Program-made: the position numbers and the translations under genes
Notes under the pieces: generated by a model
Database searches by the model: none
The model's input: only the letters and a program-made list of their open reading frames with translations
Told to the model about the DNA's origin: nothing
Origin: Candidatus Acidulidesulfobacter diazotrophicus
Lineage (GTDB): Bacteria > SZUA-79 > Acidulodesulfobacterales > Acidulodesulfobacteraceae
Direction of reading: 5' to 3'
Assembly: GCA_004195025.1 (NCBI GenBank)
Contig: SGBB01000014.1
Location: 1-56,003, forward strand
DNA length: 56,003 nt
Shown here: one piece after another, positions 1-56,003 of the stretch
Numbering within the stretch: position 1 is the first letter of the stretch
Layout of the letters: each line of letters opens with the position of its first letter

Positions 1-104
1 TAATCTTATCCTGATTAATCAATTTATTATAAGTTAAGAAAATGTAGTAGGAAGATTGCACTTTTTTAAAATATAAATATTGTATTTTAGCGGCTTTGAG
101 CTGT

Positions 105-266
105 ATGAGGTGTCAAAGTCAGGATAAAATTATCGTATTTAACAGCAGGGGAGACGAGGGAGTTTTTGGCGGAAAAAATGGGAATTTAGTGGTTTTGATT
201 AAAATAAATAATGAAGAAAAAGAAAAGGAATCCTTTTTTAAAAGACTTTTTTTAAATAGAAAATAG
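105..266 (+). pseudogene. Possible DnaJ-like C-terminal remnant
   Basis: A 53-codon open stretch ends with TAG. It contains RGDEGVFGGKNGNLVVLIKI followed shortly by SFFKRLF. The pattern RGxGVxGGxxGxLxVxI followed by a charged, FF-containing tail resembles the last part of DnaJ C-terminal domains. No J domain or zinc repeats are upstream in the window, and an in-frame stop precedes the stretch. It is therefore either a decayed fragment or a short unrelated ORF. The resemblance is by eye only. Confidence 0.25.
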
Positions 267-277
267 TAAGGTTGTTA

Positions 278-1405
278 TTATATTATAGACACAATTTTAT
301 ATTTTCCGTTGCCGAAAGTGGTATTTTTGCCTATATGGATAACTTCTCCAAGTTTTATTATCCATAAAAACTCCGACGGAACATTTTCAAATAAAACATC
401 ACCGATAAAACCGCTTAATTTAATATGTTTTTTCTGTCTATTGGAATATCTGTCCACAGACCACCATTTTAAGTTGTTTTTCGCCTTAACGCTATAAGCC
501 TTTTCAATATAATAATTAAAATTTATATTATTGTTGTTGTTAATATAGCCTTCTTGGCTATGATTGCTAATATCGTTATTAATACTGATATTATCGCCGT
601 TATTAGTGTTATTGTCATTGTTTTTATTATATTCCGTTACGCAGTGAAAAAAGTTTAAATTAGATATTCTTCTTAAAATATTGCGTATAAAAATATGAAA
701 TTCTAAATTTGATATAAGTTTTTCATTAAAAATTATTCTTGTAGGTGTTATAAAATTTAACGATACCGAAAAATAACCGTTTTTTAATTTAATATCTTTA
801 TTTTTTTTTAATTGATTTTCATTATTTACGGAATTTGATGTATTTACCATATTTTCAACAAAATCATTTATAGTATAATAATTTGATAGCGCAACGAGCT
901 CTCCTTCTTTATAATTATAAAGTTTTTCATTATTTTTATCATTTATAATATTGAACAGCATAAATTTTCCTCTTTTCATTTTGCCTATTCCTTTTCTGCC
1001 TGCTAAGCCGAAAGAATATGCAAAATAAGGAAATAAAAATATTGCCTGCCCGATTAAAATTAATGAAAATTTTATTATTTCATTTTTTTTATAAAAATTT
1101 TTAGTTTCCAAAGGAGCTTCTATAATATAAGGATGAGGAACGGCAGAATAGTTTTTTAATCTCGATGAATTTGACGGCGGAGGAGAGTCAAATATTTTTT
1201 TAAACATACAAACCATGTCGAAGCTGCAAGTTTCGCAAACGCTTTCATATGAAATACACATTACGTCTTTAAAGATATACCCAAACACTCCCCTAAACGT
1301 GGAACCTTTATAATCAGGCAATACAACATCGTTTTCCGCTTTAATTTCAAAATTAAGTTTTGCTGCTTTAAATTCGTTTAATATTTCAGAAATATTTTTA
1401 TTCAT
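278..1405 (-). CDS. cas6: Cas6 pre-crRNA processing endoribonuclease
   Basis: This 375-residue RAMP protein of the Cas6 family (PF10040 type) cuts CRISPR transcripts within the repeat. The N-terminal part has the family's YKGSTFRGVFGYIFK segment and a cysteine cluster (C-x6-C-x2-C-x5-C around residues 51-67). The C-terminal part has the highly recognisable GFIGDVLFEN, then LGEVIHIGKNTTFGNGKYKI, a glycine-rich loop of the second ferredoxin-like fold. Residues about 255-300 are an Asn-rich insert. The gene diverges from cas2 and the adaptation genes, about 7.6 kb from the array it presumably serves. The repeat carries a short TCCCT/AGGGA stem followed by ATTGAGAC, which fits cleavage that leaves the usual 8-nt type III 5' tag. 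The start ATG is at 1405. I could not assign catalytic residues from sequence alone. Confidence 0.9.
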   Translation of the reverse strand: MNKNISEILNEFKAAKLNFEIKAENDVVLPDYKGSTFRGVFGYIFKDVMCISYESVCETCSFDMVCMFKKIFDSPPPSNSSRLKNYSAVPHPYIIEAPLETKNFYKKNEIIKFSLILIGQAIFLFPYFAYSFGLAGRKGIGKMKRGKFMLFNIINDKNNEKLYNYKEGELVALSNYYTINDFVENMVNTSNSVNNENQLKKNKDIKLKNGYFSVSLNFITPTRIIFNEKLISNLEFHIFIRNILRRISNLNFFHCVTEYNKNNDNNTNNGDNISINNDISNHSQEGYINNNNNINFNYYIEKAYSVKAKNNLKWWSVDRYSNRQKKHIKLSGFIGDVLFENVPSEFLWIIKLGEVIHIGKNTTFGNGKYKIVSII

Positions 1406-1730
1406 AGTTTCTTAATTTTAACATAATTTTTTTAAAATGAATTAAAAAATTAAAATCTCACATTATACTAAATTTATTTTGGTTTCTGGTTTTTACGCTT
1501 AAAATAAAAAAAATTGTTTTTTATTATTTTTATATTATAATAATCCTTTTGATATATATATTATAATTTAAGGCTAACAATTAATTAAGTAATGCTTATA
1601 TATATAAATTTTGATTTATATGCAGTATAAAATAAACGTAGTATAAATACAATGTGCTATTGATTATTGAATTTTAGTGTTTTAGCTGTTTTTTAGTAAA
1701 GCCATAACAAATATGGAGATAGTTATTATT
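1406..1730. other. AT-rich divergent intergenic region
   Basis: About 325 bp separate the divergent cas6 and cas2 genes. It is extremely AT-rich, with runs such as TATATATATT. It must hold promoters for both directions, but I could not pick a convincing -35/-10 pair. No ORF or RNA gene is seen. Confidence 0.5.
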
Positions 1731-2009
1731 ATGAATTACATTATTTCTTACGATATAGTTGACGATAAGACAAGGTTGAAATTGTTTAAAATTTTAAAAG
1801 ATTATGGTACACATGTTCAATTTAGCGTATTTGAAGCGACACTAAATAAAAAACAATACAATAAAATGCTATATGAAATAAATCAGATAAAAATAAATAA
1901 ATCTACCGACAGCATAATAATTTATTCTTTAAATAAATTAACAATGAAGAATAAATTAATTATAGGGTGCTTTTCTGGAGATCAAAATAAAAGTTGTTAT
2001 GTTGTTTAA
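1731..2009 (+). CDS. cas2: Cas2 adaptation protein
   Basis: About 92 residues with the Cas2 signature: an N-terminal beta strand with YIISYDIVDDKTRLKLFKIL, then GTHVQFSVFEATL, and a late DSIIIYSL strand. Cas2 dimers bridge two Cas1 dimers in the spacer-integration complex. The conserved Asp of the first strand (SYDI) is present. An upstream in-frame ATG at 1713 would add six residues. I prefer 1731 because the protein then begins MNYIISYD, as the family does, and a GGAG lies at 1715-1718, although 12 nt upstream is a long spacing. The next gene is the SAVED protein, about 340 bp downstream, so cas2 may be transcribed separately from cas1, which is 5 kb away. Confidence 0.88.
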   Translation: MNYIISYDIVDDKTRLKLFKILKDYGTHVQFSVFEATLNKKQYNKMLYEINQIKINKSTDSIIIYSLNKLTMKNKLIIGCFSGDQNKSCYVV

Positions 2010-2351
2010 GCTACACATAGGCACCGTCATACATACATTATACATTATAAGCTTAAGTAAAAAAATGTTATTGTTTCAGTAATATTGTTATAATTACACA
2101 TTTATATATGCTTATAATATCATATTTTTAAAGACTAAATAAAAATAATTATCTAAATTATATTTTATGATATATTTAAGGAGACAAGAAGATAAATTAA
2201 CTAGAAGGACATACATAAAAACAATATTGTTTTTATAACTTTTATTTTATTATAATTTACAATTTATATTATAATAAAATATAATAAATTAAGTGAACTA
2301 ATAAAAAACTTAATAATAAACCAATAAATTAAAGAGGTTAAAAATAAAATT
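2010..2351. other. AT-rich intergenic region
   Basis: About 340 bp, nearly all A and T. No ORF, tRNA or clear terminator is seen. AAAGAGG at 2331-2337 is the likely but distant ribosome-binding site for the following gene. Confidence 0.45.
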
Positions 2352-3482
2352 ATGTCATCAAGCATATCAATTATTTCAAATTTTGAAAACTTTAAAGATT
2401 TTATAGAGATACTTGTCGAAAATAAATATTTGCAATGGGCGACTACGCTCTTTGTAGTATTGTCCACAATCGGCGCAGCAATACATAATGAATATATATT
2501 CTGGATAAGTTTAATTTTATTTGCTGCTGGATTATTCATTGCAATATATCAGCAATACAGGAAATTAAACATATATAATCGCGATTTTATTCCGATACCC
2601 GTAGTGATAAATATTTCTAATCCTGCAGATTCAAACAATGCCCTTACTTCAATGTTTTCATTCATTGAGAAAGAATATAAACACGAATATAAGCATCATA
2701 AGGAAAATTTAGAGCAAATATATCATATTAAAGAAGATGAGCTTATTTTTGAATTTAAAGGAAAAATTGAAGACAAAGAAAGTCTAAAAGATTATTTAAA
2801 AATAACAAAGCATGATATTGAAAAACTTGAAAAAAAAATTCCGGCAAAAGATAAATTTTATATTATTTATATTGGTCCAGTTAGTGTTGCAATACTTATA
2901 GGGGCAATTTTTGTAAACAGTTCAGTAGTTATATTTCAATATAATAAATCTTCTAACGGATACAATAAGGTTGCCGAAATAAATGATAGAAACATAAAAG
3001 AAAATGTTTCAAATTTTGAAAAGTTTGACATAGAAAAAATGAGTTATAATAATGTAAATAACTTAGAGAACATAAATTATAATATAACTAATGATAGAAA
3101 TAATGACAATAATAGCGACAGCTTAGTAAAAAGCAATAAAGTTACTCTTGCAATAGATATTTCAAGTCATAAAATAAATTTAAACCAACAGGATATAAAA
3201 GAATATGGAGATATTATCTATTTAAAATCTAAAAATAGCATCGGTACATTAAGTAGAGACGAAGATTGGATAGAGTATGTAAGAGAAATATTCAAAGAGC
3301 TTAATATTCTACAGAGAGAGTATAATGAAATAAAACTGATATATAGTATGCCAGTTTCACTTGGCTTAATGTTAGGCATCGCTATACACAATTATTGGAA
3401 AATTATGCTCACACAGTATGAAATTGAGAATGGAAGCTATACTAATTTAATGTTTACAAATGAAATAAATTATCGTTATTAA
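2352..3482 (+). CDS. Two-TM SAVED-domain protein, putative cyclic-oligonucleotide-gated membrane effector
   Basis: A 376-residue protein. Two hydrophobic segments at about residues 29-44 and 48-66 form a helical hairpin. The rest resembles a SAVED sensor, which is built from two CARF-like halves. The first half has FYIIYIGPVSVAILIGAIF (GPVS at 175-178) followed by a strand and QY. The second has IKLIYSMPVSLGLMLGIAI (PVS at 334-336) followed by ITQY-like sequence and YTNL. The repeated P-V-S-x5-G pattern matches the pseudo-twofold design of SAVED domains. An Asn-rich linker sits at about 225-260. In CBASS, two-TM SAVED proteins (Cap14-type) are nucleotide-gated membrane effectors. Here the gene lies between cas2 and the RT/primase gene in a locus whose Cas10 has an intact GGDD, so cyclic oligoadenylate is the likely ligand. 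The fold assignment is from motifs only, and the membrane-disruption role is inferred. Confidence 0.72.
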   Translation: MSSSISIISNFENFKDFIEILVENKYLQWATTLFVVLSTIGAAIHNEYIFWISLILFAAGLFIAIYQQYRKLNIYNRDFIPIPVVINISNPADSNNALTSMFSFIEKEYKHEYKHHKENLEQIYHIKEDELIFEFKGKIEDKESLKDYLKITKHDIEKLEKKIPAKDKFYIIYIGPVSVAILIGAIFVNSSVVIFQYNKSSNGYNKVAEINDRNIKENVSNFEKFDIEKMSYNNVNNLENINYNITNDRNNDNNSDSLVKSNKVTLAIDISSHKINLNQQDIKEYGDIIYLKSKNSIGTLSRDEDWIEYVREIFKELNILQREYNEIKLIYSMPVSLGLMLGIAIHNYWKIMLTQYEIENGSYTNLMFTNEINYRY

Positions 3483-3705
3483 ATTAGTATAATTGAATTA
3501 AAAATTTAATTAACTAATTAAACGAATTAAAATAATTAAAATAATTTATAATTGATAGTGGGTAAGTACAATTGGTTTATTCAGCCGGTTTCTAAATTTT
3601 TTTAATGGATTTTCATTTACTATAAAAGTTAATTATACAGATTTAAACAAATTTAAACAAAATTTCCAACGGTCTCAATATAATTAATAATTATTATAAT
3701 ATGCC

Positions 3706-6700
3706 ATGTCGGATTTATTTAATAATTTTTGCGAATATTCTAATTTAAATGCTGCGTTTAGAAGAGTATCAGAAAGCGGCGGAGGACCGGGTGCGGATCA
3801 CGTCACCATTGAAAAATACGCCTCCGAAATAGATAAAAATATTCATATGCTTATAGATGAAATCAAAACTTCATCTTATTTTCCAAAACCGATAGCAAAA
3901 TTTAAATATAAAGCTCCAAATTCTGATAAAGTCAGAATTCTTGGTATTCCTTCCGTAAAAGACAGAGTAGTGCATGTCGGATTGTTAAATGTGATAGAAC
4001 CTGTATTTGAAAAAGAATTTTTAAGATGTTCTTACGGCTATAGACCTCATAAATCAGCGCTTCAGGCAGTAATTAAAACAGAAAAATACTGCAAAGACAA
4101 CTCTGTTAATTTTGCTTTTAATGCAGATATCCACTCTTTTTTCGATTCTATAAACATAAAAATATTAACAGAACAAATAAGTAAGAACATAAAAGAAAAA
4201 CCGTTATTAAATGTAATTTTTTTAATCATACAAAATTCATCGGACGGAAAAGAAACAGGGATTACTCTTGGAGCGCCTACCTCGCCCATTTTTGGAAATA
4301 TTTATTTAAATGATTTTGATAAAACTATTTTCAATAAAGCTAATTCTAAATATTTAAGATATGCAGACGATTTTGTTATTTTTTCAGATTCCGAAGAAAA
4401 TATTCAAAAACTTAAAGATATATCTGTAAACTATTTAAAAGAAAATTTAATTTTAGAACTATCAAAAGAAAAAAGCTCAATTGTTAATATTGACAATAAA
4501 GGCTTTGATTTTCTCGGATATCATTTTAACAGAGGAGGAAAATATCCGTCAGAAAAATCATTACGCAATTTTTCTGAAAAAATTAACGGTCTTACTTTAA
4601 ACAGTATTAAAAATATTTACTTAGACAATATAATAGAGGGGTGGCTAAATTATTTTGATATTAAAATAGTAAACAAAGATAATTATCAAGAGATTATTGA
4701 TGTGATAGATAAGCTGATGACTCAAAAACCAGAGTTAAATATAGGTTTATCTATTTTAAAAAGCGCTTTATTCGCAAAAAATTTTCAGAAAGATATTTCT
4801 TCATTTATTATTAAATCAGTTAAAAATAAAATTTTATCAGACGATGCTGAAACTTTAAATCAAAAATATAAAAGAGACGTCAATTTAGATGCTGCTATTT
4901 TAACTAATGAATTAGATTTAGAAAAAGATTCTTTCGATTTTATAGCCGAAAAAACAGGAGACAAAGACAGGATTTTAAAAATATGCGATTATTTTGTATC
5001 AAAAAGCGAGTATGAAAAAGCCGTTAGATTATTAAACAGATTTATTGAAAATAACCCTGAATTTAATGACGGTTATGAAAAATTATCCGACATCTACAGC
5101 AAAATGGGTTTAATAGGATTGGCTAATAAGATGAAAGAATATAAATACAATGATAATTTTAGCAATAATCACAATAATAATAACGATAATAAAAATGAAA
5201 ATGAAAATGAAAATGAAAAAAATGTTAACGACGGATTAATTAAAGATAATTCAAAAAAATTTAACAAAGAATTCGCTGATAATAAAAAAGATAATTCTGA
5301 TAATGAAAAGCAAGTTGAAAATAGAGACAATGAATTTAATTATAAAAATCAAAAAGTCATAAATTTAAATAATAACGAAATTGCCTCAAAATTTTTAAAT
5401 ATTTTTATAGGTGCTGATAATTATTATGCAAAAGCATCCATTGATGATAATCAAAAACTATATTATAGTAAGATAAACGAGCCGTTAGACGATAATGCCG
5501 TCCTCTCGCATATAAACGGGATATGTACATTGGGCGAATATATTATTAGAAACGATAATTGCATTAATTTTGCCGTAATAGATATAGATATTGCTTCCGA
5601 GTATATTAAGCGCGTTTCCATAAATTCTGAAGAATACAATGATTATCTCAATGAAGCATTGATGTACTGCACTTTTATTAAAAACAGTTTAAAAGAAAAA
5701 ACAGATTCTGAGTGTTATATAGAATTCAGCGGATATAAAGGCTATCATGTATGGTTTTTCTTTGATAAACCGATATTAGCCAAGGTCGGACGAGGATTTG
5801 TAAATTATTTTATTAACGAACATAAATTCAGACCGCATATAAATATAGAAATTTTTCCTAAAGAAAATAAAATAAACCAGAATGCTTCAGGAAGCTTAAT
5901 AAAATTACCTTTAGGTATTAATAAATTAACAGGCGCGGAAACATATTTTGTTGATGATAAAGGAGATAGAATTACCAATCAATTTAAATTTATAATAAAT
6001 GATATTAAAAAAATATCCGAATCATCTATAAATTATATATTAAATCATAAAGATAATAGATATAAAAATACGGAACTCACGCTGGACGATATAGAAAATG
6101 AAGAATTAAATATATTGCTTGATAATTGCAGCGTATTAAAATATTTATACGATAAAGTTAAAATAACTAAATATTTAACTCACACGGAAAGATTATCTAT
6201 ACTTTATTCAATCGGCTATGCATATAACGGCAAAAAATTAGTGCATTATATTATAAGCTATTGCGCAAATTACGATAAAAATACAACTCAAAAATATATA
6301 AATAAAGTAAAAGGCGATAGATATTCTATTTCATGCTATAAAATAAGGGAATGGCTTTCATACATAACTTCACAGGTAGGATGTAATTGTAAATTTAAAC
6401 TGGAAAAAGGAGAATATCCTAATATTCTTTTGTATTTAAAAGAGTTTAACAAAAAAATTGATGAATCAAAAAATGATTTAAAAATAAATCAAACTATTAA
6501 TCAAACAATTGATAAAACTATTAATAAAATTGAATCTGATATATTAAAATCTAACAAATCAGACGTTATAAAAGATATTCATAACAGCAACAACGATAAC
6601 AATAAGAACAATAACGATAACAGTAAGAACAATGATGATAATATAGATAATAATCTCCATATTAATAATGTAAATAATAATATAAACGGTTTAAACAATA

Positions 6701-6999
6701 TAAACGATAAAAATAACATCATAAAAACAGTTGAAAGTAAAAATAATAATGATATTCCTGCGGAAATAACGAAAAATTTTGAAGTCGAAAGTTTTAGCGC
6801 AGATAAATTAAATAAATTAATAATAGAATTTTTAATTAATAAAAAAGAACTTTCACAAAAAATAGAATCGTTTAATAAAACAAAAGAGAATATAGATAAA
6901 ATATTTGAAGAATTAGAGATAGATTCTTTAAATACAGAATACGGAATTTTACGCAAAATAAATAAAAACAACGCTATTAAATATATTATTGAAATTTAA
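3706..6999 (+). CDS. CRISPR-associated reverse transcriptase - TPR - primase-polymerase (AEP) fusion
   Basis: A 1097-residue multidomain polymerase. Residues about 1-320 are a group II intron-like reverse transcriptase: GGGPGADHVT (RT0/1), VRILGIPSVKDRVVH, GYRPHKSA, a DIHSFFDSI block and the catalytic YADD at 219-222, then GFDFLGYHF. No maturase or endonuclease domain follows. Residues about 425-480 look like one or two TPR units. After an Asn/Glu-rich linker (about 490-550) comes an archaeo-eukaryotic primase domain: catalytic DIDI at 626-629, SGYKGYHVWFFFDKP from 675, and EIFPKEN...SLIKLPLG. A PriCT-like helical domain with a VGCNCKF motif (Cys893, Cys895) follows, then another Asn-rich linker and a C-terminal coiled region. 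cas1 starts 76 bp downstream, so the two are probably co-transcribed. RT and primase-polymerase (CAPP) proteins are known partners of type III Cas1. The likely role is conversion of RNA or ssDNA into integrable DNA prespacers, which is inferred. Confidence 0.85.
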   Translation: MSDLFNNFCEYSNLNAAFRRVSESGGGPGADHVTIEKYASEIDKNIHMLIDEIKTSSYFPKPIAKFKYKAPNSDKVRILGIPSVKDRVVHVGLLNVIEPVFEKEFLRCSYGYRPHKSALQAVIKTEKYCKDNSVNFAFNADIHSFFDSINIKILTEQISKNIKEKPLLNVIFLIIQNSSDGKETGITLGAPTSPIFGNIYLNDFDKTIFNKANSKYLRYADDFVIFSDSEENIQKLKDISVNYLKENLILELSKEKSSIVNIDNKGFDFLGYHFNRGGKYPSEKSLRNFSEKINGLTLNSIKNIYLDNIIEGWLNYFDIKIVNKDNYQEIIDVIDKLMTQKPELNIGLSILKSALFAKNFQKDISSFIIKSVKNKILSDDAETLNQKYKRDVNLDAAILTNELDLEKDSFDFIAEKTGDKDRILKICDYFVSKSEYEKAVRLLNRFIENNPEFNDGYEKLSDIYSKMGLIGLANKMKEYKYNDNFSNNHNNNNDNKNENENENEKNVNDGLIKDNSKKFNKEFADNKKDNSDNEKQVENRDNEFNYKNQKVINLNNNEIASKFLNIFIGADNYYAKASIDDNQKLYYSKINEPLDDNAVLSHINGICTLGEYIIRNDNCINFAVIDIDIASEYIKRVSINSEEYNDYLNEALMYCTFIKNSLKEKTDSECYIEFSGYKGYHVWFFFDKPILAKVGRGFVNYFINEHKFRPHINIEIFPKENKINQNASGSLIKLPLGINKLTGAETYFVDDKGDRITNQFKFIINDIKKISESSINYILNHKDNRYKNTELTLDDIENEELNILLDNCSVLKYLYDKVKITKYLTHTERLSILYSIGYAYNGKKLVHYIISYCANYDKNTTQKYINKVKGDRYSISCYKIREWLSYITSQVGCNCKFKLEKGEYPNILLYLKEFNKKIDESKNDLKINQTINQTIDKTINKIESDILKSNKSDVIKDIHNSNNDNNKNNNDNSKNNDDNIDNNLHINNVNNNINGLNNINDKNNIIKTVESKNNNDIPAEITKNFEVESFSADKLNKLIIEFLINKKELSQKIESFNKTKENIDKIFEELEIDSLNTEYGILRKINKNNAIKYIIEI

Positions 7000-7075
7000 T
7001 TAATAAAATTTTTAGGTGTAGAGAGTTTATCTATTATACTATATCTAAATAAATTTTTATTTCATCTGTTTGCAT

Positions 7076-8062
7076 ATGTCAACAATTTATATTTCGGAAC
7101 AAGGTGCAGTTGTTTCTAAAATATCAAGAAGAATAGCCGTACAAAAGAATTCGGAAACTATTTTGGAAATACCTATAATAAAAATAGATAGAATATTTTT
7201 ATTCGGAAATATTCAAATTACGACGCAAGCCATGATTTTTTTATTGGAAAGCAATATAGACGTTTCATTTTTTACAATGAACGGAAAATGCCACGGGAGA
7301 TTAACTTCTATGGAATCTAAAAATATTTTTTTAAGACTGATACAATACGAAAGGTTTTTAGATAAAGAATATCAAATAAAATTAGCAAGGACACTTGTTA
7401 AATCTAAGTTAAACAACGAAGTAGACCTTATTTATTCGTTTTCTAAAAATTACGGAATTTCTAGATTTAAGGAAATATTAATAGGAATAAAAAATTGCAT
7501 TTTGCTATTAGATAACAAAACCACTATAAATTCCATAATGGGAGTGGAAGGCATTGCAGCATCATACTTTTTCAAAGCATTTAGGATGATGATTAGAAAT
7601 GAAAATTTGATTTTCACCGTTAGAGAAAAAAATCCGTCGTTAGATCCTGTAAATTCTTTATTGAGTTTTGGATATACATTAATTACAAATGAAATATTAA
7701 ATATGTTGTTCGGTCATGGATTTGACCCGTATATCGGTTTTTTACACGGTATAAATTACGGACGCCCGTCTCTTGCATTAGATTTGGTTGAAGAATTTAG
7801 AAGCACAATAGACGGTTTTACATTAAAACTTTTGAACAAAGCAATAATTACAAATGATGATTTTATATCTTCAACGGATGGGGTGTTTTTAAAAAATAAT
7901 GCCATGAAAAAATATTTTTACCATTATGATAAACTTATGGCTGAATCAACCCCTAAATCTAAAAGACTTTATATAAAAGATAGAGTTAATATGTTAAAAA
8001 AATCAATAACAAATAAGACGGATTTTATACCTATGAATCAGATCGCTATGCCTTACGTTTAA
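7076..8062 (+). CDS. cas1: Cas1 integrase
   Basis: About 328 residues. The N-terminal beta domain opens MSTIYISEQGAVVSK and contains IDRIFLFGNIQITTQA. The helical catalytic domain has the three metal ligands in the expected contexts: Glu158 in MGVEGIAA, His224 in FLHGINYGRPS and Glu239 in LDLVEEFR. Cas1 with Cas2 inserts prespacers next to the leader. It is a free-standing Cas1, not fused to the RT as in many RT-Cas1 systems; the RT and primase are on the preceding polypeptide. A TTG at 7070 is in frame and would add two residues. The ATG at 7076 gives the normal family start. No strong Shine-Dalgarno sequence is visible before either. The gene ends about 950 bp before the array. Confidence 0.93.
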   Translation: MSTIYISEQGAVVSKISRRIAVQKNSETILEIPIIKIDRIFLFGNIQITTQAMIFLLESNIDVSFFTMNGKCHGRLTSMESKNIFLRLIQYERFLDKEYQIKLARTLVKSKLNNEVDLIYSFSKNYGISRFKEILIGIKNCILLLDNKTTINSIMGVEGIAASYFFKAFRMMIRNENLIFTVREKNPSLDPVNSLLSFGYTLITNEILNMLFGHGFDPYIGFLHGINYGRPSLALDLVEEFRSTIDGFTLKLLNKAIITNDDFISSTDGVFLKNNAMKKYFYHYDKLMAESTPKSKRLYIKDRVNMLKKSITNKTDFIPMNQIAMPYV

Positions 8063-8092
8063 TTTGTTACAAAATTTTTATAAAAAAAATAA

Positions 8093-8203
8093 AATCATCA
8101 AATATTTACCTGGAGTGAAAAAACTAAAACATGGGAAACAGAAGTGGATGAAGAAAAAGTAGACAAAATCAAAATCTTTAACGTCGGGTATAGTATAATA
8201 TAA
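8093..8203 (+). pseudogene. Possible gene 3' fragment
   Basis: A 36-codon stretch is open in this frame, with no start codon, and reads FTWSEKTKTWETEVDEEKV followed by DKIKIFNVG before a TAA at 8201-8203. The composition is protein-like and differs from the AT-only intergenic DNA around it. It may be the end of a gene lost during rearrangement between cas1 and the array. I do not recognise the family. Confidence 0.2.
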
Positions 8204-8205
8204 TT

Positions 8206-8502
8206 ATGGAAAATAAAAATATAACAGCTAATTATAAAGAAAAAAGAATTTATCCTATAGATGTAGGATTAGAATCTTTGTTTTGGAGTTGTCCGGATAC
8301 TCCTGTTCCCGTAGATACAATAATAACCGCAGCAATAAAATCTACAGTATTCGAATATATTGTTTTATGTGTAGAAAAATGGGGCATTGATAGAGTTATG
8401 AAAAATTATAATGAAATAAGAAATTATATAAAAAAGAGCAATCTTTCGTTTCTTGATTTTCAATTTAAAATTATTAAAGAGGTTTTTGATGAACACAGGT
8501 AA
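8206..8502 (+). CDS. Small protein, possibly an antitoxin-like (DUF6922-type) partner of a nucleotidyltransferase
   Basis: A 98-residue soluble protein with no TM segment or signal. The segment SLFWSCPDTPVPVDTIITAA followed by helical sequence with GIDRVMKNYNEI resembles small LFW-type proteins found beside AbiEii-like nucleotidyltransferase toxins. The next ORF starts 14 nt before this one ends, which is typical translational coupling in toxin-antitoxin pairs, but that ORF is only 26 codons long. The gene lies between cas1 and the CRISPR leader. The family assignment is weak, and it could also be an unrelated accessory protein. Confidence 0.35.
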   Translation: MENKNITANYKEKRIYPIDVGLESLFWSCPDTPVPVDTIITAAIKSTVFEYIVLCVEKWGIDRVMKNYNEIRNYIKKSNLSFLDFQFKIIKEVFDEHR

Positions 8503-8569
8503 ATCTCAAAAAGCGATAAATCTGCTTGATGAAATACAAGATTATCCGAATAAGCTTTACACCGGATAA
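8489..8569 (+). pseudogene. Truncated second gene of a putative toxin-antitoxin pair
   Basis: A 26-codon ORF overlaps the 3' end of the preceding gene by 14 nt. It begins MNTGKSQKAINLLDEIQDYP and then stops. The start, with a helical segment and an overlap with an upstream small gene, looks like the beginning of a longer protein cut off close to the CRISPR leader. It may mark a recombination joint. Function is unknown. Confidence 0.25.
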
Positions 8570-9010
8570 ACCTATTATTATGCCGCGCACAACTTACACG
8601 GCTGAACTCACGACAGTCATAGGGCTAATTTATATTTATTATTAATTAATATCAATTGACAGAGTTTTTATCAATGCGACCCTACACTATATTTAAATTT
8701 GTTATTAATTAATATTAATTTATTTTGTGAATTATAATGAATTATATTTTGGAATAAATAATGGCTAATTTTTTTATATAATAAAATTATCAATAAGTTA
8801 AAATGATATATCAGTATTACCAATACTTTCCGTTATCTATTTTTTCATAAAAAAGTGTTGACTTAACGGAAGTAATTATGTATATTGATATTAAGTTACA
8901 TATTTATTTGAATTTTTAATAATAAATTTGTTAATAAGCTGTGGATAAATGATACATTACGAAAAACTATCTATATAAATTAATAAATTAAATAACTTAT
9001 GAAAGACGGT
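8570..9010 (+). promoter_or_regulatory. CRISPR leader
   Basis: 441 bp of AT-rich non-coding DNA lie directly upstream of the first repeat. Leader placement on this side is supported by the degenerate final repeat at the opposite (right) end, by the ATTGAGAC repeat terminus reading rightward, and by a promoter at 8858-8886 pointing into the array. A match to the DnaA box (TGTGGATAA) is at 8940-8948. No ORF is seen. Confidence 0.75.
8858..8886 (+). promoter_or_regulatory. Predicted sigma-70 promoter of the CRISPR array
   Basis: TTGACT at 8858-8863 and TATATT at 8881-8886 are separated by exactly 17 bp. That is one mismatch per hexamer from consensus, and few places in this AT-rich window combine it with a G+C-containing -35. 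Transcription would start near 8893, about 118 bp before the first repeat, producing the pre-crRNA in the direction expected for Cas6 processing. Confidence 0.6.
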
Positions 9011-12000
9011 ATTTGAATATTTCCCTGATTTAAAAGGGATTGAGACGCATATGCCTCTTTCCATTCAAAGAGGTGTTGCTTAAATAATTTGAATATTTCC
9101 CTGATTTAAAAGGGATTGAGACTCTATATCCATTGAGCAGTAAATGCTCAATGGAATTGAAATTTGAATATTTCCCTGATTTAAAAGGGATTGAGACCTG
9201 CTTAACAGGGTTTAATCTAAAATCGGTATCTTCATTTGAATATTTCCCTGATTTAAAAGGGATTGAGACAAATTTATATACTGTGTAAAATACACATATA
9301 TAAATCCCATTTGAATATTTCCCTGATTTAAAAGGGATTGAGACTAAATAATATAGCAATAGAAAGAACATTGCTATATACCAGATTTGAATATTTCCCT
9401 GATTTAAAAGGGATTGAGACCCTTAAGCCACCATATTTTACTTATACTAATTATAGGTTTATTTGAATATTTCCCTGATTTAAAAGGGATTGAGACTGTT
9501 TACATTAGATGAAGAAGTGCAAAGCTATTTTTTTGCCATATTTGAATATTTCCCTGATTTAAAAGGGATTGAGACTCATAGGTTAAGGTAAAAACTGCCG
9601 AGTTCGTCCACATAGAATTTGAATATTTCCCTGATTTAAAAGGGATTGAGACACTGCTGAGTCTATCTGGTCTCCCAGATAGACGTTCATTATTATCATT
9701 TGAATATTTCCCTGATTTAAAAGGGATTGAGACTTTAACTTCATACAACTCCAACGAAAAATTCTTTCGTTCTATATTTGAATATTTCCCTGATTTAAAA
9801 GGGATTGAGACCCCAACAGCAGAAACATACTCCTTTTTTAAAACATCTTTCGATTTGAATATTTCCCTGATTTAAAAGGGATTGAGACCGTATAACGCGA
9901 CTCGATATGAATTATTTTAATTTATTTTATTTGAATATTTCCCTGATTTAAAAGGGATTGAGACGTAGTTAAGGCGATTACTATTCTATCTCTCGCCTCT
10001 CCATTTGAATATTTCCCTGATTTAAAAGGGATTGAGACCCCTCTCATATAGATTTCCTAATTCAATCATACTTCTATTTGAATATTTCCCTGATTTAAAA
10101 GGGATTGAGACATTGCCGAATCCGTCCATAAGGACGGATCGGTTTTTAACATTTGAATATTTCCCTGATTTAAAAGGGATTGAGACGGGTCAGGGTTATT
10201 TTCCCCAACGCTGACCTATGAATCATGAATTTGAATATTTCCCTGATTTAAAAGGGATTGAGACGGCTCGGTTTTTACTTCTACGGGGACGAGATAATCG
10301 ATTTGAATATTTCCCTGATTTAAAAGGGATTGAGACTCTCGGGAATCGATAACAAGTTGTCAGGTTTTCCCCGGCCAAAAATATCTCCTCGGAATTTTCC
10401 GGATTGAGACTCTCGGGAATCGATAACAAGTTGTCAGTATTTTCAGGCATATTTGAATATTTCCCTGATTTAAAAGGGATTGAGACCGCCGTTTAAATAG
10501 ACGTAGTCTTCTGAGCTTAAAAAAATATTTGAATATTTCCCTGATTTAAAAGGGATTGAGACCGGATCGGTTTTTAACTGGACGGGGACGAGATAATCCC
10601 CATTTGAATATTTCCCTGATTTAAAAGGGATTGAGACTTTGTTTCAATTGGAGGTAATTGCGATATAAAATTACCATTTGAATATTTCCCTGATTTAAAA
10701 GGGATTGAGACGAAAAATCCGAATTTATTATTTCCATAATAATATCTCCATTTGAATATTTCCCTGATTTAAAAGGGATTGAGACCAGAGTCCGTCCATA
10801 AGGACGAACTCGTATAGATCGAAACATTTGAATATTTCCCTGATTTAAAAGGGATTGAGACCTGGCAGACCATTTCCACACTCTCTGAAAACGGCGAACC
10901 GATTTGAATATTTCCCTGATTTAAAAGGGATTGAGACATGACGGAACTCATCATCGCATTGGCAAATTTTGTTTTATTATTTGAATATTTCCCTGATTTA
11001 AAAGGGATTGAGACCATCTTGTTACCCCTTCATGCAACTGGGCAAGCACGATATGATATTTGAATATTTCCCTGATTTAAAAGGGATTGAGACAGATGGA
11101 TTCGTTTCTATATTGACCGTAATGGCATAATCGATTTGAATATTTCCCTGATTTAAAAGGGATTGAGACATGATCGCACTTGCTTAATGCAACTTCAGCA
11201 TTATTCAATTTGAATATTTCCCTGATTTAAAAGGGATTGAGACCTACCTTCTCCCTAATGGATTTATGGCTTTTATATTTAAATTTGAATATTTCCCTGA
11301 TTTAAAAGGGATTGAGACACAAACAAACGCTCCCTTCAAATACAAATCTCCATTTTTATTTGAATATTTCCCTGATTTAAAAGGGATTGAGACGGTATCG
11401 AGAACTTATCGTTTTCATAAATTTTTTTAATCAAATTTGAATATTTCCCTGATTTAAAAGGGATTGAGACGGATCGGTTTTTATTTGAATTGGAATTAAA
11501 TAATCAGATTTGAATATTTCCCTGATTTAAAAGGGATTGAGACATTTTGATCTTGATCATACTTGCATTCGAATATCAAAATATTTGAATATTTCCCTGA
11601 TTTAAAAGGGATTGAGACCCATTTTTTCAAGCTCACTTATTTCTCTATACATTTTATTTGAATATTTCCCTGATTTAAAAGGGATTGAGACGGGACAAAA
11701 TTATAAAATTTCTCATGATTTATTCTCCTTCATTTGAATATTTCCCTGATTTAAAAGGGATTGAGACTCTACTTTACAATTTTTACAAAGCATTTTTTTA
11801 ATCCATTTGAATATTTCCCTGATTTAAAAGGGATTGAGACAATATTGGGGATATTTTTTGAAAACCAATACTTTTCTAATTTGAATATTTCCCTGATTTA
11901 AAAGGGATTGAGACTTAACCAGAGAGGTAAAGAAGATATAAATTGATTTTTAATATTTGAATATTTCCCTGATTTAAAAGGGATTGAGACATTCTTGTCC

Positions 12001-15000
12001 CAGGAGCGGAGCAAGGATTCTAATCTTCTAGATTTGAATATTTCCCTGATTTAAAAGGGATTGAGACTATACATGTTTTTTAGTATATCCTTATTATATT
12101 TCTTGATCTCAATTTGAATATTTCCCTGATTTAAAAGGGATTGAGACATGTTTGATCCTTCTGGAAGGGTAGTTATCCCTTCCTCCAATATTTGAATATT
12201 TCCCTGATTTAAAAGGGATTGAGACATCCTGGGAGGTATATCCAAAAATTTTGCCTTTTGTTAAATTTGAATATTTCCCTGATTTAAAAGGGATTGAGAC
12301 ATGTATCTACCAAACCTTGTAGATACTTCTTTTAAAATTATTTGAATATTTCCCTGATTTAAAAGGGATTGAGACCCTTGACAAGCGGGGTATTAAGAGT
12401 TAAAATTTAAAAAGAGGATTTGAATATTTCCCTGATTTAAAAGGGATTGAGACCTATTTTTACTTCTGTTGGAAACTTTTCCAGCATATATTTGAATATT
12501 TCCCTGATTTAAAAGGGATTGAGACCATTTTCATCTTCATCATATTTTGTCTCAAATAACAAAAAATTTGAATATTTCCCTGATTTAAAAGGGATTGAGA
12601 CTGCTCCCTATCGAAAGGGACGGAAAATTTTATAAATTTATTTGAATATTTCCCTGATTTAAAAGGGATTGAGACTTAATATTTCCATACAGTTTTCAAA
12701 AGACAAAATATTTGAATTTGAATATTTCCCTGATTTAAAAGGGATTGAGACGACTTCCCAGTCCTTACTGCAACTACGTTTCTTAATGAAACATTTGAAT
12801 ATTTCCCTGATTTAAAAGGGATTGAGACGTTTTTATGTTGCTACCCTCTAATATTTCTATCCACCCATTTGAATATTTCCCTGATTTAAAAGGGATTGAG
12901 ACTCTATTTAACTTTTGTATTTCATCTTTAATTATTATGTATTTGAATATTTCCCTGATTTAAAAGGGATTGAGACCATTATGGAAAACAGATAATCCAG
13001 ACCTATTACTCCACATTTGAATATTTCCCTGATTTAAAAGGGATTGAGACATTCTTCTTTCATCATATTTACATTCAAACACTAAAAAAAATTTGAATAT
13101 TTCCCTGATTTAAAAGGGATTGAGACGAGATAATCCCCGTCCCCATACTGAGATCCTTCGACCAAATTTGAATATTTCCCTGATTTAAAAGGGATTGAGA
13201 CACTGTCCAGTCCTTACTGCGACTACGCCATTTAAATAGAATTTGAATATTTCCCTGATTTAAAAGGGATTGAGACCTGGGTTTAACCCAGCCTTGTACA
13301 AATTGAATTTCTTAATTTTATTTGAATATTTCCCTGATTTAAAAGGGATTGAGACCAAGAGACACAGGGTCTCATGACATGTTTGAAAGATAAAATCATT
13401 TGAATATTTCCCTGATTTAAAAGGGATTGAGACCCACTTCGTCGTCCCGATGCCAATTCATGCCCATTTTAAATTTGAATATTTCCCTGATTTAAAAGGG
13501 ATTGAGACAAGCATCACTTAAAAAATTATCGCATTCCATCATTTTTATTTGAATATTTCCCTGATTTAAAAGGGATTGAGACATTGACAAGCTCGGAACC
13601 TGAAAATTCTGGGAGCGTAGAATTTGAATATTTCCCTGATTTAAAAGGGATTGAGACATTTCTTTCTCTAATTCATTCAGAATTAGATACTCTTCTTTAT
13701 TTGAATATTTCCCTGATTTAAAAGGGATTGAGACAATATTATCGCCAAAAGTGTTATTTTTTGTTTGAAAGCGAATTTGAATATTTCCCTGATTTAAAAG
13801 GGATTGAGACCTCCCTTGAACAACAACTCACCATTTTTAAAAGAGACCCCATTTGAATATTTCCCTGATTTAAAAGGGATTGAGACCTTGATATTTTCCG
13901 CATATAAGCAAAACCTTACTGCTGATTTGAATATTTCCCTGATTTAAAAGGGATTGAGACATATCAAAAAAATTGATATAAAAATAAATTTAAAATTTAT
14001 ATTTGAATATTTCCCTGATTTAAAAGGGATTGAGACAATATCTAACGACATCATTTGCGATACTGTATAGCTCGATTTGAATATTTCCCTGATTTAAAAG
14101 GGATTGAGACGATTATACATAAGAAATCTATAATCTATAATCCAAAAAAATTTGAATATTTCCCTGATTTAAAAGGGATTGAGACATCGCATTTATTATC
14201 ACTTATAGAGACCTCTACTCCCAAATTTGAATATTTCCCTGATTTAAAAGGGATTGAGACTTGTTGGTTATCATTATCAAAAAAGTATCTACCGAACCGA
14301 TTTGAATATTTCCCTGATTTAAAAGGGATTGAGACATCGCATTTATTATCACTTATAGAGACCTCTACTCCCAAATTTGAATATTTCCCTGATTTAAAAG
14401 GGATTGAGACATAATTTGTACCATATTGGGTATTGTCAAGACAATACCCTTATTTGAATATTTCCCTGATTTAAAAGGGATTGAGACACCCTTCCGGTCT
14501 CGGAAGGGTTTTTAAATAATCCAGAAATTTGAATATTTCCCTGATTTAAAAGGGATTGAGACATATATTTTCTTTAAATTCTAAAATAAAGAACATAATA
14601 AAATTTGAATATTTCCCTGATTTAAAAGGGATTGAGACGGTTTAGCCGATGATTATGTTTTATGCTTATTCTATTTACATTTGAATATTTCCCTGATTTA
14701 AAAGGGATTGAGACGGTCATTGTGCAATCACCTCCTCAAGTGAATTTAACCGATTTGAATATTTCCCTGATTTAAAAGGGATTGAGACGTTTTTATGTAA
14801 TCTATAAGCCTATTGGCTTCCATATAGGGATTTGAATATTTCCCTGATTTAAAAGGGATTGAGACTTTCTCTCACACTTCCTTTTTCTTTAATACTTGAA
14901 ACTAATTTGAATATTTCCCTGATTTAAAAGGGATTGAGACCTTCCCAATAGCCTATCCTTCCCGCATCTCCGTCAGCTCCAATTTGAATATTTCCCTGAT

Positions 15001-15996
15001 TTAAAAGGGATTGAGACGAGTCTTGGGCGAGATATGCGGGTATAACGTGCATTTCCATTTGAATATTTCCCTGATTTAAAAGGGATTGAGACCTGTAGTA
15101 ATTATCTTGCTTGGATCAATAGGTTCTTCGTATTTGAATATTTCCCTGATTTAAAAGGGATTGAGACTCCCATCTGCTATCCATCAAGGCGCATAAATAA
15201 GCGCGCATTTGAATATTTCCCTGATTTAAAAGGGATTGAGACTCTATACGAAGGGGTCTAAATGATGCTTGGGTGTAAAAATTTGAATATTTCCCTGATT
15301 TAAAAGGGATTGAGACATCATAATAAACAAAACTTGATTCATCTTGTTTGATAATTTCATTTGAATATTTCCCTGATTTAAAAGGGATTGAGACCTATAT
15401 CAAAAAAATTGATATAAAAATAACTCACAAGATTTGAATATTTCCCTGATTTAAAAGGGATTGAGACCCATTGACTGAATTGCTTATCTTCAGTCATTTC
15501 CACAGCGATTTGAATATTTCCCTGATTTAAAAGGGATTGAGACAATTCAAGGAGATTATCTTCATTTCTTTTAATCCAACAATTTGAATATTTCCCTGAT
15601 TTAAAAGGGATTGAGACGTTAACTGCAAAATAAATATCCAATTTACTTTGCAGTATAATTTGAATATTTCCCTGATTTAAAAGGGATTGAGACCTTTGTA
15701 TAGTATAATTCATAGCATTTATTTTTTGAATTTATTTGAATATTTCCCTGATTTAAAAGGGATTGAGACGATAATACCCTTTTTTTTGCAAAAATTCCTC
15801 TCGCGTCATATTTGAATATTTCCCTGATTTAAAAGGGATTGAGACCGTTATCGTCCAAAGACGAAACGAATGAATCGAATAGTTCATTTGAATATTTCCC
15901 TGATTTAAAAGGGATTGAGACAATAAAACTTACCTTCTTTAAAACATTCTAAAATCCTCATTTGAATATTTCCCTGATTTAAATAAGGATAAAGAC
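9011..15996 (+). CRISPR. Type III CRISPR array, 93 repeats and 92 spacers
   Basis: A 36-bp repeat begins ATTTGAATATTTCCC, has a TTTAAAA centre and ends GGGATTGAGAC. I counted 91 perfect or near-perfect copies, one strongly degenerate copy at 10375-10410 and a degenerate last copy at 15960-15996 (37 nt). The 92 spacers are about 36-45 nt long, with unit spacing of 72-81 bp. TCCCT and AGGGA in the repeat can form a short stem, leaving ATTGAGAC as the expected 5' crRNA tag. The leader and promoter are on the left. Spacers are far more G+C-rich and varied than host intergenic DNA. Translated ORFs inside the array only reflect the repeat being open in several frames. Spacer content is discussed in the findings. 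One spacer occurs twice (14186-14224 and 14336-14374). Confidence 0.99.
10375..10410 (+). repeat. Degenerate CRISPR repeat inside the array
   Basis: This slot is exactly 36 nt long and in register (74 and 76 bp from its neighbours), but only the last ten bases (GGATTGAGAC) and scattered positions match the repeat. The spacers on both sides (10337-10374 and 10411-10450) share the same first 27 nt. All other internal repeats appear intact. Confidence 0.75.
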
Positions 15997-16098
15997 TTAG
16001 TAAAATACATATAGACTAACCAGGCTTGTTTGGTTAAAAATTAATTTTTTTCAAATATTATTATGAAAAATAAGATTTAAAAAAGGAGGACTTATATT

Positions 16099-16746
16099 TT
16101 GAACGAAGATAATTCACAAAGCACTATTATGCAATCGCTTAATTTTTTATATGACAAAGCGGTTAACGGTAGTTTTCCTTTTATGCCGTCAGTTAAAGAA
16201 CTTGCTGAGTCATATTTAAAAAAGGGCAAGTACAAAACAATGCAAGAAAGAGCTTCTTCTTTTATAAATTGGCAGGTTGCTAAAACATCTACCTCCGGTT
16301 TTATTACGGGTTTAGGTGGTATTATTACATTGCCAATAGCAATTCCTGCAGATGTTGGCATAGTCTTGCTTGTTCAAATGAGAATGATAGCCGTTATTGC
16401 ATATATGGGCGGATATAATCTTAAAGACGATCAAGTGAAGACGATGGTATACATGACCTTAGCAGGCATGAGTGTTGGAGATATAACCAAACGGACACTC
16501 ATTGGCATTGGGGTAAAAATAGGAGAAAAGGTTTTAACAAAACTTCCTGGAAAAATATTAATAGATATCAATAAGCAAGTTGGTTTTAGATTGTTCACAA
16601 AATTTGGCTCTAAAGGAATAATAAATATAATTAAAGTTGTTCCTGTCATCGGGGGGTTGATAGGAGGGGCAGTTGACGGTGGAGTTACTAAAATTATAGG
16701 AAACAAGGCAATAAAAAACTTTATAGATATTGATGGCACTAAATAG
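16099..16746 (+). CDS. EcsC-family protein
   Basis: A 215-residue protein with the EcsC-family core: SFINWQVAKTSTSGFITGLG, then a glycine-rich ITLPIAIPADVGIVLLVQMR stretch and IAVIAYMGGYNLKDD. A second Gly/Ala-rich hydrophobic stretch (VVPVIGGLIGGAVDGG) is near the C-terminus, so membrane association is likely. The start is a TTG at 16099, chosen because a strong AGGAGGA lies 8 nt upstream and no ATG fits. The gene sits 100 bp after the last CRISPR repeat and before the CARF gene, on the same strand. EcsC-family function is poorly known. A role as an extra membrane component of the CRISPR locus is only suggested by position. Confidence 0.75.
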   Translation: MNEDNSQSTIMQSLNFLYDKAVNGSFPFMPSVKELAESYLKKGKYKTMQERASSFINWQVAKTSTSGFITGLGGIITLPIAIPADVGIVLLVQMRMIAVIAYMGGYNLKDDQVKTMVYMTLAGMSVGDITKRTLIGIGVKIGEKVLTKLPGKILIDINKQVGFRLFTKFGSKGIINIIKVVPVIGGLIGGAVDGGVTKIIGNKAIKNFIDIDGTK

Positions 16747-16842
16747 CGATAATTATTATTAACTTATTATTAATAATAAACATTTATCAAACAATCGGAT
16801 AAAATTTTAATATTTTAAAATATCTATTATAAAAAATTTACA

Positions 16843-17204
16843 AAACAAAAATATAATCTGGTTGGCACTAATTATAATAGTTTTTGCAATTATAATATTA
16901 ATTTATTCATATAATTTACTGATATCAAGAAAAAATGCCGTCCAATATGTATTTGCAAGCATAAATGCGTTATTAAAAAAAACGTTTTGATTTAATTCCA
17001 ATATAATCCTTTTAAGGCTCATGTTTTCACAACTGTATTTAAAAAGATATTTACTATAACTATTTAAATCAGCTAAAATTCGCAACAGGTATAGTAGACG
17101 ATTTAAATCTTAATACAAGAATATGGACGATTTCATAATACAATAAAATTGTGAATTACAGCTGGTATGAGGCTAATAATTTGTTTGAAAATGAAAAGTA
17201 TTGA
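16843..17204 (+). pseudogene. Decayed LemA-family gene
   Basis: The plus strand reads LALIIIVFAIIILIYSYNLL followed by ISRKNAVQYVFASINALLKK, then, after a one-base shift in a run of eight A, RFDLIPI. LemA proteins begin with one TM helix, then YNxLVxxRNxVxxAxxxIDxxLKRRxDLIPN. Further along, YNKIVNYSW and FENEKY resemble the LemA C-terminal region, in a frame with an internal stop. Several stops and frameshifts make it clearly non-functional. It fills the 620-bp gap between the EcsC and CARF genes; the rest of that gap is plain AT-rich DNA. Confidence 0.55.
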
Positions 17205-17365
17205 TTTTTATAATGCAACACAATTATAAATTAAAGTTGACAATTAATTTTAATTGTATTAAATTTAATTTTAAGTAAAAATAATTTTTTATTAACATTT
17301 TTATAATATATTTCCTATATTAATATTCCTTAAATTAAAAACATTAAAAATTAAAAGGAGAATTA

Positions 17366-18808
17366 ATGGAATTAGATTTCACTGACTTAGCTTTATTGAT
17401 TGGCACTAATCCATTGCCTAATTATATTGCTTCAAAATATTTTATTGAAGAGAATAAACATCTAAAAAAAATATGGCTGGTATGTTCCGAAGAAAACCTA
17501 AATATAAATCAAAATAGTACAGGCAAGTATGCTTTAAATCTTAAAGAACTTCTTTCAAAAGAAGAAGCCCCGCCCGATTATATTAACGACACTCAAAAAA
17601 TTGAATTTCCGGAAATAATATATATTGAAGATATCGGCAGCAAAAAAATGATAGAAAAGCAATTAGAAAAAATAGTAAAAGATTCTAACAATAGAAAATT
17701 GCATTTATTTTTTACCGGAGGTTCTAAAGCTATGTCTGCATATTCTTATTCCTATTTAAAAGAAAAATTTAAGAACAAGTTTAGCGCATCCTACCTCTCA
17801 GCCCGAGATTTTAAAATTATGTTCGACGATGAAGACAATATAACCAAAAACATTGCAGATAAAATAAAAATAAATTTCAACGATTTAATTAAGCTGCATG
17901 GATTTGAAAAAAGAGATACCAAGAAACAAAATGATATTTCTATTGAATTTGAAAAATTTATTGATAAAATTATTGAAAAATTTAGGATAATAATAAAAAA
18001 TGAAAAATTAGATGAATTTTATTCTAATTCAGGCGGTTATAATAGAAATATTTTTAAACCTGACGACGACGACAATGATAAAATAATGGAAAAAATATTT
18101 AGCAGTATAACAAAAGAAGATTCTAATATCTTAAAAGCTGCCACATCTGATAAATGTTTAGAAGAAGAAGAAAATAAAATAAAAACCGACGATGATAAAT
18201 TAAAATTTAACAAGAAGGTTAATATTTTTAAAAAAATTTTAAGTTATAATCCTAACGAAACATTCATGGAAGTAATAGGCTCTTTTCCTGAAGATTACAA
18301 AATTTATCGCTATAATAACAGCAACAGACCTAATTTTCAAACGAAAATTGGATATGAAAAATATAAAAAAGCGGTTGATTTTTTAGACGGATTATGGTTA
18401 GAACAATATGTAGGAAAAATTATAAAGAAATATTTTGAAAATGATTTTGATGAAATTTTATTCAATCAAAAGCCTTATAGGAATTCAGATGACCCAAGTA
18501 ATAATTTTGAGCTTGATGTTGTTTTGATTAAAGGATGTCAATTAATAGGCATTAGCTGTACCACCGCAGAATGTAAGGATTTATGCAAAAAAAAAGGTTT
18601 TGAAATAATATTAAGAACAAGACAGATTGGAGGAACTGAAACAAAAGCTATTTTAATTACGGGAGCTGACGAAAAAATAGTTGAAAAATTAAAAACAGAA
18701 TTAGTTTTAGAAACAGGAACGGTTAAAACAAATATTACTGTTATAGGAAAAAATGGTTGGGAAGAAAGTAAATTAAAAGAAAAAATTAAAGAATTTATTT
18801 TAAATTAA
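17366..18808 (+). CDS. CARF-domain nuclease, Card1/Can2-like (DUF1887 type)
   Basis: A 480-residue ancillary effector. The N-terminal CARF domain (about 1-160) has LLIGTNPLPNYIASKYF and the ligand-loop motif FTGGSKAMS at 116-124. The C-terminal third is a PD-(D/E)xK-like domain as in Card1/Can1/Can2 (DUF1887): FELDVVLIKGCQLIGISCTT (E382, D384) followed by a helix and ILRTRQIGGTETKAILITG. These enzymes bind cyclic oligoadenylate made by Cas10 and then cleave nucleic acid. At the usual E-x-K strand this protein has S-C-T (397-399), so the canonical lysine is absent or replaced by a nearby residue such as K403 or K407. A middle Asp/Lys-rich segment (about 220-290) is variable. AAGGAG precedes the ATG. 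The gene heads the interference operon, 35 bp before cas10. Confidence 0.82.
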   Translation: MELDFTDLALLIGTNPLPNYIASKYFIEENKHLKKIWLVCSEENLNINQNSTGKYALNLKELLSKEEAPPDYINDTQKIEFPEIIYIEDIGSKKMIEKQLEKIVKDSNNRKLHLFFTGGSKAMSAYSYSYLKEKFKNKFSASYLSARDFKIMFDDEDNITKNIADKIKINFNDLIKLHGFEKRDTKKQNDISIEFEKFIDKIIEKFRIIIKNEKLDEFYSNSGGYNRNIFKPDDDDNDKIMEKIFSSITKEDSNILKAATSDKCLEEEENKIKTDDDKLKFNKKVNIFKKILSYNPNETFMEVIGSFPEDYKIYRYNNSNRPNFQTKIGYEKYKKAVDFLDGLWLEQYVGKIIKKYFENDFDEILFNQKPYRNSDDPSNNFELDVVLIKGCQLIGISCTTAECKDLCKKKGFEIILRTRQIGGTETKAILITGADEKIVEKLKTELVLETGTVKTNITVIGKNGWEESKLKEKIKEFILN

Positions 18809-18843
18809 TAAAAATTTATACGTCATTTGAGGGAACAAAAATT

Positions 18844-20352
18844 ATGAATAAAACGGCAGTTTTCATAGATATTATGTCAATACAAAAATATATTTTTTCT
18901 TCCAATCAATTAAAAGATAATATTGGAGCTTCGCATATTGTAGAATCAATTTTTGACGAATTAAAAGAAAAATTTCAATGTAGTTACGCAGGCGGAGGTA
19001 GCGCTCTTATATATTTTAATACGATAACCGAAGCAAAGAACGCCATGAAAGAATGGAGCTCAAACCTATTACAAACAGCTCCAGGCATAGTGCCTTTTAT
19101 AACAATTGAGGAAAATTTTGATACTTCAACATATGCTGAATCTAGGAAAAAAATTATTAAGAAATCAATAAAACAAAAAAATGAATTTATTCCTATTACT
19201 GCATTAAGCGCATTTGGAATAACTGCAGATTGTCCTAAAACAGGATTATCATCGGAGGTTTTTTGCGAAAAGTGCGCCGACCAGGATATATCTTATTTAT
19301 CGTCTGTCAGCTATACAAAGATTTTAAAAGCAGAAGAAGCAAATAATAAAATAATAAATTATTTTAAAGATATTTTAAATAATGACGACAACGGACTTGA
19401 TAAATATGAATTTCCGGATAAATTTGATGAGATGGGAGGCACAAAGGGTGAAAATAACCACATAGCCGTGGTTCATATTGACGGGAACGATATGGGTTTA
19501 TTATTTAAAAAACAAGCTACGGAAGAAGAAATGAAAAAACTTTCAGCAGGTTTAACAGATAGTGTTAAATCTTCGTTTAAACAAGTACTGCAAAAGCTTA
19601 TACCATTAATTGACAAGCTGAAACGTAATGGAGAAATTACACTAAAAGAAAAACCAGCAAATAACGGTAAATTAATATTATTACCCGTAAGACCTATAGT
19701 TTTGGGCGGAGATGATGTTACTTTTGTTTGCGATGCAAGGATTGGATTATGGTGTGCTATGGAATTTATTAAAGCTTTTGAATTACAAGATATTTGTAAA
19801 GAAAATAAAATAACTGCTTGCGGTGGAGTATCAATTGTAAAAACTAATTATCCTTTTTACAGAGCATATAAAATGGCAGAAGATTTATGTAATACGGCTA
19901 AAAAGAAGGCTAAAAAGAAAAGGAGAAATGAAAGAAATGAAATAGATAATTCAGCAGCAGATTCATATATTGATTTTCATATTTCATTTGGAGGAATGAG
20001 CGATAGCATAGATAGAATTAGAATAAAAAACTATAAAAGCGCCGATAATAAATTGCTTTATAAAAGACCGTATAAAATTAAAGAAATACCAAAATTATTA
20101 AATTGTATTAAAAAATTAAAAGAAAAATTACCTCAATCAAAAATTAAGAAATTTAGGGAAATTTTGTATAGCGGAGAAATAGCTGCTAAAGAATTTATCA
20201 ATGAATTAAATTATAGAGGCAATACATTACCCGCATTCAGTCATTCCGACGAAGCAAAAAAAGGATTTTCAGATGATAAATCACCATATATAGACATAAT
20301 TGAATTAATGGATTTTTATCCGCTTTCATTAATTTTAAAGGAGGATCTATAA
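18844..20352 (+). CDS. cas10: Cas10, HD-less, with intact GGDD palm
   Basis: The large subunit of the type III complex, short at 502 residues. The first palm begins almost at residue 1 (FIDIMSIQKYIFSSNQLKDN), so the usual N-terminal HD nuclease is missing. A zinc-binding segment follows (CPKTGLSSEVFCEKCADQ, about 137-157). The second palm has HIDGNDMG (211-218) and the catalytic GGDD at 288-291 in IVLGGDDVTFVCD, then CGGVSIVK and a helical C-terminus. The protein should synthesise cyclic oligoadenylate when target RNA is bound but not cut ssDNA through an HD site. This matches subtype III-D, variant Dv. A GAGGGA precedes the ATG. The next gene follows after 4 bp. Confidence 0.92.
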   Translation: MNKTAVFIDIMSIQKYIFSSNQLKDNIGASHIVESIFDELKEKFQCSYAGGGSALIYFNTITEAKNAMKEWSSNLLQTAPGIVPFITIEENFDTSTYAESRKKIIKKSIKQKNEFIPITALSAFGITADCPKTGLSSEVFCEKCADQDISYLSSVSYTKILKAEEANNKIINYFKDILNNDDNGLDKYEFPDKFDEMGGTKGENNHIAVVHIDGNDMGLLFKKQATEEEMKKLSAGLTDSVKSSFKQVLQKLIPLIDKLKRNGEITLKEKPANNGKLILLPVRPIVLGGDDVTFVCDARIGLWCAMEFIKAFELQDICKENKITACGGVSIVKTNYPFYRAYKMAEDLCNTAKKKAKKKRRNERNEIDNSAADSYIDFHISFGGMSDSIDRIRIKNYKSADNKLLYKRPYKIKEIPKLLNCIKKLKEKLPQSKIKKFREILYSGEIAAKEFINELNYRGNTLPAFSHSDEAKKGFSDDKSPYIDIIELMDFYPLSLILKEDL

Positions 20353-20356
20353 TTTT

Positions 20357-21007
20357 ATGATTAATAATAATTATAATTATCAAATAGCAATAAGATTAAA
20401 ATCTGATGCTTTAATCGGCTCAGGCGAAGGGTTCGGCTCAATTATTGATACGGATGTTGTTTTTGACGACCTTGGTCTTCCTTATATTCCAGCAAAAAGA
20501 GTTAAAGGTATTATGCTGGAATCCGCTCAAGAATTAAATGAAATGCTTAATATATTTAATAAAAGTGTAGATATTGATAATATATTCGGAAAAAAAGGCG
20601 AGAAAGAAGGTTTGGTATATTTTTCTAATTTTTATTTAGAAAATTACGCAAATATTAGAGAATGGCTTGAATATTACTGTAAAAAAACTAAGATTATAAA
20701 CAAACAAAGTATTATTGCTCAAATGACTTCGCTGCGATATTCAACAGCAATAGATAGCAAAACTAATTTGACAAAAGAAGGTTCTCTCAGAACTGAACGT
20801 ATCATAAATAGCGGAAAAATTTTTGTCTCAGATATTTATTTTCCGGAAAAATTAGAAGAAAATATCGCCCTTATCTGTCAAAACACAAGAAGAATAGGAA
20901 CTAAAAGAACAAGAGGTTTAGGAGAAATTGAAGTTTTATTATTAAAAAATGGGCAATCTATCAACAATATTGCTTTAAAAAAGCTTGAGTCGGAGGATTA
21001 TAAATGA
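20357..21007 (+). CDS. cas7: Cas7-like RAMP backbone subunit (III-D)
   Basis: A single RAMP domain of 216 residues. The early strand ALIGSGEGFGS is followed by IDTDVVFDDLGLPYIPAKRV, which aligns with the Csm3 segment carrying the catalytic Asp before LPYIPGSSLKG; Asp31 is the candidate RNA-cleaving residue. The C-terminus has the RAMP glycine-rich loop NTRRIGTKRTRGLGEIEV. It overlaps the next gene by 4 nt (ATGA), implying coupled, near-equimolar synthesis. In the III-Dv complex a Cas7 domain of this kind is fused to Cas5 and Cas11. Here it is a separate gene in the same position. GGAGG lies 12 nt before the ATG. Confidence 0.8.
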   Translation: MINNNYNYQIAIRLKSDALIGSGEGFGSIIDTDVVFDDLGLPYIPAKRVKGIMLESAQELNEMLNIFNKSVDIDNIFGKKGEKEGLVYFSNFYLENYANIREWLEYYCKKTKIINKQSIIAQMTSLRYSTAIDSKTNLTKEGSLRTERIINSGKIFVSDIYFPEKLEENIALICQNTRRIGTKRTRGLGEIEVLLLKNGQSINNIALKKLESEDYK

Positions 21008-22683
21008 ATTCAAAATCGTTTATCAGGTATAGAATTAATACATTAAGCCCTATAATTATAAGCGATAGAAGCGGCGATGCAAATATGATTAATTCTAAAT
21101 CTTACATAAGCGGAAATAATGTGTTAGGTATATTTGCAAATAAGTATATATACATCAATAAAAATAAGTCTTCAGAAAACAAAGAAAATATTAATAATAT
21201 TAATAATAAAGAATTTCATAACGATGATTTATTTTATAACTGGTTTTTGAACGAAAAATTGTTATTTACAAATGGATATATATCAGACGAGGAAGAGACT
21301 TATTTTGCTCCACCTATTTCAATAAAGTCTGATAAATATAACGAATATAATATTTTTGACTTGTTTTACGATGAGTATGAAGCATCTTCAGAAGCGCTAG
21401 AAAAAATTGATAATTTTGTGTCAATAAACAATGATTTAATAAAAAAAAATTACGTTAAAAAATCACTGTCTTTTCATCACGCAAGAGATAAAAAAACAGG
21501 CACTGCAAAAAAAGGCGATATATTTAATTACGAATCTATTTCTGAAAATCAAATATTTAAAGGAAGTATTATCGGAGGAGAAGAACATCTTAAAAATTTT
21601 GTAAATATGTTTGGTACAAAATTTATCGCCTATATCGGAAAATCAAAAAATTCTCAATACGGTAAAATAGAGATTGAACTCGAGTATCCTTTGTTAATAG
21701 AAAAACAAAATTATTGTCCGGAAATTAAAACAGCAGAAATTTGTAGCGATGACGATTCCGTTGTTTTAACTTTATTATCCGATACTATTATTTATAATGA
21801 AAATGGTTTCTCTGCAGTAAACATATATGATTTTGAAAAATATCTTAATAAAAGGCTAAAAGACTTGTTGTTAGATAATAATAACAATAATAATAAAGTC
21901 AACAATGTAAGCGGATATCAAGACTTAAAATTAACGAAAGCTTTTATACAAAAAGGCAAATCAGAAGAATTTGTGGGTATATGCAAATTAAAAAATCAAA
22001 GCGAAAATGTATTTTCGGCAGGCAGTTGTTTTTTACTTGAAGGTTTATCTCTAAAATACAATCATCACGAAATGTTAAAAAAAATTTGCATTGAAGGTAT
22101 AGGAGAAAAAACGTATGAAGGTTTTGGCAGAGCAGTATGCGGTTGGCAAAATAAAATTGAAAATTATTCAATGGCATCAATGGCAAAGGATGCAGCCGAA
22201 GATGAGCAAATAGAAAATAAAAAACCGGAATATGAGCGACCAGACTTTGTAACTAATTTAATTAAAAATATTATTAAAGACAATTTGATGAATGTAATAA
22301 TAGGGGAAGCAATGGAAGACGCCAATTCGTTTAAAAATACACCGTCAAAGTCCCTTATGGGCAAGCTACAACTGCTTGCAAGAAATGATATAATTGGGTT
22401 TAGAGAAAAATTAGATATTATAGTCGGAGATAAGAATAAACCGGCTAAGATGCAGCTTGAAAATAGCGATAGCAATAATAATAATATGTTAGATTTTATA
22501 AGAGATTTAAATAATAGCAGTAGCGATAAATTTAATATAAATAGAATAAAAAATAAAAACAGCGGATTATTTAAAAACTTGGATGAATTCATTAATGATA
22601 TGAAAAACGATAGTAATTTAATAAACAATTTAAAAAGAGTATATTTTTCAACTTTTTTTAATTTTATAAGAAAAAATAAATAA
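21004..22683 (+). CDS. csx10: Cas5-like (Csx10-type) RAMP with probable C-terminal Cas11-like domain
   Basis: A 559-residue protein. The N-terminal RAMP part (RINTLSPIIISDRSGDANMI, SYISGNNVLGIFANKYI, then KFIAYIGKSKNSQYGKIEIE) and a later glycine-rich segment IEGIGEKTYEGFGRAVCG fit a Csx10/Cas5-like subunit, which would bind the crRNA 5' tag. From about residue 410 the sequence becomes entirely helical and charged (FVTNLIKNIIKDNLMNVIIG and onward to the end), consistent with a fused Cas11-like small subunit, although no direct motif proves it. An Asn-rich linker lies at about 290-305. No separate csm2/cas11 gene exists in the operon, which supports the fusion reading. GGAGG precedes the overlapping ATG. 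Confidence 0.75.
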   Translation: MNSKSFIRYRINTLSPIIISDRSGDANMINSKSYISGNNVLGIFANKYIYINKNKSSENKENINNINNKEFHNDDLFYNWFLNEKLLFTNGYISDEEETYFAPPISIKSDKYNEYNIFDLFYDEYEASSEALEKIDNFVSINNDLIKKNYVKKSLSFHHARDKKTGTAKKGDIFNYESISENQIFKGSIIGGEEHLKNFVNMFGTKFIAYIGKSKNSQYGKIEIELEYPLLIEKQNYCPEIKTAEICSDDDSVVLTLLSDTIIYNENGFSAVNIYDFEKYLNKRLKDLLLDNNNNNNKVNNVSGYQDLKLTKAFIQKGKSEEFVGICKLKNQSENVFSAGSCFLLEGLSLKYNHHEMLKKICIEGIGEKTYEGFGRAVCGWQNKIENYSMASMAKDAAEDEQIENKKPEYERPDFVTNLIKNIIKDNLMNVIIGEAMEDANSFKNTPSKSLMGKLQLLARNDIIGFREKLDIIVGDKNKPAKMQLENSDSNNNNMLDFIRDLNNSSSDKFNINRIKNKNSGLFKNLDEFINDMKNDSNLINNLKRVYFSTFFNFIRKNK

Positions 22684-22747
22684 AATCATTAAACTTATTA
22701 ACTCTATTAATTATATATTAAATTATATATTAAAAAGGCGGTAAAAT

Positions 22748-24181
22748 ATGGGTAATTATAAATTAGATAATTACAAGGTTGTTTTTGGCGGGACAATTAA
22801 AAACATTTCTCCTTTAATAATTGGCAGCGGTGATAATTCAGAAACTGATTCTGATGTTTTAAAAGACCATAAAGGCAATCCATATATTAGCGGTTCGTCT
22901 CTTGCAGGTATTTTAAGGCATCATTTTGAAAATTATTATAAAAATTATTTTAATATTGAAAAATATTTTGGATATTCAACTAATGATGAAGGAAATGGAA
23001 GTAAAATTTTATTTAGCGATATAACTACACTGAATAGCGAAGCGAAGATTCAAATAAGAGACGGTATAAGGGTCAATGAAAGAGGAATTGCGGAAGACCG
23101 TGCAAAATTTGATTACGAAGTTATAGAGCCGAATGCGCAGTTTGATTTTAAAATAGAAATCAGCTCGGATAATAAAGATGAAATGCTCAAAATTATAGCT
23201 ACGTTAAAAAGAGATATTGAAGATGACAGAATAAAAATAGGGGCTAAGACAAATCTTGGTTTTGGAAAAATAAAGATAATACAGGACAATTTAAGTTTTT
23301 ATGATTTAACAAATAAATCGGATATTATAAAATGGTTAAAAAAAGAAAATAATAAATATACAGATGTGCAGATTGTGCCTTTTGAATTTACACATAATGA
23401 TTTCAAAATTGATTTTTATTTCGTTATAAAAGATTCTTTAATTGTTAAGCATTATTCAACCGATCCGCAAGCACCAGACGCTGAACATTTTAAATCCGGA
23501 GACAAACATATAATTCCTGGAACTTCGCTTAAAGGGGCTATCAGGGCAAGAGGAGAAAAAATTCTGAACACTCTGGATATCGCTGATAAAGGAAGATTAA
23601 TAAAATATCTTTTTGGTGATTCGCAACTTATAAATAATAACGATAATAATAATAAAAATGAAGAAATTAAAAAAAACAAAAGTTCTACAGGTTCTATCCC
23701 CAGCAGGTTGCAAGTATCAGAGGTTATTATTGTGCAAAATGCAGAGTCGTCTATTCAGCAGAGAATTAAAATTGATAGATTTACTAATGCGACTATAAAC
23801 GGTGCTCTTTTTGACAGTATGCCTTTATTCGCAAAAGATGAAATAAATTTTAATATGCTAACATTGACAATCAAAAATCCTACTGATGCCGAAATAGGTT
23901 TAATTCTTTTGATTATTAAGGATTTGTGGACTGAAGATTTACCTGTAGGCGGAGAAAAAAATATAGGAAGAGGGGTACTGAAAGGCAAAAAAGCGGTTAT
24001 TACTTATAAAGATTTAAACATTGCCATTTCTGAAGACATCAATAAATTATCTAAAGAAGATAAAGAAAAACTTCAGTTATATGTAGATAACTTATTGAAT
24101 AATCAAGAAAATATAGATTATTTAAATAAAATGGATAATATTTATAATACTGATGATAGCAATAAAGAGGAGACTGCGTAA
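22748..24181 (+). CDS. Double Cas7 (Cas7-2x) backbone protein
   Basis: A 477-residue fusion of two Csm3-like RAMP domains. Module 1 (about 1-190) has SPLIIGSGDNSETDSDVLKD with candidate catalytic Asp34, GNPYISGSSLAGILRHHFE, then IGAKTNLGFGKIKI. Module 2 (about 215-430) has APDAEHFKSGDKHIIPGTSL followed by KGAIRA, RLQVSEVII and LPVGGEKNIGRGVLKGKKA. Each module contributes one backbone position along the crRNA and potentially one target-RNA cut site. Tandem Cas7 fusion of this kind is a hallmark of the III-Dv variant. A short Asn/Lys-rich linker interrupts module 2. It is followed immediately by csx19 (ATG 2 nt after the stop). Confidence 0.88.
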   Translation: MGNYKLDNYKVVFGGTIKNISPLIIGSGDNSETDSDVLKDHKGNPYISGSSLAGILRHHFENYYKNYFNIEKYFGYSTNDEGNGSKILFSDITTLNSEAKIQIRDGIRVNERGIAEDRAKFDYEVIEPNAQFDFKIEISSDNKDEMLKIIATLKRDIEDDRIKIGAKTNLGFGKIKIIQDNLSFYDLTNKSDIIKWLKKENNKYTDVQIVPFEFTHNDFKIDFYFVIKDSLIVKHYSTDPQAPDAEHFKSGDKHIIPGTSLKGAIRARGEKILNTLDIADKGRLIKYLFGDSQLINNNDNNNKNEEIKKNKSSTGSIPSRLQVSEVIIVQNAESSIQQRIKIDRFTNATINGALFDSMPLFAKDEINFNMLTLTIKNPTDAEIGLILLIIKDLWTEDLPVGGEKNIGRGVLKGKKAVITYKDLNIAISEDINKLSKEDKEKLQLYVDNLLNNQENIDYLNKMDNIYNTDDSNKEETA

Positions 24182-24182
24182 A

Positions 24183-24833
24183 ATGGATAACAACAAAATA
24201 AACAATGGATTAAATCTTATAAATATTAAAAGTAGAGTAGATCAAAATATTGAAATGGAAAATTTAGATAATATAAGTAAATTCGTAAACAAAAATATTA
24301 AGGAGTCATTTGTCGTCGCCTATCTTGTCAATGAAATTATGATAGGGAAATTTATTGATAATAAATTTGTTTTTCACGAAAATAAGCATATCGACGATGT
24401 TAAATTTTTAAAACGCTTACGCATATTTAACCCTGAGGAAGAATTGCTTTTATGGAGAGACCATAATTTATTGAAAGGACGTTATAGAATGGATATGATT
24501 GCCGATGCAGTAAATACTCGGGCTCAAAACGACTCAGTGCAAGATTGTTCATGTGTTGAAGCGTGTCAGGTATTGTTTGGCACAAAAGTTCTTAATAATA
24601 AAAATGTAAATGATTTAAAAGATGTAGCTGAGAATTTTACGACTATTTATGAAGAACGTGGAACTAAAATTACATTGCCGGGTACTTGGAAAGTAAATAA
24701 CCGCAAAGATAGAGTTGCGTTGCAAACAAGACATTACATTGATTATTTTGATGGTATTCAGGCTACATATGTAGATGCAAGATTCGTAAATTTTGTGCAG
24801 CTTCCAATTATTAATAGAGGAGGAGATATCTAA
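24183..24833 (+). CDS. csx19: Csx19 family protein (TIGR03984-like)
   Basis: 216 residues. The pattern AYLVNEIMIGKF, then FLKRLRIFNPEEELLLWRDH, then GRYRMDMIADAV, a QVLFGTKV strand and YEERGTKITLPG followed by LQTRHYIDYFDGIQATYVDA matches the Csx19 family found only in subtype III-D operons. In the III-Dv complex Csx19 is a structural subunit next to the backbone. I use the ATG at 24183, with GAGGAG a few bases upstream, rather than an in-frame upstream codon at 24153 inside the previous gene. It ends with a 1-nt overlap with the next ATG. Confidence 0.78.
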   Translation: MDNNKINNGLNLINIKSRVDQNIEMENLDNISKFVNKNIKESFVVAYLVNEIMIGKFIDNKFVFHENKHIDDVKFLKRLRIFNPEEELLLWRDHNLLKGRYRMDMIADAVNTRAQNDSVQDCSCVEACQVLFGTKVLNNKNVNDLKDVAENFTTIYEERGTKITLPGTWKVNNRKDRVALQTRHYIDYFDGIQATYVDARFVNFVQLPIINRGGDI

Positions 24834-26881
24834 TGGAAAAAGCGACTATAAGCATAAACAAAAATAAAAAAGGCGGATTATATGGAAATATAAAGATTGA
24901 AAATGGTATATCAATGTCTTTTCCTCCAAAATTTATTATTGAAGAAAAATATAACGGAAAAGAATGCGAAATAGAAAGAATAAAGGGGCAAATAGAAAAA
25001 ATTATTGTTGAAGGAGAATCTTTAAAATTAAAAGATAATAATAGTATAAATACAAAAAAAATAAATGATAAAAATACAGGTGGTCATTTTAACAGAAATA
25101 GTGCTTCAAATCAGCGAGCAACAGGAAAAACTGATATATTTCAAGCAAAAGCACCTTATAACTTTGTTCCGTTAAATAAAGTTATTATTTCATATGACGC
25201 TAAACCCGACAGATTTCACAGATATAATGAGGACTGCAACACCGGCTATATAGATATAGAAATTGAAGCCAAGACGCCGATTTTTGTAAGTGAAAGCGGA
25301 CAAGATGGTGATTATTCTAAATTTTACAATCAAGCCGGAAAATTTAGAATACCGGGTTCATCGTTAAGAGGTTTAATAAGAACAATGGTTGAAATTACAA
25401 GCTGGGGCAAGTTTGAATTTTTTAATGACGTTTATTTATATTATCGCTCTTTTGCTGATCAAGCTCATTCTGTACGCGATGAATATAAAAAAAATATGAT
25501 GCAAATTAATAATAATTCAAGTCAGTACACAATGGAATCTGGTTTATTATATAGAGAAGGTTTAAGCTATTATATAATTCCTTCAGAAAAGAAATTCAGC
25601 AAAATTTTAAACAAACCTTCTGAAATTAATCCAAAAGAAAACAATTCATTTGATATAGTAAAAAAATTAGGACAGAAATATGAGGAATTTAAATCTTATA
25701 AAATTAAACAAAATGAATATTTAGTCGTATCCGGCAAGATGCCAAATAAAAAACATGATTGGATAGTTTTTGCCGACGAAACAAAAAAAGATGATAAAGT
25801 AATTAAAATAGACGAAGAAGATATAAAAAGCTATAAAAACGATAAAGACAGAAATAAAAACGATAAAGACAGAAAATCTTTTGATATTATTGACAGATTA
25901 AAAAGCAATGGTAAACCGTCGGCAGAGCCTTGTTTTTATATAAAGTGGAATGATAAAACAGGTAAAGACAGAATATCTTTTGGTCATACGCCTTTATTTA
26001 GGCTCTCGTATAAAAAAAGCATTGGAGAACATATACAGCAGGATTATTCAAACAAAGATTATTCAAACAAATCGGAATGCGATAAATTTGACATACCTAC
26101 ATCTATATTTGGAACAGAAAAAAATAATAATTCAAAAGATTCTTTTGCGACTTTTGCATCTAGAGTTTTCTTTGAAGACGCTTTTTTAACTGATGATTCA
26201 TTAGACAAAGAAGAACTAGAAAATAAAATTCCTCAGACTTTAGCTGGACCTAAGCCAACATCTTTTCAGTTATATTTAGACCAAAATGGAATTAACGATA
26301 TTACTAAACTCAAGCATTATAACAATGACGCTGATATAAGAGGCAATAAATTTTATTGGCATAAGGATTTAGAAGATTGGAAAACGGAAACATTTAATAA
26401 AAAAATGGACAAAAAAATTAGACCTATAAATCAGGGAGCTAAATTTAAAGGAAAAATTAGATTTGACAATTTATCTGATATTGAACTTGGAGCCTTACTT
26501 TTTGCAGTTGATTTACCTGAACATTACGCTCATAAAATAGGAATGGGGAAACCGCTCGGTTTAGGCTCAATCAGAATAAACGCCAAATTATATTTATCAG
26601 ACAGACAAAAAAGATATAAAGATTTGTTTGACGAATGGAACGGATTGCAGGAAAAAAGCGGAGAAATAAAGAATATCAAATCTAAATTTGAACAATTCAT
26701 TTTAAAAGAATTGGATAATGGAACAGGTAAATATAAAAGCTTATGGGATACGGAAAGATTAAAAGAATTTGCGAGAATGCTTGATTTTAGCAATAAACCA
26801 AATAAAGAAAAAGTGTCTTATATGAAATTAAATGAATTTAAAAACAGAAACGGTTTGCCTAAACCGACAAAAATTAATTAA
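24833..26881 (+). CDS. Cas7 with insertion (TIGR03986-type RAMP)
   Basis: A large RAMP subunit of 682 residues. YNFVPLNKVIISY (from about residue 103) is the typical opening of the TIGR03986 family of subtype III-D. GYIDIEIEAKTPIFVSESG follows, then KFRIPGSSLRGLIRTMVEIT, a canonical Cas7 core. A long lysine/aspartate-rich insertion (about 260-420) separates this from the late RAMP elements FASRVFFEDAFL and HKIGMGKPLGLGSIRINAKL. In III-Dv this protein is the terminal backbone subunit towards the crRNA 3' end. The N-terminal 90 residues are a small beta-rich domain plus a linker. It is the last gene of the operon; the next gene is convergent, 16 bp away. A strong AGGAGGAG precedes the ATG. Confidence 0.85.
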   Translation: MEKATISINKNKKGGLYGNIKIENGISMSFPPKFIIEEKYNGKECEIERIKGQIEKIIVEGESLKLKDNNSINTKKINDKNTGGHFNRNSASNQRATGKTDIFQAKAPYNFVPLNKVIISYDAKPDRFHRYNEDCNTGYIDIEIEAKTPIFVSESGQDGDYSKFYNQAGKFRIPGSSLRGLIRTMVEITSWGKFEFFNDVYLYYRSFADQAHSVRDEYKKNMMQINNNSSQYTMESGLLYREGLSYYIIPSEKKFSKILNKPSEINPKENNSFDIVKKLGQKYEEFKSYKIKQNEYLVVSGKMPNKKHDWIVFADETKKDDKVIKIDEEDIKSYKNDKDRNKNDKDRKSFDIIDRLKSNGKPSAEPCFYIKWNDKTGKDRISFGHTPLFRLSYKKSIGEHIQQDYSNKDYSNKSECDKFDIPTSIFGTEKNNNSKDSFATFASRVFFEDAFLTDDSLDKEELENKIPQTLAGPKPTSFQLYLDQNGINDITKLKHYNNDADIRGNKFYWHKDLEDWKTETFNKKMDKKIRPINQGAKFKGKIRFDNLSDIELGALLFAVDLPEHYAHKIGMGKPLGLGSIRINAKLYLSDRQKRYKDLFDEWNGLQEKSGEIKNIKSKFEQFILKELDNGTGKYKSLWDTERLKEFARMLDFSNKPNKEKVSYMKLNEFKNRNGLPKPTKIN

Positions 26882-26896
26882 TAAATTATTTGGAAT

Positions 26897-28075
26897 CTAT
26901 ATCAAACTGCTCAAGAATTTATCAAAACTTATAATTCTTACTTCTTTTTGCATCTTATCGATTCCTTTTTCCTGCACAACAATGTAATTATAAGGAATTG
27001 AAAGCTTTTCTCTAAAATATAGAAGGGAAGCGGGGACGTTACCTAAAGATTTTTTTGCCTCTACGCAAAACCATGGTTTTTTATTAACGGATATTAAAAA
27101 ATCAACCTCTCTTTTTTCCCTATCTCTTATATAATGCAGTTCTGCTTTATATCCTTCTGCATCATATAGATAGTGGCAAAATTTGATAAGATGCGAAGCT
27201 ATAATATTTTCATATTTTGCGCCGTCTTCCTCAATTTCCGACCAGTCCCAGAGATAAACTTTAGGCTCTTTTCTTAATGATTTTATCTTGCTGCTGTAAA
27301 ACGGATAAATTCTGAAGCAATAGTAAAACCTCTCTAATATGTCAATCCAGGATGATATTGTTTTATGGGATACTTCAATATCTTCACGCAAAGAATTAAT
27401 AGAAAGAACCGAAGATACCTTTGAGGGCATTAAATCTACCAAGACCTGCATAAGGGAAAGATTTCTAATATTTTCTATATCGCGTATATCGTTCATGACA
27501 AGCCTGTCAAGCCGCTCATTCAGCCATCTGCGCAAATCTTTTTCGCTCTGTTTGAAAAGCGGTTCAGGAAAACCTCCGAACTTAAGCAATAAATCGGATG
27601 CTTTATCGTATTCCTTTGAATAATTATCAAAGTTTAATTCTTTATCAACGGCGTAGTAGGGTTTTTTTCCTAAAAATTCCGATAGGCTGAACGGATGAAG
27701 TCTGTAGTACCTATATCTTCCAAGCAGAGAATCTCCGCCTTTCCTATAAATATCAAGTCTTGCGCTCCCTGTTACAAGTATGTCGAAATCTTCTTTATGC
27801 TTATCATATTCACCCTTTAAATAATTTTTCCAGAATTTATATTTATGAATTTCGTCATAAACAATCAGCTTAATTTCCGGCTTCCGCACAGAGTTTAATA
27901 TATCCTTACGATCTTGCCTATTGTCCCAGTTAACATACTGATACGATTTGAAATAATTATCGGCAATATATAATGCAAGCGTGGTTTTGCCAACTTGACG
28001 CGGACCCCCGACAAAAACCATTTTATCTTTGAGGTCGTTATAAATATTTTCCGTTATATATCTTGCTTTTATCAT
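26897..28075 (-). CDS. AAA_14 / DUF4143 ATPase
   Basis: A 392-residue ATPase. Walker A is GGPRQVGKTTLA near the N-terminus, with Walker B-like KLIVYDEIHKYKFWKNYLKG and the sensor ILVTGSARLDIYRKGGDSLL typical of AAA_14. The C-terminal DUF4143 domain ends with a nuclease-like strand pattern EVDFLISVNKKPWFCVEAKK, containing D...ExK. These proteins are scattered, mobile accessory genes of unclear function. It converges on the CRISPR operon and marks its right border. Its base composition is slightly richer in G+C than the cas genes. Confidence 0.85.
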   Translation of the reverse strand: MIKARYITENIYNDLKDKMVFVGGPRQVGKTTLALYIADNYFKSYQYVNWDNRQDRKDILNSVRKPEIKLIVYDEIHKYKFWKNYLKGEYDKHKEDFDILVTGSARLDIYRKGGDSLLGRYRYYRLHPFSLSEFLGKKPYYAVDKELNFDNYSKEYDKASDLLLKFGGFPEPLFKQSEKDLRRWLNERLDRLVMNDIRDIENIRNLSLMQVLVDLMPSKVSSVLSINSLREDIEVSHKTISSWIDILERFYYCFRIYPFYSSKIKSLRKEPKVYLWDWSEIEEDGAKYENIIASHLIKFCHYLYDAEGYKAELHYIRDREKREVDFLISVNKKPWFCVEAKKSLGNVPASLLYFREKLSIPYNYIVVQEKGIDKMQKEVRIISFDKFLSSLI

Positions 28076-28592
28076 AATATATTATTATTACATTTTTTTT
28101 ACCCATAGTCAAAAAAATATGTAACTTTTTTAACCTTCGGTCAAATCCGTCAAAAAACATAACCTTAATATATTATAATTTATTAATTAGTTTACATAAA
28201 TATATTATAATTTATTAATTAGTTTACATAATGTTCATTATGGGACATCTAAATTATTTATATAATAATAAACAAAACTAAAGCATAAGAAATTTAATTG
28301 CCCTTCCCATATACTATTACTATTTTTAATCGTGCGTTAGAAATTTCGTCAAGCTAAATTTGTAGCGCTGATATAATTATATATTATTCATTAAAAAAAA
28401 TTTTACACAATTAAATGACAACATATATTGCAATGTTAAATTTTTCATTTGAAATATGGTTTAAATTGTTCTATTATATTATTATAATAGTAATTTTTAA
28501 TATTTGTTAATAGTTTTTAAATAATAAGTACAAATTATTATTTAAAAGCATATAATTATTATATTTAATTAATTATAAATAAAATTAAACAA
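28076..28592. other. AT-rich intergenic region
   Basis: About 517 bp between the divergent DUF4143 and Uma2 genes. It contains a perfect 32-bp tandem duplication at 28167-28230. Otherwise it is plain AT-rich DNA with no ORF, tRNA or clear terminator. Confidence 0.5.
28167..28230. repeat. Perfect 32-bp direct repeat, two copies
   Basis: Copies at 28167-28198 and 28199-28230 are identical, adjacent and begin AATATATTATAA. This is most likely a simple slippage duplication. Confidence 0.9.
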
Positions 28593-29186
28593 ATGAACGA
28601 AAAACTCGAACAACTTCATTTCACAAATGATTATACTGTCTTAGATTACTATAATCTTCCAGAGGGAAGTCCCTATCAACTTATAGAAGGAGACTTGGTA
28701 ATGAGTCCATCGCCTACTACAGAACACCAATCTATTTCAAGAAATGTTGAATTTTTAATTTTAAATTATGTTAAAAAAAATAACTTAGGCATAGTATTTA
28801 ATGCTCCGATTGACGTATATCTTGATGATATCAATGCGTATCAACCTGATATAATATTTATTTTAAATAAAAATAAGAGCATTATACAAAAAAAAGGTAT
28901 TAAAGGTGCGCCAGATCTTGTAATAGAAATACTTTCCCCTTCTTCTTTATATTACGATACAAAAACTAAAAAAAATGTTTATGAAAGAATAGGCGTAAAA
29001 GAATATATTATAATAGATCCTGAAGAAAAAACAATTGATATATTTTTATCTAAACCAAGCGATGCCGCCTGCAGTAATAAATTTGTGCATTCTAAAATAG
29101 ATTATAAAGACGCTAAAACATTATATATTGAAACTTTAGGATTAAATATAGACTTATCTGAAATATTTCAAAGCGACGTAGAATGA
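28593..29186 (+). CDS. Uma2-family (DUF820) putative endonuclease
   Basis: 197 residues with the Uma2 layout: YQLIEGDLVMSPSPTTEHQ, then a long helix, VFNAPIDVYL, YQPDIIFI with the metal-binding Asp, and APDLVIEILSPSS with the Asp/Glu pair of a PD-(D/E)xK-like fold, then VKEYIIIDPEEKTIDIF. These proteins are abundant accessory genes, best known from cyanobacteria, probably DNases of mobile or defence origin. It has its own AT-rich promoter region and no obvious partner gene. Confidence 0.9.
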   Translation: MNEKLEQLHFTNDYTVLDYYNLPEGSPYQLIEGDLVMSPSPTTEHQSISRNVEFLILNYVKKNNLGIVFNAPIDVYLDDINAYQPDIIFILNKNKSIIQKKGIKGAPDLVIEILSPSSLYYDTKTKKNVYERIGVKEYIIIDPEEKTIDIFLSKPSDAACSNKFVHSKIDYKDAKTLYIETLGLNIDLSEIFQSDVE

Positions 29187-29220
29187 CTTAATTATTCTTA
29201 AAAAGCTCAATTAACATTAT

Positions 29221-29292
29221 CGGGAGCAGGATTTGTCCGCAACTGCTGTTGATACTATAATCCCCTGCCTTTAGGCATAGGGAGTATGTCAA
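29221..29292 (+). mobile_element. Right-end scar of an IS200/IS605 (TnpB-type) element
   Basis: A G+C-richer patch contains the hairpin CCCCTGCCTTTAGGCATAGGG followed by AGTATGTCAA, the kind of ending seen in IS200/IS605 elements. The plus frame just before it (REQDLSATAVDTIIPCL, then stop) could be the last residues of a TnpB. No transposase remains, so this is a decayed end. Assignment is by eye. Confidence 0.4.
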
Positions 29293-29376
29293 TTCAGTTT
29301 CAGCTGTCATTGTAATATTAATAAATATATAAATACCAATATTAAGGAAAATAAAATAAATAATTTATTATATGTT

Positions 29377-30036
29377 TTATTTATGAGTAATATTTCTTGA
29401 ATTAAGCTGAATAAGATTCTCAATATAACTTCTATTTTTTGTCATAGCATCGTTTTCCATCATTTTTTTATAAATAGCAACAGCATTTTTAGGCTTGCCT
29501 ATCATAGTATAAATAGAAGCTTCTTCAAGCATTGCGTATTCTTGAAGTTTAACGTTGTTTATTTTAGCCATTTTCTTTAGATAATTAATAGACTTCAAGT
29601 TATTTTTCTGATTTAATTCAGCCGTTACGATATTACTGTAAGCTAAATAACTGATATTATTTTTATGAGGAATAGGAAAACGGTCGGTATATTTTTTAAA
29701 ATATTTTATAGATTTTTTATAATTTCTTAATAATAAATAATCGGAACCTATATAAAAATTTGAAATAACTTCTGCTTTTGTCCCGTTATATTTTGTTTTT
29801 AGCTGTTTCAGAATAATAATAGATTTTTTTATATTTTTTAGATTTCCGGTTTTTGAAGTTCCTACAGAAAGATAAAGTCTGATCCCTTTTCCTAATAAAG
29901 TATAAGCTTTATTCTCTCTATAACCGTTATAATATCTATATCCTAATAAACCCCCTATTACAATCAAAACGCCGATAGAAAAAAAAATAATCAATATTTT
30001 TTTCTTTTTTAAAAAACCTGCTAAGTCAATCGCCAT
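29377..30036 (-). CDS. Membrane-anchored TPR protein (YfgM/Tol-like)
   Basis: 219 residues. A basic N-terminus (FLKKKK) precedes one TM helix (about 14-32), then TPR-like helical pairs cover the rest (YIGSDYLLLRNYKKSIKYFK, TMIGKPKNAVAIYKKMM). The topology is a cytoplasmic N-terminus with a periplasmic TPR domain, like YfgM or similar envelope scaffolds. It is followed by the PHP gene on the same strand after about 125 bp; no direct coupling is seen. The exact partner is unknown. Confidence 0.65.
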   Translation of the reverse strand: MAIDLAGFLKKKKILIIFFSIGVLIVIGGLLGYRYYNGYRENKAYTLLGKGIRLYLSVGTSKTGNLKNIKKSIIILKQLKTKYNGTKAEVISNFYIGSDYLLLRNYKKSIKYFKKYTDRFPIPHKNNISYLAYSNIVTAELNQKNNLKSINYLKKMAKINNVKLQEYAMLEEASIYTMIGKPKNAVAIYKKMMENDAMTKNRSYIENLIQLNSRNITHK

Positions 30037-30161
30037 GTTTTATTGTCCTTATTAATATTAATTGTTATTATATATAAATTGCTATATTTTATTATATTTA
30101 TTATCCTTATTAATTATTATTTTGTATAATTTTCTTAAAAACTGATTTATACAATGTTTTA

Positions 30162-30833
30162 TCAAATATAATAATATTTATCGGCTAAAGTTTTAGCATT
30201 ATTTTTAATTTCTTCTAAATCATGCCCGTTAAGTCCGGCGCCAAAAGCAATATTGTTATAAATATTTTCATCTAAAATATCGTTAGGTGAATGTGCATCG
30301 CTGGAAATTATTAATTTTGCGCCTGTATGTTTAGCAACTTGAAAGACAAGACCGTTTGACAAACAATGTCCTTTTCTATAAGTCAGTTCAAGATATATAT
30401 TTTTATTTTTGGCTATTAGAGCCTCTTCTTCGGTTAATAATCCCGGATGCGCCAGAATATCAATGTCTTCGTTTAATGCCGCTAAATTAGTTCCTTTCTC
30501 AACAGGTTCGCTTAAAGTTTCGCCATGCACTACGATTATTTTAGCGCCTGATTTTCTTGCCAAGTTGACGGCTTCGCCGATTAAAGAAGGGGGTACATGC
30601 GTAATCTCAACTCCGGGCAAGACTCTAAACTTATTATTATTTTTAATATTTTCGGTATTAATTCTATCGCTTATTTTAATAATATTGGACAATATAAATT
30701 CAATATTGGAAAAATCTGCATGGTCGGTAATCGCCAGAGTGTCTATGCCGGAATAAACCGCTCTTCTAATAAGTTCGGACGGCACTAACTCGCCATCAGA
30801 AAATAATGTATGTGTATGAAAATCTGCTATCAA
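30162..30833 (-). CDS. PHP-domain phosphoesterase
   Basis: 223 residues. The metal-binding motifs of the PHP family are present: DFHTHTLFSDG at the N-terminus, AITDHADFSN, a VLPGVEITHV strand, IVVHGETL, LAHPGLL and the late ISSDAHSP. Such proteins hydrolyse phosphate esters or nucleotides; the substrate is not predictable here. The start is TTG at 30833, supported by GGAG 7 nt upstream and by coupling to the miaB stop (4-nt TTGA overlap). It therefore lies in one operon with miaB. Confidence 0.85.
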   Translation of the reverse strand: MIADFHTHTLFSDGELVPSELIRRAVYSGIDTLAITDHADFSNIEFILSNIIKISDRINTENIKNNNKFRVLPGVEITHVPPSLIGEAVNLARKSGAKIIVVHGETLSEPVEKGTNLAALNEDIDILAHPGLLTEEEALIAKNKNIYLELTYRKGHCLSNGLVFQVAKHTGAKLIISSDAHSPNDILDENIYNNIAFGAGLNGHDLEEIKNNAKTLADKYYYI

Positions 30834-32398
30834 ATAATTTCTCCGTATAATTTATTATTTATAACTTCAGTTATTTTAACTTTGGCGGCATTATTTTCAA
30901 AATTATCAAAATTTAATCCCGAATTTTTTAAATATATTGCCCTTTCGTTTAAAGTAGTTCCTTTATAAAATATACCTTTATTAATTATTTCTGAATTATA
31001 GTCATCGTTTTCCTGTATTTTTTCTATTATAACATCATAATCTTTTCCTATCAATTTATTTAAAGAGAACGTAAAAATATTTTTTTGCAAATCAAATAAT
31101 TTATTTAATCTTTCTTTTTTTATATTTAAAGGAACATCATCTTTGTAATTTAAAGCTGCGGTAAAAGGTCTCGGCGAATAGTTAAATCCGTAAATAAATT
31201 CAAACTCTATTTCTTTCAATAAAGACAAAGTTAATTCAAAATCTTCTTCCGATTCTCCCGGAAAGCCTACAATTATGTCGGTTGATAATAATATTTCAGG
31301 ACAACTTAATTTAATTTTTTTTATAAGATTTAAATAATGGTTTCCGTCATAGCCTCTGTTCATTAATTTCAATATTCTATCGGAACCTGATTGAACCGGC
31401 AAATGCAAACATTTTGATATTTTATTTTCTTTTCCGATTAAATCTATTACTTCAGCGCTCATATCCTTAGGATGAGACGTTAAAAATTTTATTTTCTTTA
31501 TATTTTTATTCTCTGCAATTTTTTTTAAAAGATATATAAAATTATAATCAGGATTATCAGGAGATTTATAAGAATTTACATTTTGCCCTAATAAAACAAT
31601 TTCTTGAACATTTTTTTTAGCATATTTTTCAACGGTGTTAAGTAAAATATTCAAAGGAATAGATTTTTCTCTTCCTCTGACATGCGGAACTATGCAATAG
31701 CTGCAATAATTATCGCACCCTTCCGTTATTTTTAAATATTCCGTATAATTTAATGCGCCTTTTTTTTCAGACCTGAGGTTAAAAGATTTTTCTATCCTTT
31801 TATAATAACTTTCATTTTTAAATTTATTTGTATATAAATTTTCAATATTTTTATTTTTATTATTTATATCGGATTTGCCGTCTGTACTATCGCAAACGAT
31901 TACATTGTTATCTGTATTGTTCTCTATCTTATTATATATATAATTATCACTATTATTATTTTTATTATTACTTATTATATTGTTATTAATGTTATTAAAT
32001 AAAATTTTAAATTCTTTTTCAAGTATATCGGGAATAGACAAAATATTTTCAGGACTTACATAATAATTTATATGTAATTCTTTAAGGTCTAATTCTTTCG
32101 CCTGTTTTATTTTTTTATTTTTATTTAAGTTTATGTTTTGTTTAATCTTTTGTTGAGCATAACATCCCGCAAGTATTATTTTTTTATTTTTATCTATACG
32201 TCCGATATCGGACATTATTTTATGGTCTGCATTGTCTCTAACACTGCAAGTATTTAAAATTATAATATTTGCATCATTTAAAGAAGCCGCCTTTTTAAAT
32301 CCTTTAAAAATTAGGCTTTCTTCAAGCAAAGACGAATCGTGAAAATTCATCTGGCAGCCATAAGTTTTAATGTAAAACTTGAGAGTTTCCATTGTCAT
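30830..32398 (-). CDS. miaB: MiaB, tRNA 2-methylthio-N6-isopentenyladenosine-37 synthase
   Basis: A radical SAM methylthiotransferase that adds the 2-methylthio group to i6A37 of tRNAs. The N-terminal MTTase domain has IKTYGCQMNFHDS, ILNTCSVRDNA and ILAGCYAQQ, giving the three cluster cysteines. The radical SAM motif is EGCDNYCSYCIVPHVRGRE, followed by VLLGQNVNSY, HLPVQSGSD and DIIVGFPGE. A TRAM-like C-terminus follows. An Asn-rich insert of about 50 residues sits between the MTTase and SAM domains, which is unusual for this enzyme. The open frame extends to a TTG at 32410; I place the start at the ATG at 32398 because no Shine-Dalgarno sequence supports the TTG. Confidence 0.93.
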   Translation of the reverse strand: MTMETLKFYIKTYGCQMNFHDSSLLEESLIFKGFKKAASLNDANIIILNTCSVRDNADHKIMSDIGRIDKNKKIILAGCYAQQKIKQNINLNKNKKIKQAKELDLKELHINYYVSPENILSIPDILEKEFKILFNNINNNIISNNKNNNSDNYIYNKIENNTDNNVIVCDSTDGKSDINNKNKNIENLYTNKFKNESYYKRIEKSFNLRSEKKGALNYTEYLKITEGCDNYCSYCIVPHVRGREKSIPLNILLNTVEKYAKKNVQEIVLLGQNVNSYKSPDNPDYNFIYLLKKIAENKNIKKIKFLTSHPKDMSAEVIDLIGKENKISKCLHLPVQSGSDRILKLMNRGYDGNHYLNLIKKIKLSCPEILLSTDIIVGFPGESEEDFELTLSLLKEIEFEFIYGFNYSPRPFTAALNYKDDVPLNIKKERLNKLFDLQKNIFTFSLNKLIGKDYDVIIEKIQENDDYNSEIINKGIFYKGTTLNERAIYLKNSGLNFDNFENNAAKVKITEVINNKLYGEII

Positions 32399-32451
32399 AA
32401 GTTTGCTCAATGTAGTAATGTAAATAAATTAAATAAGAAAAGAAAAAAAAT

Positions 32452-32736
32452 TCAAATATTTTCTTTTATGAGGTTGTTTTTGCAGATTTTACTCATTTTA
32501 AAAAACGGTACTAATTTTTCTTTTACTTTAATATTTTCTCCTGTTTTTGGATTTCTTCCGTCATATGATTTATATTCTTTTATTTTAAAGCTGCCAAAAC
32601 CTCTTATTTCTATTCTTCTTTGTTGAACAATGGCTTCTATCATAGTTTCCAATATAGAGTTTACGATTGCTTCCGCTAATTTAGCGGAAATTTTATTTTG
32701 CTCCGCAAATAATTCTATAAATTCCGCTTTATTCAT
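32452..32736 (-). CDS. HU/IHF-family DNA-bending protein
   Basis: 94 residues, the normal HU/IHF length. MNKAEFIELFAEQ opens the first helix and RRIEIRGFGSFKIKEYKSYD is the beta arm. GRNPKTGENIKV contains the DNA-intercalating proline (RNPKTG). It is nearer IHF-beta than HU by the RRIEIRGFGSF segment. I start at the ATG at 32736, with GAGG five bases upstream, rather than the GTG at 32742 given by the longest frame. It lies between priA and miaB on the same strand. Confidence 0.93.
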   Translation of the reverse strand: MNKAEFIELFAEQNKISAKLAEAIVNSILETMIEAIVQQRRIEIRGFGSFKIKEYKSYDGRNPKTGENIKVKEKLVPFFKMSKICKNNLIKENI

Positions 32737-32863
32737 ACTCACCTCTAGATATTAAATGATATATGCAGTAAAATAATTTATTAATTTTACTAATTTTAGA
32801 TATAACTGAATTATTGCTAAAAATCAATATACCGCAAGATAATTTGCTAAGTTTTTTATATTA

Positions 32864-35143
32864 TCACATAAGAACGTCAGGGTCAACATCTATAACTATT
32901 TTTCTAGAAATAAAAAATTTATTAAGTTCAGATTTATTTTTAATAATATCTATAAAGTTATGCATATATGAAATATTTTTTTCACCTGGTATTAAAGGTG
33001 ATTTTATAATTATTTGAAATCTAAAATTATTATTTAACTTAGAAATTGGACAGGGAGAAGGACCTAAAACAGAAATTTTTTTAAATTCAGTATTTTCTTT
33101 GATTGATTCACTTATTATTTTTTTTAAAAAAAACGCTCTTTCTTGTAATTTATCAAAATCTTTATCAGTTAATCTCAACGTAATAATTTTAGCATAAGGA
33201 GGATAAGAATATTCTTTTCTTAAACTTAATTCTTTTTCAAAAAATCCTTCAATATCATGTTTTGATGCATATTGAATAACGTAGTTTGTACTATTGAACG
33301 TTTGAAAAATTACATTTCCGGGCATATCCCCCCTCCCCGCTCTTCCGGATACCTGCATTAGCATTTGAAAAGTTTTTTCGGCACTCCTAAAGTCGGGAAT
33401 ATTTAAAAGACTATCTGCCGAAATTACGACAACCAAACCTACATTTGGAAAATCATGACCTTTTGCGACTATTTGAGTACCGATCAGTATATCTATCATA
33501 CCGTTATTCATTTTATTGAAAATATCTGAACCTATTTTTTTATTTCTGCCGATATCCGAATCTATTCTTGCAATTTTAGCGCTATCTCCAAATAATTCAT
33601 TTACTTTATCTTCTAATTTTTGTATACCTATTCCATAAGGCTCTATATTATCGCTTAAACATTCAGGGCATAGTTTTGGAACTTCTTCCGTATAATTACA
33701 GTAGTGACATTTTAGGAAACTTTTTTCATAGTTTTTCCCTTTATGATATACCATAGAAACAGCGCAGTTTTTGCAAATAAATTGATGACCGCATGATTTA
33801 CATATAATAAAAGTTGAAAATCCGCGTCTGTTTAAAAATAATAGCACCTGTCTTTTTTGATTTACATTTTCTATAGTTTCATTTCTTGAAATTTCTGAAA
33901 GCATTTCATCGCTAAAATTGATATTTTTATTATTATTTAAATTATTTGATTTAAATTCATTTTTTAAATCAATAATTTTAATTTCAGGAAGATATCTGCC
34001 CGAAACTCTTTCTTTTATGTTAATGTACTCATATTTTTTTATTGTTTTTGCGTTGTAAAATGATTCTAATGAAGGAGTTGCAGAACCTAAGACTGCCACC
34101 GAATTACTTTTTTTTGCAAGCATAACGGCTATATCTCTTGCATTATATAAAAATTCAGATTCTTGTTTATATGAGCTGTCATGTTCCTCATCTACAATAA
34201 TAAGTCCAGGTTTAATTAATGGGGCAAAAATAGCAGATCTGGCTCCTAAAACTATTTTGATTTCTCCGGATAATATTTTAAACCAGTTAATTAATTTTTC
34301 TTTTTTTGCAATTTTACTATGAAATATTGCAAATTCATGAGGATTTAACATTTTAGAGAATCTTTTCTTCATTATATCAATAAATTGATTTGTAATATAT
34401 ATTTCAGGAACAATAATAATGACTTGCTTATTTAAACTTAAAGTATATTCTAATAAATTAAGATAAATTTCAGTTTTTCCGCTTGCGGTTACGCCGTGCA
34501 ATAAAAATGTTTTATAAAAATTTTCTTTAATTGGTTCTTTAATAGTTTCAATAGCTTTTAGCTGGTCTTCGGTTAATTTTAAATAATCGGCGGTGTCTGT
34601 TGCAGTATCAGTTATAGAGATTGCAGAATAAGGGACAGGCGAAGAAATAGATGAGGAAATAATAGAAGAAACGACGGGAACGTCGGTTGAATTACTATTG
34701 TTTTTATTGTTACTATTCCCTCTTGGAGCATTAATGTTAATATTGCTTTTATCTAAATTTTTATTATTTTTATTTTGATTGTTATATTCGGCATAGACAT
34801 CCAATAGATGAAAATTTTTTGCGTCTATTGACGGCAATGCAGTATCTAAAACACGCGCAATACTTTCGTGATAATATGATGCAAGCCAATTATAAAAATT
34901 TAAATGATTTTGATTAAAAAATGAATTTTTAGAAATAGATATTATTTTTTTTAAATTAGCGCTCTTTGACGGATATGCCGAATTTATAGAAGATACAAAT
35001 CCATATGTTTTTCTGCTCTTTAGCGGTACTATTACAGGTGAGCCGATTTGCAAAAGATTTAAGAATACTTCCGGTACTAAATAGGTCAATGCATAATCCA
35101 ACCCGCTTTTAGGCACTATTATTTCAGCTTTAGTTTCGCTCAT
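32864..35143 (-). CDS. priA: PriA, primosomal replication-restart helicase
   Basis: 759 residues. The N-terminal DNA-binding domain has PLKSRKTYGFV. The helicase core shows LLHGVTASGKTEIYLNLLEY (Walker A), VDEEHDSSYKQE (DEEH box) and VAVLGSATPSLES. Zinc ligands appear in pairs (CKSCGHQFICKNC, CHYCNY, CPEC). Motifs V and VI are IGTQIVAKGHDFPNVGLVVV and QVSGRAGRG. It reloads the replisome at stalled forks. An Asn/Ser/Thr-rich insert of about 70 residues (about 125-195) separates the N-terminal domain from the helicase core. The ATG follows an AT-rich region that also holds the MITE-like repeat at 35216-35306. Confidence 0.95.
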   Translation of the reverse strand: MSETKAEIIVPKSGLDYALTYLVPEVFLNLLQIGSPVIVPLKSRKTYGFVSSINSAYPSKSANLKKIISISKNSFFNQNHLNFYNWLASYYHESIARVLDTALPSIDAKNFHLLDVYAEYNNQNKNNKNLDKSNININAPRGNSNNKNNSNSTDVPVVSSIISSSISSPVPYSAISITDTATDTADYLKLTEDQLKAIETIKEPIKENFYKTFLLHGVTASGKTEIYLNLLEYTLSLNKQVIIIVPEIYITNQFIDIMKKRFSKMLNPHEFAIFHSKIAKKEKLINWFKILSGEIKIVLGARSAIFAPLIKPGLIIVDEEHDSSYKQESEFLYNARDIAVMLAKKSNSVAVLGSATPSLESFYNAKTIKKYEYINIKERVSGRYLPEIKIIDLKNEFKSNNLNNNKNINFSDEMLSEISRNETIENVNQKRQVLLFLNRRGFSTFIICKSCGHQFICKNCAVSMVYHKGKNYEKSFLKCHYCNYTEEVPKLCPECLSDNIEPYGIGIQKLEDKVNELFGDSAKIARIDSDIGRNKKIGSDIFNKMNNGMIDILIGTQIVAKGHDFPNVGLVVVISADSLLNIPDFRSAEKTFQMLMQVSGRAGRGDMPGNVIFQTFNSTNYVIQYASKHDIEGFFEKELSLRKEYSYPPYAKIITLRLTDKDFDKLQERAFFLKKIISESIKENTEFKKISVLGPSPCPISKLNNNFRFQIIIKSPLIPGEKNISYMHNFIDIIKNKSELNKFFISRKIVIDVDPDVLM

Positions 35144-35215
35144 GCATACAATTATAATTCATTACCTTAAAAATTAACATAATAAAATATAATATAACAT
35201 AAATTTATATTTACC

Positions 35216-35306
35216 CAAAATTGCCGATAAAATTTGTTAAAAGTATTACAATTTATTGAAGAACATTAGATGCCCGCAATAATTAAATTTTCTATCGGCA
35301 ATTTTG
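35216..35306. repeat. Short MITE-like inverted-repeat element
   Basis: CAAAATTGCCGATA at 35216-35229 is exactly inverted at 35293-35306, with 63 bp between. Nearly the same terminus occurs at 47849 at the edge of another element. Too short to encode anything; probably a non-autonomous element or its internal deletion, located between the radical SAM gene and priA. Confidence 0.6.
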
Positions 35307-35314
35307 AGATTTAT

Positions 35315-36775
35315 TTAATTATTTTTATTTGAACGAGTTTTATTTTTATTTTTACCGCCTTCAAGCGGATATAATTGTCTTCTGTAATATTCTTCTTCAT
35401 TAAGTTCAAGTTTTTCTCCGCTTTTTGCAATAACAAATTTGCCGTTTCCGAATTCTTCAGACCAGACTTTATCGGCTATTTCTGCATAAGATGAAGAGTA
35501 TTTATCCATATCGTCTTTTAGAGTTGTTATAATAGACCCTCCTCCTTCCTGCGTTGCTTTTGCATTTCCTTTTGCAACAATTTTTCGTAAAATTTGCGGG
35601 TGATCAATTATCATACATGGACGAAGTCTGTTTTTTATTTTAATCTGCTCGCTTCTTATAGAATTAAAATATGTTGAATTCAATATTTCTTCAATTGATT
35701 TGTCAAATACATTGTCTGCAGCAAATTGCGCAAATACGCACGGCTCTACCCCTCCGTTAGCATTTATATGCAGATATACCCTTCCGCCCGAAAGACATCC
35801 ATGAGAAAGCACTCCGTCATTCCAAAAATCGGCGACAACAATAGGTTTAGTCTCTCTTATTTCCGCTACCATTTTCCTTCTATAATTTCTTTGTTCGGGA
35901 GTCGGCATTAATTTGACGTCAGGCTCTCTTCCAATAGGTATATAATTAAAATACCACCCTAAAAAACATCCCTGTTTAATATAAAAATCAATAAATTCAT
36001 TACTCACTATAATTTCATTATTAAATTTTGTAGCGGTAGCCGAAAAACCGAAAAGTATTCCGTTATCCTTGAGATATTGCATAGCCGATACTATTTTTTT
36101 AAAATGACCTTTGCCTCTTCTTTCATCCGTTTCAGCTTCAAAACCTTCAACGCTTATACACGGAAAAACATTCCCAAGTTCCGCAAGTTGTTCCGCCATT
36201 TTTCCGTTAATTAATGAACCGTTGGTATACACCTGAAAATAACAATCGCTGTTTCTTTTAAAAATATCAATCAAATCTTTTCTGACGAAAGGTTCTCCGC
36301 CCGATATAGTATAAAAAAATATTCCATAGCTTTTTCCTTCGTCTATTATCTGATTTATTTTTTCAAAAGATAATTTATCTTCTCTTGTGTAATTAGCGGA
36401 ATAGCATCCGTAGCATTTTAAATTGCAATGCATGCTGGGGCTTATTACATAAAAAAGCGGCGGATAAAACCCATTTCTTTCAATAAATGCCTTTCTTTTA
36501 TCACCGCTTAATAATAAAAAATTAGATATAAAGTTATCTAATATTTTCTTTTTAACATTTTTAGATAAGGAAGGTAATTTTCTTTTTAAGTTGACAAAAA
36601 TATGATCAAAAAATATTTTCCCTGCAGGCGCATTAAAATCGTTAAGTTTATCAGAAAGATTTATAATAGTTTCATCTTTTAAACGCGGTACTACATAATT
36701 GCTTGCCAGATATACACTTTTTTTTATGATATAATTTTTGAATTGATTATTTTTAACCGGAGATAATTGTTTCAT
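35315..36775 (-). CDS. Radical SAM / SPASM-type oxidoreductase
   Basis: 486 residues. A helical N-terminal region of about 120 residues precedes the radical SAM core: SPSMHCNLKCYGCYSANY (CxxxCxxC, cluster 1), TISGGEPFVRKDL and SVEGFEAETDERRGKGHF. A C-terminal SPASM-like region has HGCLSGGRVYLHINANGGVE followed by PCVFA, and RPCMIIDHP, giving auxiliary cluster cysteines. The family includes peptide- and cofactor-modifying enzymes. No precursor peptide gene is adjacent, so the substrate is unknown. It is transcribed alone, with AT-only DNA upstream. Confidence 0.85.
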   Translation of the reverse strand: MKQLSPVKNNQFKNYIIKKSVYLASNYVVPRLKDETIINLSDKLNDFNAPAGKIFFDHIFVNLKRKLPSLSKNVKKKILDNFISNFLLLSGDKRKAFIERNGFYPPLFYVISPSMHCNLKCYGCYSANYTREDKLSFEKINQIIDEGKSYGIFFYTISGGEPFVRKDLIDIFKRNSDCYFQVYTNGSLINGKMAEQLAELGNVFPCISVEGFEAETDERRGKGHFKKIVSAMQYLKDNGILFGFSATATKFNNEIIVSNEFIDFYIKQGCFLGWYFNYIPIGREPDVKLMPTPEQRNYRRKMVAEIRETKPIVVADFWNDGVLSHGCLSGGRVYLHINANGGVEPCVFAQFAADNVFDKSIEEILNSTYFNSIRSEQIKIKNRLRPCMIIDHPQILRKIVAKGNAKATQEGGGSIITTLKDDMDKYSSSYAEIADKVWSEEFGNGKFVIAKSGEKLELNEEEYYRRQLYPLEGGKNKNKTRSNKNN

Positions 36776-37391
36776 ATTAATGCCCCTCTTTATTATTTAT
36801 TTAAGTTTGTATAATTTTAATTTAACTAATTGCAATAAATTTAATTAAAAAAATTATAAAAGTAAATATAATATATTAACAGTAGTAATAATATAAAAAC
36901 AAAAAAATTGATATAAGCTTAGAAATATAACTTACAATAAAAATTTATTTATTGTAAACATTTAAAATTTTTCTCTCACCCCCCCATTTATTTATATCTT
37001 ATATTGTAATAATTTAATATTATAATGCAACTATAAACTTATACAATATAGCTTTTATGCCTTGTATGCTTGTATGATAGATTATAACTCTGGTTTTATA
37101 AAATTTCAAGCAATATCAATAATAATGGCAATAAATTTTGCTTTTAATATAACTTCTCAGAATTATTTTATATAAATTGCTATCAATAAAATAAATTAAT
37201 AAGCAGCTGTTAAATAAAGCGAAAATAAAACATTTTAATTTAATAACTTTAATAACTTTTATATTATATTTATATTATAAATTTTAAGACATTTTAATAT
37301 TGATATAAAATTTATAATATAATACAATTATTAAAGTATAATGTTTTGCAAGTTTAATTTGTTATTAGGTTTATACAATAAAGAATTACCT
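36776..37391. other. AT-rich intergenic region
   Basis: About 615 bp between the radical SAM gene and the tRNA gene. It is nearly all A and T apart from a short C run (CTCACCCCCCC). No gene or clear regulatory structure is visible. Confidence 0.5.
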
Positions 37392-37467
37392 GGGGGGTTA
37401 GCTCAGATGGCAGAGTGGCGCCTTCGCATGGCGCAGGTCGTGGGTTCGATTCCCATACCCTCCACCA
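37392..37467 (+). tRNA. tRNA-Ala (anticodon CGC), CCA encoded
   Basis: A full cloverleaf can be drawn: acceptor GGGGGGT pairs with ACCCTCC, D arm GCTC...GAGT, anticodon stem GCGCC/GGCGC with loop TTCGCAT, T arm GTGGG-TTCGATT-CCCAT, and CCA at 37465-37467. The loop places CGC at positions 34-36, reading GCG (alanine). The acceptor has the G3:U70 wobble pair, the identity element of tRNA-Ala, which supports the assignment. A partial copy of its 3' half lies at 38268-38312. Confidence 0.93.
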
Positions 37468-37597
37468 CTAATATCAAGGCTTTCAAGAATTATTAATTTT
37501 ATCATTTTCGTCTGCTATGCAAAAGGGATTGATTATTTTTAAAAATAGGTGTATAAATACTTATATAAGTATTTAAATTTTTAGAGGTACAAAAATT

Positions 37598-38125
37598 ATG
37601 TTAAACATAAAAGAAAAACAGGCGACAGGAACTCTGAACGAATTGTATCATACCGATTACTACACTTGGGCTATAACTAATGCAGAGCTTCTTAAAGAAG
37701 GCAAACTTAATGATGTTGATTATATTAACTTGGCGGAAGAGGTAAAAGACTTGGGAAATTCAGAATACTATAGACTTGTAAGTTTTTTTACAAATTTATT
37801 ATCTCACATGTATAAATGGGATAATCAACCTGAATTAAGAAGTAAGAGTTGGGAAAATACGATTAAAAATTCTATTAGAGGCATAACTTCAGCGTTAGAA
37901 AAAAATCCTGGATTAAAATATCAATCTACTTTTAACAATGCTTATATATCTGCGTGGAAGGATGCAAGATATATAATTTCTGATGATATAGACATGGATA
38001 TTAAATTTATTTCTAAACACTGTCCTTATACCTTCAAGGAAGTTATATATAAAGTATGTGAAATAGCGCCGGATAGGATTGATGAAGACGATATTGCTTT
38101 TCTTAAAAATTTACCTTTATTTTAA
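37598..38125 (+). CDS. DUF29-family protein
   Basis: 175 residues with the DUF29 pattern: LNELYHTDYYTWAITNAELL, DYINLAEEVKDLGNSEYYRL, then LLSHMYKWDNQPELRSKSWE and NTIKNSIRGI. The family is common in cyanobacteria and in scattered mobile contexts; function is unknown. Soluble, mostly helical, no signal peptide. It sits between the tRNA-Ala gene and the duplicated tRNA 3' end, so it is probably the cargo of a small integrated element. Confidence 0.88.
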   Translation: MLNIKEKQATGTLNELYHTDYYTWAITNAELLKEGKLNDVDYINLAEEVKDLGNSEYYRLVSFFTNLLSHMYKWDNQPELRSKSWENTIKNSIRGITSALEKNPGLKYQSTFNNAYISAWKDARYIISDDIDMDIKFISKHCPYTFKEVIYKVCEIAPDRIDEDDIAFLKNLPLF

Positions 38126-38267
38126 ATATTCCTTATTTTATTATGATAAAATTATTTAAAAAAGGAATAAGAAGGAATAAAAAAAGATAAATTAAAAAGG
38201 TCGTTAAAGGCAGAAAGTAAGCCGTAAAGCCGTTATTTTATTAAGTTTAAAAAATGTTTAAATTGCA

Positions 38268-38312
38268 TTCGCATGGCGCAGGTCGTGGGTTCTATTCTCA
38301 TACCCTCCACCA
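38268..38312 (+). repeat. Duplicated 3' half of tRNA-Ala (attachment-site-like)
   Basis: 45 bp from the anticodon loop (TTCGCATGGCGC) to the terminal ACCA repeat 37423-37467 with two mismatches in the T arm. There is no 5' half, so it is not a tRNA gene. A copy that runs exactly to the 3' end of a tRNA is what tRNA-targeting integrases leave. Confidence 0.85.
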
Positions 38313-38464
38313 ATTATTGTTGCCATAAATAAGCAATCAAACTGTTATTTATTTATTAGCTTGTTTGATTATATTATATTTTCACTCGTTTGAAGCTTTG
38401 TTAGAAAATACTAATTTTTAAGCATAAGAAATAATTTCATATATATATAATGATATAATACTTT

Positions 38465-39748
38465 TCATATTTTTTTGATAGCTTTTTTTATTATTTCAAC
38501 AGTTTTATTAATATCTTCTTTTGTATGGACGCTGCTTAAAAATAAAGCTTCATATTGGGAAGGCGCAGTAAAAATACCCTCTTTTATTAGCTCGCCAAAA
38601 AAATTTTTAAATTTAGCTGTATCAGATTGCATTACATCATTAAAATTATTAACCGGAGATTTTTTGAAAAATATTGTCAATAATGATGATATATGATTAA
38701 TTGTTAACTCATCGCTGTAATATTTAAGTTCCTCTTTTAAAGATGTAACTAAATATTCGGCATTTTTATTTGCTTTATCTATTGCATTATCTTTTTCTAT
38801 AGCTTTTATAGTGGCTATTCCGGCGGCTACGCATATAGGATTTCCGGAAAGCGTCCCTGCCTGATAAACGGGGCCCAAAGGGGAAAGATATTCCATTATA
38901 TCTTTCCTTCCGCCGAAAGCTCCAATTGGAAGCCCTCCGCCGATTATCTTGCCAAGACAGGTTATATCCGGTTTTAAATTAAACAAGCCCTGAGCGCCGC
39001 CCAAGGAAAGCCTGAAACCTGTTATGACCTCATCAAATATAATTAATCCGCCGTTTTCATGAGTTAAATCTATTAAATCTTTTAAAAAACCTTTCTCAGG
39101 CAGAACTATCCCCATATTTGCGGCAACAGGTTCTATTATTACCGCCGCAACCTTCCCCTTATTTTTTAGAAATAGGTTTTTGACCGATTCTATATCGTTG
39201 TAGTTCGCAACTAACGTATCTTTTGAGAGGCATTCGGTAACCCCTGACGATGAAGGAACGGATGTCGTAAGAGCTCCCGAGCCTGCCTTTACAAGCATAG
39301 AATCGGAATGTCCGTGGTAACATCCCTCAAATTTTATAATTTTATCTCTTTTTGTAAAACCTCTTGTAAGCCTTATAGCGCTCATAACCGCTTCCGTTCC
39401 GGAATTAACAAGCCTTATCATTTCTATTGAAGGAAAATGTGTTGTGACTAAGCCAGCAAGTTCCACTTCTGCTTCCGTCGTTGCCCCGAAGCAGAATCCG
39501 TTTGCCGAGGCATCCGTTATAGATTTGATCACGCGCTTATCACTATGTCCCAATATCATAGGACCGTAAGACATTACATAATCGATATATTCGTTTCCGT
39601 CTATATCGAAAATTTTACTCCCTTCCGCTCTTTTTATGACAATAGGAGAAAGACCGACTGACTTAAATGCGCGCACGGGGCTGTTGACGCCGCCCGGCAT
39701 TACGGTTTCGGCAAGTTTAATGGCATTAAAGCTTTTATTGCGGTTCAT
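38465..39748 (-). CDS. hemL: HemL, glutamate-1-semialdehyde 2,1-aminomutase
   Basis: 427 residues, the normal length. It converts glutamate-1-semialdehyde to 5-aminolevulinate in the C5 heme/corrin pathway. Family motifs: PGGVNSPVRAFKSVGLSPI at the N-terminus, VNSGTEAVMSAIRLTRG, GCYHGHSD, FDEVITGFRLSLGGAQG, and LGKIIGGGLPIGAFGG with the PLP-binding lysine, then AGTLSGNP. It overlaps the upstream esterase gene by 4 nt and is probably co-transcribed with it. Its G+C is visibly higher than that of the CRISPR genes. Confidence 0.97.
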   Translation of the reverse strand: MNRNKSFNAIKLAETVMPGGVNSPVRAFKSVGLSPIVIKRAEGSKIFDIDGNEYIDYVMSYGPMILGHSDKRVIKSITDASANGFCFGATTEAEVELAGLVTTHFPSIEMIRLVNSGTEAVMSAIRLTRGFTKRDKIIKFEGCYHGHSDSMLVKAGSGALTTSVPSSSGVTECLSKDTLVANYNDIESVKNLFLKNKGKVAAVIIEPVAANMGIVLPEKGFLKDLIDLTHENGGLIIFDEVITGFRLSLGGAQGLFNLKPDITCLGKIIGGGLPIGAFGGRKDIMEYLSPLGPVYQAGTLSGNPICVAAGIATIKAIEKDNAIDKANKNAEYLVTSLKEELKYYSDELTINHISSLLTIFFKKSPVNNFNDVMQSDTAKFKNFFGELIKEGIFTAPSQYEALFLSSVHTKEDINKTVEIIKKAIKKI

Positions 39749-40869
39749 AAAATCTTCCTTTCATTATTTTTATCTATTTTTTTATTAGTATTGCTCGACT
39801 TTATTGTTTTTGACAGATATGGAGCAAAAAACTTAAATACTTCTAAATTCCAACCCGGCAGAACTACATGTCCGCTGTTTTTTGCGATAAATAGCTGTTT
39901 TTTAGACTTAATCAGTTTATATACGATTAAAGTACCTTTAGGCGGACAGTCTTCATCTTTAAGCCCTATTCCGATAAGAACCGGCGATTTAATCCAGCCC
40001 GCAAAATGCTTTGTATCGACATAATAAAGCGACTTCATAACCTTAGCCTTGTCTTCCGGATGTTTTTTTAAAAACGCTTTAACTTCCATATAGGGACCCA
40101 TTTTTGCAAGAGGCATCTGCACCGGGATATCGCTTAAAAACGGAACATCCGCTGCAGCGGCAACAACATGATGGTCTATGCCTGCGTCGATAAGGGATAA
40201 CCCTCCCCCCATACTTCCGCCTGTCACAAATATTAATTTATTATTTATTTTTTTAAATCTTTCTAAAAATTTAAGCGATGCTAATGAATCCATAACTATT
40301 TTAACCATTGAAAAGGTTTTAACATGAGTAATGCCTGCCGTCATTAATCCCGGAAATCCGGGGTTGTAAACTGCCCTGCTTCTTCCATGCCCCCTTAAAT
40401 CGACAGAAAGTGCGGCGTAACCTCTTCTTGCAAAGAAATGAGCCCATCCGGGAGTACCGAAAGAACCGTATCCATGAAGCAATAAAACACCGGGATACTT
40501 TTTATTTTTTGCCCCTCCATAAGGTATAGCAAAATAGCCTTTAAGCTGAAGACCGTCATAAGAAGTTAAAGTAATACTGTAAGTTTTTATCTTATTAATT
40601 TTGTCAACGGCGATTAACCTTAATCTATAAGGCAGTTTTTCTTTTTTGAGGCGTGAATACATACCTTTCCAAAATATCCGGAATTTTTGGTATTTAGTTT
40701 GTTTTAAAAAATGTTTGCTGCGATTTGCAATATTAATATTTGCGGTTGGTTTTAATTTTACATTATAAGATGTAAAATTTTTGTATAAAAATATAAACAG
40801 AAAAATTAAAGCAATGCTTATTAAGCTTGCAATAAAATAACTTTTTTTAGAGATTTTCTTACTTTTCAT
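39745..40869 (-). CDS. Membrane-anchored alpha/beta hydrolase (acetyl xylan esterase-like)
   Basis: 374 residues. A basic start and one TM helix (about 10-30, IASLISIALIFLFIFLY) anchor the protein. The hydrolase domain has GVLLLHGYGSFG (oxyanion region), SVDLRGHGRSR, the nucleophile elbow VTGGSMGGGLSL, VLIGIGLKDEDCPP for the acid and NSGHVVLPGW for the histidine. This resembles cephalosporin-C deacetylase/acetyl xylan esterase proteins acting on ester-linked acyl groups, here probably in the periplasm. The substrate is not known. It is coupled to hemL by a 4-nt overlap. Confidence 0.82.
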   Translation of the reverse strand: MKSKKISKKSYFIASLISIALIFLFIFLYKNFTSYNVKLKPTANINIANRSKHFLKQTKYQKFRIFWKGMYSRLKKEKLPYRLRLIAVDKINKIKTYSITLTSYDGLQLKGYFAIPYGGAKNKKYPGVLLLHGYGSFGTPGWAHFFARRGYAALSVDLRGHGRSRAVYNPGFPGLMTAGITHVKTFSMVKIVMDSLASLKFLERFKKINNKLIFVTGGSMGGGLSLIDAGIDHHVVAAAADVPFLSDIPVQMPLAKMGPYMEVKAFLKKHPEDKAKVMKSLYYVDTKHFAGWIKSPVLIGIGLKDEDCPPKGTLIVYKLIKSKKQLFIAKNSGHVVLPGWNLEVFKFFAPYLSKTIKSSNTNKKIDKNNERKIL

Positions 40870-41069
40870 AATTTTTCCTTATAATTATTAATTATGGATT
40901 ATAGATTAATAATTAATGAAATAACTTAGCTAATTTTTTATTTTCATCAAAAAAATCAACAATTCGGCAAAGGACACTCTTAGGTAGCATTAGCTGCGAA
41001 CTGTTAGCCTTCTTTAAGTATTAAATCTATATTAATATTTTATTATTAATTAATAATAAAAAGAATAAA

Positions 41070-44000
41070 CTAATTAATTGACATTAAATTAATATCTTTA
41101 ATCTTAAAATTAGATTCTACATTTATTATTTCAACAATTTTTAACCCTTCAGGCAATTTATTATTTAGTTTGGTTTTAACTGAATCATTAAAACTGTCAT
41201 TTTTATTATCCCAATTATTAACCGTCGCAATAATATAGAGCGAATCACTTTCAGTCATAAAAGGAATTGGATTTGAAAAACTTACTTTTGGTTTGGGACT
41301 GAATTTTGATTGAGTATAAGAAATTTTGATATTAGAAATCCTCAACGCCCTTAATAATACTTTTATTGTTTCTAAATGTCCTAAATATTTAATATCGTCT
41401 TTTTTTGAATATTTTATAAGAATTTTAGAATCATTTGATTCAATAGATTTATTGCTAAGTTTATTACAGTATATTTCTTCGTCATTTTTTTCTTTACCGT
41501 TTATGTTTACTTCATAGTTTATATTAGTGTCTTTAATGTCGTTTATATTCATTATATTAATGTTATCGTCCGCATTTTTAATATCTATAAAAAAGTTATC
41601 GTCGTTGTTTTGGCTATCGTCAAAGTTGCCGTTGCGGCTGTTTTCGTTATAATTATTATACTCATTATAATTTATTTTTTTATGTATTTTATTATTTTCT
41701 GATTTAGAAGAATATACAGGTTTAACAGTTTTAAAATCGCATACGCCGCAAATATAGCATATTTTTCTGCAATTTTCCGTTATTTTGTCTTTTATTTCTT
41801 TTTCAATATTATTATTTATATTATTATGTAAATCACAATTTAATCTGAATTTATTATTAGTTATGTCATCATTTAGAGCATTAGAATTACTATCATCTTC
41901 ATTAATATTTTTTACGCCGCTTGTATTATTTGAATTAAAATGCGCGGCGCTATAATTGTAATTATTATAAATTGTTAATTTATTTAATTCAAACGATTTT
42001 TTAAATTCAGATTTTAAATATTCTTTATCAACCATTATGTCAATAAAATCCCATGGTAAAATTTCTTTTAAATCTTTTTGAATATAAAGGTATTTATTTA
42101 ATAATTCATTATAGGTACAGGTTAATTTTTCATTAAAATAATTATTTTTTTTAATGTTATAATTATATAATTTTTCATTGTTTGTTTTATTTAAACTATA
42201 ATAATTATATTTGTCTTCATCATATTCGTATTCATCGTCATCGCTAAAGGATTTTAAGGCGTCAATCCAAGCTTTAAAATTAAAATATTTTCTTTCGCTA
42301 TCAAATTTAGCCCCGTTTAAATATGCTCTATAAATTATTTTTGACGTGAACATGTCCCCTCTTGAAATAAGTCCTTCAATAAAACTTACTTTTGGGTCTT
42401 GATATTTAAAATTCACGTTTAAATGTTTTAATAAATGTCTAAGATAATTTATTTTAAAATTTAATTCATCTTCGGTATTCATAGGATGCCATTGAAACGG
42501 AGTATGAGGTTTTGGAACAAAATTATTTACATTAACGGTAATATTTAATTGTTTTGATATTTTTTTAATTTTAACGATTAAATCTTTTACGCCTTCAATG
42601 TCGGAGAGTCTTTCATATGGCAGTCCAATCATAAAATAAAGTTTTAATTTATTAAAACCTTTTAAAACTAAATACCTTACTTCTGATAGCAGATCTTCTT
42701 CCGAAATATTTTTATTTATAATTTTACGCAATCTTTCGGTTCCTGCTTCAGGAGCAAGCGTAAAATTTGTTTTTTTAATTTCAGAAGTTTTTTGCAGTAT
42801 ATTTTCGCTTAAACTGCCTATTCTCATAGAAGGAAAAGAAAATGATATAAGTTTTTCATTGGTAAATTCGGACAAATTATTTATTAAACTTTCAATTTCA
42901 GAATAATCCCCCGTTGAAAGCGAAGATAATGAAATCTCTTCAAAACCTGTTTTATCTATTCCGTTTTTTATAATATCTATTATTATTTCTTTTTTTCTTT
43001 CTCTTACAGGTCTATAAATATATCCTGCCTGGCAGAATCTGCACCCCGACGAACAGCCCCTCGCAATTTCAACCGAAAACCTGTTATGCACGGTTTCAAT
43101 TGCCGGAACTAATGGTTTATTAATGTAGTTTATAGAATTTAAATCATAAATTATTGATTTTTTAATATTTTGTGATATTCCTGGAACATAGACCCCGTCT
43201 ATTTTAGAAATTTTTTCTTTTATATATTGCCTGAATTGTCCGCAATTTTTAGATTCCATATCTTTCAACTTATAATTTTGTTTATAGATATCGGAGCGTT
43301 TCATATTTCCTAATGCATTATTTTCGTCACTTTTTACTATTTTTAACAATTGATCTGCGTCTGAGTATGCGTCTGTATTTGTATTATATGTATATATATC
43401 TATCTCTGCATTTTTATTTATTTCTTCTTTGGGATATTTTTTTTTAGCTTTTATAATTGTCTTGCATATTTCAACAACGGTATTTTCTCCGTCCCCCACA
43501 ATAAAAAAATCTATAAAATCATTTAACGGCAATGGATTAAAAGCGCAAGGACCGCCAGCTCCTATAAACGGGTCGTTTAAATCTCGTTGAAAAGATAAAA
43601 TAGGAATGCTTGATAATTCAAGCATATATAAAATGTTAGTATAAGATAGCTCGTATTGTAAAGAAAATCCTATAACGTCAAAATTTTTTAGAGGTTCTTT
43701 TGACTCTAATGAAAAAAGCGGAAGTTTATTTTCAACAAGTTTGGCAATCATATCCTGATAAGGCAGATAAACACGTTCGCATAAGATATCGTCGTTAGAA
43801 TTTAATATATCATATATTATTTCCATTCCTATATGACTCATTCCCAATTCGTAAAAATCAGGAAATGCAATAGCGTATTTAAGTTCGGCAAGATGAAAAT
43901 CTTTTCTTACGGCGTTGCTTTCAATTCCTATATATCTTGACGGTTTTTGAACATACGGGAGGATCTTTTCTTTTAAAATATTATAAAATGATTTATTCAT
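41070..44000 (-). CDS. TIGR03960-type radical SAM protein with C-terminal DUF2344 domain
   Basis: 976 residues. The N-terminal B12-binding-like domain is followed by the radical SAM motif ARGCSSGCRFCQAGYIYRPV, then SLSSLSTGDYSEIESL and LAPEAGTERLRKIINKNISE, all typical of TIGR03960. The C-terminal DUF2344 (TIGR03936) domain begins ILIKYSKKDDIKYLGHLETI and has SKFSPKPKVSFSNPIP. The two domains are often fused or adjacent in anaerobes and linked to tRNA or ribosome-related gene clusters; the reaction is unproven. Between them, and inside the first domain, are long Asn/Asp-rich stretches (about 190-250 and 640-870) that lengthen the protein well beyond the family norm. Confidence 0.9.
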   Translation of the reverse strand: MNKSFYNILKEKILPYVQKPSRYIGIESNAVRKDFHLAELKYAIAFPDFYELGMSHIGMEIIYDILNSNDDILCERVYLPYQDMIAKLVENKLPLFSLESKEPLKNFDVIGFSLQYELSYTNILYMLELSSIPILSFQRDLNDPFIGAGGPCAFNPLPLNDFIDFFIVGDGENTVVEICKTIIKAKKKYPKEEINKNAEIDIYTYNTNTDAYSDADQLLKIVKSDENNALGNMKRSDIYKQNYKLKDMESKNCGQFRQYIKEKISKIDGVYVPGISQNIKKSIIYDLNSINYINKPLVPAIETVHNRFSVEIARGCSSGCRFCQAGYIYRPVRERKKEIIIDIIKNGIDKTGFEEISLSSLSTGDYSEIESLINNLSEFTNEKLISFSFPSMRIGSLSENILQKTSEIKKTNFTLAPEAGTERLRKIINKNISEEDLLSEVRYLVLKGFNKLKLYFMIGLPYERLSDIEGVKDLIVKIKKISKQLNITVNVNNFVPKPHTPFQWHPMNTEDELNFKINYLRHLLKHLNVNFKYQDPKVSFIEGLISRGDMFTSKIIYRAYLNGAKFDSERKYFNFKAWIDALKSFSDDDEYEYDEDKYNYYSLNKTNNEKLYNYNIKKNNYFNEKLTCTYNELLNKYLYIQKDLKEILPWDFIDIMVDKEYLKSEFKKSFELNKLTIYNNYNYSAAHFNSNNTSGVKNINEDDSNSNALNDDITNNKFRLNCDLHNNINNNIEKEIKDKITENCRKICYICGVCDFKTVKPVYSSKSENNKIHKKINYNEYNNYNENSRNGNFDDSQNNDDNFFIDIKNADDNINIMNINDIKDTNINYEVNINGKEKNDEEIYCNKLSNKSIESNDSKILIKYSKKDDIKYLGHLETIKVLLRALRISNIKISYTQSKFSPKPKVSFSNPIPFMTESDSLYIIATVNNWDNKNDSFNDSVKTKLNNKLPEGLKIVEIINVESNFKIKDINLMSIN

Positions 44001-44402
<402 letters not shown>

Positions 44403-45116
44403 ATGAACAATACTATTCAGCTCATTGCTATTGCAATCATTCCCGTATTGGCGGCAATTATTTTACACGAAGTTTCCCATGGCTTTGTAGCCCATTTATT
44501 TGGAGACGATACGGCAAAAAATGCTGGCAGGCTCACTCTTAATCCCGTAAAACATATAGACCCTTTTGGAACTATTCTGCTGCCCCTTATCTTGATTATT
44601 ATAGGCTCCCCTTTTTTATTCGGTTATGCAAAACCGGTTCCCGTTAATTTTAATGGGTTAAAAAATCCTAAAAGAGATACTGCTTTTGTTGCGGCGGCAG
44701 GTCCAGTGACTAATTTTATTCTTGCCTTTGTTTCATTTATATTATTAAAAATTATTTTATTTAATTATCCAGTAATGAATTTATATTTATTTGAATTTTT
44801 ACATACATTTAAATTTCAGGATGTTTCAAATACAGGTATTTTTTTTAAATATTTCATATATCCGGTTACCTTTATGCTTTTTATCAGTATTATGATTAAT
44901 GTTATTTTAGGTCTTTTTAATTTAATACCGATACCGCCTTTAGACGGAGGAAGAGTTGCCGTAAGTATACTCCCTGAGCCGCTGTCTTCATTTTTAAGCC
45001 GCTTGGAACCGTTCGGAATTTTTGTTATATTAATTTTATTATTAATTGATCCGTATAATTTTTTTATAGCAGGATTTAACTTTATTGTAAATAATATAAT
45101 TTTAAGAAATATTTAA
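44403..45116 (+). CDS. Site-2 protease-family membrane zinc metalloprotease (M50)
   Basis: A polytopic membrane protein of about 237 residues. The zinc motif HEVSHG (HExxH) lies in the first TM helix (IILHEVSHGFVAHLFGDDTA). NPVKHIDPFGTILLPLILII and FGYAKPVPVNFNGLKNPKRD follow, and the third ligand motif NLIPIPPLDGGR is in the later core. This is the compact, PDZ-less S2P subfamily. It cleaves membrane proteins within the bilayer; the substrate is unknown. I prefer the ATG at 44403, with AAGG nine bases upstream, over an in-frame TTG at 44394. Confidence 0.93.
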   Translation: MNNTIQLIAIAIIPVLAAIILHEVSHGFVAHLFGDDTAKNAGRLTLNPVKHIDPFGTILLPLILIIIGSPFLFGYAKPVPVNFNGLKNPKRDTAFVAAAGPVTNFILAFVSFILLKIILFNYPVMNLYLFEFLHTFKFQDVSNTGIFFKYFIYPVTFMLFISIMINVILGLFNLIPIPPLDGGRVAVSILPEPLSSFLSRLEPFGIFVILILLLIDPYNFFIAGFNFIVNNIILRNI

Positions 45117-45260
45117 GTTAAAAAATATAAAACTCCTGTTTCAATTCACCAAAAAAATAGCCGCAACCCCCCTTTTTAAACCGCAAACCATAGGGGATAC
45201 AAGACGATAATTATTATTATATTATATAAATTTTAATAGGCATTAGGAGAATATCAAAAT

Positions 45261-46136
45261 ATGCATTCCGATAATGAAAATAATTATAATATAGAAGTTA
45301 ATAACTCTGTCAATACGGTAAAACTTGAATTCTTTGAAGGACCCCTTGATTTACTTTTATCTCTGATAAAAAAGAAAAAAATTAATATTTATGATATACC
45401 GATAAAAGAAATAACGGAAGATTATTTAAACGCTATAGGGATAAATGAAGACCAATTAAATAATAACAGTTTTAATATAGGCAAATATATTAATATTGAT
45501 ATAGGCGGCGATTTCATTGTTATGGCCGCTCATCTTATATATCTAAAGTCATTAATGCTGCTGCCGAAAAGCATTACTCAGGATGAAACATCTTCCGATA
45601 GCGGTATAGACGGCGATCCAAGAAATGAATTAGCATATATGCTAATAGAATATCAAAAAGTTAAAGAAATTGCCTCTTTTTTAGATAATAAACCTATTTT
45701 AGGCAGAGATGTTTTTTATATTAACATCAACAATAGCAGAATTGATAATATCATTGAAAAAAATGATAGTTTGTTATTTGAGGCTAATATATACGCCCTT
45801 TCAAAAGCATTTTACTATATAGCAAAAGAAGCTAAATCAAGAATTGATTTTTATGAATTAAAAAAAATAAAATTTTCTATAAAAGAAAAAATAATTGAAA
45901 TAGTTAATATATTGCAAGACTCAAAAGCAATAAAATTTTCAGAACTGATATCTATTTATAGTAATAATCGTAATAGTAAAGAATTATTTATAATATATTT
46001 TCTATCAATATTAGAAATGTCAAGGCTTACAATAATTAAAATAGATCAGGAAGAGGATTTTGGAGAAATTTATATCTCGCTATTTAATGAAGATGAATTA
46101 TTAAATTATAAATTAAAAATAGAAAACATTAATTAA
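45261..46136 (+). CDS. scpA: ScpA, segregation and condensation protein A
   Basis: 291 residues. VKLEFFEGPLDLLLSLIKKK opens the kleisin N-terminal domain, followed by INIYDIPIKEITEDYLNAI, FIVMAAHLIYLKSLMLLPK and the C-terminal winged-helix region (IKFSELISIYSN). It links SMC heads in the condensin complex. scpB normally follows but is not in this window; the next genes downstream are convergent. AGGAG precedes the ATG. Confidence 0.94.
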   Translation: MHSDNENNYNIEVNNSVNTVKLEFFEGPLDLLLSLIKKKKINIYDIPIKEITEDYLNAIGINEDQLNNNSFNIGKYINIDIGGDFIVMAAHLIYLKSLMLLPKSITQDETSSDSGIDGDPRNELAYMLIEYQKVKEIASFLDNKPILGRDVFYININNSRIDNIIEKNDSLLFEANIYALSKAFYYIAKEAKSRIDFYELKKIKFSIKEKIIEIVNILQDSKAIKFSELISIYSNNRNSKELFIIYFLSILEMSRLTIIKIDQEEDFGEIYISLFNEDELLNYKLKIENIN

Positions 46137-46179
46137 AAAAATATTAATTATTTAATATTTCCGCAGACTTTAATCTAAT

Positions 46180-46277
46180 CTATCTATCCACCTATCCACC
46201 TATCCATCTATCCTATCTCTATTATTTATTATTAATATTATTATTTATTATTATTATTATTATTAATATTATTATTT
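46180..46277. repeat. Tetranucleotide and ATT-type microsatellites
   Basis: CTATC/CACC units (TATCCACC, TATCCATC) are followed by TTATTATTATT runs between the convergent scpA and toxin genes. These are simple sequence repeats without coding capacity. Confidence 0.8.
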
Positions 46278-46314
46278 ATTTGACTGTATTTTTGCGATAT
46301 CATTATTATCTTTA

Positions 46315-46668
46315 TTATAATGATAATCTTCCTATAATATCGTTTAATCTGCCAGGAACACCCATTTTAGTGACAGGCGGATGTTTAGCGTTGCGTTTTT
46401 GAAATGCGTGAAGAATTATAACGGTATTATTAATTACGACATAAACGATTCTGTGGTTTCTTTTAAACCTGTCAGCCAATTTAATTTTCCAGAATTTATC
46501 TCTCATATGCTTTATTTTAACGGTCTTAACCTCAGGAAATTCTTTGACAAATGTATTAATTGAATTATAAATTAATTCTTTTGTGTTTTTATCTAACGAC
46601 TCGATATATTTTAATACAGGGCTAACCCCGTTTTCGGAAGAATAGTATATTACTTTTTCTACTTTCAT
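46315..46668 (-). CDS. RelE/HigB-type (Gp49-like) toxin homologue
   Basis: 117 residues. VLKYIESLDKNTKELIYNSI, then HMRDKFWKIKLADRFKRNHR followed by IVYVVINNTVIILHAFQKRN matches the Gp49/HigB branch of RelE-like ribosome-dependent mRNA interferases: a basic patch, an R-x-x-Y strand and HAFxKR near the end. In HigBA pairs an XRE antitoxin follows downstream. Here the downstream DNA is microsatellite with no HTH gene, and upstream is the pseudouridine synthase gene only 2 bp away. It appears to be an orphan. Confidence 0.82.
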   Translation of the reverse strand: MKVEKVIYYSSENGVSPVLKYIESLDKNTKELIYNSINTFVKEFPEVKTVKIKHMRDKFWKIKLADRFKRNHRIVYVVINNTVIILHAFQKRNAKHPPVTKMGVPGRLNDIIGRLSL

Positions 46669-46670
46669 TT

Positions 46671-47696
46671 TTAGCGCACTGATTTATTTATTTTTTTAAT
46701 CGGTTTTTTAGATAGACTGACAATTACCTTGCCGTTACTATCTTTATATTTAGTATGTAAATTATTTTTTAAGATTATATCCTCACCTCTTTTTTTGCCT
46801 GTAAAAATATTACTTCTGCTATTTTTGCTTTTGTCTTTATCCTTGCTTTGATATTTATCGCTGTCTTTAAAATTTTTGGAATAAAGTTTGTTTTTCACAC
46901 CCGTGACGGACTCCTTTTTTTCTTGTTCTTTATCGTCAATTTTAATCTCTTTTTTAAATACAAGCTCTGCAATATTTTTTTTTATTATTTTAAATTCGCC
47001 GGAGCGCAAATCTCCAATAGGAAGACCGCCTATTTTAATTCTTCTTAATAAAATAATTTCTAAGTTAAGAAATTCAAGGATTTTTCTTATTTCCCTGTTT
47101 TTTCCGTTTTTTAAGTCAATTAATAAAATATATTTATTTAAATTTTTTTTAACAACTTTTACACTATACGGTTTTAGCAGACCAATATCGTTTAAATATA
47201 CTCCTTTTTTAATTTTACTGAATATTTCAGGCGTTACATCCCCTTTAACTTCAACTATATATGATTTTATAACATTAAACTTAGGATGGGTAACTTTGTA
47301 AGCAAAATCTCCGTCATTAGTCATTAACAATAAACCTTCGCTCATAAAATCAAGCCGTCCTACCGGAAAAACAAATTTGGCTATTTCAGGTTTATCTATT
47401 AAATCCATAACCGTCCTGAAACCTTTTTCAGATTTTCTTGAAGTAAGAAACGCTTTTGGTTTATTAATCATTAAATAGATAAAATTTTTATCTACTGCCC
47501 CTATTCTTTTTTCGTCAAGCAGCACAATATCTTTATCGGCTACGGCTGTTGCAAGATGATGAATTTTTTTTCCGTTTAAAGTAATTCTGCCTTCTCTTAT
47601 TATTTCATCGGCTGCACGTCTTGAAACTCCGGTATGCAGAGCTATAAATTTGTTTAATCTTATATTTTCTATAATATTATCTTTATGATTATTCAA
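46671..47696 (-). CDS. RluB/RsuA-family rRNA pseudouridine synthase
   Basis: 341 residues. The N-terminal S4 domain (IRLNKFIALHTGVSRRAADE, IREGRITLNGK) precedes the catalytic domain with FPVGRLDFMSEGLLLMTNDG (catalytic Asp in GRLD), THPKFNVIKSYIVEVKG and NGKNREIRKILEF. It isomerises uridine in 23S or 16S rRNA. A lysine-rich tail of about 90 residues follows the core. In many bacteria this gene follows scpA-scpB. Here it faces scpA in convergent orientation. Confidence 0.92.
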   Translation of the reverse strand: MNNHKDNIIENIRLNKFIALHTGVSRRAADEIIREGRITLNGKKIHHLATAVADKDIVLLDEKRIGAVDKNFIYLMINKPKAFLTSRKSEKGFRTVMDLIDKPEIAKFVFPVGRLDFMSEGLLLMTNDGDFAYKVTHPKFNVIKSYIVEVKGDVTPEIFSKIKKGVYLNDIGLLKPYSVKVVKKNLNKYILLIDLKNGKNREIRKILEFLNLEIILLRRIKIGGLPIGDLRSGEFKIIKKNIAELVFKKEIKIDDKEQEKKESVTGVKNKLYSKNFKDSDKYQSKDKDKSKNSRSNIFTGKKRGEDIILKNNLHTKYKDSNGKVIVSLSKKPIKKINKSVR

Positions 47697-47846
47697 TTAT
47701 ATTCCTCAATATTATTAATTATGGTAAAATTTTTTAATTCTTTTGTTTATTATTTATTAATACACGCATATACAACATATATAACATACAATAACGGTTA
47801 CATTATTGATGTATCAAATAAGTATAATATATGATATTGTTTACAT

Positions 47847-48080
47847 CCCAAAATTGCCGATAGAAAATTTTATTCTGGATGACCGCTTCGCTCTCGTGCC
47901 TAACGACACTCGTGAACAGAAACGGCATGCGTTTCTATCTTCGGAACTTTCCCGCCTACGCGGGAATGACTTTGAGATATTTTAAAAGTTCACTCGTTGG
48001 ATGTCATTCCTGCGAAAGCAGTAATCCAGAATTATCAATGCATTGCGGTATATTTAACAATCTCCAACGGCAATTTTAGG
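47847..48080. repeat. MITE-like element with TIRs and internal palindromes
   Basis: About 234 bp bounded by CCCAAAATTGCCGATAG at 47847 and its imperfect inverse ending at 48080 (CCAACGGCAATTTTAGG). Inside are palindromes of the type TTCCCGCCTACGCGGGAA, and TCATTCCTGCGAAAGCAG, far richer in G+C than the surroundings. It has no transposase. The termini match the small element at 35216-35306. Confidence 0.65.
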
Positions 48081-48123
48081 ACATCTCTCTAATAAAATTT
48101 GGTAAAATTATACGGCTATTTTC

Positions 48124-48885
48124 TTAAAAGCTTCCTATTAATTTGCTTTTATTTTTATTATTATATACAAAAACTTTTGTTATTTTAACTTTTAAAATAT
48201 TATTTTTAGCTTTTATGGGCTTATAGCAATACTCTAAAAAAATACTCCGGCCTATATGTCCAAAATCTCCGGTTCTTGAATCTACAAATTGTTTAGCTCT
48301 GTTATAATTTACTTTAATAAAATTGAAATTCCCTGCATTAATATTATCAACGGTTAAATTTTTAAATAAATAATAAATATTTCCGTGAATTGACTTTATA
48401 AAATCAATATTTCTATGAGTCTTCATACCGTTTTGAATAATTTTTTTTGACCTGTAATATCTTAAATAAAAACCGTGTTTTTTAAAGTTATAATTGCCGA
48501 TATCTGCTTTAATATATTCCTTAAAACAATGAACTTGAGAAATATAATTAAGTAATTTCTTAAATCTTATTTTATCTTTATAATAAAGTTTTTGCCATAG
48601 AAATGCGTTAAAACGGTCGTGCCTGTATTTTGACGGATTAACAATTTTAATATATGTAGAAATAACCTTTTTTGTTAATGGTTCACCTGAATATTTTACA
48701 TATATAGCATAAATAATAGGATTTGAAGCATAAACAGCGCTAACGTATTTTAATTTGCGTGCATTATGCATAGCAATTGAATTATTAAGCGCATTTGCGA
48801 ATTTAATAAAAAATAAATTAAAACCGATTAAAAATAAAAATAGAGCAAAACTTAAAATTATTGACATAGGAGATTTTTTTTTCAT
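48124..48885 (-). CDS. Exported or membrane-anchored protein of unknown function
   Basis: 253 residues. A basic MKKK start and a hydrophobic segment (about 8-32) form a signal peptide or anchor. The remainder is rich in Tyr, Lys and Asn, with CFKEYIKADIGNYNFKKHGF and FLEYCYKPIKAKNNILKVKI. I do not recognise the family. It is the last gene on this strand after the type IV secretion genes, separated from the VirB9-like gene by an inverted-repeat element, so membership in that cluster is likely but unproven. Confidence 0.55.
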   Translation of the reverse strand: MKKKSPMSIILSFALFLFLIGFNLFFIKFANALNNSIAMHNARKLKYVSAVYASNPIIYAIYVKYSGEPLTKKVISTYIKIVNPSKYRHDRFNAFLWQKLYYKDKIRFKKLLNYISQVHCFKEYIKADIGNYNFKKHGFYLRYYRSKKIIQNGMKTHRNIDFIKSIHGNIYYLFKNLTVDNINAGNFNFIKVNYNRAKQFVDSRTGDFGHIGRSIFLEYCYKPIKAKNNILKVKITKVFVYNNKNKSKLIGSF

Positions 48886-49018
48886 TTTAAAAACCTATAA
48901 TATTTAAAATTTAATTTAAAATAATATTATTATATAAAAATTATATATTTAAAATTATATTATACTACATATAATATAATATAATTTTAAAATAACATCA
49001 ATGAAAAACTAAATTCCA

Positions 49019-49175
49019 AATCCTGCGATAGAAAATTTATTTTATATATTCCTGCTTTCGCAGGAATGGCTTTGCTGATATTTAGCTTTTAATCCAATAT
49101 GTGTCATTCCCGCGTATGCGGGAATCCAGCGTTTGTTTAACATTAGAAAGTTTGGATAGTTTCTAATGCAGGATT
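49019..49175. repeat. Second MITE-like element
   Basis: AATCCTGCGATAGAAA at 49019-49034 is imperfectly inverted at 49160-49175 (TTTCTAATGCAGGATT). Internal palindromes CCTGCTTTCGCAGG and CCCGCGTATGCGGG are the same kind as in the 47847-48080 element, and the two internal modules occur in opposite order. No ORF. Confidence 0.55.
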
Positions 49176-49262
49176 AAGGTAAATATTGCAGATATAGAAT
49201 TTTAAATGCAGATATAAAATTTTAAATTAGGATTAATACTATGTTTTGATTTTATAATCTTT

Positions 49263-50258
49263 TTATTTTAATATATTGCTTATATTTAATTTAATCAATT
49301 TTCCATGAATCAATATGTGAACTGAAAATTTTATATTATTTCCTTGTTTTAATTTATTTCTTTTAAATATAATAACATTTCTTATAATTTTATAAGGCAT
49401 ATACCGTTTATTGTGAGGCATACTGTTTATTATGTTAATTTCCCTGATACCTGCAGGATTATATCCATTAAATAAATCTTCTCCCGTTTCTAAATATAAA
49501 TAAATATTTCTAATAAAAAAACTGCTATTTGTCGTATTTGTAATTTGATATTGTAAATAAAAAAGTTTTCCTATGCGGCTTAAAGAAATAATTGTTAATA
49601 CTAATCCCTTTTTCCTGATTTTTTTATTAATTTTAATCCTGTTAACCGCTAAAACAAGATTCATAATTTCTTTTTTTTGTTTTTTTATTGTTAGCCGTTC
49701 TTTTTTAAGCAGGTTGAATTTTTTATCATATTTCTGATTTAATATCTTTTTTTCTTTGTTAATTTTTGCTTTTATATAATTTAAAATAAAAACATTATTG
49801 ATTCTTTGCGTTAAATTTAAATTATAAGTTACATATTTCGGCTTAGTAATTTTTAAGAGAATATTGATAAGTCCATATTTAGTTAAAATTTCAAGATTTG
49901 TATTAATTTTATTATTATAAGTTATCGGTTTAATAAATATTTGCCTTCCTACAATCTGCTCAGAAAAATCAGATGCACTGCCTATCGCCACATTTAACGG
50001 AATACACGGAAGAGTTATAATGCTTACATAACCCAATGCGGTATTAAGTTTATAAATTATATTTGATTTTATAGGAAGCCTGTGGATATATAATCTATTT
50101 TTAAAACTGTATTTAGCTAAATTTGAATACGGCTGAGCATCCGCTATTTTACAGTATATGCAAACGACTAATGAAACCAATAAAAATAAATAAAAATATA
50201 ACAATAGCAGCGATGATAAAAATTTATAATAATTATCTTTAAATATTTTATTTTTCAA
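49263..50258 (-). CDS. VirB9/TrbG-like type IV secretion protein
   Basis: 331 residues with an N-terminal signal or TM segment (about 13-35). YVSIITLPCIPLNVAIGSAS, then RQIFIKPITYNNKINTNLEI and LTKYGLINILLKIT follow the VirB9/TrbG/CagX pattern (LP-hP-x8-G, KP-x6-TNL, T-x3-G). A Lys-rich coiled region (about 165-200) and a beta-rich C-terminal part follow. It would be a periplasmic/outer-membrane core subunit interacting with VirB10. The gene is on the same strand as the virB10- and virB8-like genes. Confidence 0.7.
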   Translation of the reverse strand: MKNKIFKDNYYKFLSSLLLLYFYLFLLVSLVVCIYCKIADAQPYSNLAKYSFKNRLYIHRLPIKSNIIYKLNTALGYVSIITLPCIPLNVAIGSASDFSEQIVGRQIFIKPITYNNKINTNLEILTKYGLINILLKITKPKYVTYNLNLTQRINNVFILNYIKAKINKEKKILNQKYDKKFNLLKKERLTIKKQKKEIMNLVLAVNRIKINKKIRKKGLVLTIISLSRIGKLFYLQYQITNTTNSSFFIRNIYLYLETGEDLFNGYNPAGIREINIINSMPHNKRYMPYKIIRNVIIFKRNKLKQGNNIKFSVHILIHGKLIKLNISNILK

Positions 50259-50259
50259 T

Positions 50260-50571
50260 TTAATTACCCTCTTTTTTTAAATTTTCCAATTTATTATGCA
50301 TTTTAAGTTTGGCTCCCGTAACTTTTATTTCAAAAATTATTACGTATAAACCGTAAATACCCGCAAAAAAAAGATATAAATTAATTAAATATAAAATTGA
50401 TACGACCGTAAAATGCGTAAAAGCATAGCCTGCAAATGTATAAAAACAATCAATATAATATTTAAATTTACTATTTGAAAAATAAAATAAAGCAAATAAA
50501 CCTGAAACACAAAGAAACGCTATTTCCAGAATATCAAGCTCGTCATTGCCGTATTTTTTTGAATTATTCAT
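50260..50571 (-). CDS. Small integral membrane protein
   Basis: 103 residues with two or three TM segments (about 12-28, 48-90). The acidic N-terminus and Lys-rich C-terminal tail suggest both ends are cytosolic if there are two helices. It ends 1 bp before the VirB9-like gene begins, so the two are coupled. No family is recognised; a small inner-membrane subunit of the secretion apparatus is possible. Confidence 0.5.
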   Translation of the reverse strand: MNNSKKYGNDELDILEIAFLCVSGLFALFYFSNSKFKYYIDCFYTFAGYAFTHFTVVSILYLINLYLFFAGIYGLYVIIFEIKVTGAKLKMHNKLENLKKEGN

Positions 50572-50689
50572 TTTTTAAAATCATATTTAATAAAAATCAT
50601 AGAATAAAATTTATTATAATTAATTTATTATTATCAATAAGTTATGTATGATAAATAATTTAAATTTATCTATTAAGCTGTCATTTAAA

Positions 50690-52470
50690 TTAATTATCTA
50701 TATCAAAATAACTCCGGTATTTTGATAAATAATAAGGATGAAGATAGACTATGCCGGGTCCTTTAATACCTTTATCGGAATAAATTCTATATATTGCCTG
50801 ATTAAGTTTAAGATTTGCAAAATCATCGGTATCAAATGCCGGCATTTTTTCCATTGTTTTACTTGTACCTTGAGATAATGTGTTATCGTCGGATAATAAG
50901 CCGCCTATATAAGAGTTAAATTTAGCGCTATCATCCTGTTCGGTAATATTTTCCGTAATTTTTGCTTTAAATTCTTTATCGCATATTTTTGACGCTTTTT
51001 CTCTCGAATAATCGTCGCTTAAAGAAAGCCATATATTAGATCTGATATTTCCGATAAGAGAATTAAGTTTTTCTTCGGAACCTAATTTTAATTTTAAAGA
51101 ACTATAGCTCTGCGTAAGCATAATATTAATTGCTTTTGACTGCCTGCACCTTGCAAAAAATTCCGCATCCGATTCTATATCGCCTGAAGTAACATAATTC
51201 TGATATTCGTCGCAAAGAAAAAGAACGGGTCTTGCCGTATTAATTTTATTATTTATGGCAGCATTGTAAACTCTGTTTAAAACTGTCCTGAAATAATCAA
51301 GTTTAAGCATAATCCCTATTGCACGCCCTGTTAAACCATATTGAGATTCGGGCATTCTTAAAATAATTATTTTTCCTTTATTTATTACTTCTTGAAAACC
51401 GGGAAAATTTAAATCTTTTTCAGACGCGCAAAATGTTTTTTTATATAAAGGTTTTATAAAATCGGAGCAAACTCTTAATGATTCGCTTTTTATTATTCCT
51501 TTTGTTCTTTCGTCAAGACTTTTATAGTCGCTGCCTGAAAAATAATCTATATACATATTTAAATTGTTTTTATCATCGTCATCTATTTTTTTTAAATCAA
51601 TTAAATTTTTAGAATAATTAATCATATTCAACAGTTTTTCTTCATCGGATATAATTTCATAAACGGCATCAAGCGTTACATATTTAAAAGTTATTCTTAA
51701 CAATCCGATTGAATTTGCCAATAGATTAATAGACTTATCTTTCCAATAGCTGTCCTGTCTTCCGTCGTTAGAATTTAAATTTTCTAAAACAGAATATAAT
51801 CTTTCGGCAATTATAGAAACATCTAAATTTGGATAATGGACAGGATTATAAAAATAGCCTGAACCGGGCTCTATAATTATAATATCGTCAAGCCTTCCGT
51901 AGTTTTTTATTATATCTGCCGCTGTTTTCCAGAAATCTCCCTTAACATCTAAAATTAATCCGCCTATTTTTTTGTTTTCGTCATTTTTATTACAGTTTAA
52001 AAGCTGATCTAAAAAAGGATACGCGCATGAACTTGTTTTACCTGAACCTGTGGAGCCGATTATTATAAGTCCCGTATATAATCCGTCCTCGTATAAAATA
52101 AGCCAGTCGGATTTTTCTTTTCTGCTGCCGTCCTTATTATGTATTTCGCCTATTACTAATTTTAATTCGTTTTCTTTAACTGGCCATAAAAGAACATTAT
52201 TTTTAATAACTTTTTTAATTTTTTTTTTTTTGCAGGTTTTAAATAAATATATTTATTATAAATTATGTTTGATAGCGAATAAGCAGAAAAAAACCACACT
52301 ATAAAAGGCATAAATATTAAAACTAATTTCACGTCGTTAAAATAATAAAAATAATAATTTAAATTTTTATTAGAGAAAAAATTTGAAAAAATAAAAAGAT
52401 AAATAATTTCCGTAATAAAAATAAACAATGAAACTGTTAATTTTAATAAAAAATTTTTCTTATTACCCAT
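50690..52470 (-). CDS. VirD4/TraG-like coupling ATPase, interrupted by a frameshift at a 13-T tract
   Basis: Two frames together encode about 590 residues. The first (52470-52162) has two TM helices, then KPAKKKK, and ends soon after. A one-base shift in the 13-T run (about 52218-52230) leads into the second frame: LGLIIIGSTGSGKTSSCAYP (Walker A), GGLILDVKGDFWKTA, VLFLCDEYQNYV (Walker B) and QSKAINIMLTQSYSSL. These are coupling-protein motifs that recruit substrates to a type IV secretion system. An apparent TTG at 51721 is not a natural start, because the frame is open and conserved far upstream. The break could be a sequencing error, a real mutation or programmed slippage. The gene lies directly after the MoxR-like ATPase. 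Confidence 0.82.
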
Positions 52471-52630
52471 TGAATTCTTATAATAATATTTAAATATTTT
52501 ATAGAAAATTTATTTATTAATTAAAAGTATAAATAAAAAATAAATTTATAAGATTATGTAAAAAATGTTTGCATTTTTTTAATAGATCCATAAAATTAAT
52601 TACTTAACTTATTCTGTATAATATAAAAAA

Positions 52631-53518
52631 TCATGTAAATTTATTAATTATGTTTCTAACCGTTCTAATATCCGAATAATAAGTCCACATAGACGATTCC
52701 ATTGATTTAATATCATTTACGGAGACAAAATTCCTATTTTCAAGCAATGCTTTTGCTTTTATAATTTTTACGGTATCACGCCATCTTCGGTCTGAAACAA
52801 TTACTTGCCTGTTTTTTAATTCTTCTCTTATGCTGAAAATTAAATTGTAAATATCTTCCGCAATATTTATTTCTTTAGAAACCATGATTATTTTTTTTAA
52901 ATCGTCTAATTCTAAATTTATATTATTAAATGAATATTCTTCATTAAGTTTTAAAAGGTTTTTGAAATTATCTTTATCTGTTATCGGTAAAACCTCTTTT
53001 CTCAATAAAAATCTATCGTATAAAGGCAATAAATTAGAAGAAACAGACTTATCAGGCTTTTCGTTTGAAGTTGCAAACAAACTAATAAGCGGAATGTTTA
53101 CAGGTTCAGGATTATATAATACCCTTTCATTCATTATGGATAACAATGAATTTAGCGTTGAAGATTTGCCTTTAAAAAATTCGTCCATCAATATAATTTC
53201 GCATTTATCTATACCTTTGCCTTTATTTGTGGGATTATTAGATAATAAATCATTTATTTCCGTATACGGCGTCATCTGATAATCAAATAATTTCATTCCG
53301 TTTATATGTTTTGCCAACGCTTTTAATATTGCAGTTTTAGCGAGTCCGGGTTCTCCTATTAAAATCATATGCTGTTTTGAAATAATTGAAATTAAAATAG
53401 CTTCTATAAGCTCATATCTTTCAAAAAAATATGTATCAAGATTTTTTATTATAGAAATTATTTTTTTTATTACTTCATTAATTCCAGAATTTGACCTGTT
53501 TAATGTAAATATTTCCAT
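52631..53518 (-). CDS. MoxR/RavA-type AAA+ ATPase
   Basis: 295 residues. HMILIGEPGLAKTAILKALA is Walker A, and KCEIILMDEFFKGKSSTLNS followed by LLSIMNERVLYN is Walker B with the MoxR-type insert. FATSNEKPDKS is the sensor and PLYDRFLLR the arginine-finger region. The C-terminal lid (VSDRRWRDTVKIIKAKALLE) matches RavA-like members. MoxR ATPases act as chaperones that mature other complexes, often with VWA-domain partners; no VWA gene is visible here. It sits between virB10-like and virD4-like genes on the same strand, an unusual place for this family. Confidence 0.88.
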   Translation of the reverse strand: MEIFTLNRSNSGINEVIKKIISIIKNLDTYFFERYELIEAILISIISKQHMILIGEPGLAKTAILKALAKHINGMKLFDYQMTPYTEINDLLSNNPTNKGKGIDKCEIILMDEFFKGKSSTLNSLLSIMNERVLYNPEPVNIPLISLFATSNEKPDKSVSSNLLPLYDRFLLRKEVLPITDKDNFKNLLKLNEEYSFNNINLELDDLKKIIMVSKEINIAEDIYNLIFSIREELKNRQVIVSDRRWRDTVKIIKAKALLENRNFVSVNDIKSMESSMWTYYSDIRTVRNIINKFT

Positions 53519-53534
53519 ATTAATATCCTTATAT

Positions 53535-54890
53535 TTACTTGATATTTACGGATCTTAAAAAAATAATTTTTATCGGCGTCCCTTTTGGTAATGTAATAGT
53601 TGCTTGCTGCGTTGACGATGCAATAGAATTTAAACCGTTTTGCGCCTGTCCTAATTCGTTCTGCGCCACATTCTGCCTTATTTGATTTTGAAAAGTATAA
53701 GGATTTGACGCATTGGCAGCCGACCCTCCACCTGCAAAAAGCGCTGCCGCTCCGACGACTCCCTGCGCTAAAGATGTCAAAATATTGGCTTTGTAATGGC
53801 GATGGACATTTCCTTTTACTCCGCCTGAACCGTTCGGCATCATTGCTATAGCGTTAATACCTAAAGACAAACCGTTAGTTTTGATTATTCTGTTAAAATG
53901 TATATTTAATCTGTCTAATGAATGTTTTACACTTACCATACCGAAAAATTTATCTCCTTTTTTTAAAAACGATTTCTTTTTGTAATAATATGTGTTTGAT
54001 AAAATTGCTATTACCGGAACTTCGGTGTTATATGAAAAAATTTTATATTTTATATATGCGTTAACTACGGTACCGATTGGTATTACAGCAGTAGAAATTT
54101 TTTTATTCGCGGCTTTTTTATAATACTTAAGATTATCCAATTTTATATTGTTTTTATTCGCTATTTTATTCGCTTCTTTTTCATTTTTTAGAATTGACAT
54201 CGCATAGCTTTGTTTAATAAAAACAACTATTTTTTTATTTATAGGCAATAAATTTTTTTTAGCGTTTTTTAAGTTATTTTTATCAATATTGTTATTATCG
54301 CCTGTATTTTTATAATTTTTTAATTTTTTTAAAAGCTGCATTTCGCTATAAAATTTTTTACTGAATTTTCTTTGATTTGCAGTTTTCAAATTATTATTTT
54401 TATCACTAGAAGTATAATTAAAAATATTAGGGTGGAATCTTTTTTTGTAATTAATAATCTTATTTTTATATTTATTTATCGGTTTAATTCTATTTCCGGT
54501 CATGTCATTGTATTTTTGACTCCGATTATTTAAACTATTTAAATATAAAAATTTAAACATAATGAAAATTCCTATAATAATTCCTGTTAAAATTATAATT
54601 CCTTTAAATGATCTAAAAAAAGTATATTTATTATTTTTATTTTTTAAATTCGGCACAGAATTATATATATCTGTATTTGTGTCTATACCTATATTTGCAT
54701 TTTGATTATCTTCTTCCAATTGTTTTTTATTTTCTGTGCAGCTATATTTATTTTCATCGCCATTATAATTATTTGAATTATAATTATCGGCATTATAATT
54801 ATCATTATTATTATTATTATCATTGTTTGAATTTTCCGCATTTAATTGTTCTTCAGATATAATATGCGGATTATTTAATCCATTATCCAT
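53535..54890 (-). CDS. VirB10/TrbI-like type IV secretion protein
   Basis: 451 residues. A cytosolic Asn-rich tail of about 90 residues is followed by one TM helix (about 91-112), a Lys/Asn-rich periplasmic linker and a C-terminal beta-barrel domain. In that domain VIPIGTVVNAYIKYKIFSYN, then VPVIAILSNTYYYKKKSFLK followed by KGDKFFGMV matches the VirB10/TrbI fold (P-x-G-T, hxG). The antenna region is AQGVVGAAALFAGGGSAANA, and the end is TLPKGTPIKIIFLRSV. It would span both membranes. It lies 7 bp after the VirB8-like gene. Confidence 0.82.
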   Translation of the reverse strand: MDNGLNNPHIISEEQLNAENSNNDNNNNNDNYNADNYNSNNYNGDENKYSCTENKKQLEEDNQNANIGIDTNTDIYNSVPNLKNKNNKYTFFRSFKGIIILTGIIIGIFIMFKFLYLNSLNNRSQKYNDMTGNRIKPINKYKNKIINYKKRFHPNIFNYTSSDKNNNLKTANQRKFSKKFYSEMQLLKKLKNYKNTGDNNNIDKNNLKNAKKNLLPINKKIVVFIKQSYAMSILKNEKEANKIANKNNIKLDNLKYYKKAANKKISTAVIPIGTVVNAYIKYKIFSYNTEVPVIAILSNTYYYKKKSFLKKGDKFFGMVSVKHSLDRLNIHFNRIIKTNGLSLGINAIAMMPNGSGGVKGNVHRHYKANILTSLAQGVVGAAALFAGGGSAANASNPYTFQNQIRQNVAQNELGQAQNGLNSIASSTQQATITLPKGTPIKIIFLRSVNIK

Positions 54891-54897
54891 TTTATCA

Positions 54898-55542
54898 TTA
54901 CGCTCCGCCTAATTTTAATGTATTAAAATATACGACTTCTAAACCGAAAGGATACTGAATACTTCTTTTTATTCTTTTAAGTATTAATTTATCTTCATAA
55001 GCGGCGCTGCTTTCAACGCTTGAATCGGCATTAGAAATTATGGTTCTTATTATATACAGTTTTAATTCGTCGTGATTGACGGTTTGCCTTATAAGTTTAA
55101 TTTTTTTATATTTAATTTCAGAAGAAATATTTGCTTTTTCCATTTTTTGTATAAATTTTTCTCCTATTATCATTTTAAGCGTACTTTCACCATAGGATTT
55201 ACCCATTTTATTTAATGCTCTTGAAAGCTGAGTTTTAATAGTGATAGAATTAAATCCCGTAAATTCTCTTATGAAAGTTTTTGAAAAATAAACAATTTCA
55301 CCCATACCTACCCTGTTATTAAATGGCAAATCTCTTAAAACTTTTGCGCCGCCTGCTTTAGAAACCCTGATAACAATCGGGACTCTATTAATTCTATAAG
55401 TAAAATAAGCCGTAAAAAGAGCAATAGAAGTAATAACAGCCATTAATACTATTACAATTTTTAAAGTTGTATTTTGGGCATTTAAATCGCCCCAGATTTC
55501 ATAAAAAAATCTTTTATTATTTTTACTATTATTAAAATACAA
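54898..55542 (-). CDS. VirB8/TraE-like type IV secretion protein
   Basis: 214 residues. A cytosolic start with RFFYEIWGDLNAQN precedes a TM helix (about 28-50), then a periplasmic domain with NRVPIVIRVSKAGGAKVL, IVYFSKTFIREFTGFNSITI and a final FGLEVVYFNTLKLGGA. Layout, length and position before virB10 fit VirB8-like inner-membrane assembly factors, although pairwise similarity to the family is low. It overlaps the preceding VirB6-like gene by 11 nt. Confidence 0.65.
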   Translation of the reverse strand: MYFNNSKNNKRFFYEIWGDLNAQNTTLKIVIVLMAVITSIALFTAYFTYRINRVPIVIRVSKAGGAKVLRDLPFNNRVGMGEIVYFSKTFIREFTGFNSITIKTQLSRALNKMGKSYGESTLKMIIGEKFIQKMEKANISSEIKYKKIKLIRQTVNHDELKLYIIRTIISNADSSVESSAAYEDKLILKRIKRSIQYPFGLEVVYFNTLKLGGA

Positions 55543-55900
55543 TTGCTTTCCCCACCGAAGTTATTGTTTTTTTTATGCTTGTATGATATTTATCGCCTAT
55601 TCCGTCAAATATTTTACCGACAAGAAAAGGTACGGATGCAGAAATTGTTATCATTACTATAAAAATTACTATATCTTCCGCAAAAGTGAATAGACCTAAT
55701 ATTTGACCTAATCCCGTTCCTGTTGACTGCATATTTGCAGACATTATTTTTCCGAGCATTGTAAAAAAAATTAATTGTTCAAGACCTGTTATTACTCCCC
55801 AGAATGATATTTCGGTAAAAAGCCTTAGCCATTTTCCAAAAACGCCTTTTGTATATGGTATTGTTTCAAATCCTAGCCCAACTTCACCACTAAAACCCAA
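55532..55900 (-). CDS. VirB6/TrbL-like membrane protein, possibly 5'-truncated
   Basis: 122 residues from a TTG. Several hydrophobic stretches are seen (FWGVITGLEQLIFFTMLGKI, ILGLFTFAEDIVIFIVMITI and onward to PFLVGKIF). The last third (SASVPFLVGKIFDGIG) resembles the end of polytopic VirB6/TrbL proteins. A typical member is longer, and an in-frame stop lies about six codons upstream, so this may be a small variant, a truncated gene or a gene broken by a frameshift whose 5' part is outside the window. It is coupled to the VirB8-like gene. The last 100 bp of the window hold nothing further that can be called. Confidence 0.45.
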   Translation of the reverse strand: MGFSGEVGLGFETIPYTKGVFGKWLRLFTEISFWGVITGLEQLIFFTMLGKIMSANMQSTGTGLGQILGLFTFAEDIVIFIVMITISASVPFLVGKIFDGIGDKYHTSIKKTITSVGKAIVF

Positions 55901-56003
55901 AAACCCTTGATATTCCTATATCTTATTTTTTCTATGGGGACTACACGATATTTTGCAATAAATATATAAAATTAATTAGATTAAATATTTATATTTATAT
56001 TTA

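Follow-up and report, generated by a model that had tools for sequence, protein, structure and literature searches.

The reverse transcriptase (RT)-less type III-A system of S. thermophilus favors hairpin-forming DNA during adaptation (Zhang et al. 2021, reviewed in PMC9048733), and the stem-loop targets named in the available sections of that review are single-strand origins, oriT, tRNA and rRNA, and riboswitch terminators. The same sections describe acquisition of spacers from RNA by RT-Cas1 in Marinomonas, Vibrio, and Fusicatenibacter, with an rRNA-strand preference in the Vibrio system, and contain, in the text searched, no mention of a hairpin enrichment for RT-Cas1 (PMC9048733). CART-CAPP proteins are fusions of an RT with a CRISPR-associated primase-polymerase, and the searched parts of two publications on them yielded no spacer-structure bias (PMC10415136, PMC8211822). 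Natural spacer repertoires of RT loci are largely unmatched and have been called “enigmatic” (PMC5513706). Since the spacers of RT-CRISPR loci seldom have a match, it is difficult to tell what these loci record and which kind of molecule serves as the source. A structural signature that recurs across natural arrays offers access to the prespacer substrate from the sequence alone and is open to a laboratory acquisition assay. For the hairpin-rich array considered here, the original prediction had stated that no standard explanation was known, which was too strong in view of the hairpin-DNA preference published for RT-less type III-A adaptation (available sections of PMC9048733).

The window, that is, the complete stretch of 56,003 nucleotides analyzed, encodes on the plus strand an RT-PrimPol fusion of the CART-CAPP type (positions 3706 to 6999). 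Its single open reading frame of 1,097 amino acids carries the Pfam domains RVT_1 and AEP-TOTE, with the RT at residues 73 to 274, the AEP domain at 589 to 776, and a C-terminal Gam/Gp157-like domain; PADLOC assigns RT and PrimPol to “adaptation polymerase.” The RT domain keeps the catalytic YxDD as YADD, and the protein is an RT fused to an AEP/PrimPol as in CART-CAPP; the PrimPol motifs DID and GYHVW appear intact. The RT resembles the solved CaCART-CAPP RT (8bgj) and the PrimPol the solved CAPPs 7nqd and 7nqf. Cas1 (7070 to 8062, plus strand) is encoded directly downstream. No Cas2 was recognized by eye between cas1 and the array (8063 to 9010), where the sole listed plus-strand open reading frame has 98 amino acids (8206 to 8502). 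Cas6 is located on the minus strand (278 to 1405). A predicted SAVED/CARF membrane effector (2352 to 3482), a predicted Card1-like/Csx1-like CARF nuclease (17366 to 18808), and the type III-D effector genes for Cas10d, a Csm3-like protein, Cas5/Csx10, Cas7, Csx19, and a RAMP protein (18844 to 26881) are all on the plus strand; of the type III-D set, Cas10d, Csx10/Cas5, Csx19, and Cas7 were assigned by PADLOC (18844 to 24833) and RAMP by Pfam (24833 to 26881).

The CRISPR array (9011 to 15996, plus strand) is composed of 91 perfect copies of the 36-nt repeat ATTTGAATATTTCCCTGATTTAAAAGGGATTGAGAC and one degenerate final copy at about 15960 to 15996, and this degenerate distal repeat suggests transcription from left to right. 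There are 91 inter-repeat units, not the 92 spacers counted before; one of them is a 114-nt composite, and 89 distinct spacers have a normal length of 36 to 45 nt. Hairpins were scored as perfect arms with a loop of at least 3 nt, and the null model comprised 200 rounds of dinucleotide-preserving shuffles. Stems of at least 7 bp occurred in 22 of the 89 spacers (24.7%), compared to a shuffle mean of 3.1 and a maximum of 8 in the 200 rounds. For stems of at least 8 bp the number was 13 (14.6%; shuffle mean, 0.8), for at least 9 bp it was 6 (0.2), and for at least 10 bp it was 3 (0.05). The hairpin excess is thus confirmed as real. The original prediction of at least 20 spacers with inverted-repeat arms of 7 bp or more was borne out, also against shuffled spacers, the check it had proposed. 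Its expectation of well under one case with 10 bp was likewise appropriate, but the four such cases reported are three when loops are at least 3 nt.

The longest arms, 11 bp, are in spacer 2 (9129 to 9155), followed by 10 bp in spacers 5 (9351 to 9379) and 9 (9661 to 9684) and 9 bp in spacers 4 (9272 to 9305), 71 (14428 to 14449), and 72 (14488 to 14509, followed by T5). Arms of 8 bp are found in spacers 15 (10120 to 10139), 43 (12303 to 12326), 61 (13667 to 13687), 84 (15396 to 15416), and 85 (15472 to 15496), and in the inverted repeats of spacers 33 (11544 to 11582, with the arms at both spacer ends) and 87 (15622 to 15654). The arms are 7 bp long in spacers 1 (9054 to 9073), 10 (9753 to 9771), 21 (10653 to 10675, flush with the spacer 3′ end), 22 (10725 to 10742), 41 (12163 to 12183), 65 (13961 to 13979), 67 (14111 to 14135), and 73 (14570 to 14593) and in the inverted repeat of spacer 48 (12678 to 12712). 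The examples listed earlier were real, with small corrections at four sites. The hairpin given as 9130 to 9154 with 10-bp arms extends by one position on each side; that at 14428 to 14449 has 9 bp and a 4-nt loop, since 10 bp would need a 2-nt loop; that at 14488 to 14509 has its T5 but arms of 9 instead of 8 bp; and the site at 13277 to 13291 reaches only 6 bp with a loop of at least 3 nt and 7 bp with a 1-nt loop. The hairpins of spacers 4, 22, 33, and 48 were absent from that list.

The composite unit (10337 to 10450) contains the 27-nt stretch TCTCGGGAATCGATAACAAGTTGTCAG twice and, in between, a strongly diverged repeat-like stretch that ends with GGATTGAGAC and has a different stem (CGGAA/TTCCG), so that the unit reads as two spacers that may flank a foreign-looking or diverged repeat. 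Identical spacers are present at 14186 to 14224 and 14336 to 14374, with one other spacer between them.

The host genome (G000; 2.46 Mb in 47 contigs) contains three further cas1 genes besides the one linked to the RT-PrimPol gene. An array on contig C8 adjoins the genes for Cas3b, Cas8b, and Cas7b and belongs to an RT-less type I-B system; here, arms of at least 7 bp occurred in 1 of 73 spacers compared to 2.5 expected, so there was no excess. When the spacers were trimmed to an equal length of 36 nt, the window array and the C8 array differed significantly both at 7 bp (Fisher p = 0.0001) and at 8 bp (p = 0.0006). A hairpin was present in 2 of the 24 spacers of the small array C1a near an RT-less cas1 of the same genome.

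RT-PrimPol homologues were found in 8 of 30 genomes examined of the host's phylum, and the associated arrays have repeats near-identical to those of the window and no spacers in common with it. Hairpin spacers numbered 14 of 71 in G011 (3.0 expected), 5 of 29 in G003 (1.3 expected), 5 of 30 in G001 (1.5 expected, two of them with 12 bp), and 7 of 69 in G019 (2.8 expected); none was present among the 16 spacers of G012. The G004 array, in a locus that lies next to a cas1 fragment and is interrupted by the ends of contigs, had 14 of 44 (2.1 expected), and the G006 array, in a genome without a close cas1 or RT relative, had 0 of 17. The repeat family comprises 453 spacers in total, or 383 clusters if homologous spacers are counted once, and stems of at least 8 bp were present in 43 of these clusters compared to 4.2 expected and stems of at least 10 bp in 15 compared to 0.27. 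The Cas1 gene of G011 (G011:C10:36525-37370) contains two in-frame TGA codons, and the adjoining RT-PrimPol locus is otherwise similar.

About 25 of the 453 spacers could be traced to a source, and all sources found were integrated phage-like elements or other DNA mobile elements, or host genes. Phage and plasmid collections gave no convincing protospacer, and viral contigs scanned by sequence pattern and by protein gave no usable source match. In the window, only spacers 65 and 84 have a source, a common element of the relatives G006 and G003 in which the matched site precedes the gene for a tyrosine integrase (L075 9876, L076 10178), and the stem TATATCAA/TTGATATA of spacer 65 is present at this site. 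The stretch matched by both spacers is missing from the homologous site in the host genome (G000:C19). The phage-like elements matched by G011_62, L066_3, and G011_70 also carry the stem in their own sequence.

These sources are not hairpin-rich overall. Stems of at least 7 and 8 bp occurred in 6.3% and 2.1% of the 40-mers of the matched elements and in 7.3% and 2.5% of those of the host genome, compared to 17.9% and 10.4% of the 453 spacers. The enrichment of the spacers over their source is about 4.5-fold for stems of at least 8 bp and about 11-fold for those of at least 10 bp. The original prediction had named equally frequent long arms in random pieces of the matched genomes as the outcome that would speak against it; spacer-length windows of the matched mobile elements gave 6.4% and 2.3%, and the excess in the window array persists (binomial p = 3e-8 for at least 7 bp and 1e-7 for at least 8 bp). 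Stem-loops are therefore enriched in natural arrays over the source as well as over the co-resident non-type-III array. The background hairpin density of the sources found indicates a preference during acquisition, as far as those sources are concerned. Compared to random sites of the same elements, the traced protospacers were mildly more structured (mean structure percentile, 0.40; p = 0.14; n = 25).

The main rival explanation is random sampling of major sources whose entire genomes are dense in hairpins, such as single-stranded RNA phages or other structured replicons. This is possible for many of the unmatched spacers, and the failure to find matches in the collections and viral-contig patterns tried would fit. 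The reading frames also agree with such a source, since the hairpins are mostly in antisense-open frames that may be viral coding sequence: in the 22 window hairpin spacers, the antisense frame was open in all 22 (80% in shuffles), as was the frame on the spacer strand (84% in shuffles), and several antisense frames give plausible protein, such as KEEYLILNELEKE of spacer 61 and AVEMTEDKQFSQW. Several spacers tile one small gene or match homologous motifs: the overlapping spacers 54, 20, and 15 share one antisense frame, hand-read as LVEGSQYGDGDYLVPVQLKTDPSLWTDSA, with spacers 17 and 32 as homologues, and homologous motifs are shared by spacers 33 (antisense frame ILIFECKYDQDQN), 46, and 53 and by spacers 49 and 55. 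However, every source found was a DNA mobile element or host gene with background hairpin density; traced spacers had stems of at least 8 bp in 2 of 24 cases, similar to the whole set although the numbers are small; no RdRp-like GDD signature stood out in the antisense frames; and enrichment is also seen in unrelated RT-carrying bacteria. A hairpin-dense source is rather unlikely. In G011_21, G011_48, G011_67, and L065_26 (L054/L065), the antisense frames encode CPYGQ-like motifs with near-palindromic codons (TGCCCATATGGGCA), and this repeated motif is a source of some of the hairpins.

Within the spacers, stem positions were spread along the length and not centered, which would be expected if a hairpin-dense source were cut at random and is contrary to the prediction for a protected folded unit. 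Stems that reach exactly to the 3′ end of the spacer were in mild excess (19 of 81 compared to about 12% in the null model, p = 0.003), and those flush with the 5′ end (13 of 81) are explained by truncation of longer stems, with a null of about 12% per end. The 3′ excess, together with the snap-back products made by RT-Cas1 in vitro (PMC11014452), agrees with one cause proposed before, extension of a folded-back 3′ end by the RT/primase, which would create the hairpin during prespacer synthesis. Against this stand the truncated longer stems, which account for much of the contact with spacer edges, and the hairpins already contained in the source sequences of G000_64, G011_62, and L066_3 and also in that of G011_43/44, where the stem differs but still pairs; in the family of G011_43/44 and L092, bases change and pairing is kept (CCCG/CGGG to CCTCG/CGAGG). 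The overlapping spacers G003_5/12 and G019_27/29 show that the source hairpin is intact across the overlap. Only the weak A/T-rich 7-bp stems of L065_33 and L065_40 were not reproduced in the relatives available. Since the sources and overlapping spacers found mostly contain the hairpin themselves, snap-back synthesis was rejected as a general cause and is improbable; the 3′ excess may possibly reflect a minority contribution of it or spacer ends defined by stems.

The spacers might also derive from intrinsic terminators or the 3′ ends of transcripts, as suggested originally, and a few terminator-like spacers such as spacer 72 would agree with this, but a T4 run followed within 7 nt in 13 of 145 stems and preceded the stem in 9 of 145, in spacers that are T-rich anyway (T4 in 231 of 453). 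These counts and the open antisense frames leave terminator capture unsupported and very improbable. As an indication of the RNA strand, an asymmetry of G-U versus A-C pairs was not significant after shuffling; five GNRA loops on the target strand and none on the spacer strand are suggestive only.

Type III immunity needs spacers that are antisense to mRNA. A Shine-Dalgarno sequence followed by ATG was found in antisense orientation in 33 and in sense orientation in 0 of the 453 spacers, and mapped mobile-element protospacers were antisense in 14 cases and sense in 1. Many of the Shine-Dalgarno spacers start within a few nucleotides of this motif on the mRNA strand, and AAGGAGGCTTTAAAATG-like starts occur in four arrays. 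Sense spacers include G019_37 and G019_42, in genes conserved across relatives and taken as host genes, and a G011 spacer (L054 11401-11440) near a degenerate array end, which matches the host 16S rRNA (TGGGTTAAGTCCCGCAACGAGCGCAACCC...), identified by sequence; the latter is compatible with an origin from RNA or rDNA. Because both orientations occur, with a few host-derived spacers in sense, the antisense bias is most likely the result of selection after insertion rather than of the direction of cDNA synthesis. As orientation matters so strongly, self-complementary spacers that work in either orientation might be kept more often. The gain would be at most two-fold if half of the insertions were useless, compared to the about 4.5-fold (at least 8 bp) and 11-fold (at least 10 bp) observed, and such selection can hardly be responsible.

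Unrelated arrays with RT or RT-Cas1 were taken from plasmids of Microcystis, Nostoc, Pseudanabaena, Anabaena, Gloeothece, and Tistrella; a search for RT-Cas fusions by the RT domain alone yielded mainly group II introns. In these arrays, 8 of 212 spacers had stems of at least 8 bp, and the shuffle expectation was 0.79 (p = 2e-6). Among 427 spacers of RT-less arrays from unrelated bacteria (I-D, III-D, III-B, and others), there were 6 such cases compared to 1.8 expected, a weak excess, half of which came from one Rhodothermus array. The comparison with RT-less arrays suggested originally thus yielded the excess in the presence of an RT but no clear contrast (p = 0.08 in the direct comparison), so that an association of the hairpin excess with the RT is suggestive and a dependence on it is not established. 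On a Rhodothermus marinus plasmid (L146 3054-5410), an RT-less Cas4-Cas1 array contains spacers with 14-bp perfect stems, so that spacers rich in hairpins also occur outside RT loci.

Probably, although with limited confidence, the RT-PrimPol/Cas1 adaptation module prefers foreign segments that fold into a single-strand stem-loop. This is supported by an excess that is real, recurs in unshared spacers of related RT-PrimPol loci, and is absent from the co-resident RT-less type I-B array, and by hairpins that, in most cases, the sources found already carry; the uncentered stems, the lack of a source for most spacers, and the mild structure bias at the traced sites speak against it. The module would sample foreign nucleic acid with a preference for stem-loop-forming segments, and folded RNA, or folded cDNA or single-stranded DNA made from it, may survive longer in the presence of nucleases or may be a better substrate for RT/primase and Cas1. 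Such segments would become prespacers more often, and the mapped mobile-element spacers that persist would be mostly those antisense to mRNA. Among the three causes offered by the original prediction, capture or protection of a folded strand is the one that survives. More specifically, folded RNA or its cDNA may be the prespacer substrate of RT-associated adaptation, with the stem-loop as a recognition or survival signal, which is put forward tentatively; equally tentative is the accompanying proposition that RT arrays of unrelated bacteria are enriched for hairpins from invader transcripts. Transcriptional recorders that employ RT-Cas enzymes would be biased by such a hairpin preference.

With CART-CAPP, the locus shares the domain architecture beside cas1, and both domains resemble solved structures of this group; in the fusions assayed in the available text, the PrimPol was inactive, whereas the AEP motifs here look intact. 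With the RT-Cas1 systems, the locus shares an RT-associated type III adaptation and a largely unmatched natural repertoire, but its RT is separate from Cas1 and fused to a PrimPol, and an RNA origin of the spacers is a proposal here. The signature links RT loci with the hairpin preference reported for RT-less type III adaptation. As in S. thermophilus, a type III adaptation machinery oversamples stem-loops and a co-resident non-type-III system does not. The S. thermophilus III-A system, as described in the sections available, has no RT, DNA hairpins were inferred to be its substrate, and its adaptation assays used plasmids and the host genome; in contrast, the present data come from arrays as they occur in nature, belong to a type III-D system with an RT-PrimPol, and concern mobile-element sequences, mostly in antisense-open frames. 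In the literature as far as it was accessible, hairpin biases described previously are confined to a small number of other type III systems, and new here is a strong hairpin-preference signature in natural arrays that an RT-PrimPol III-D locus has built up.
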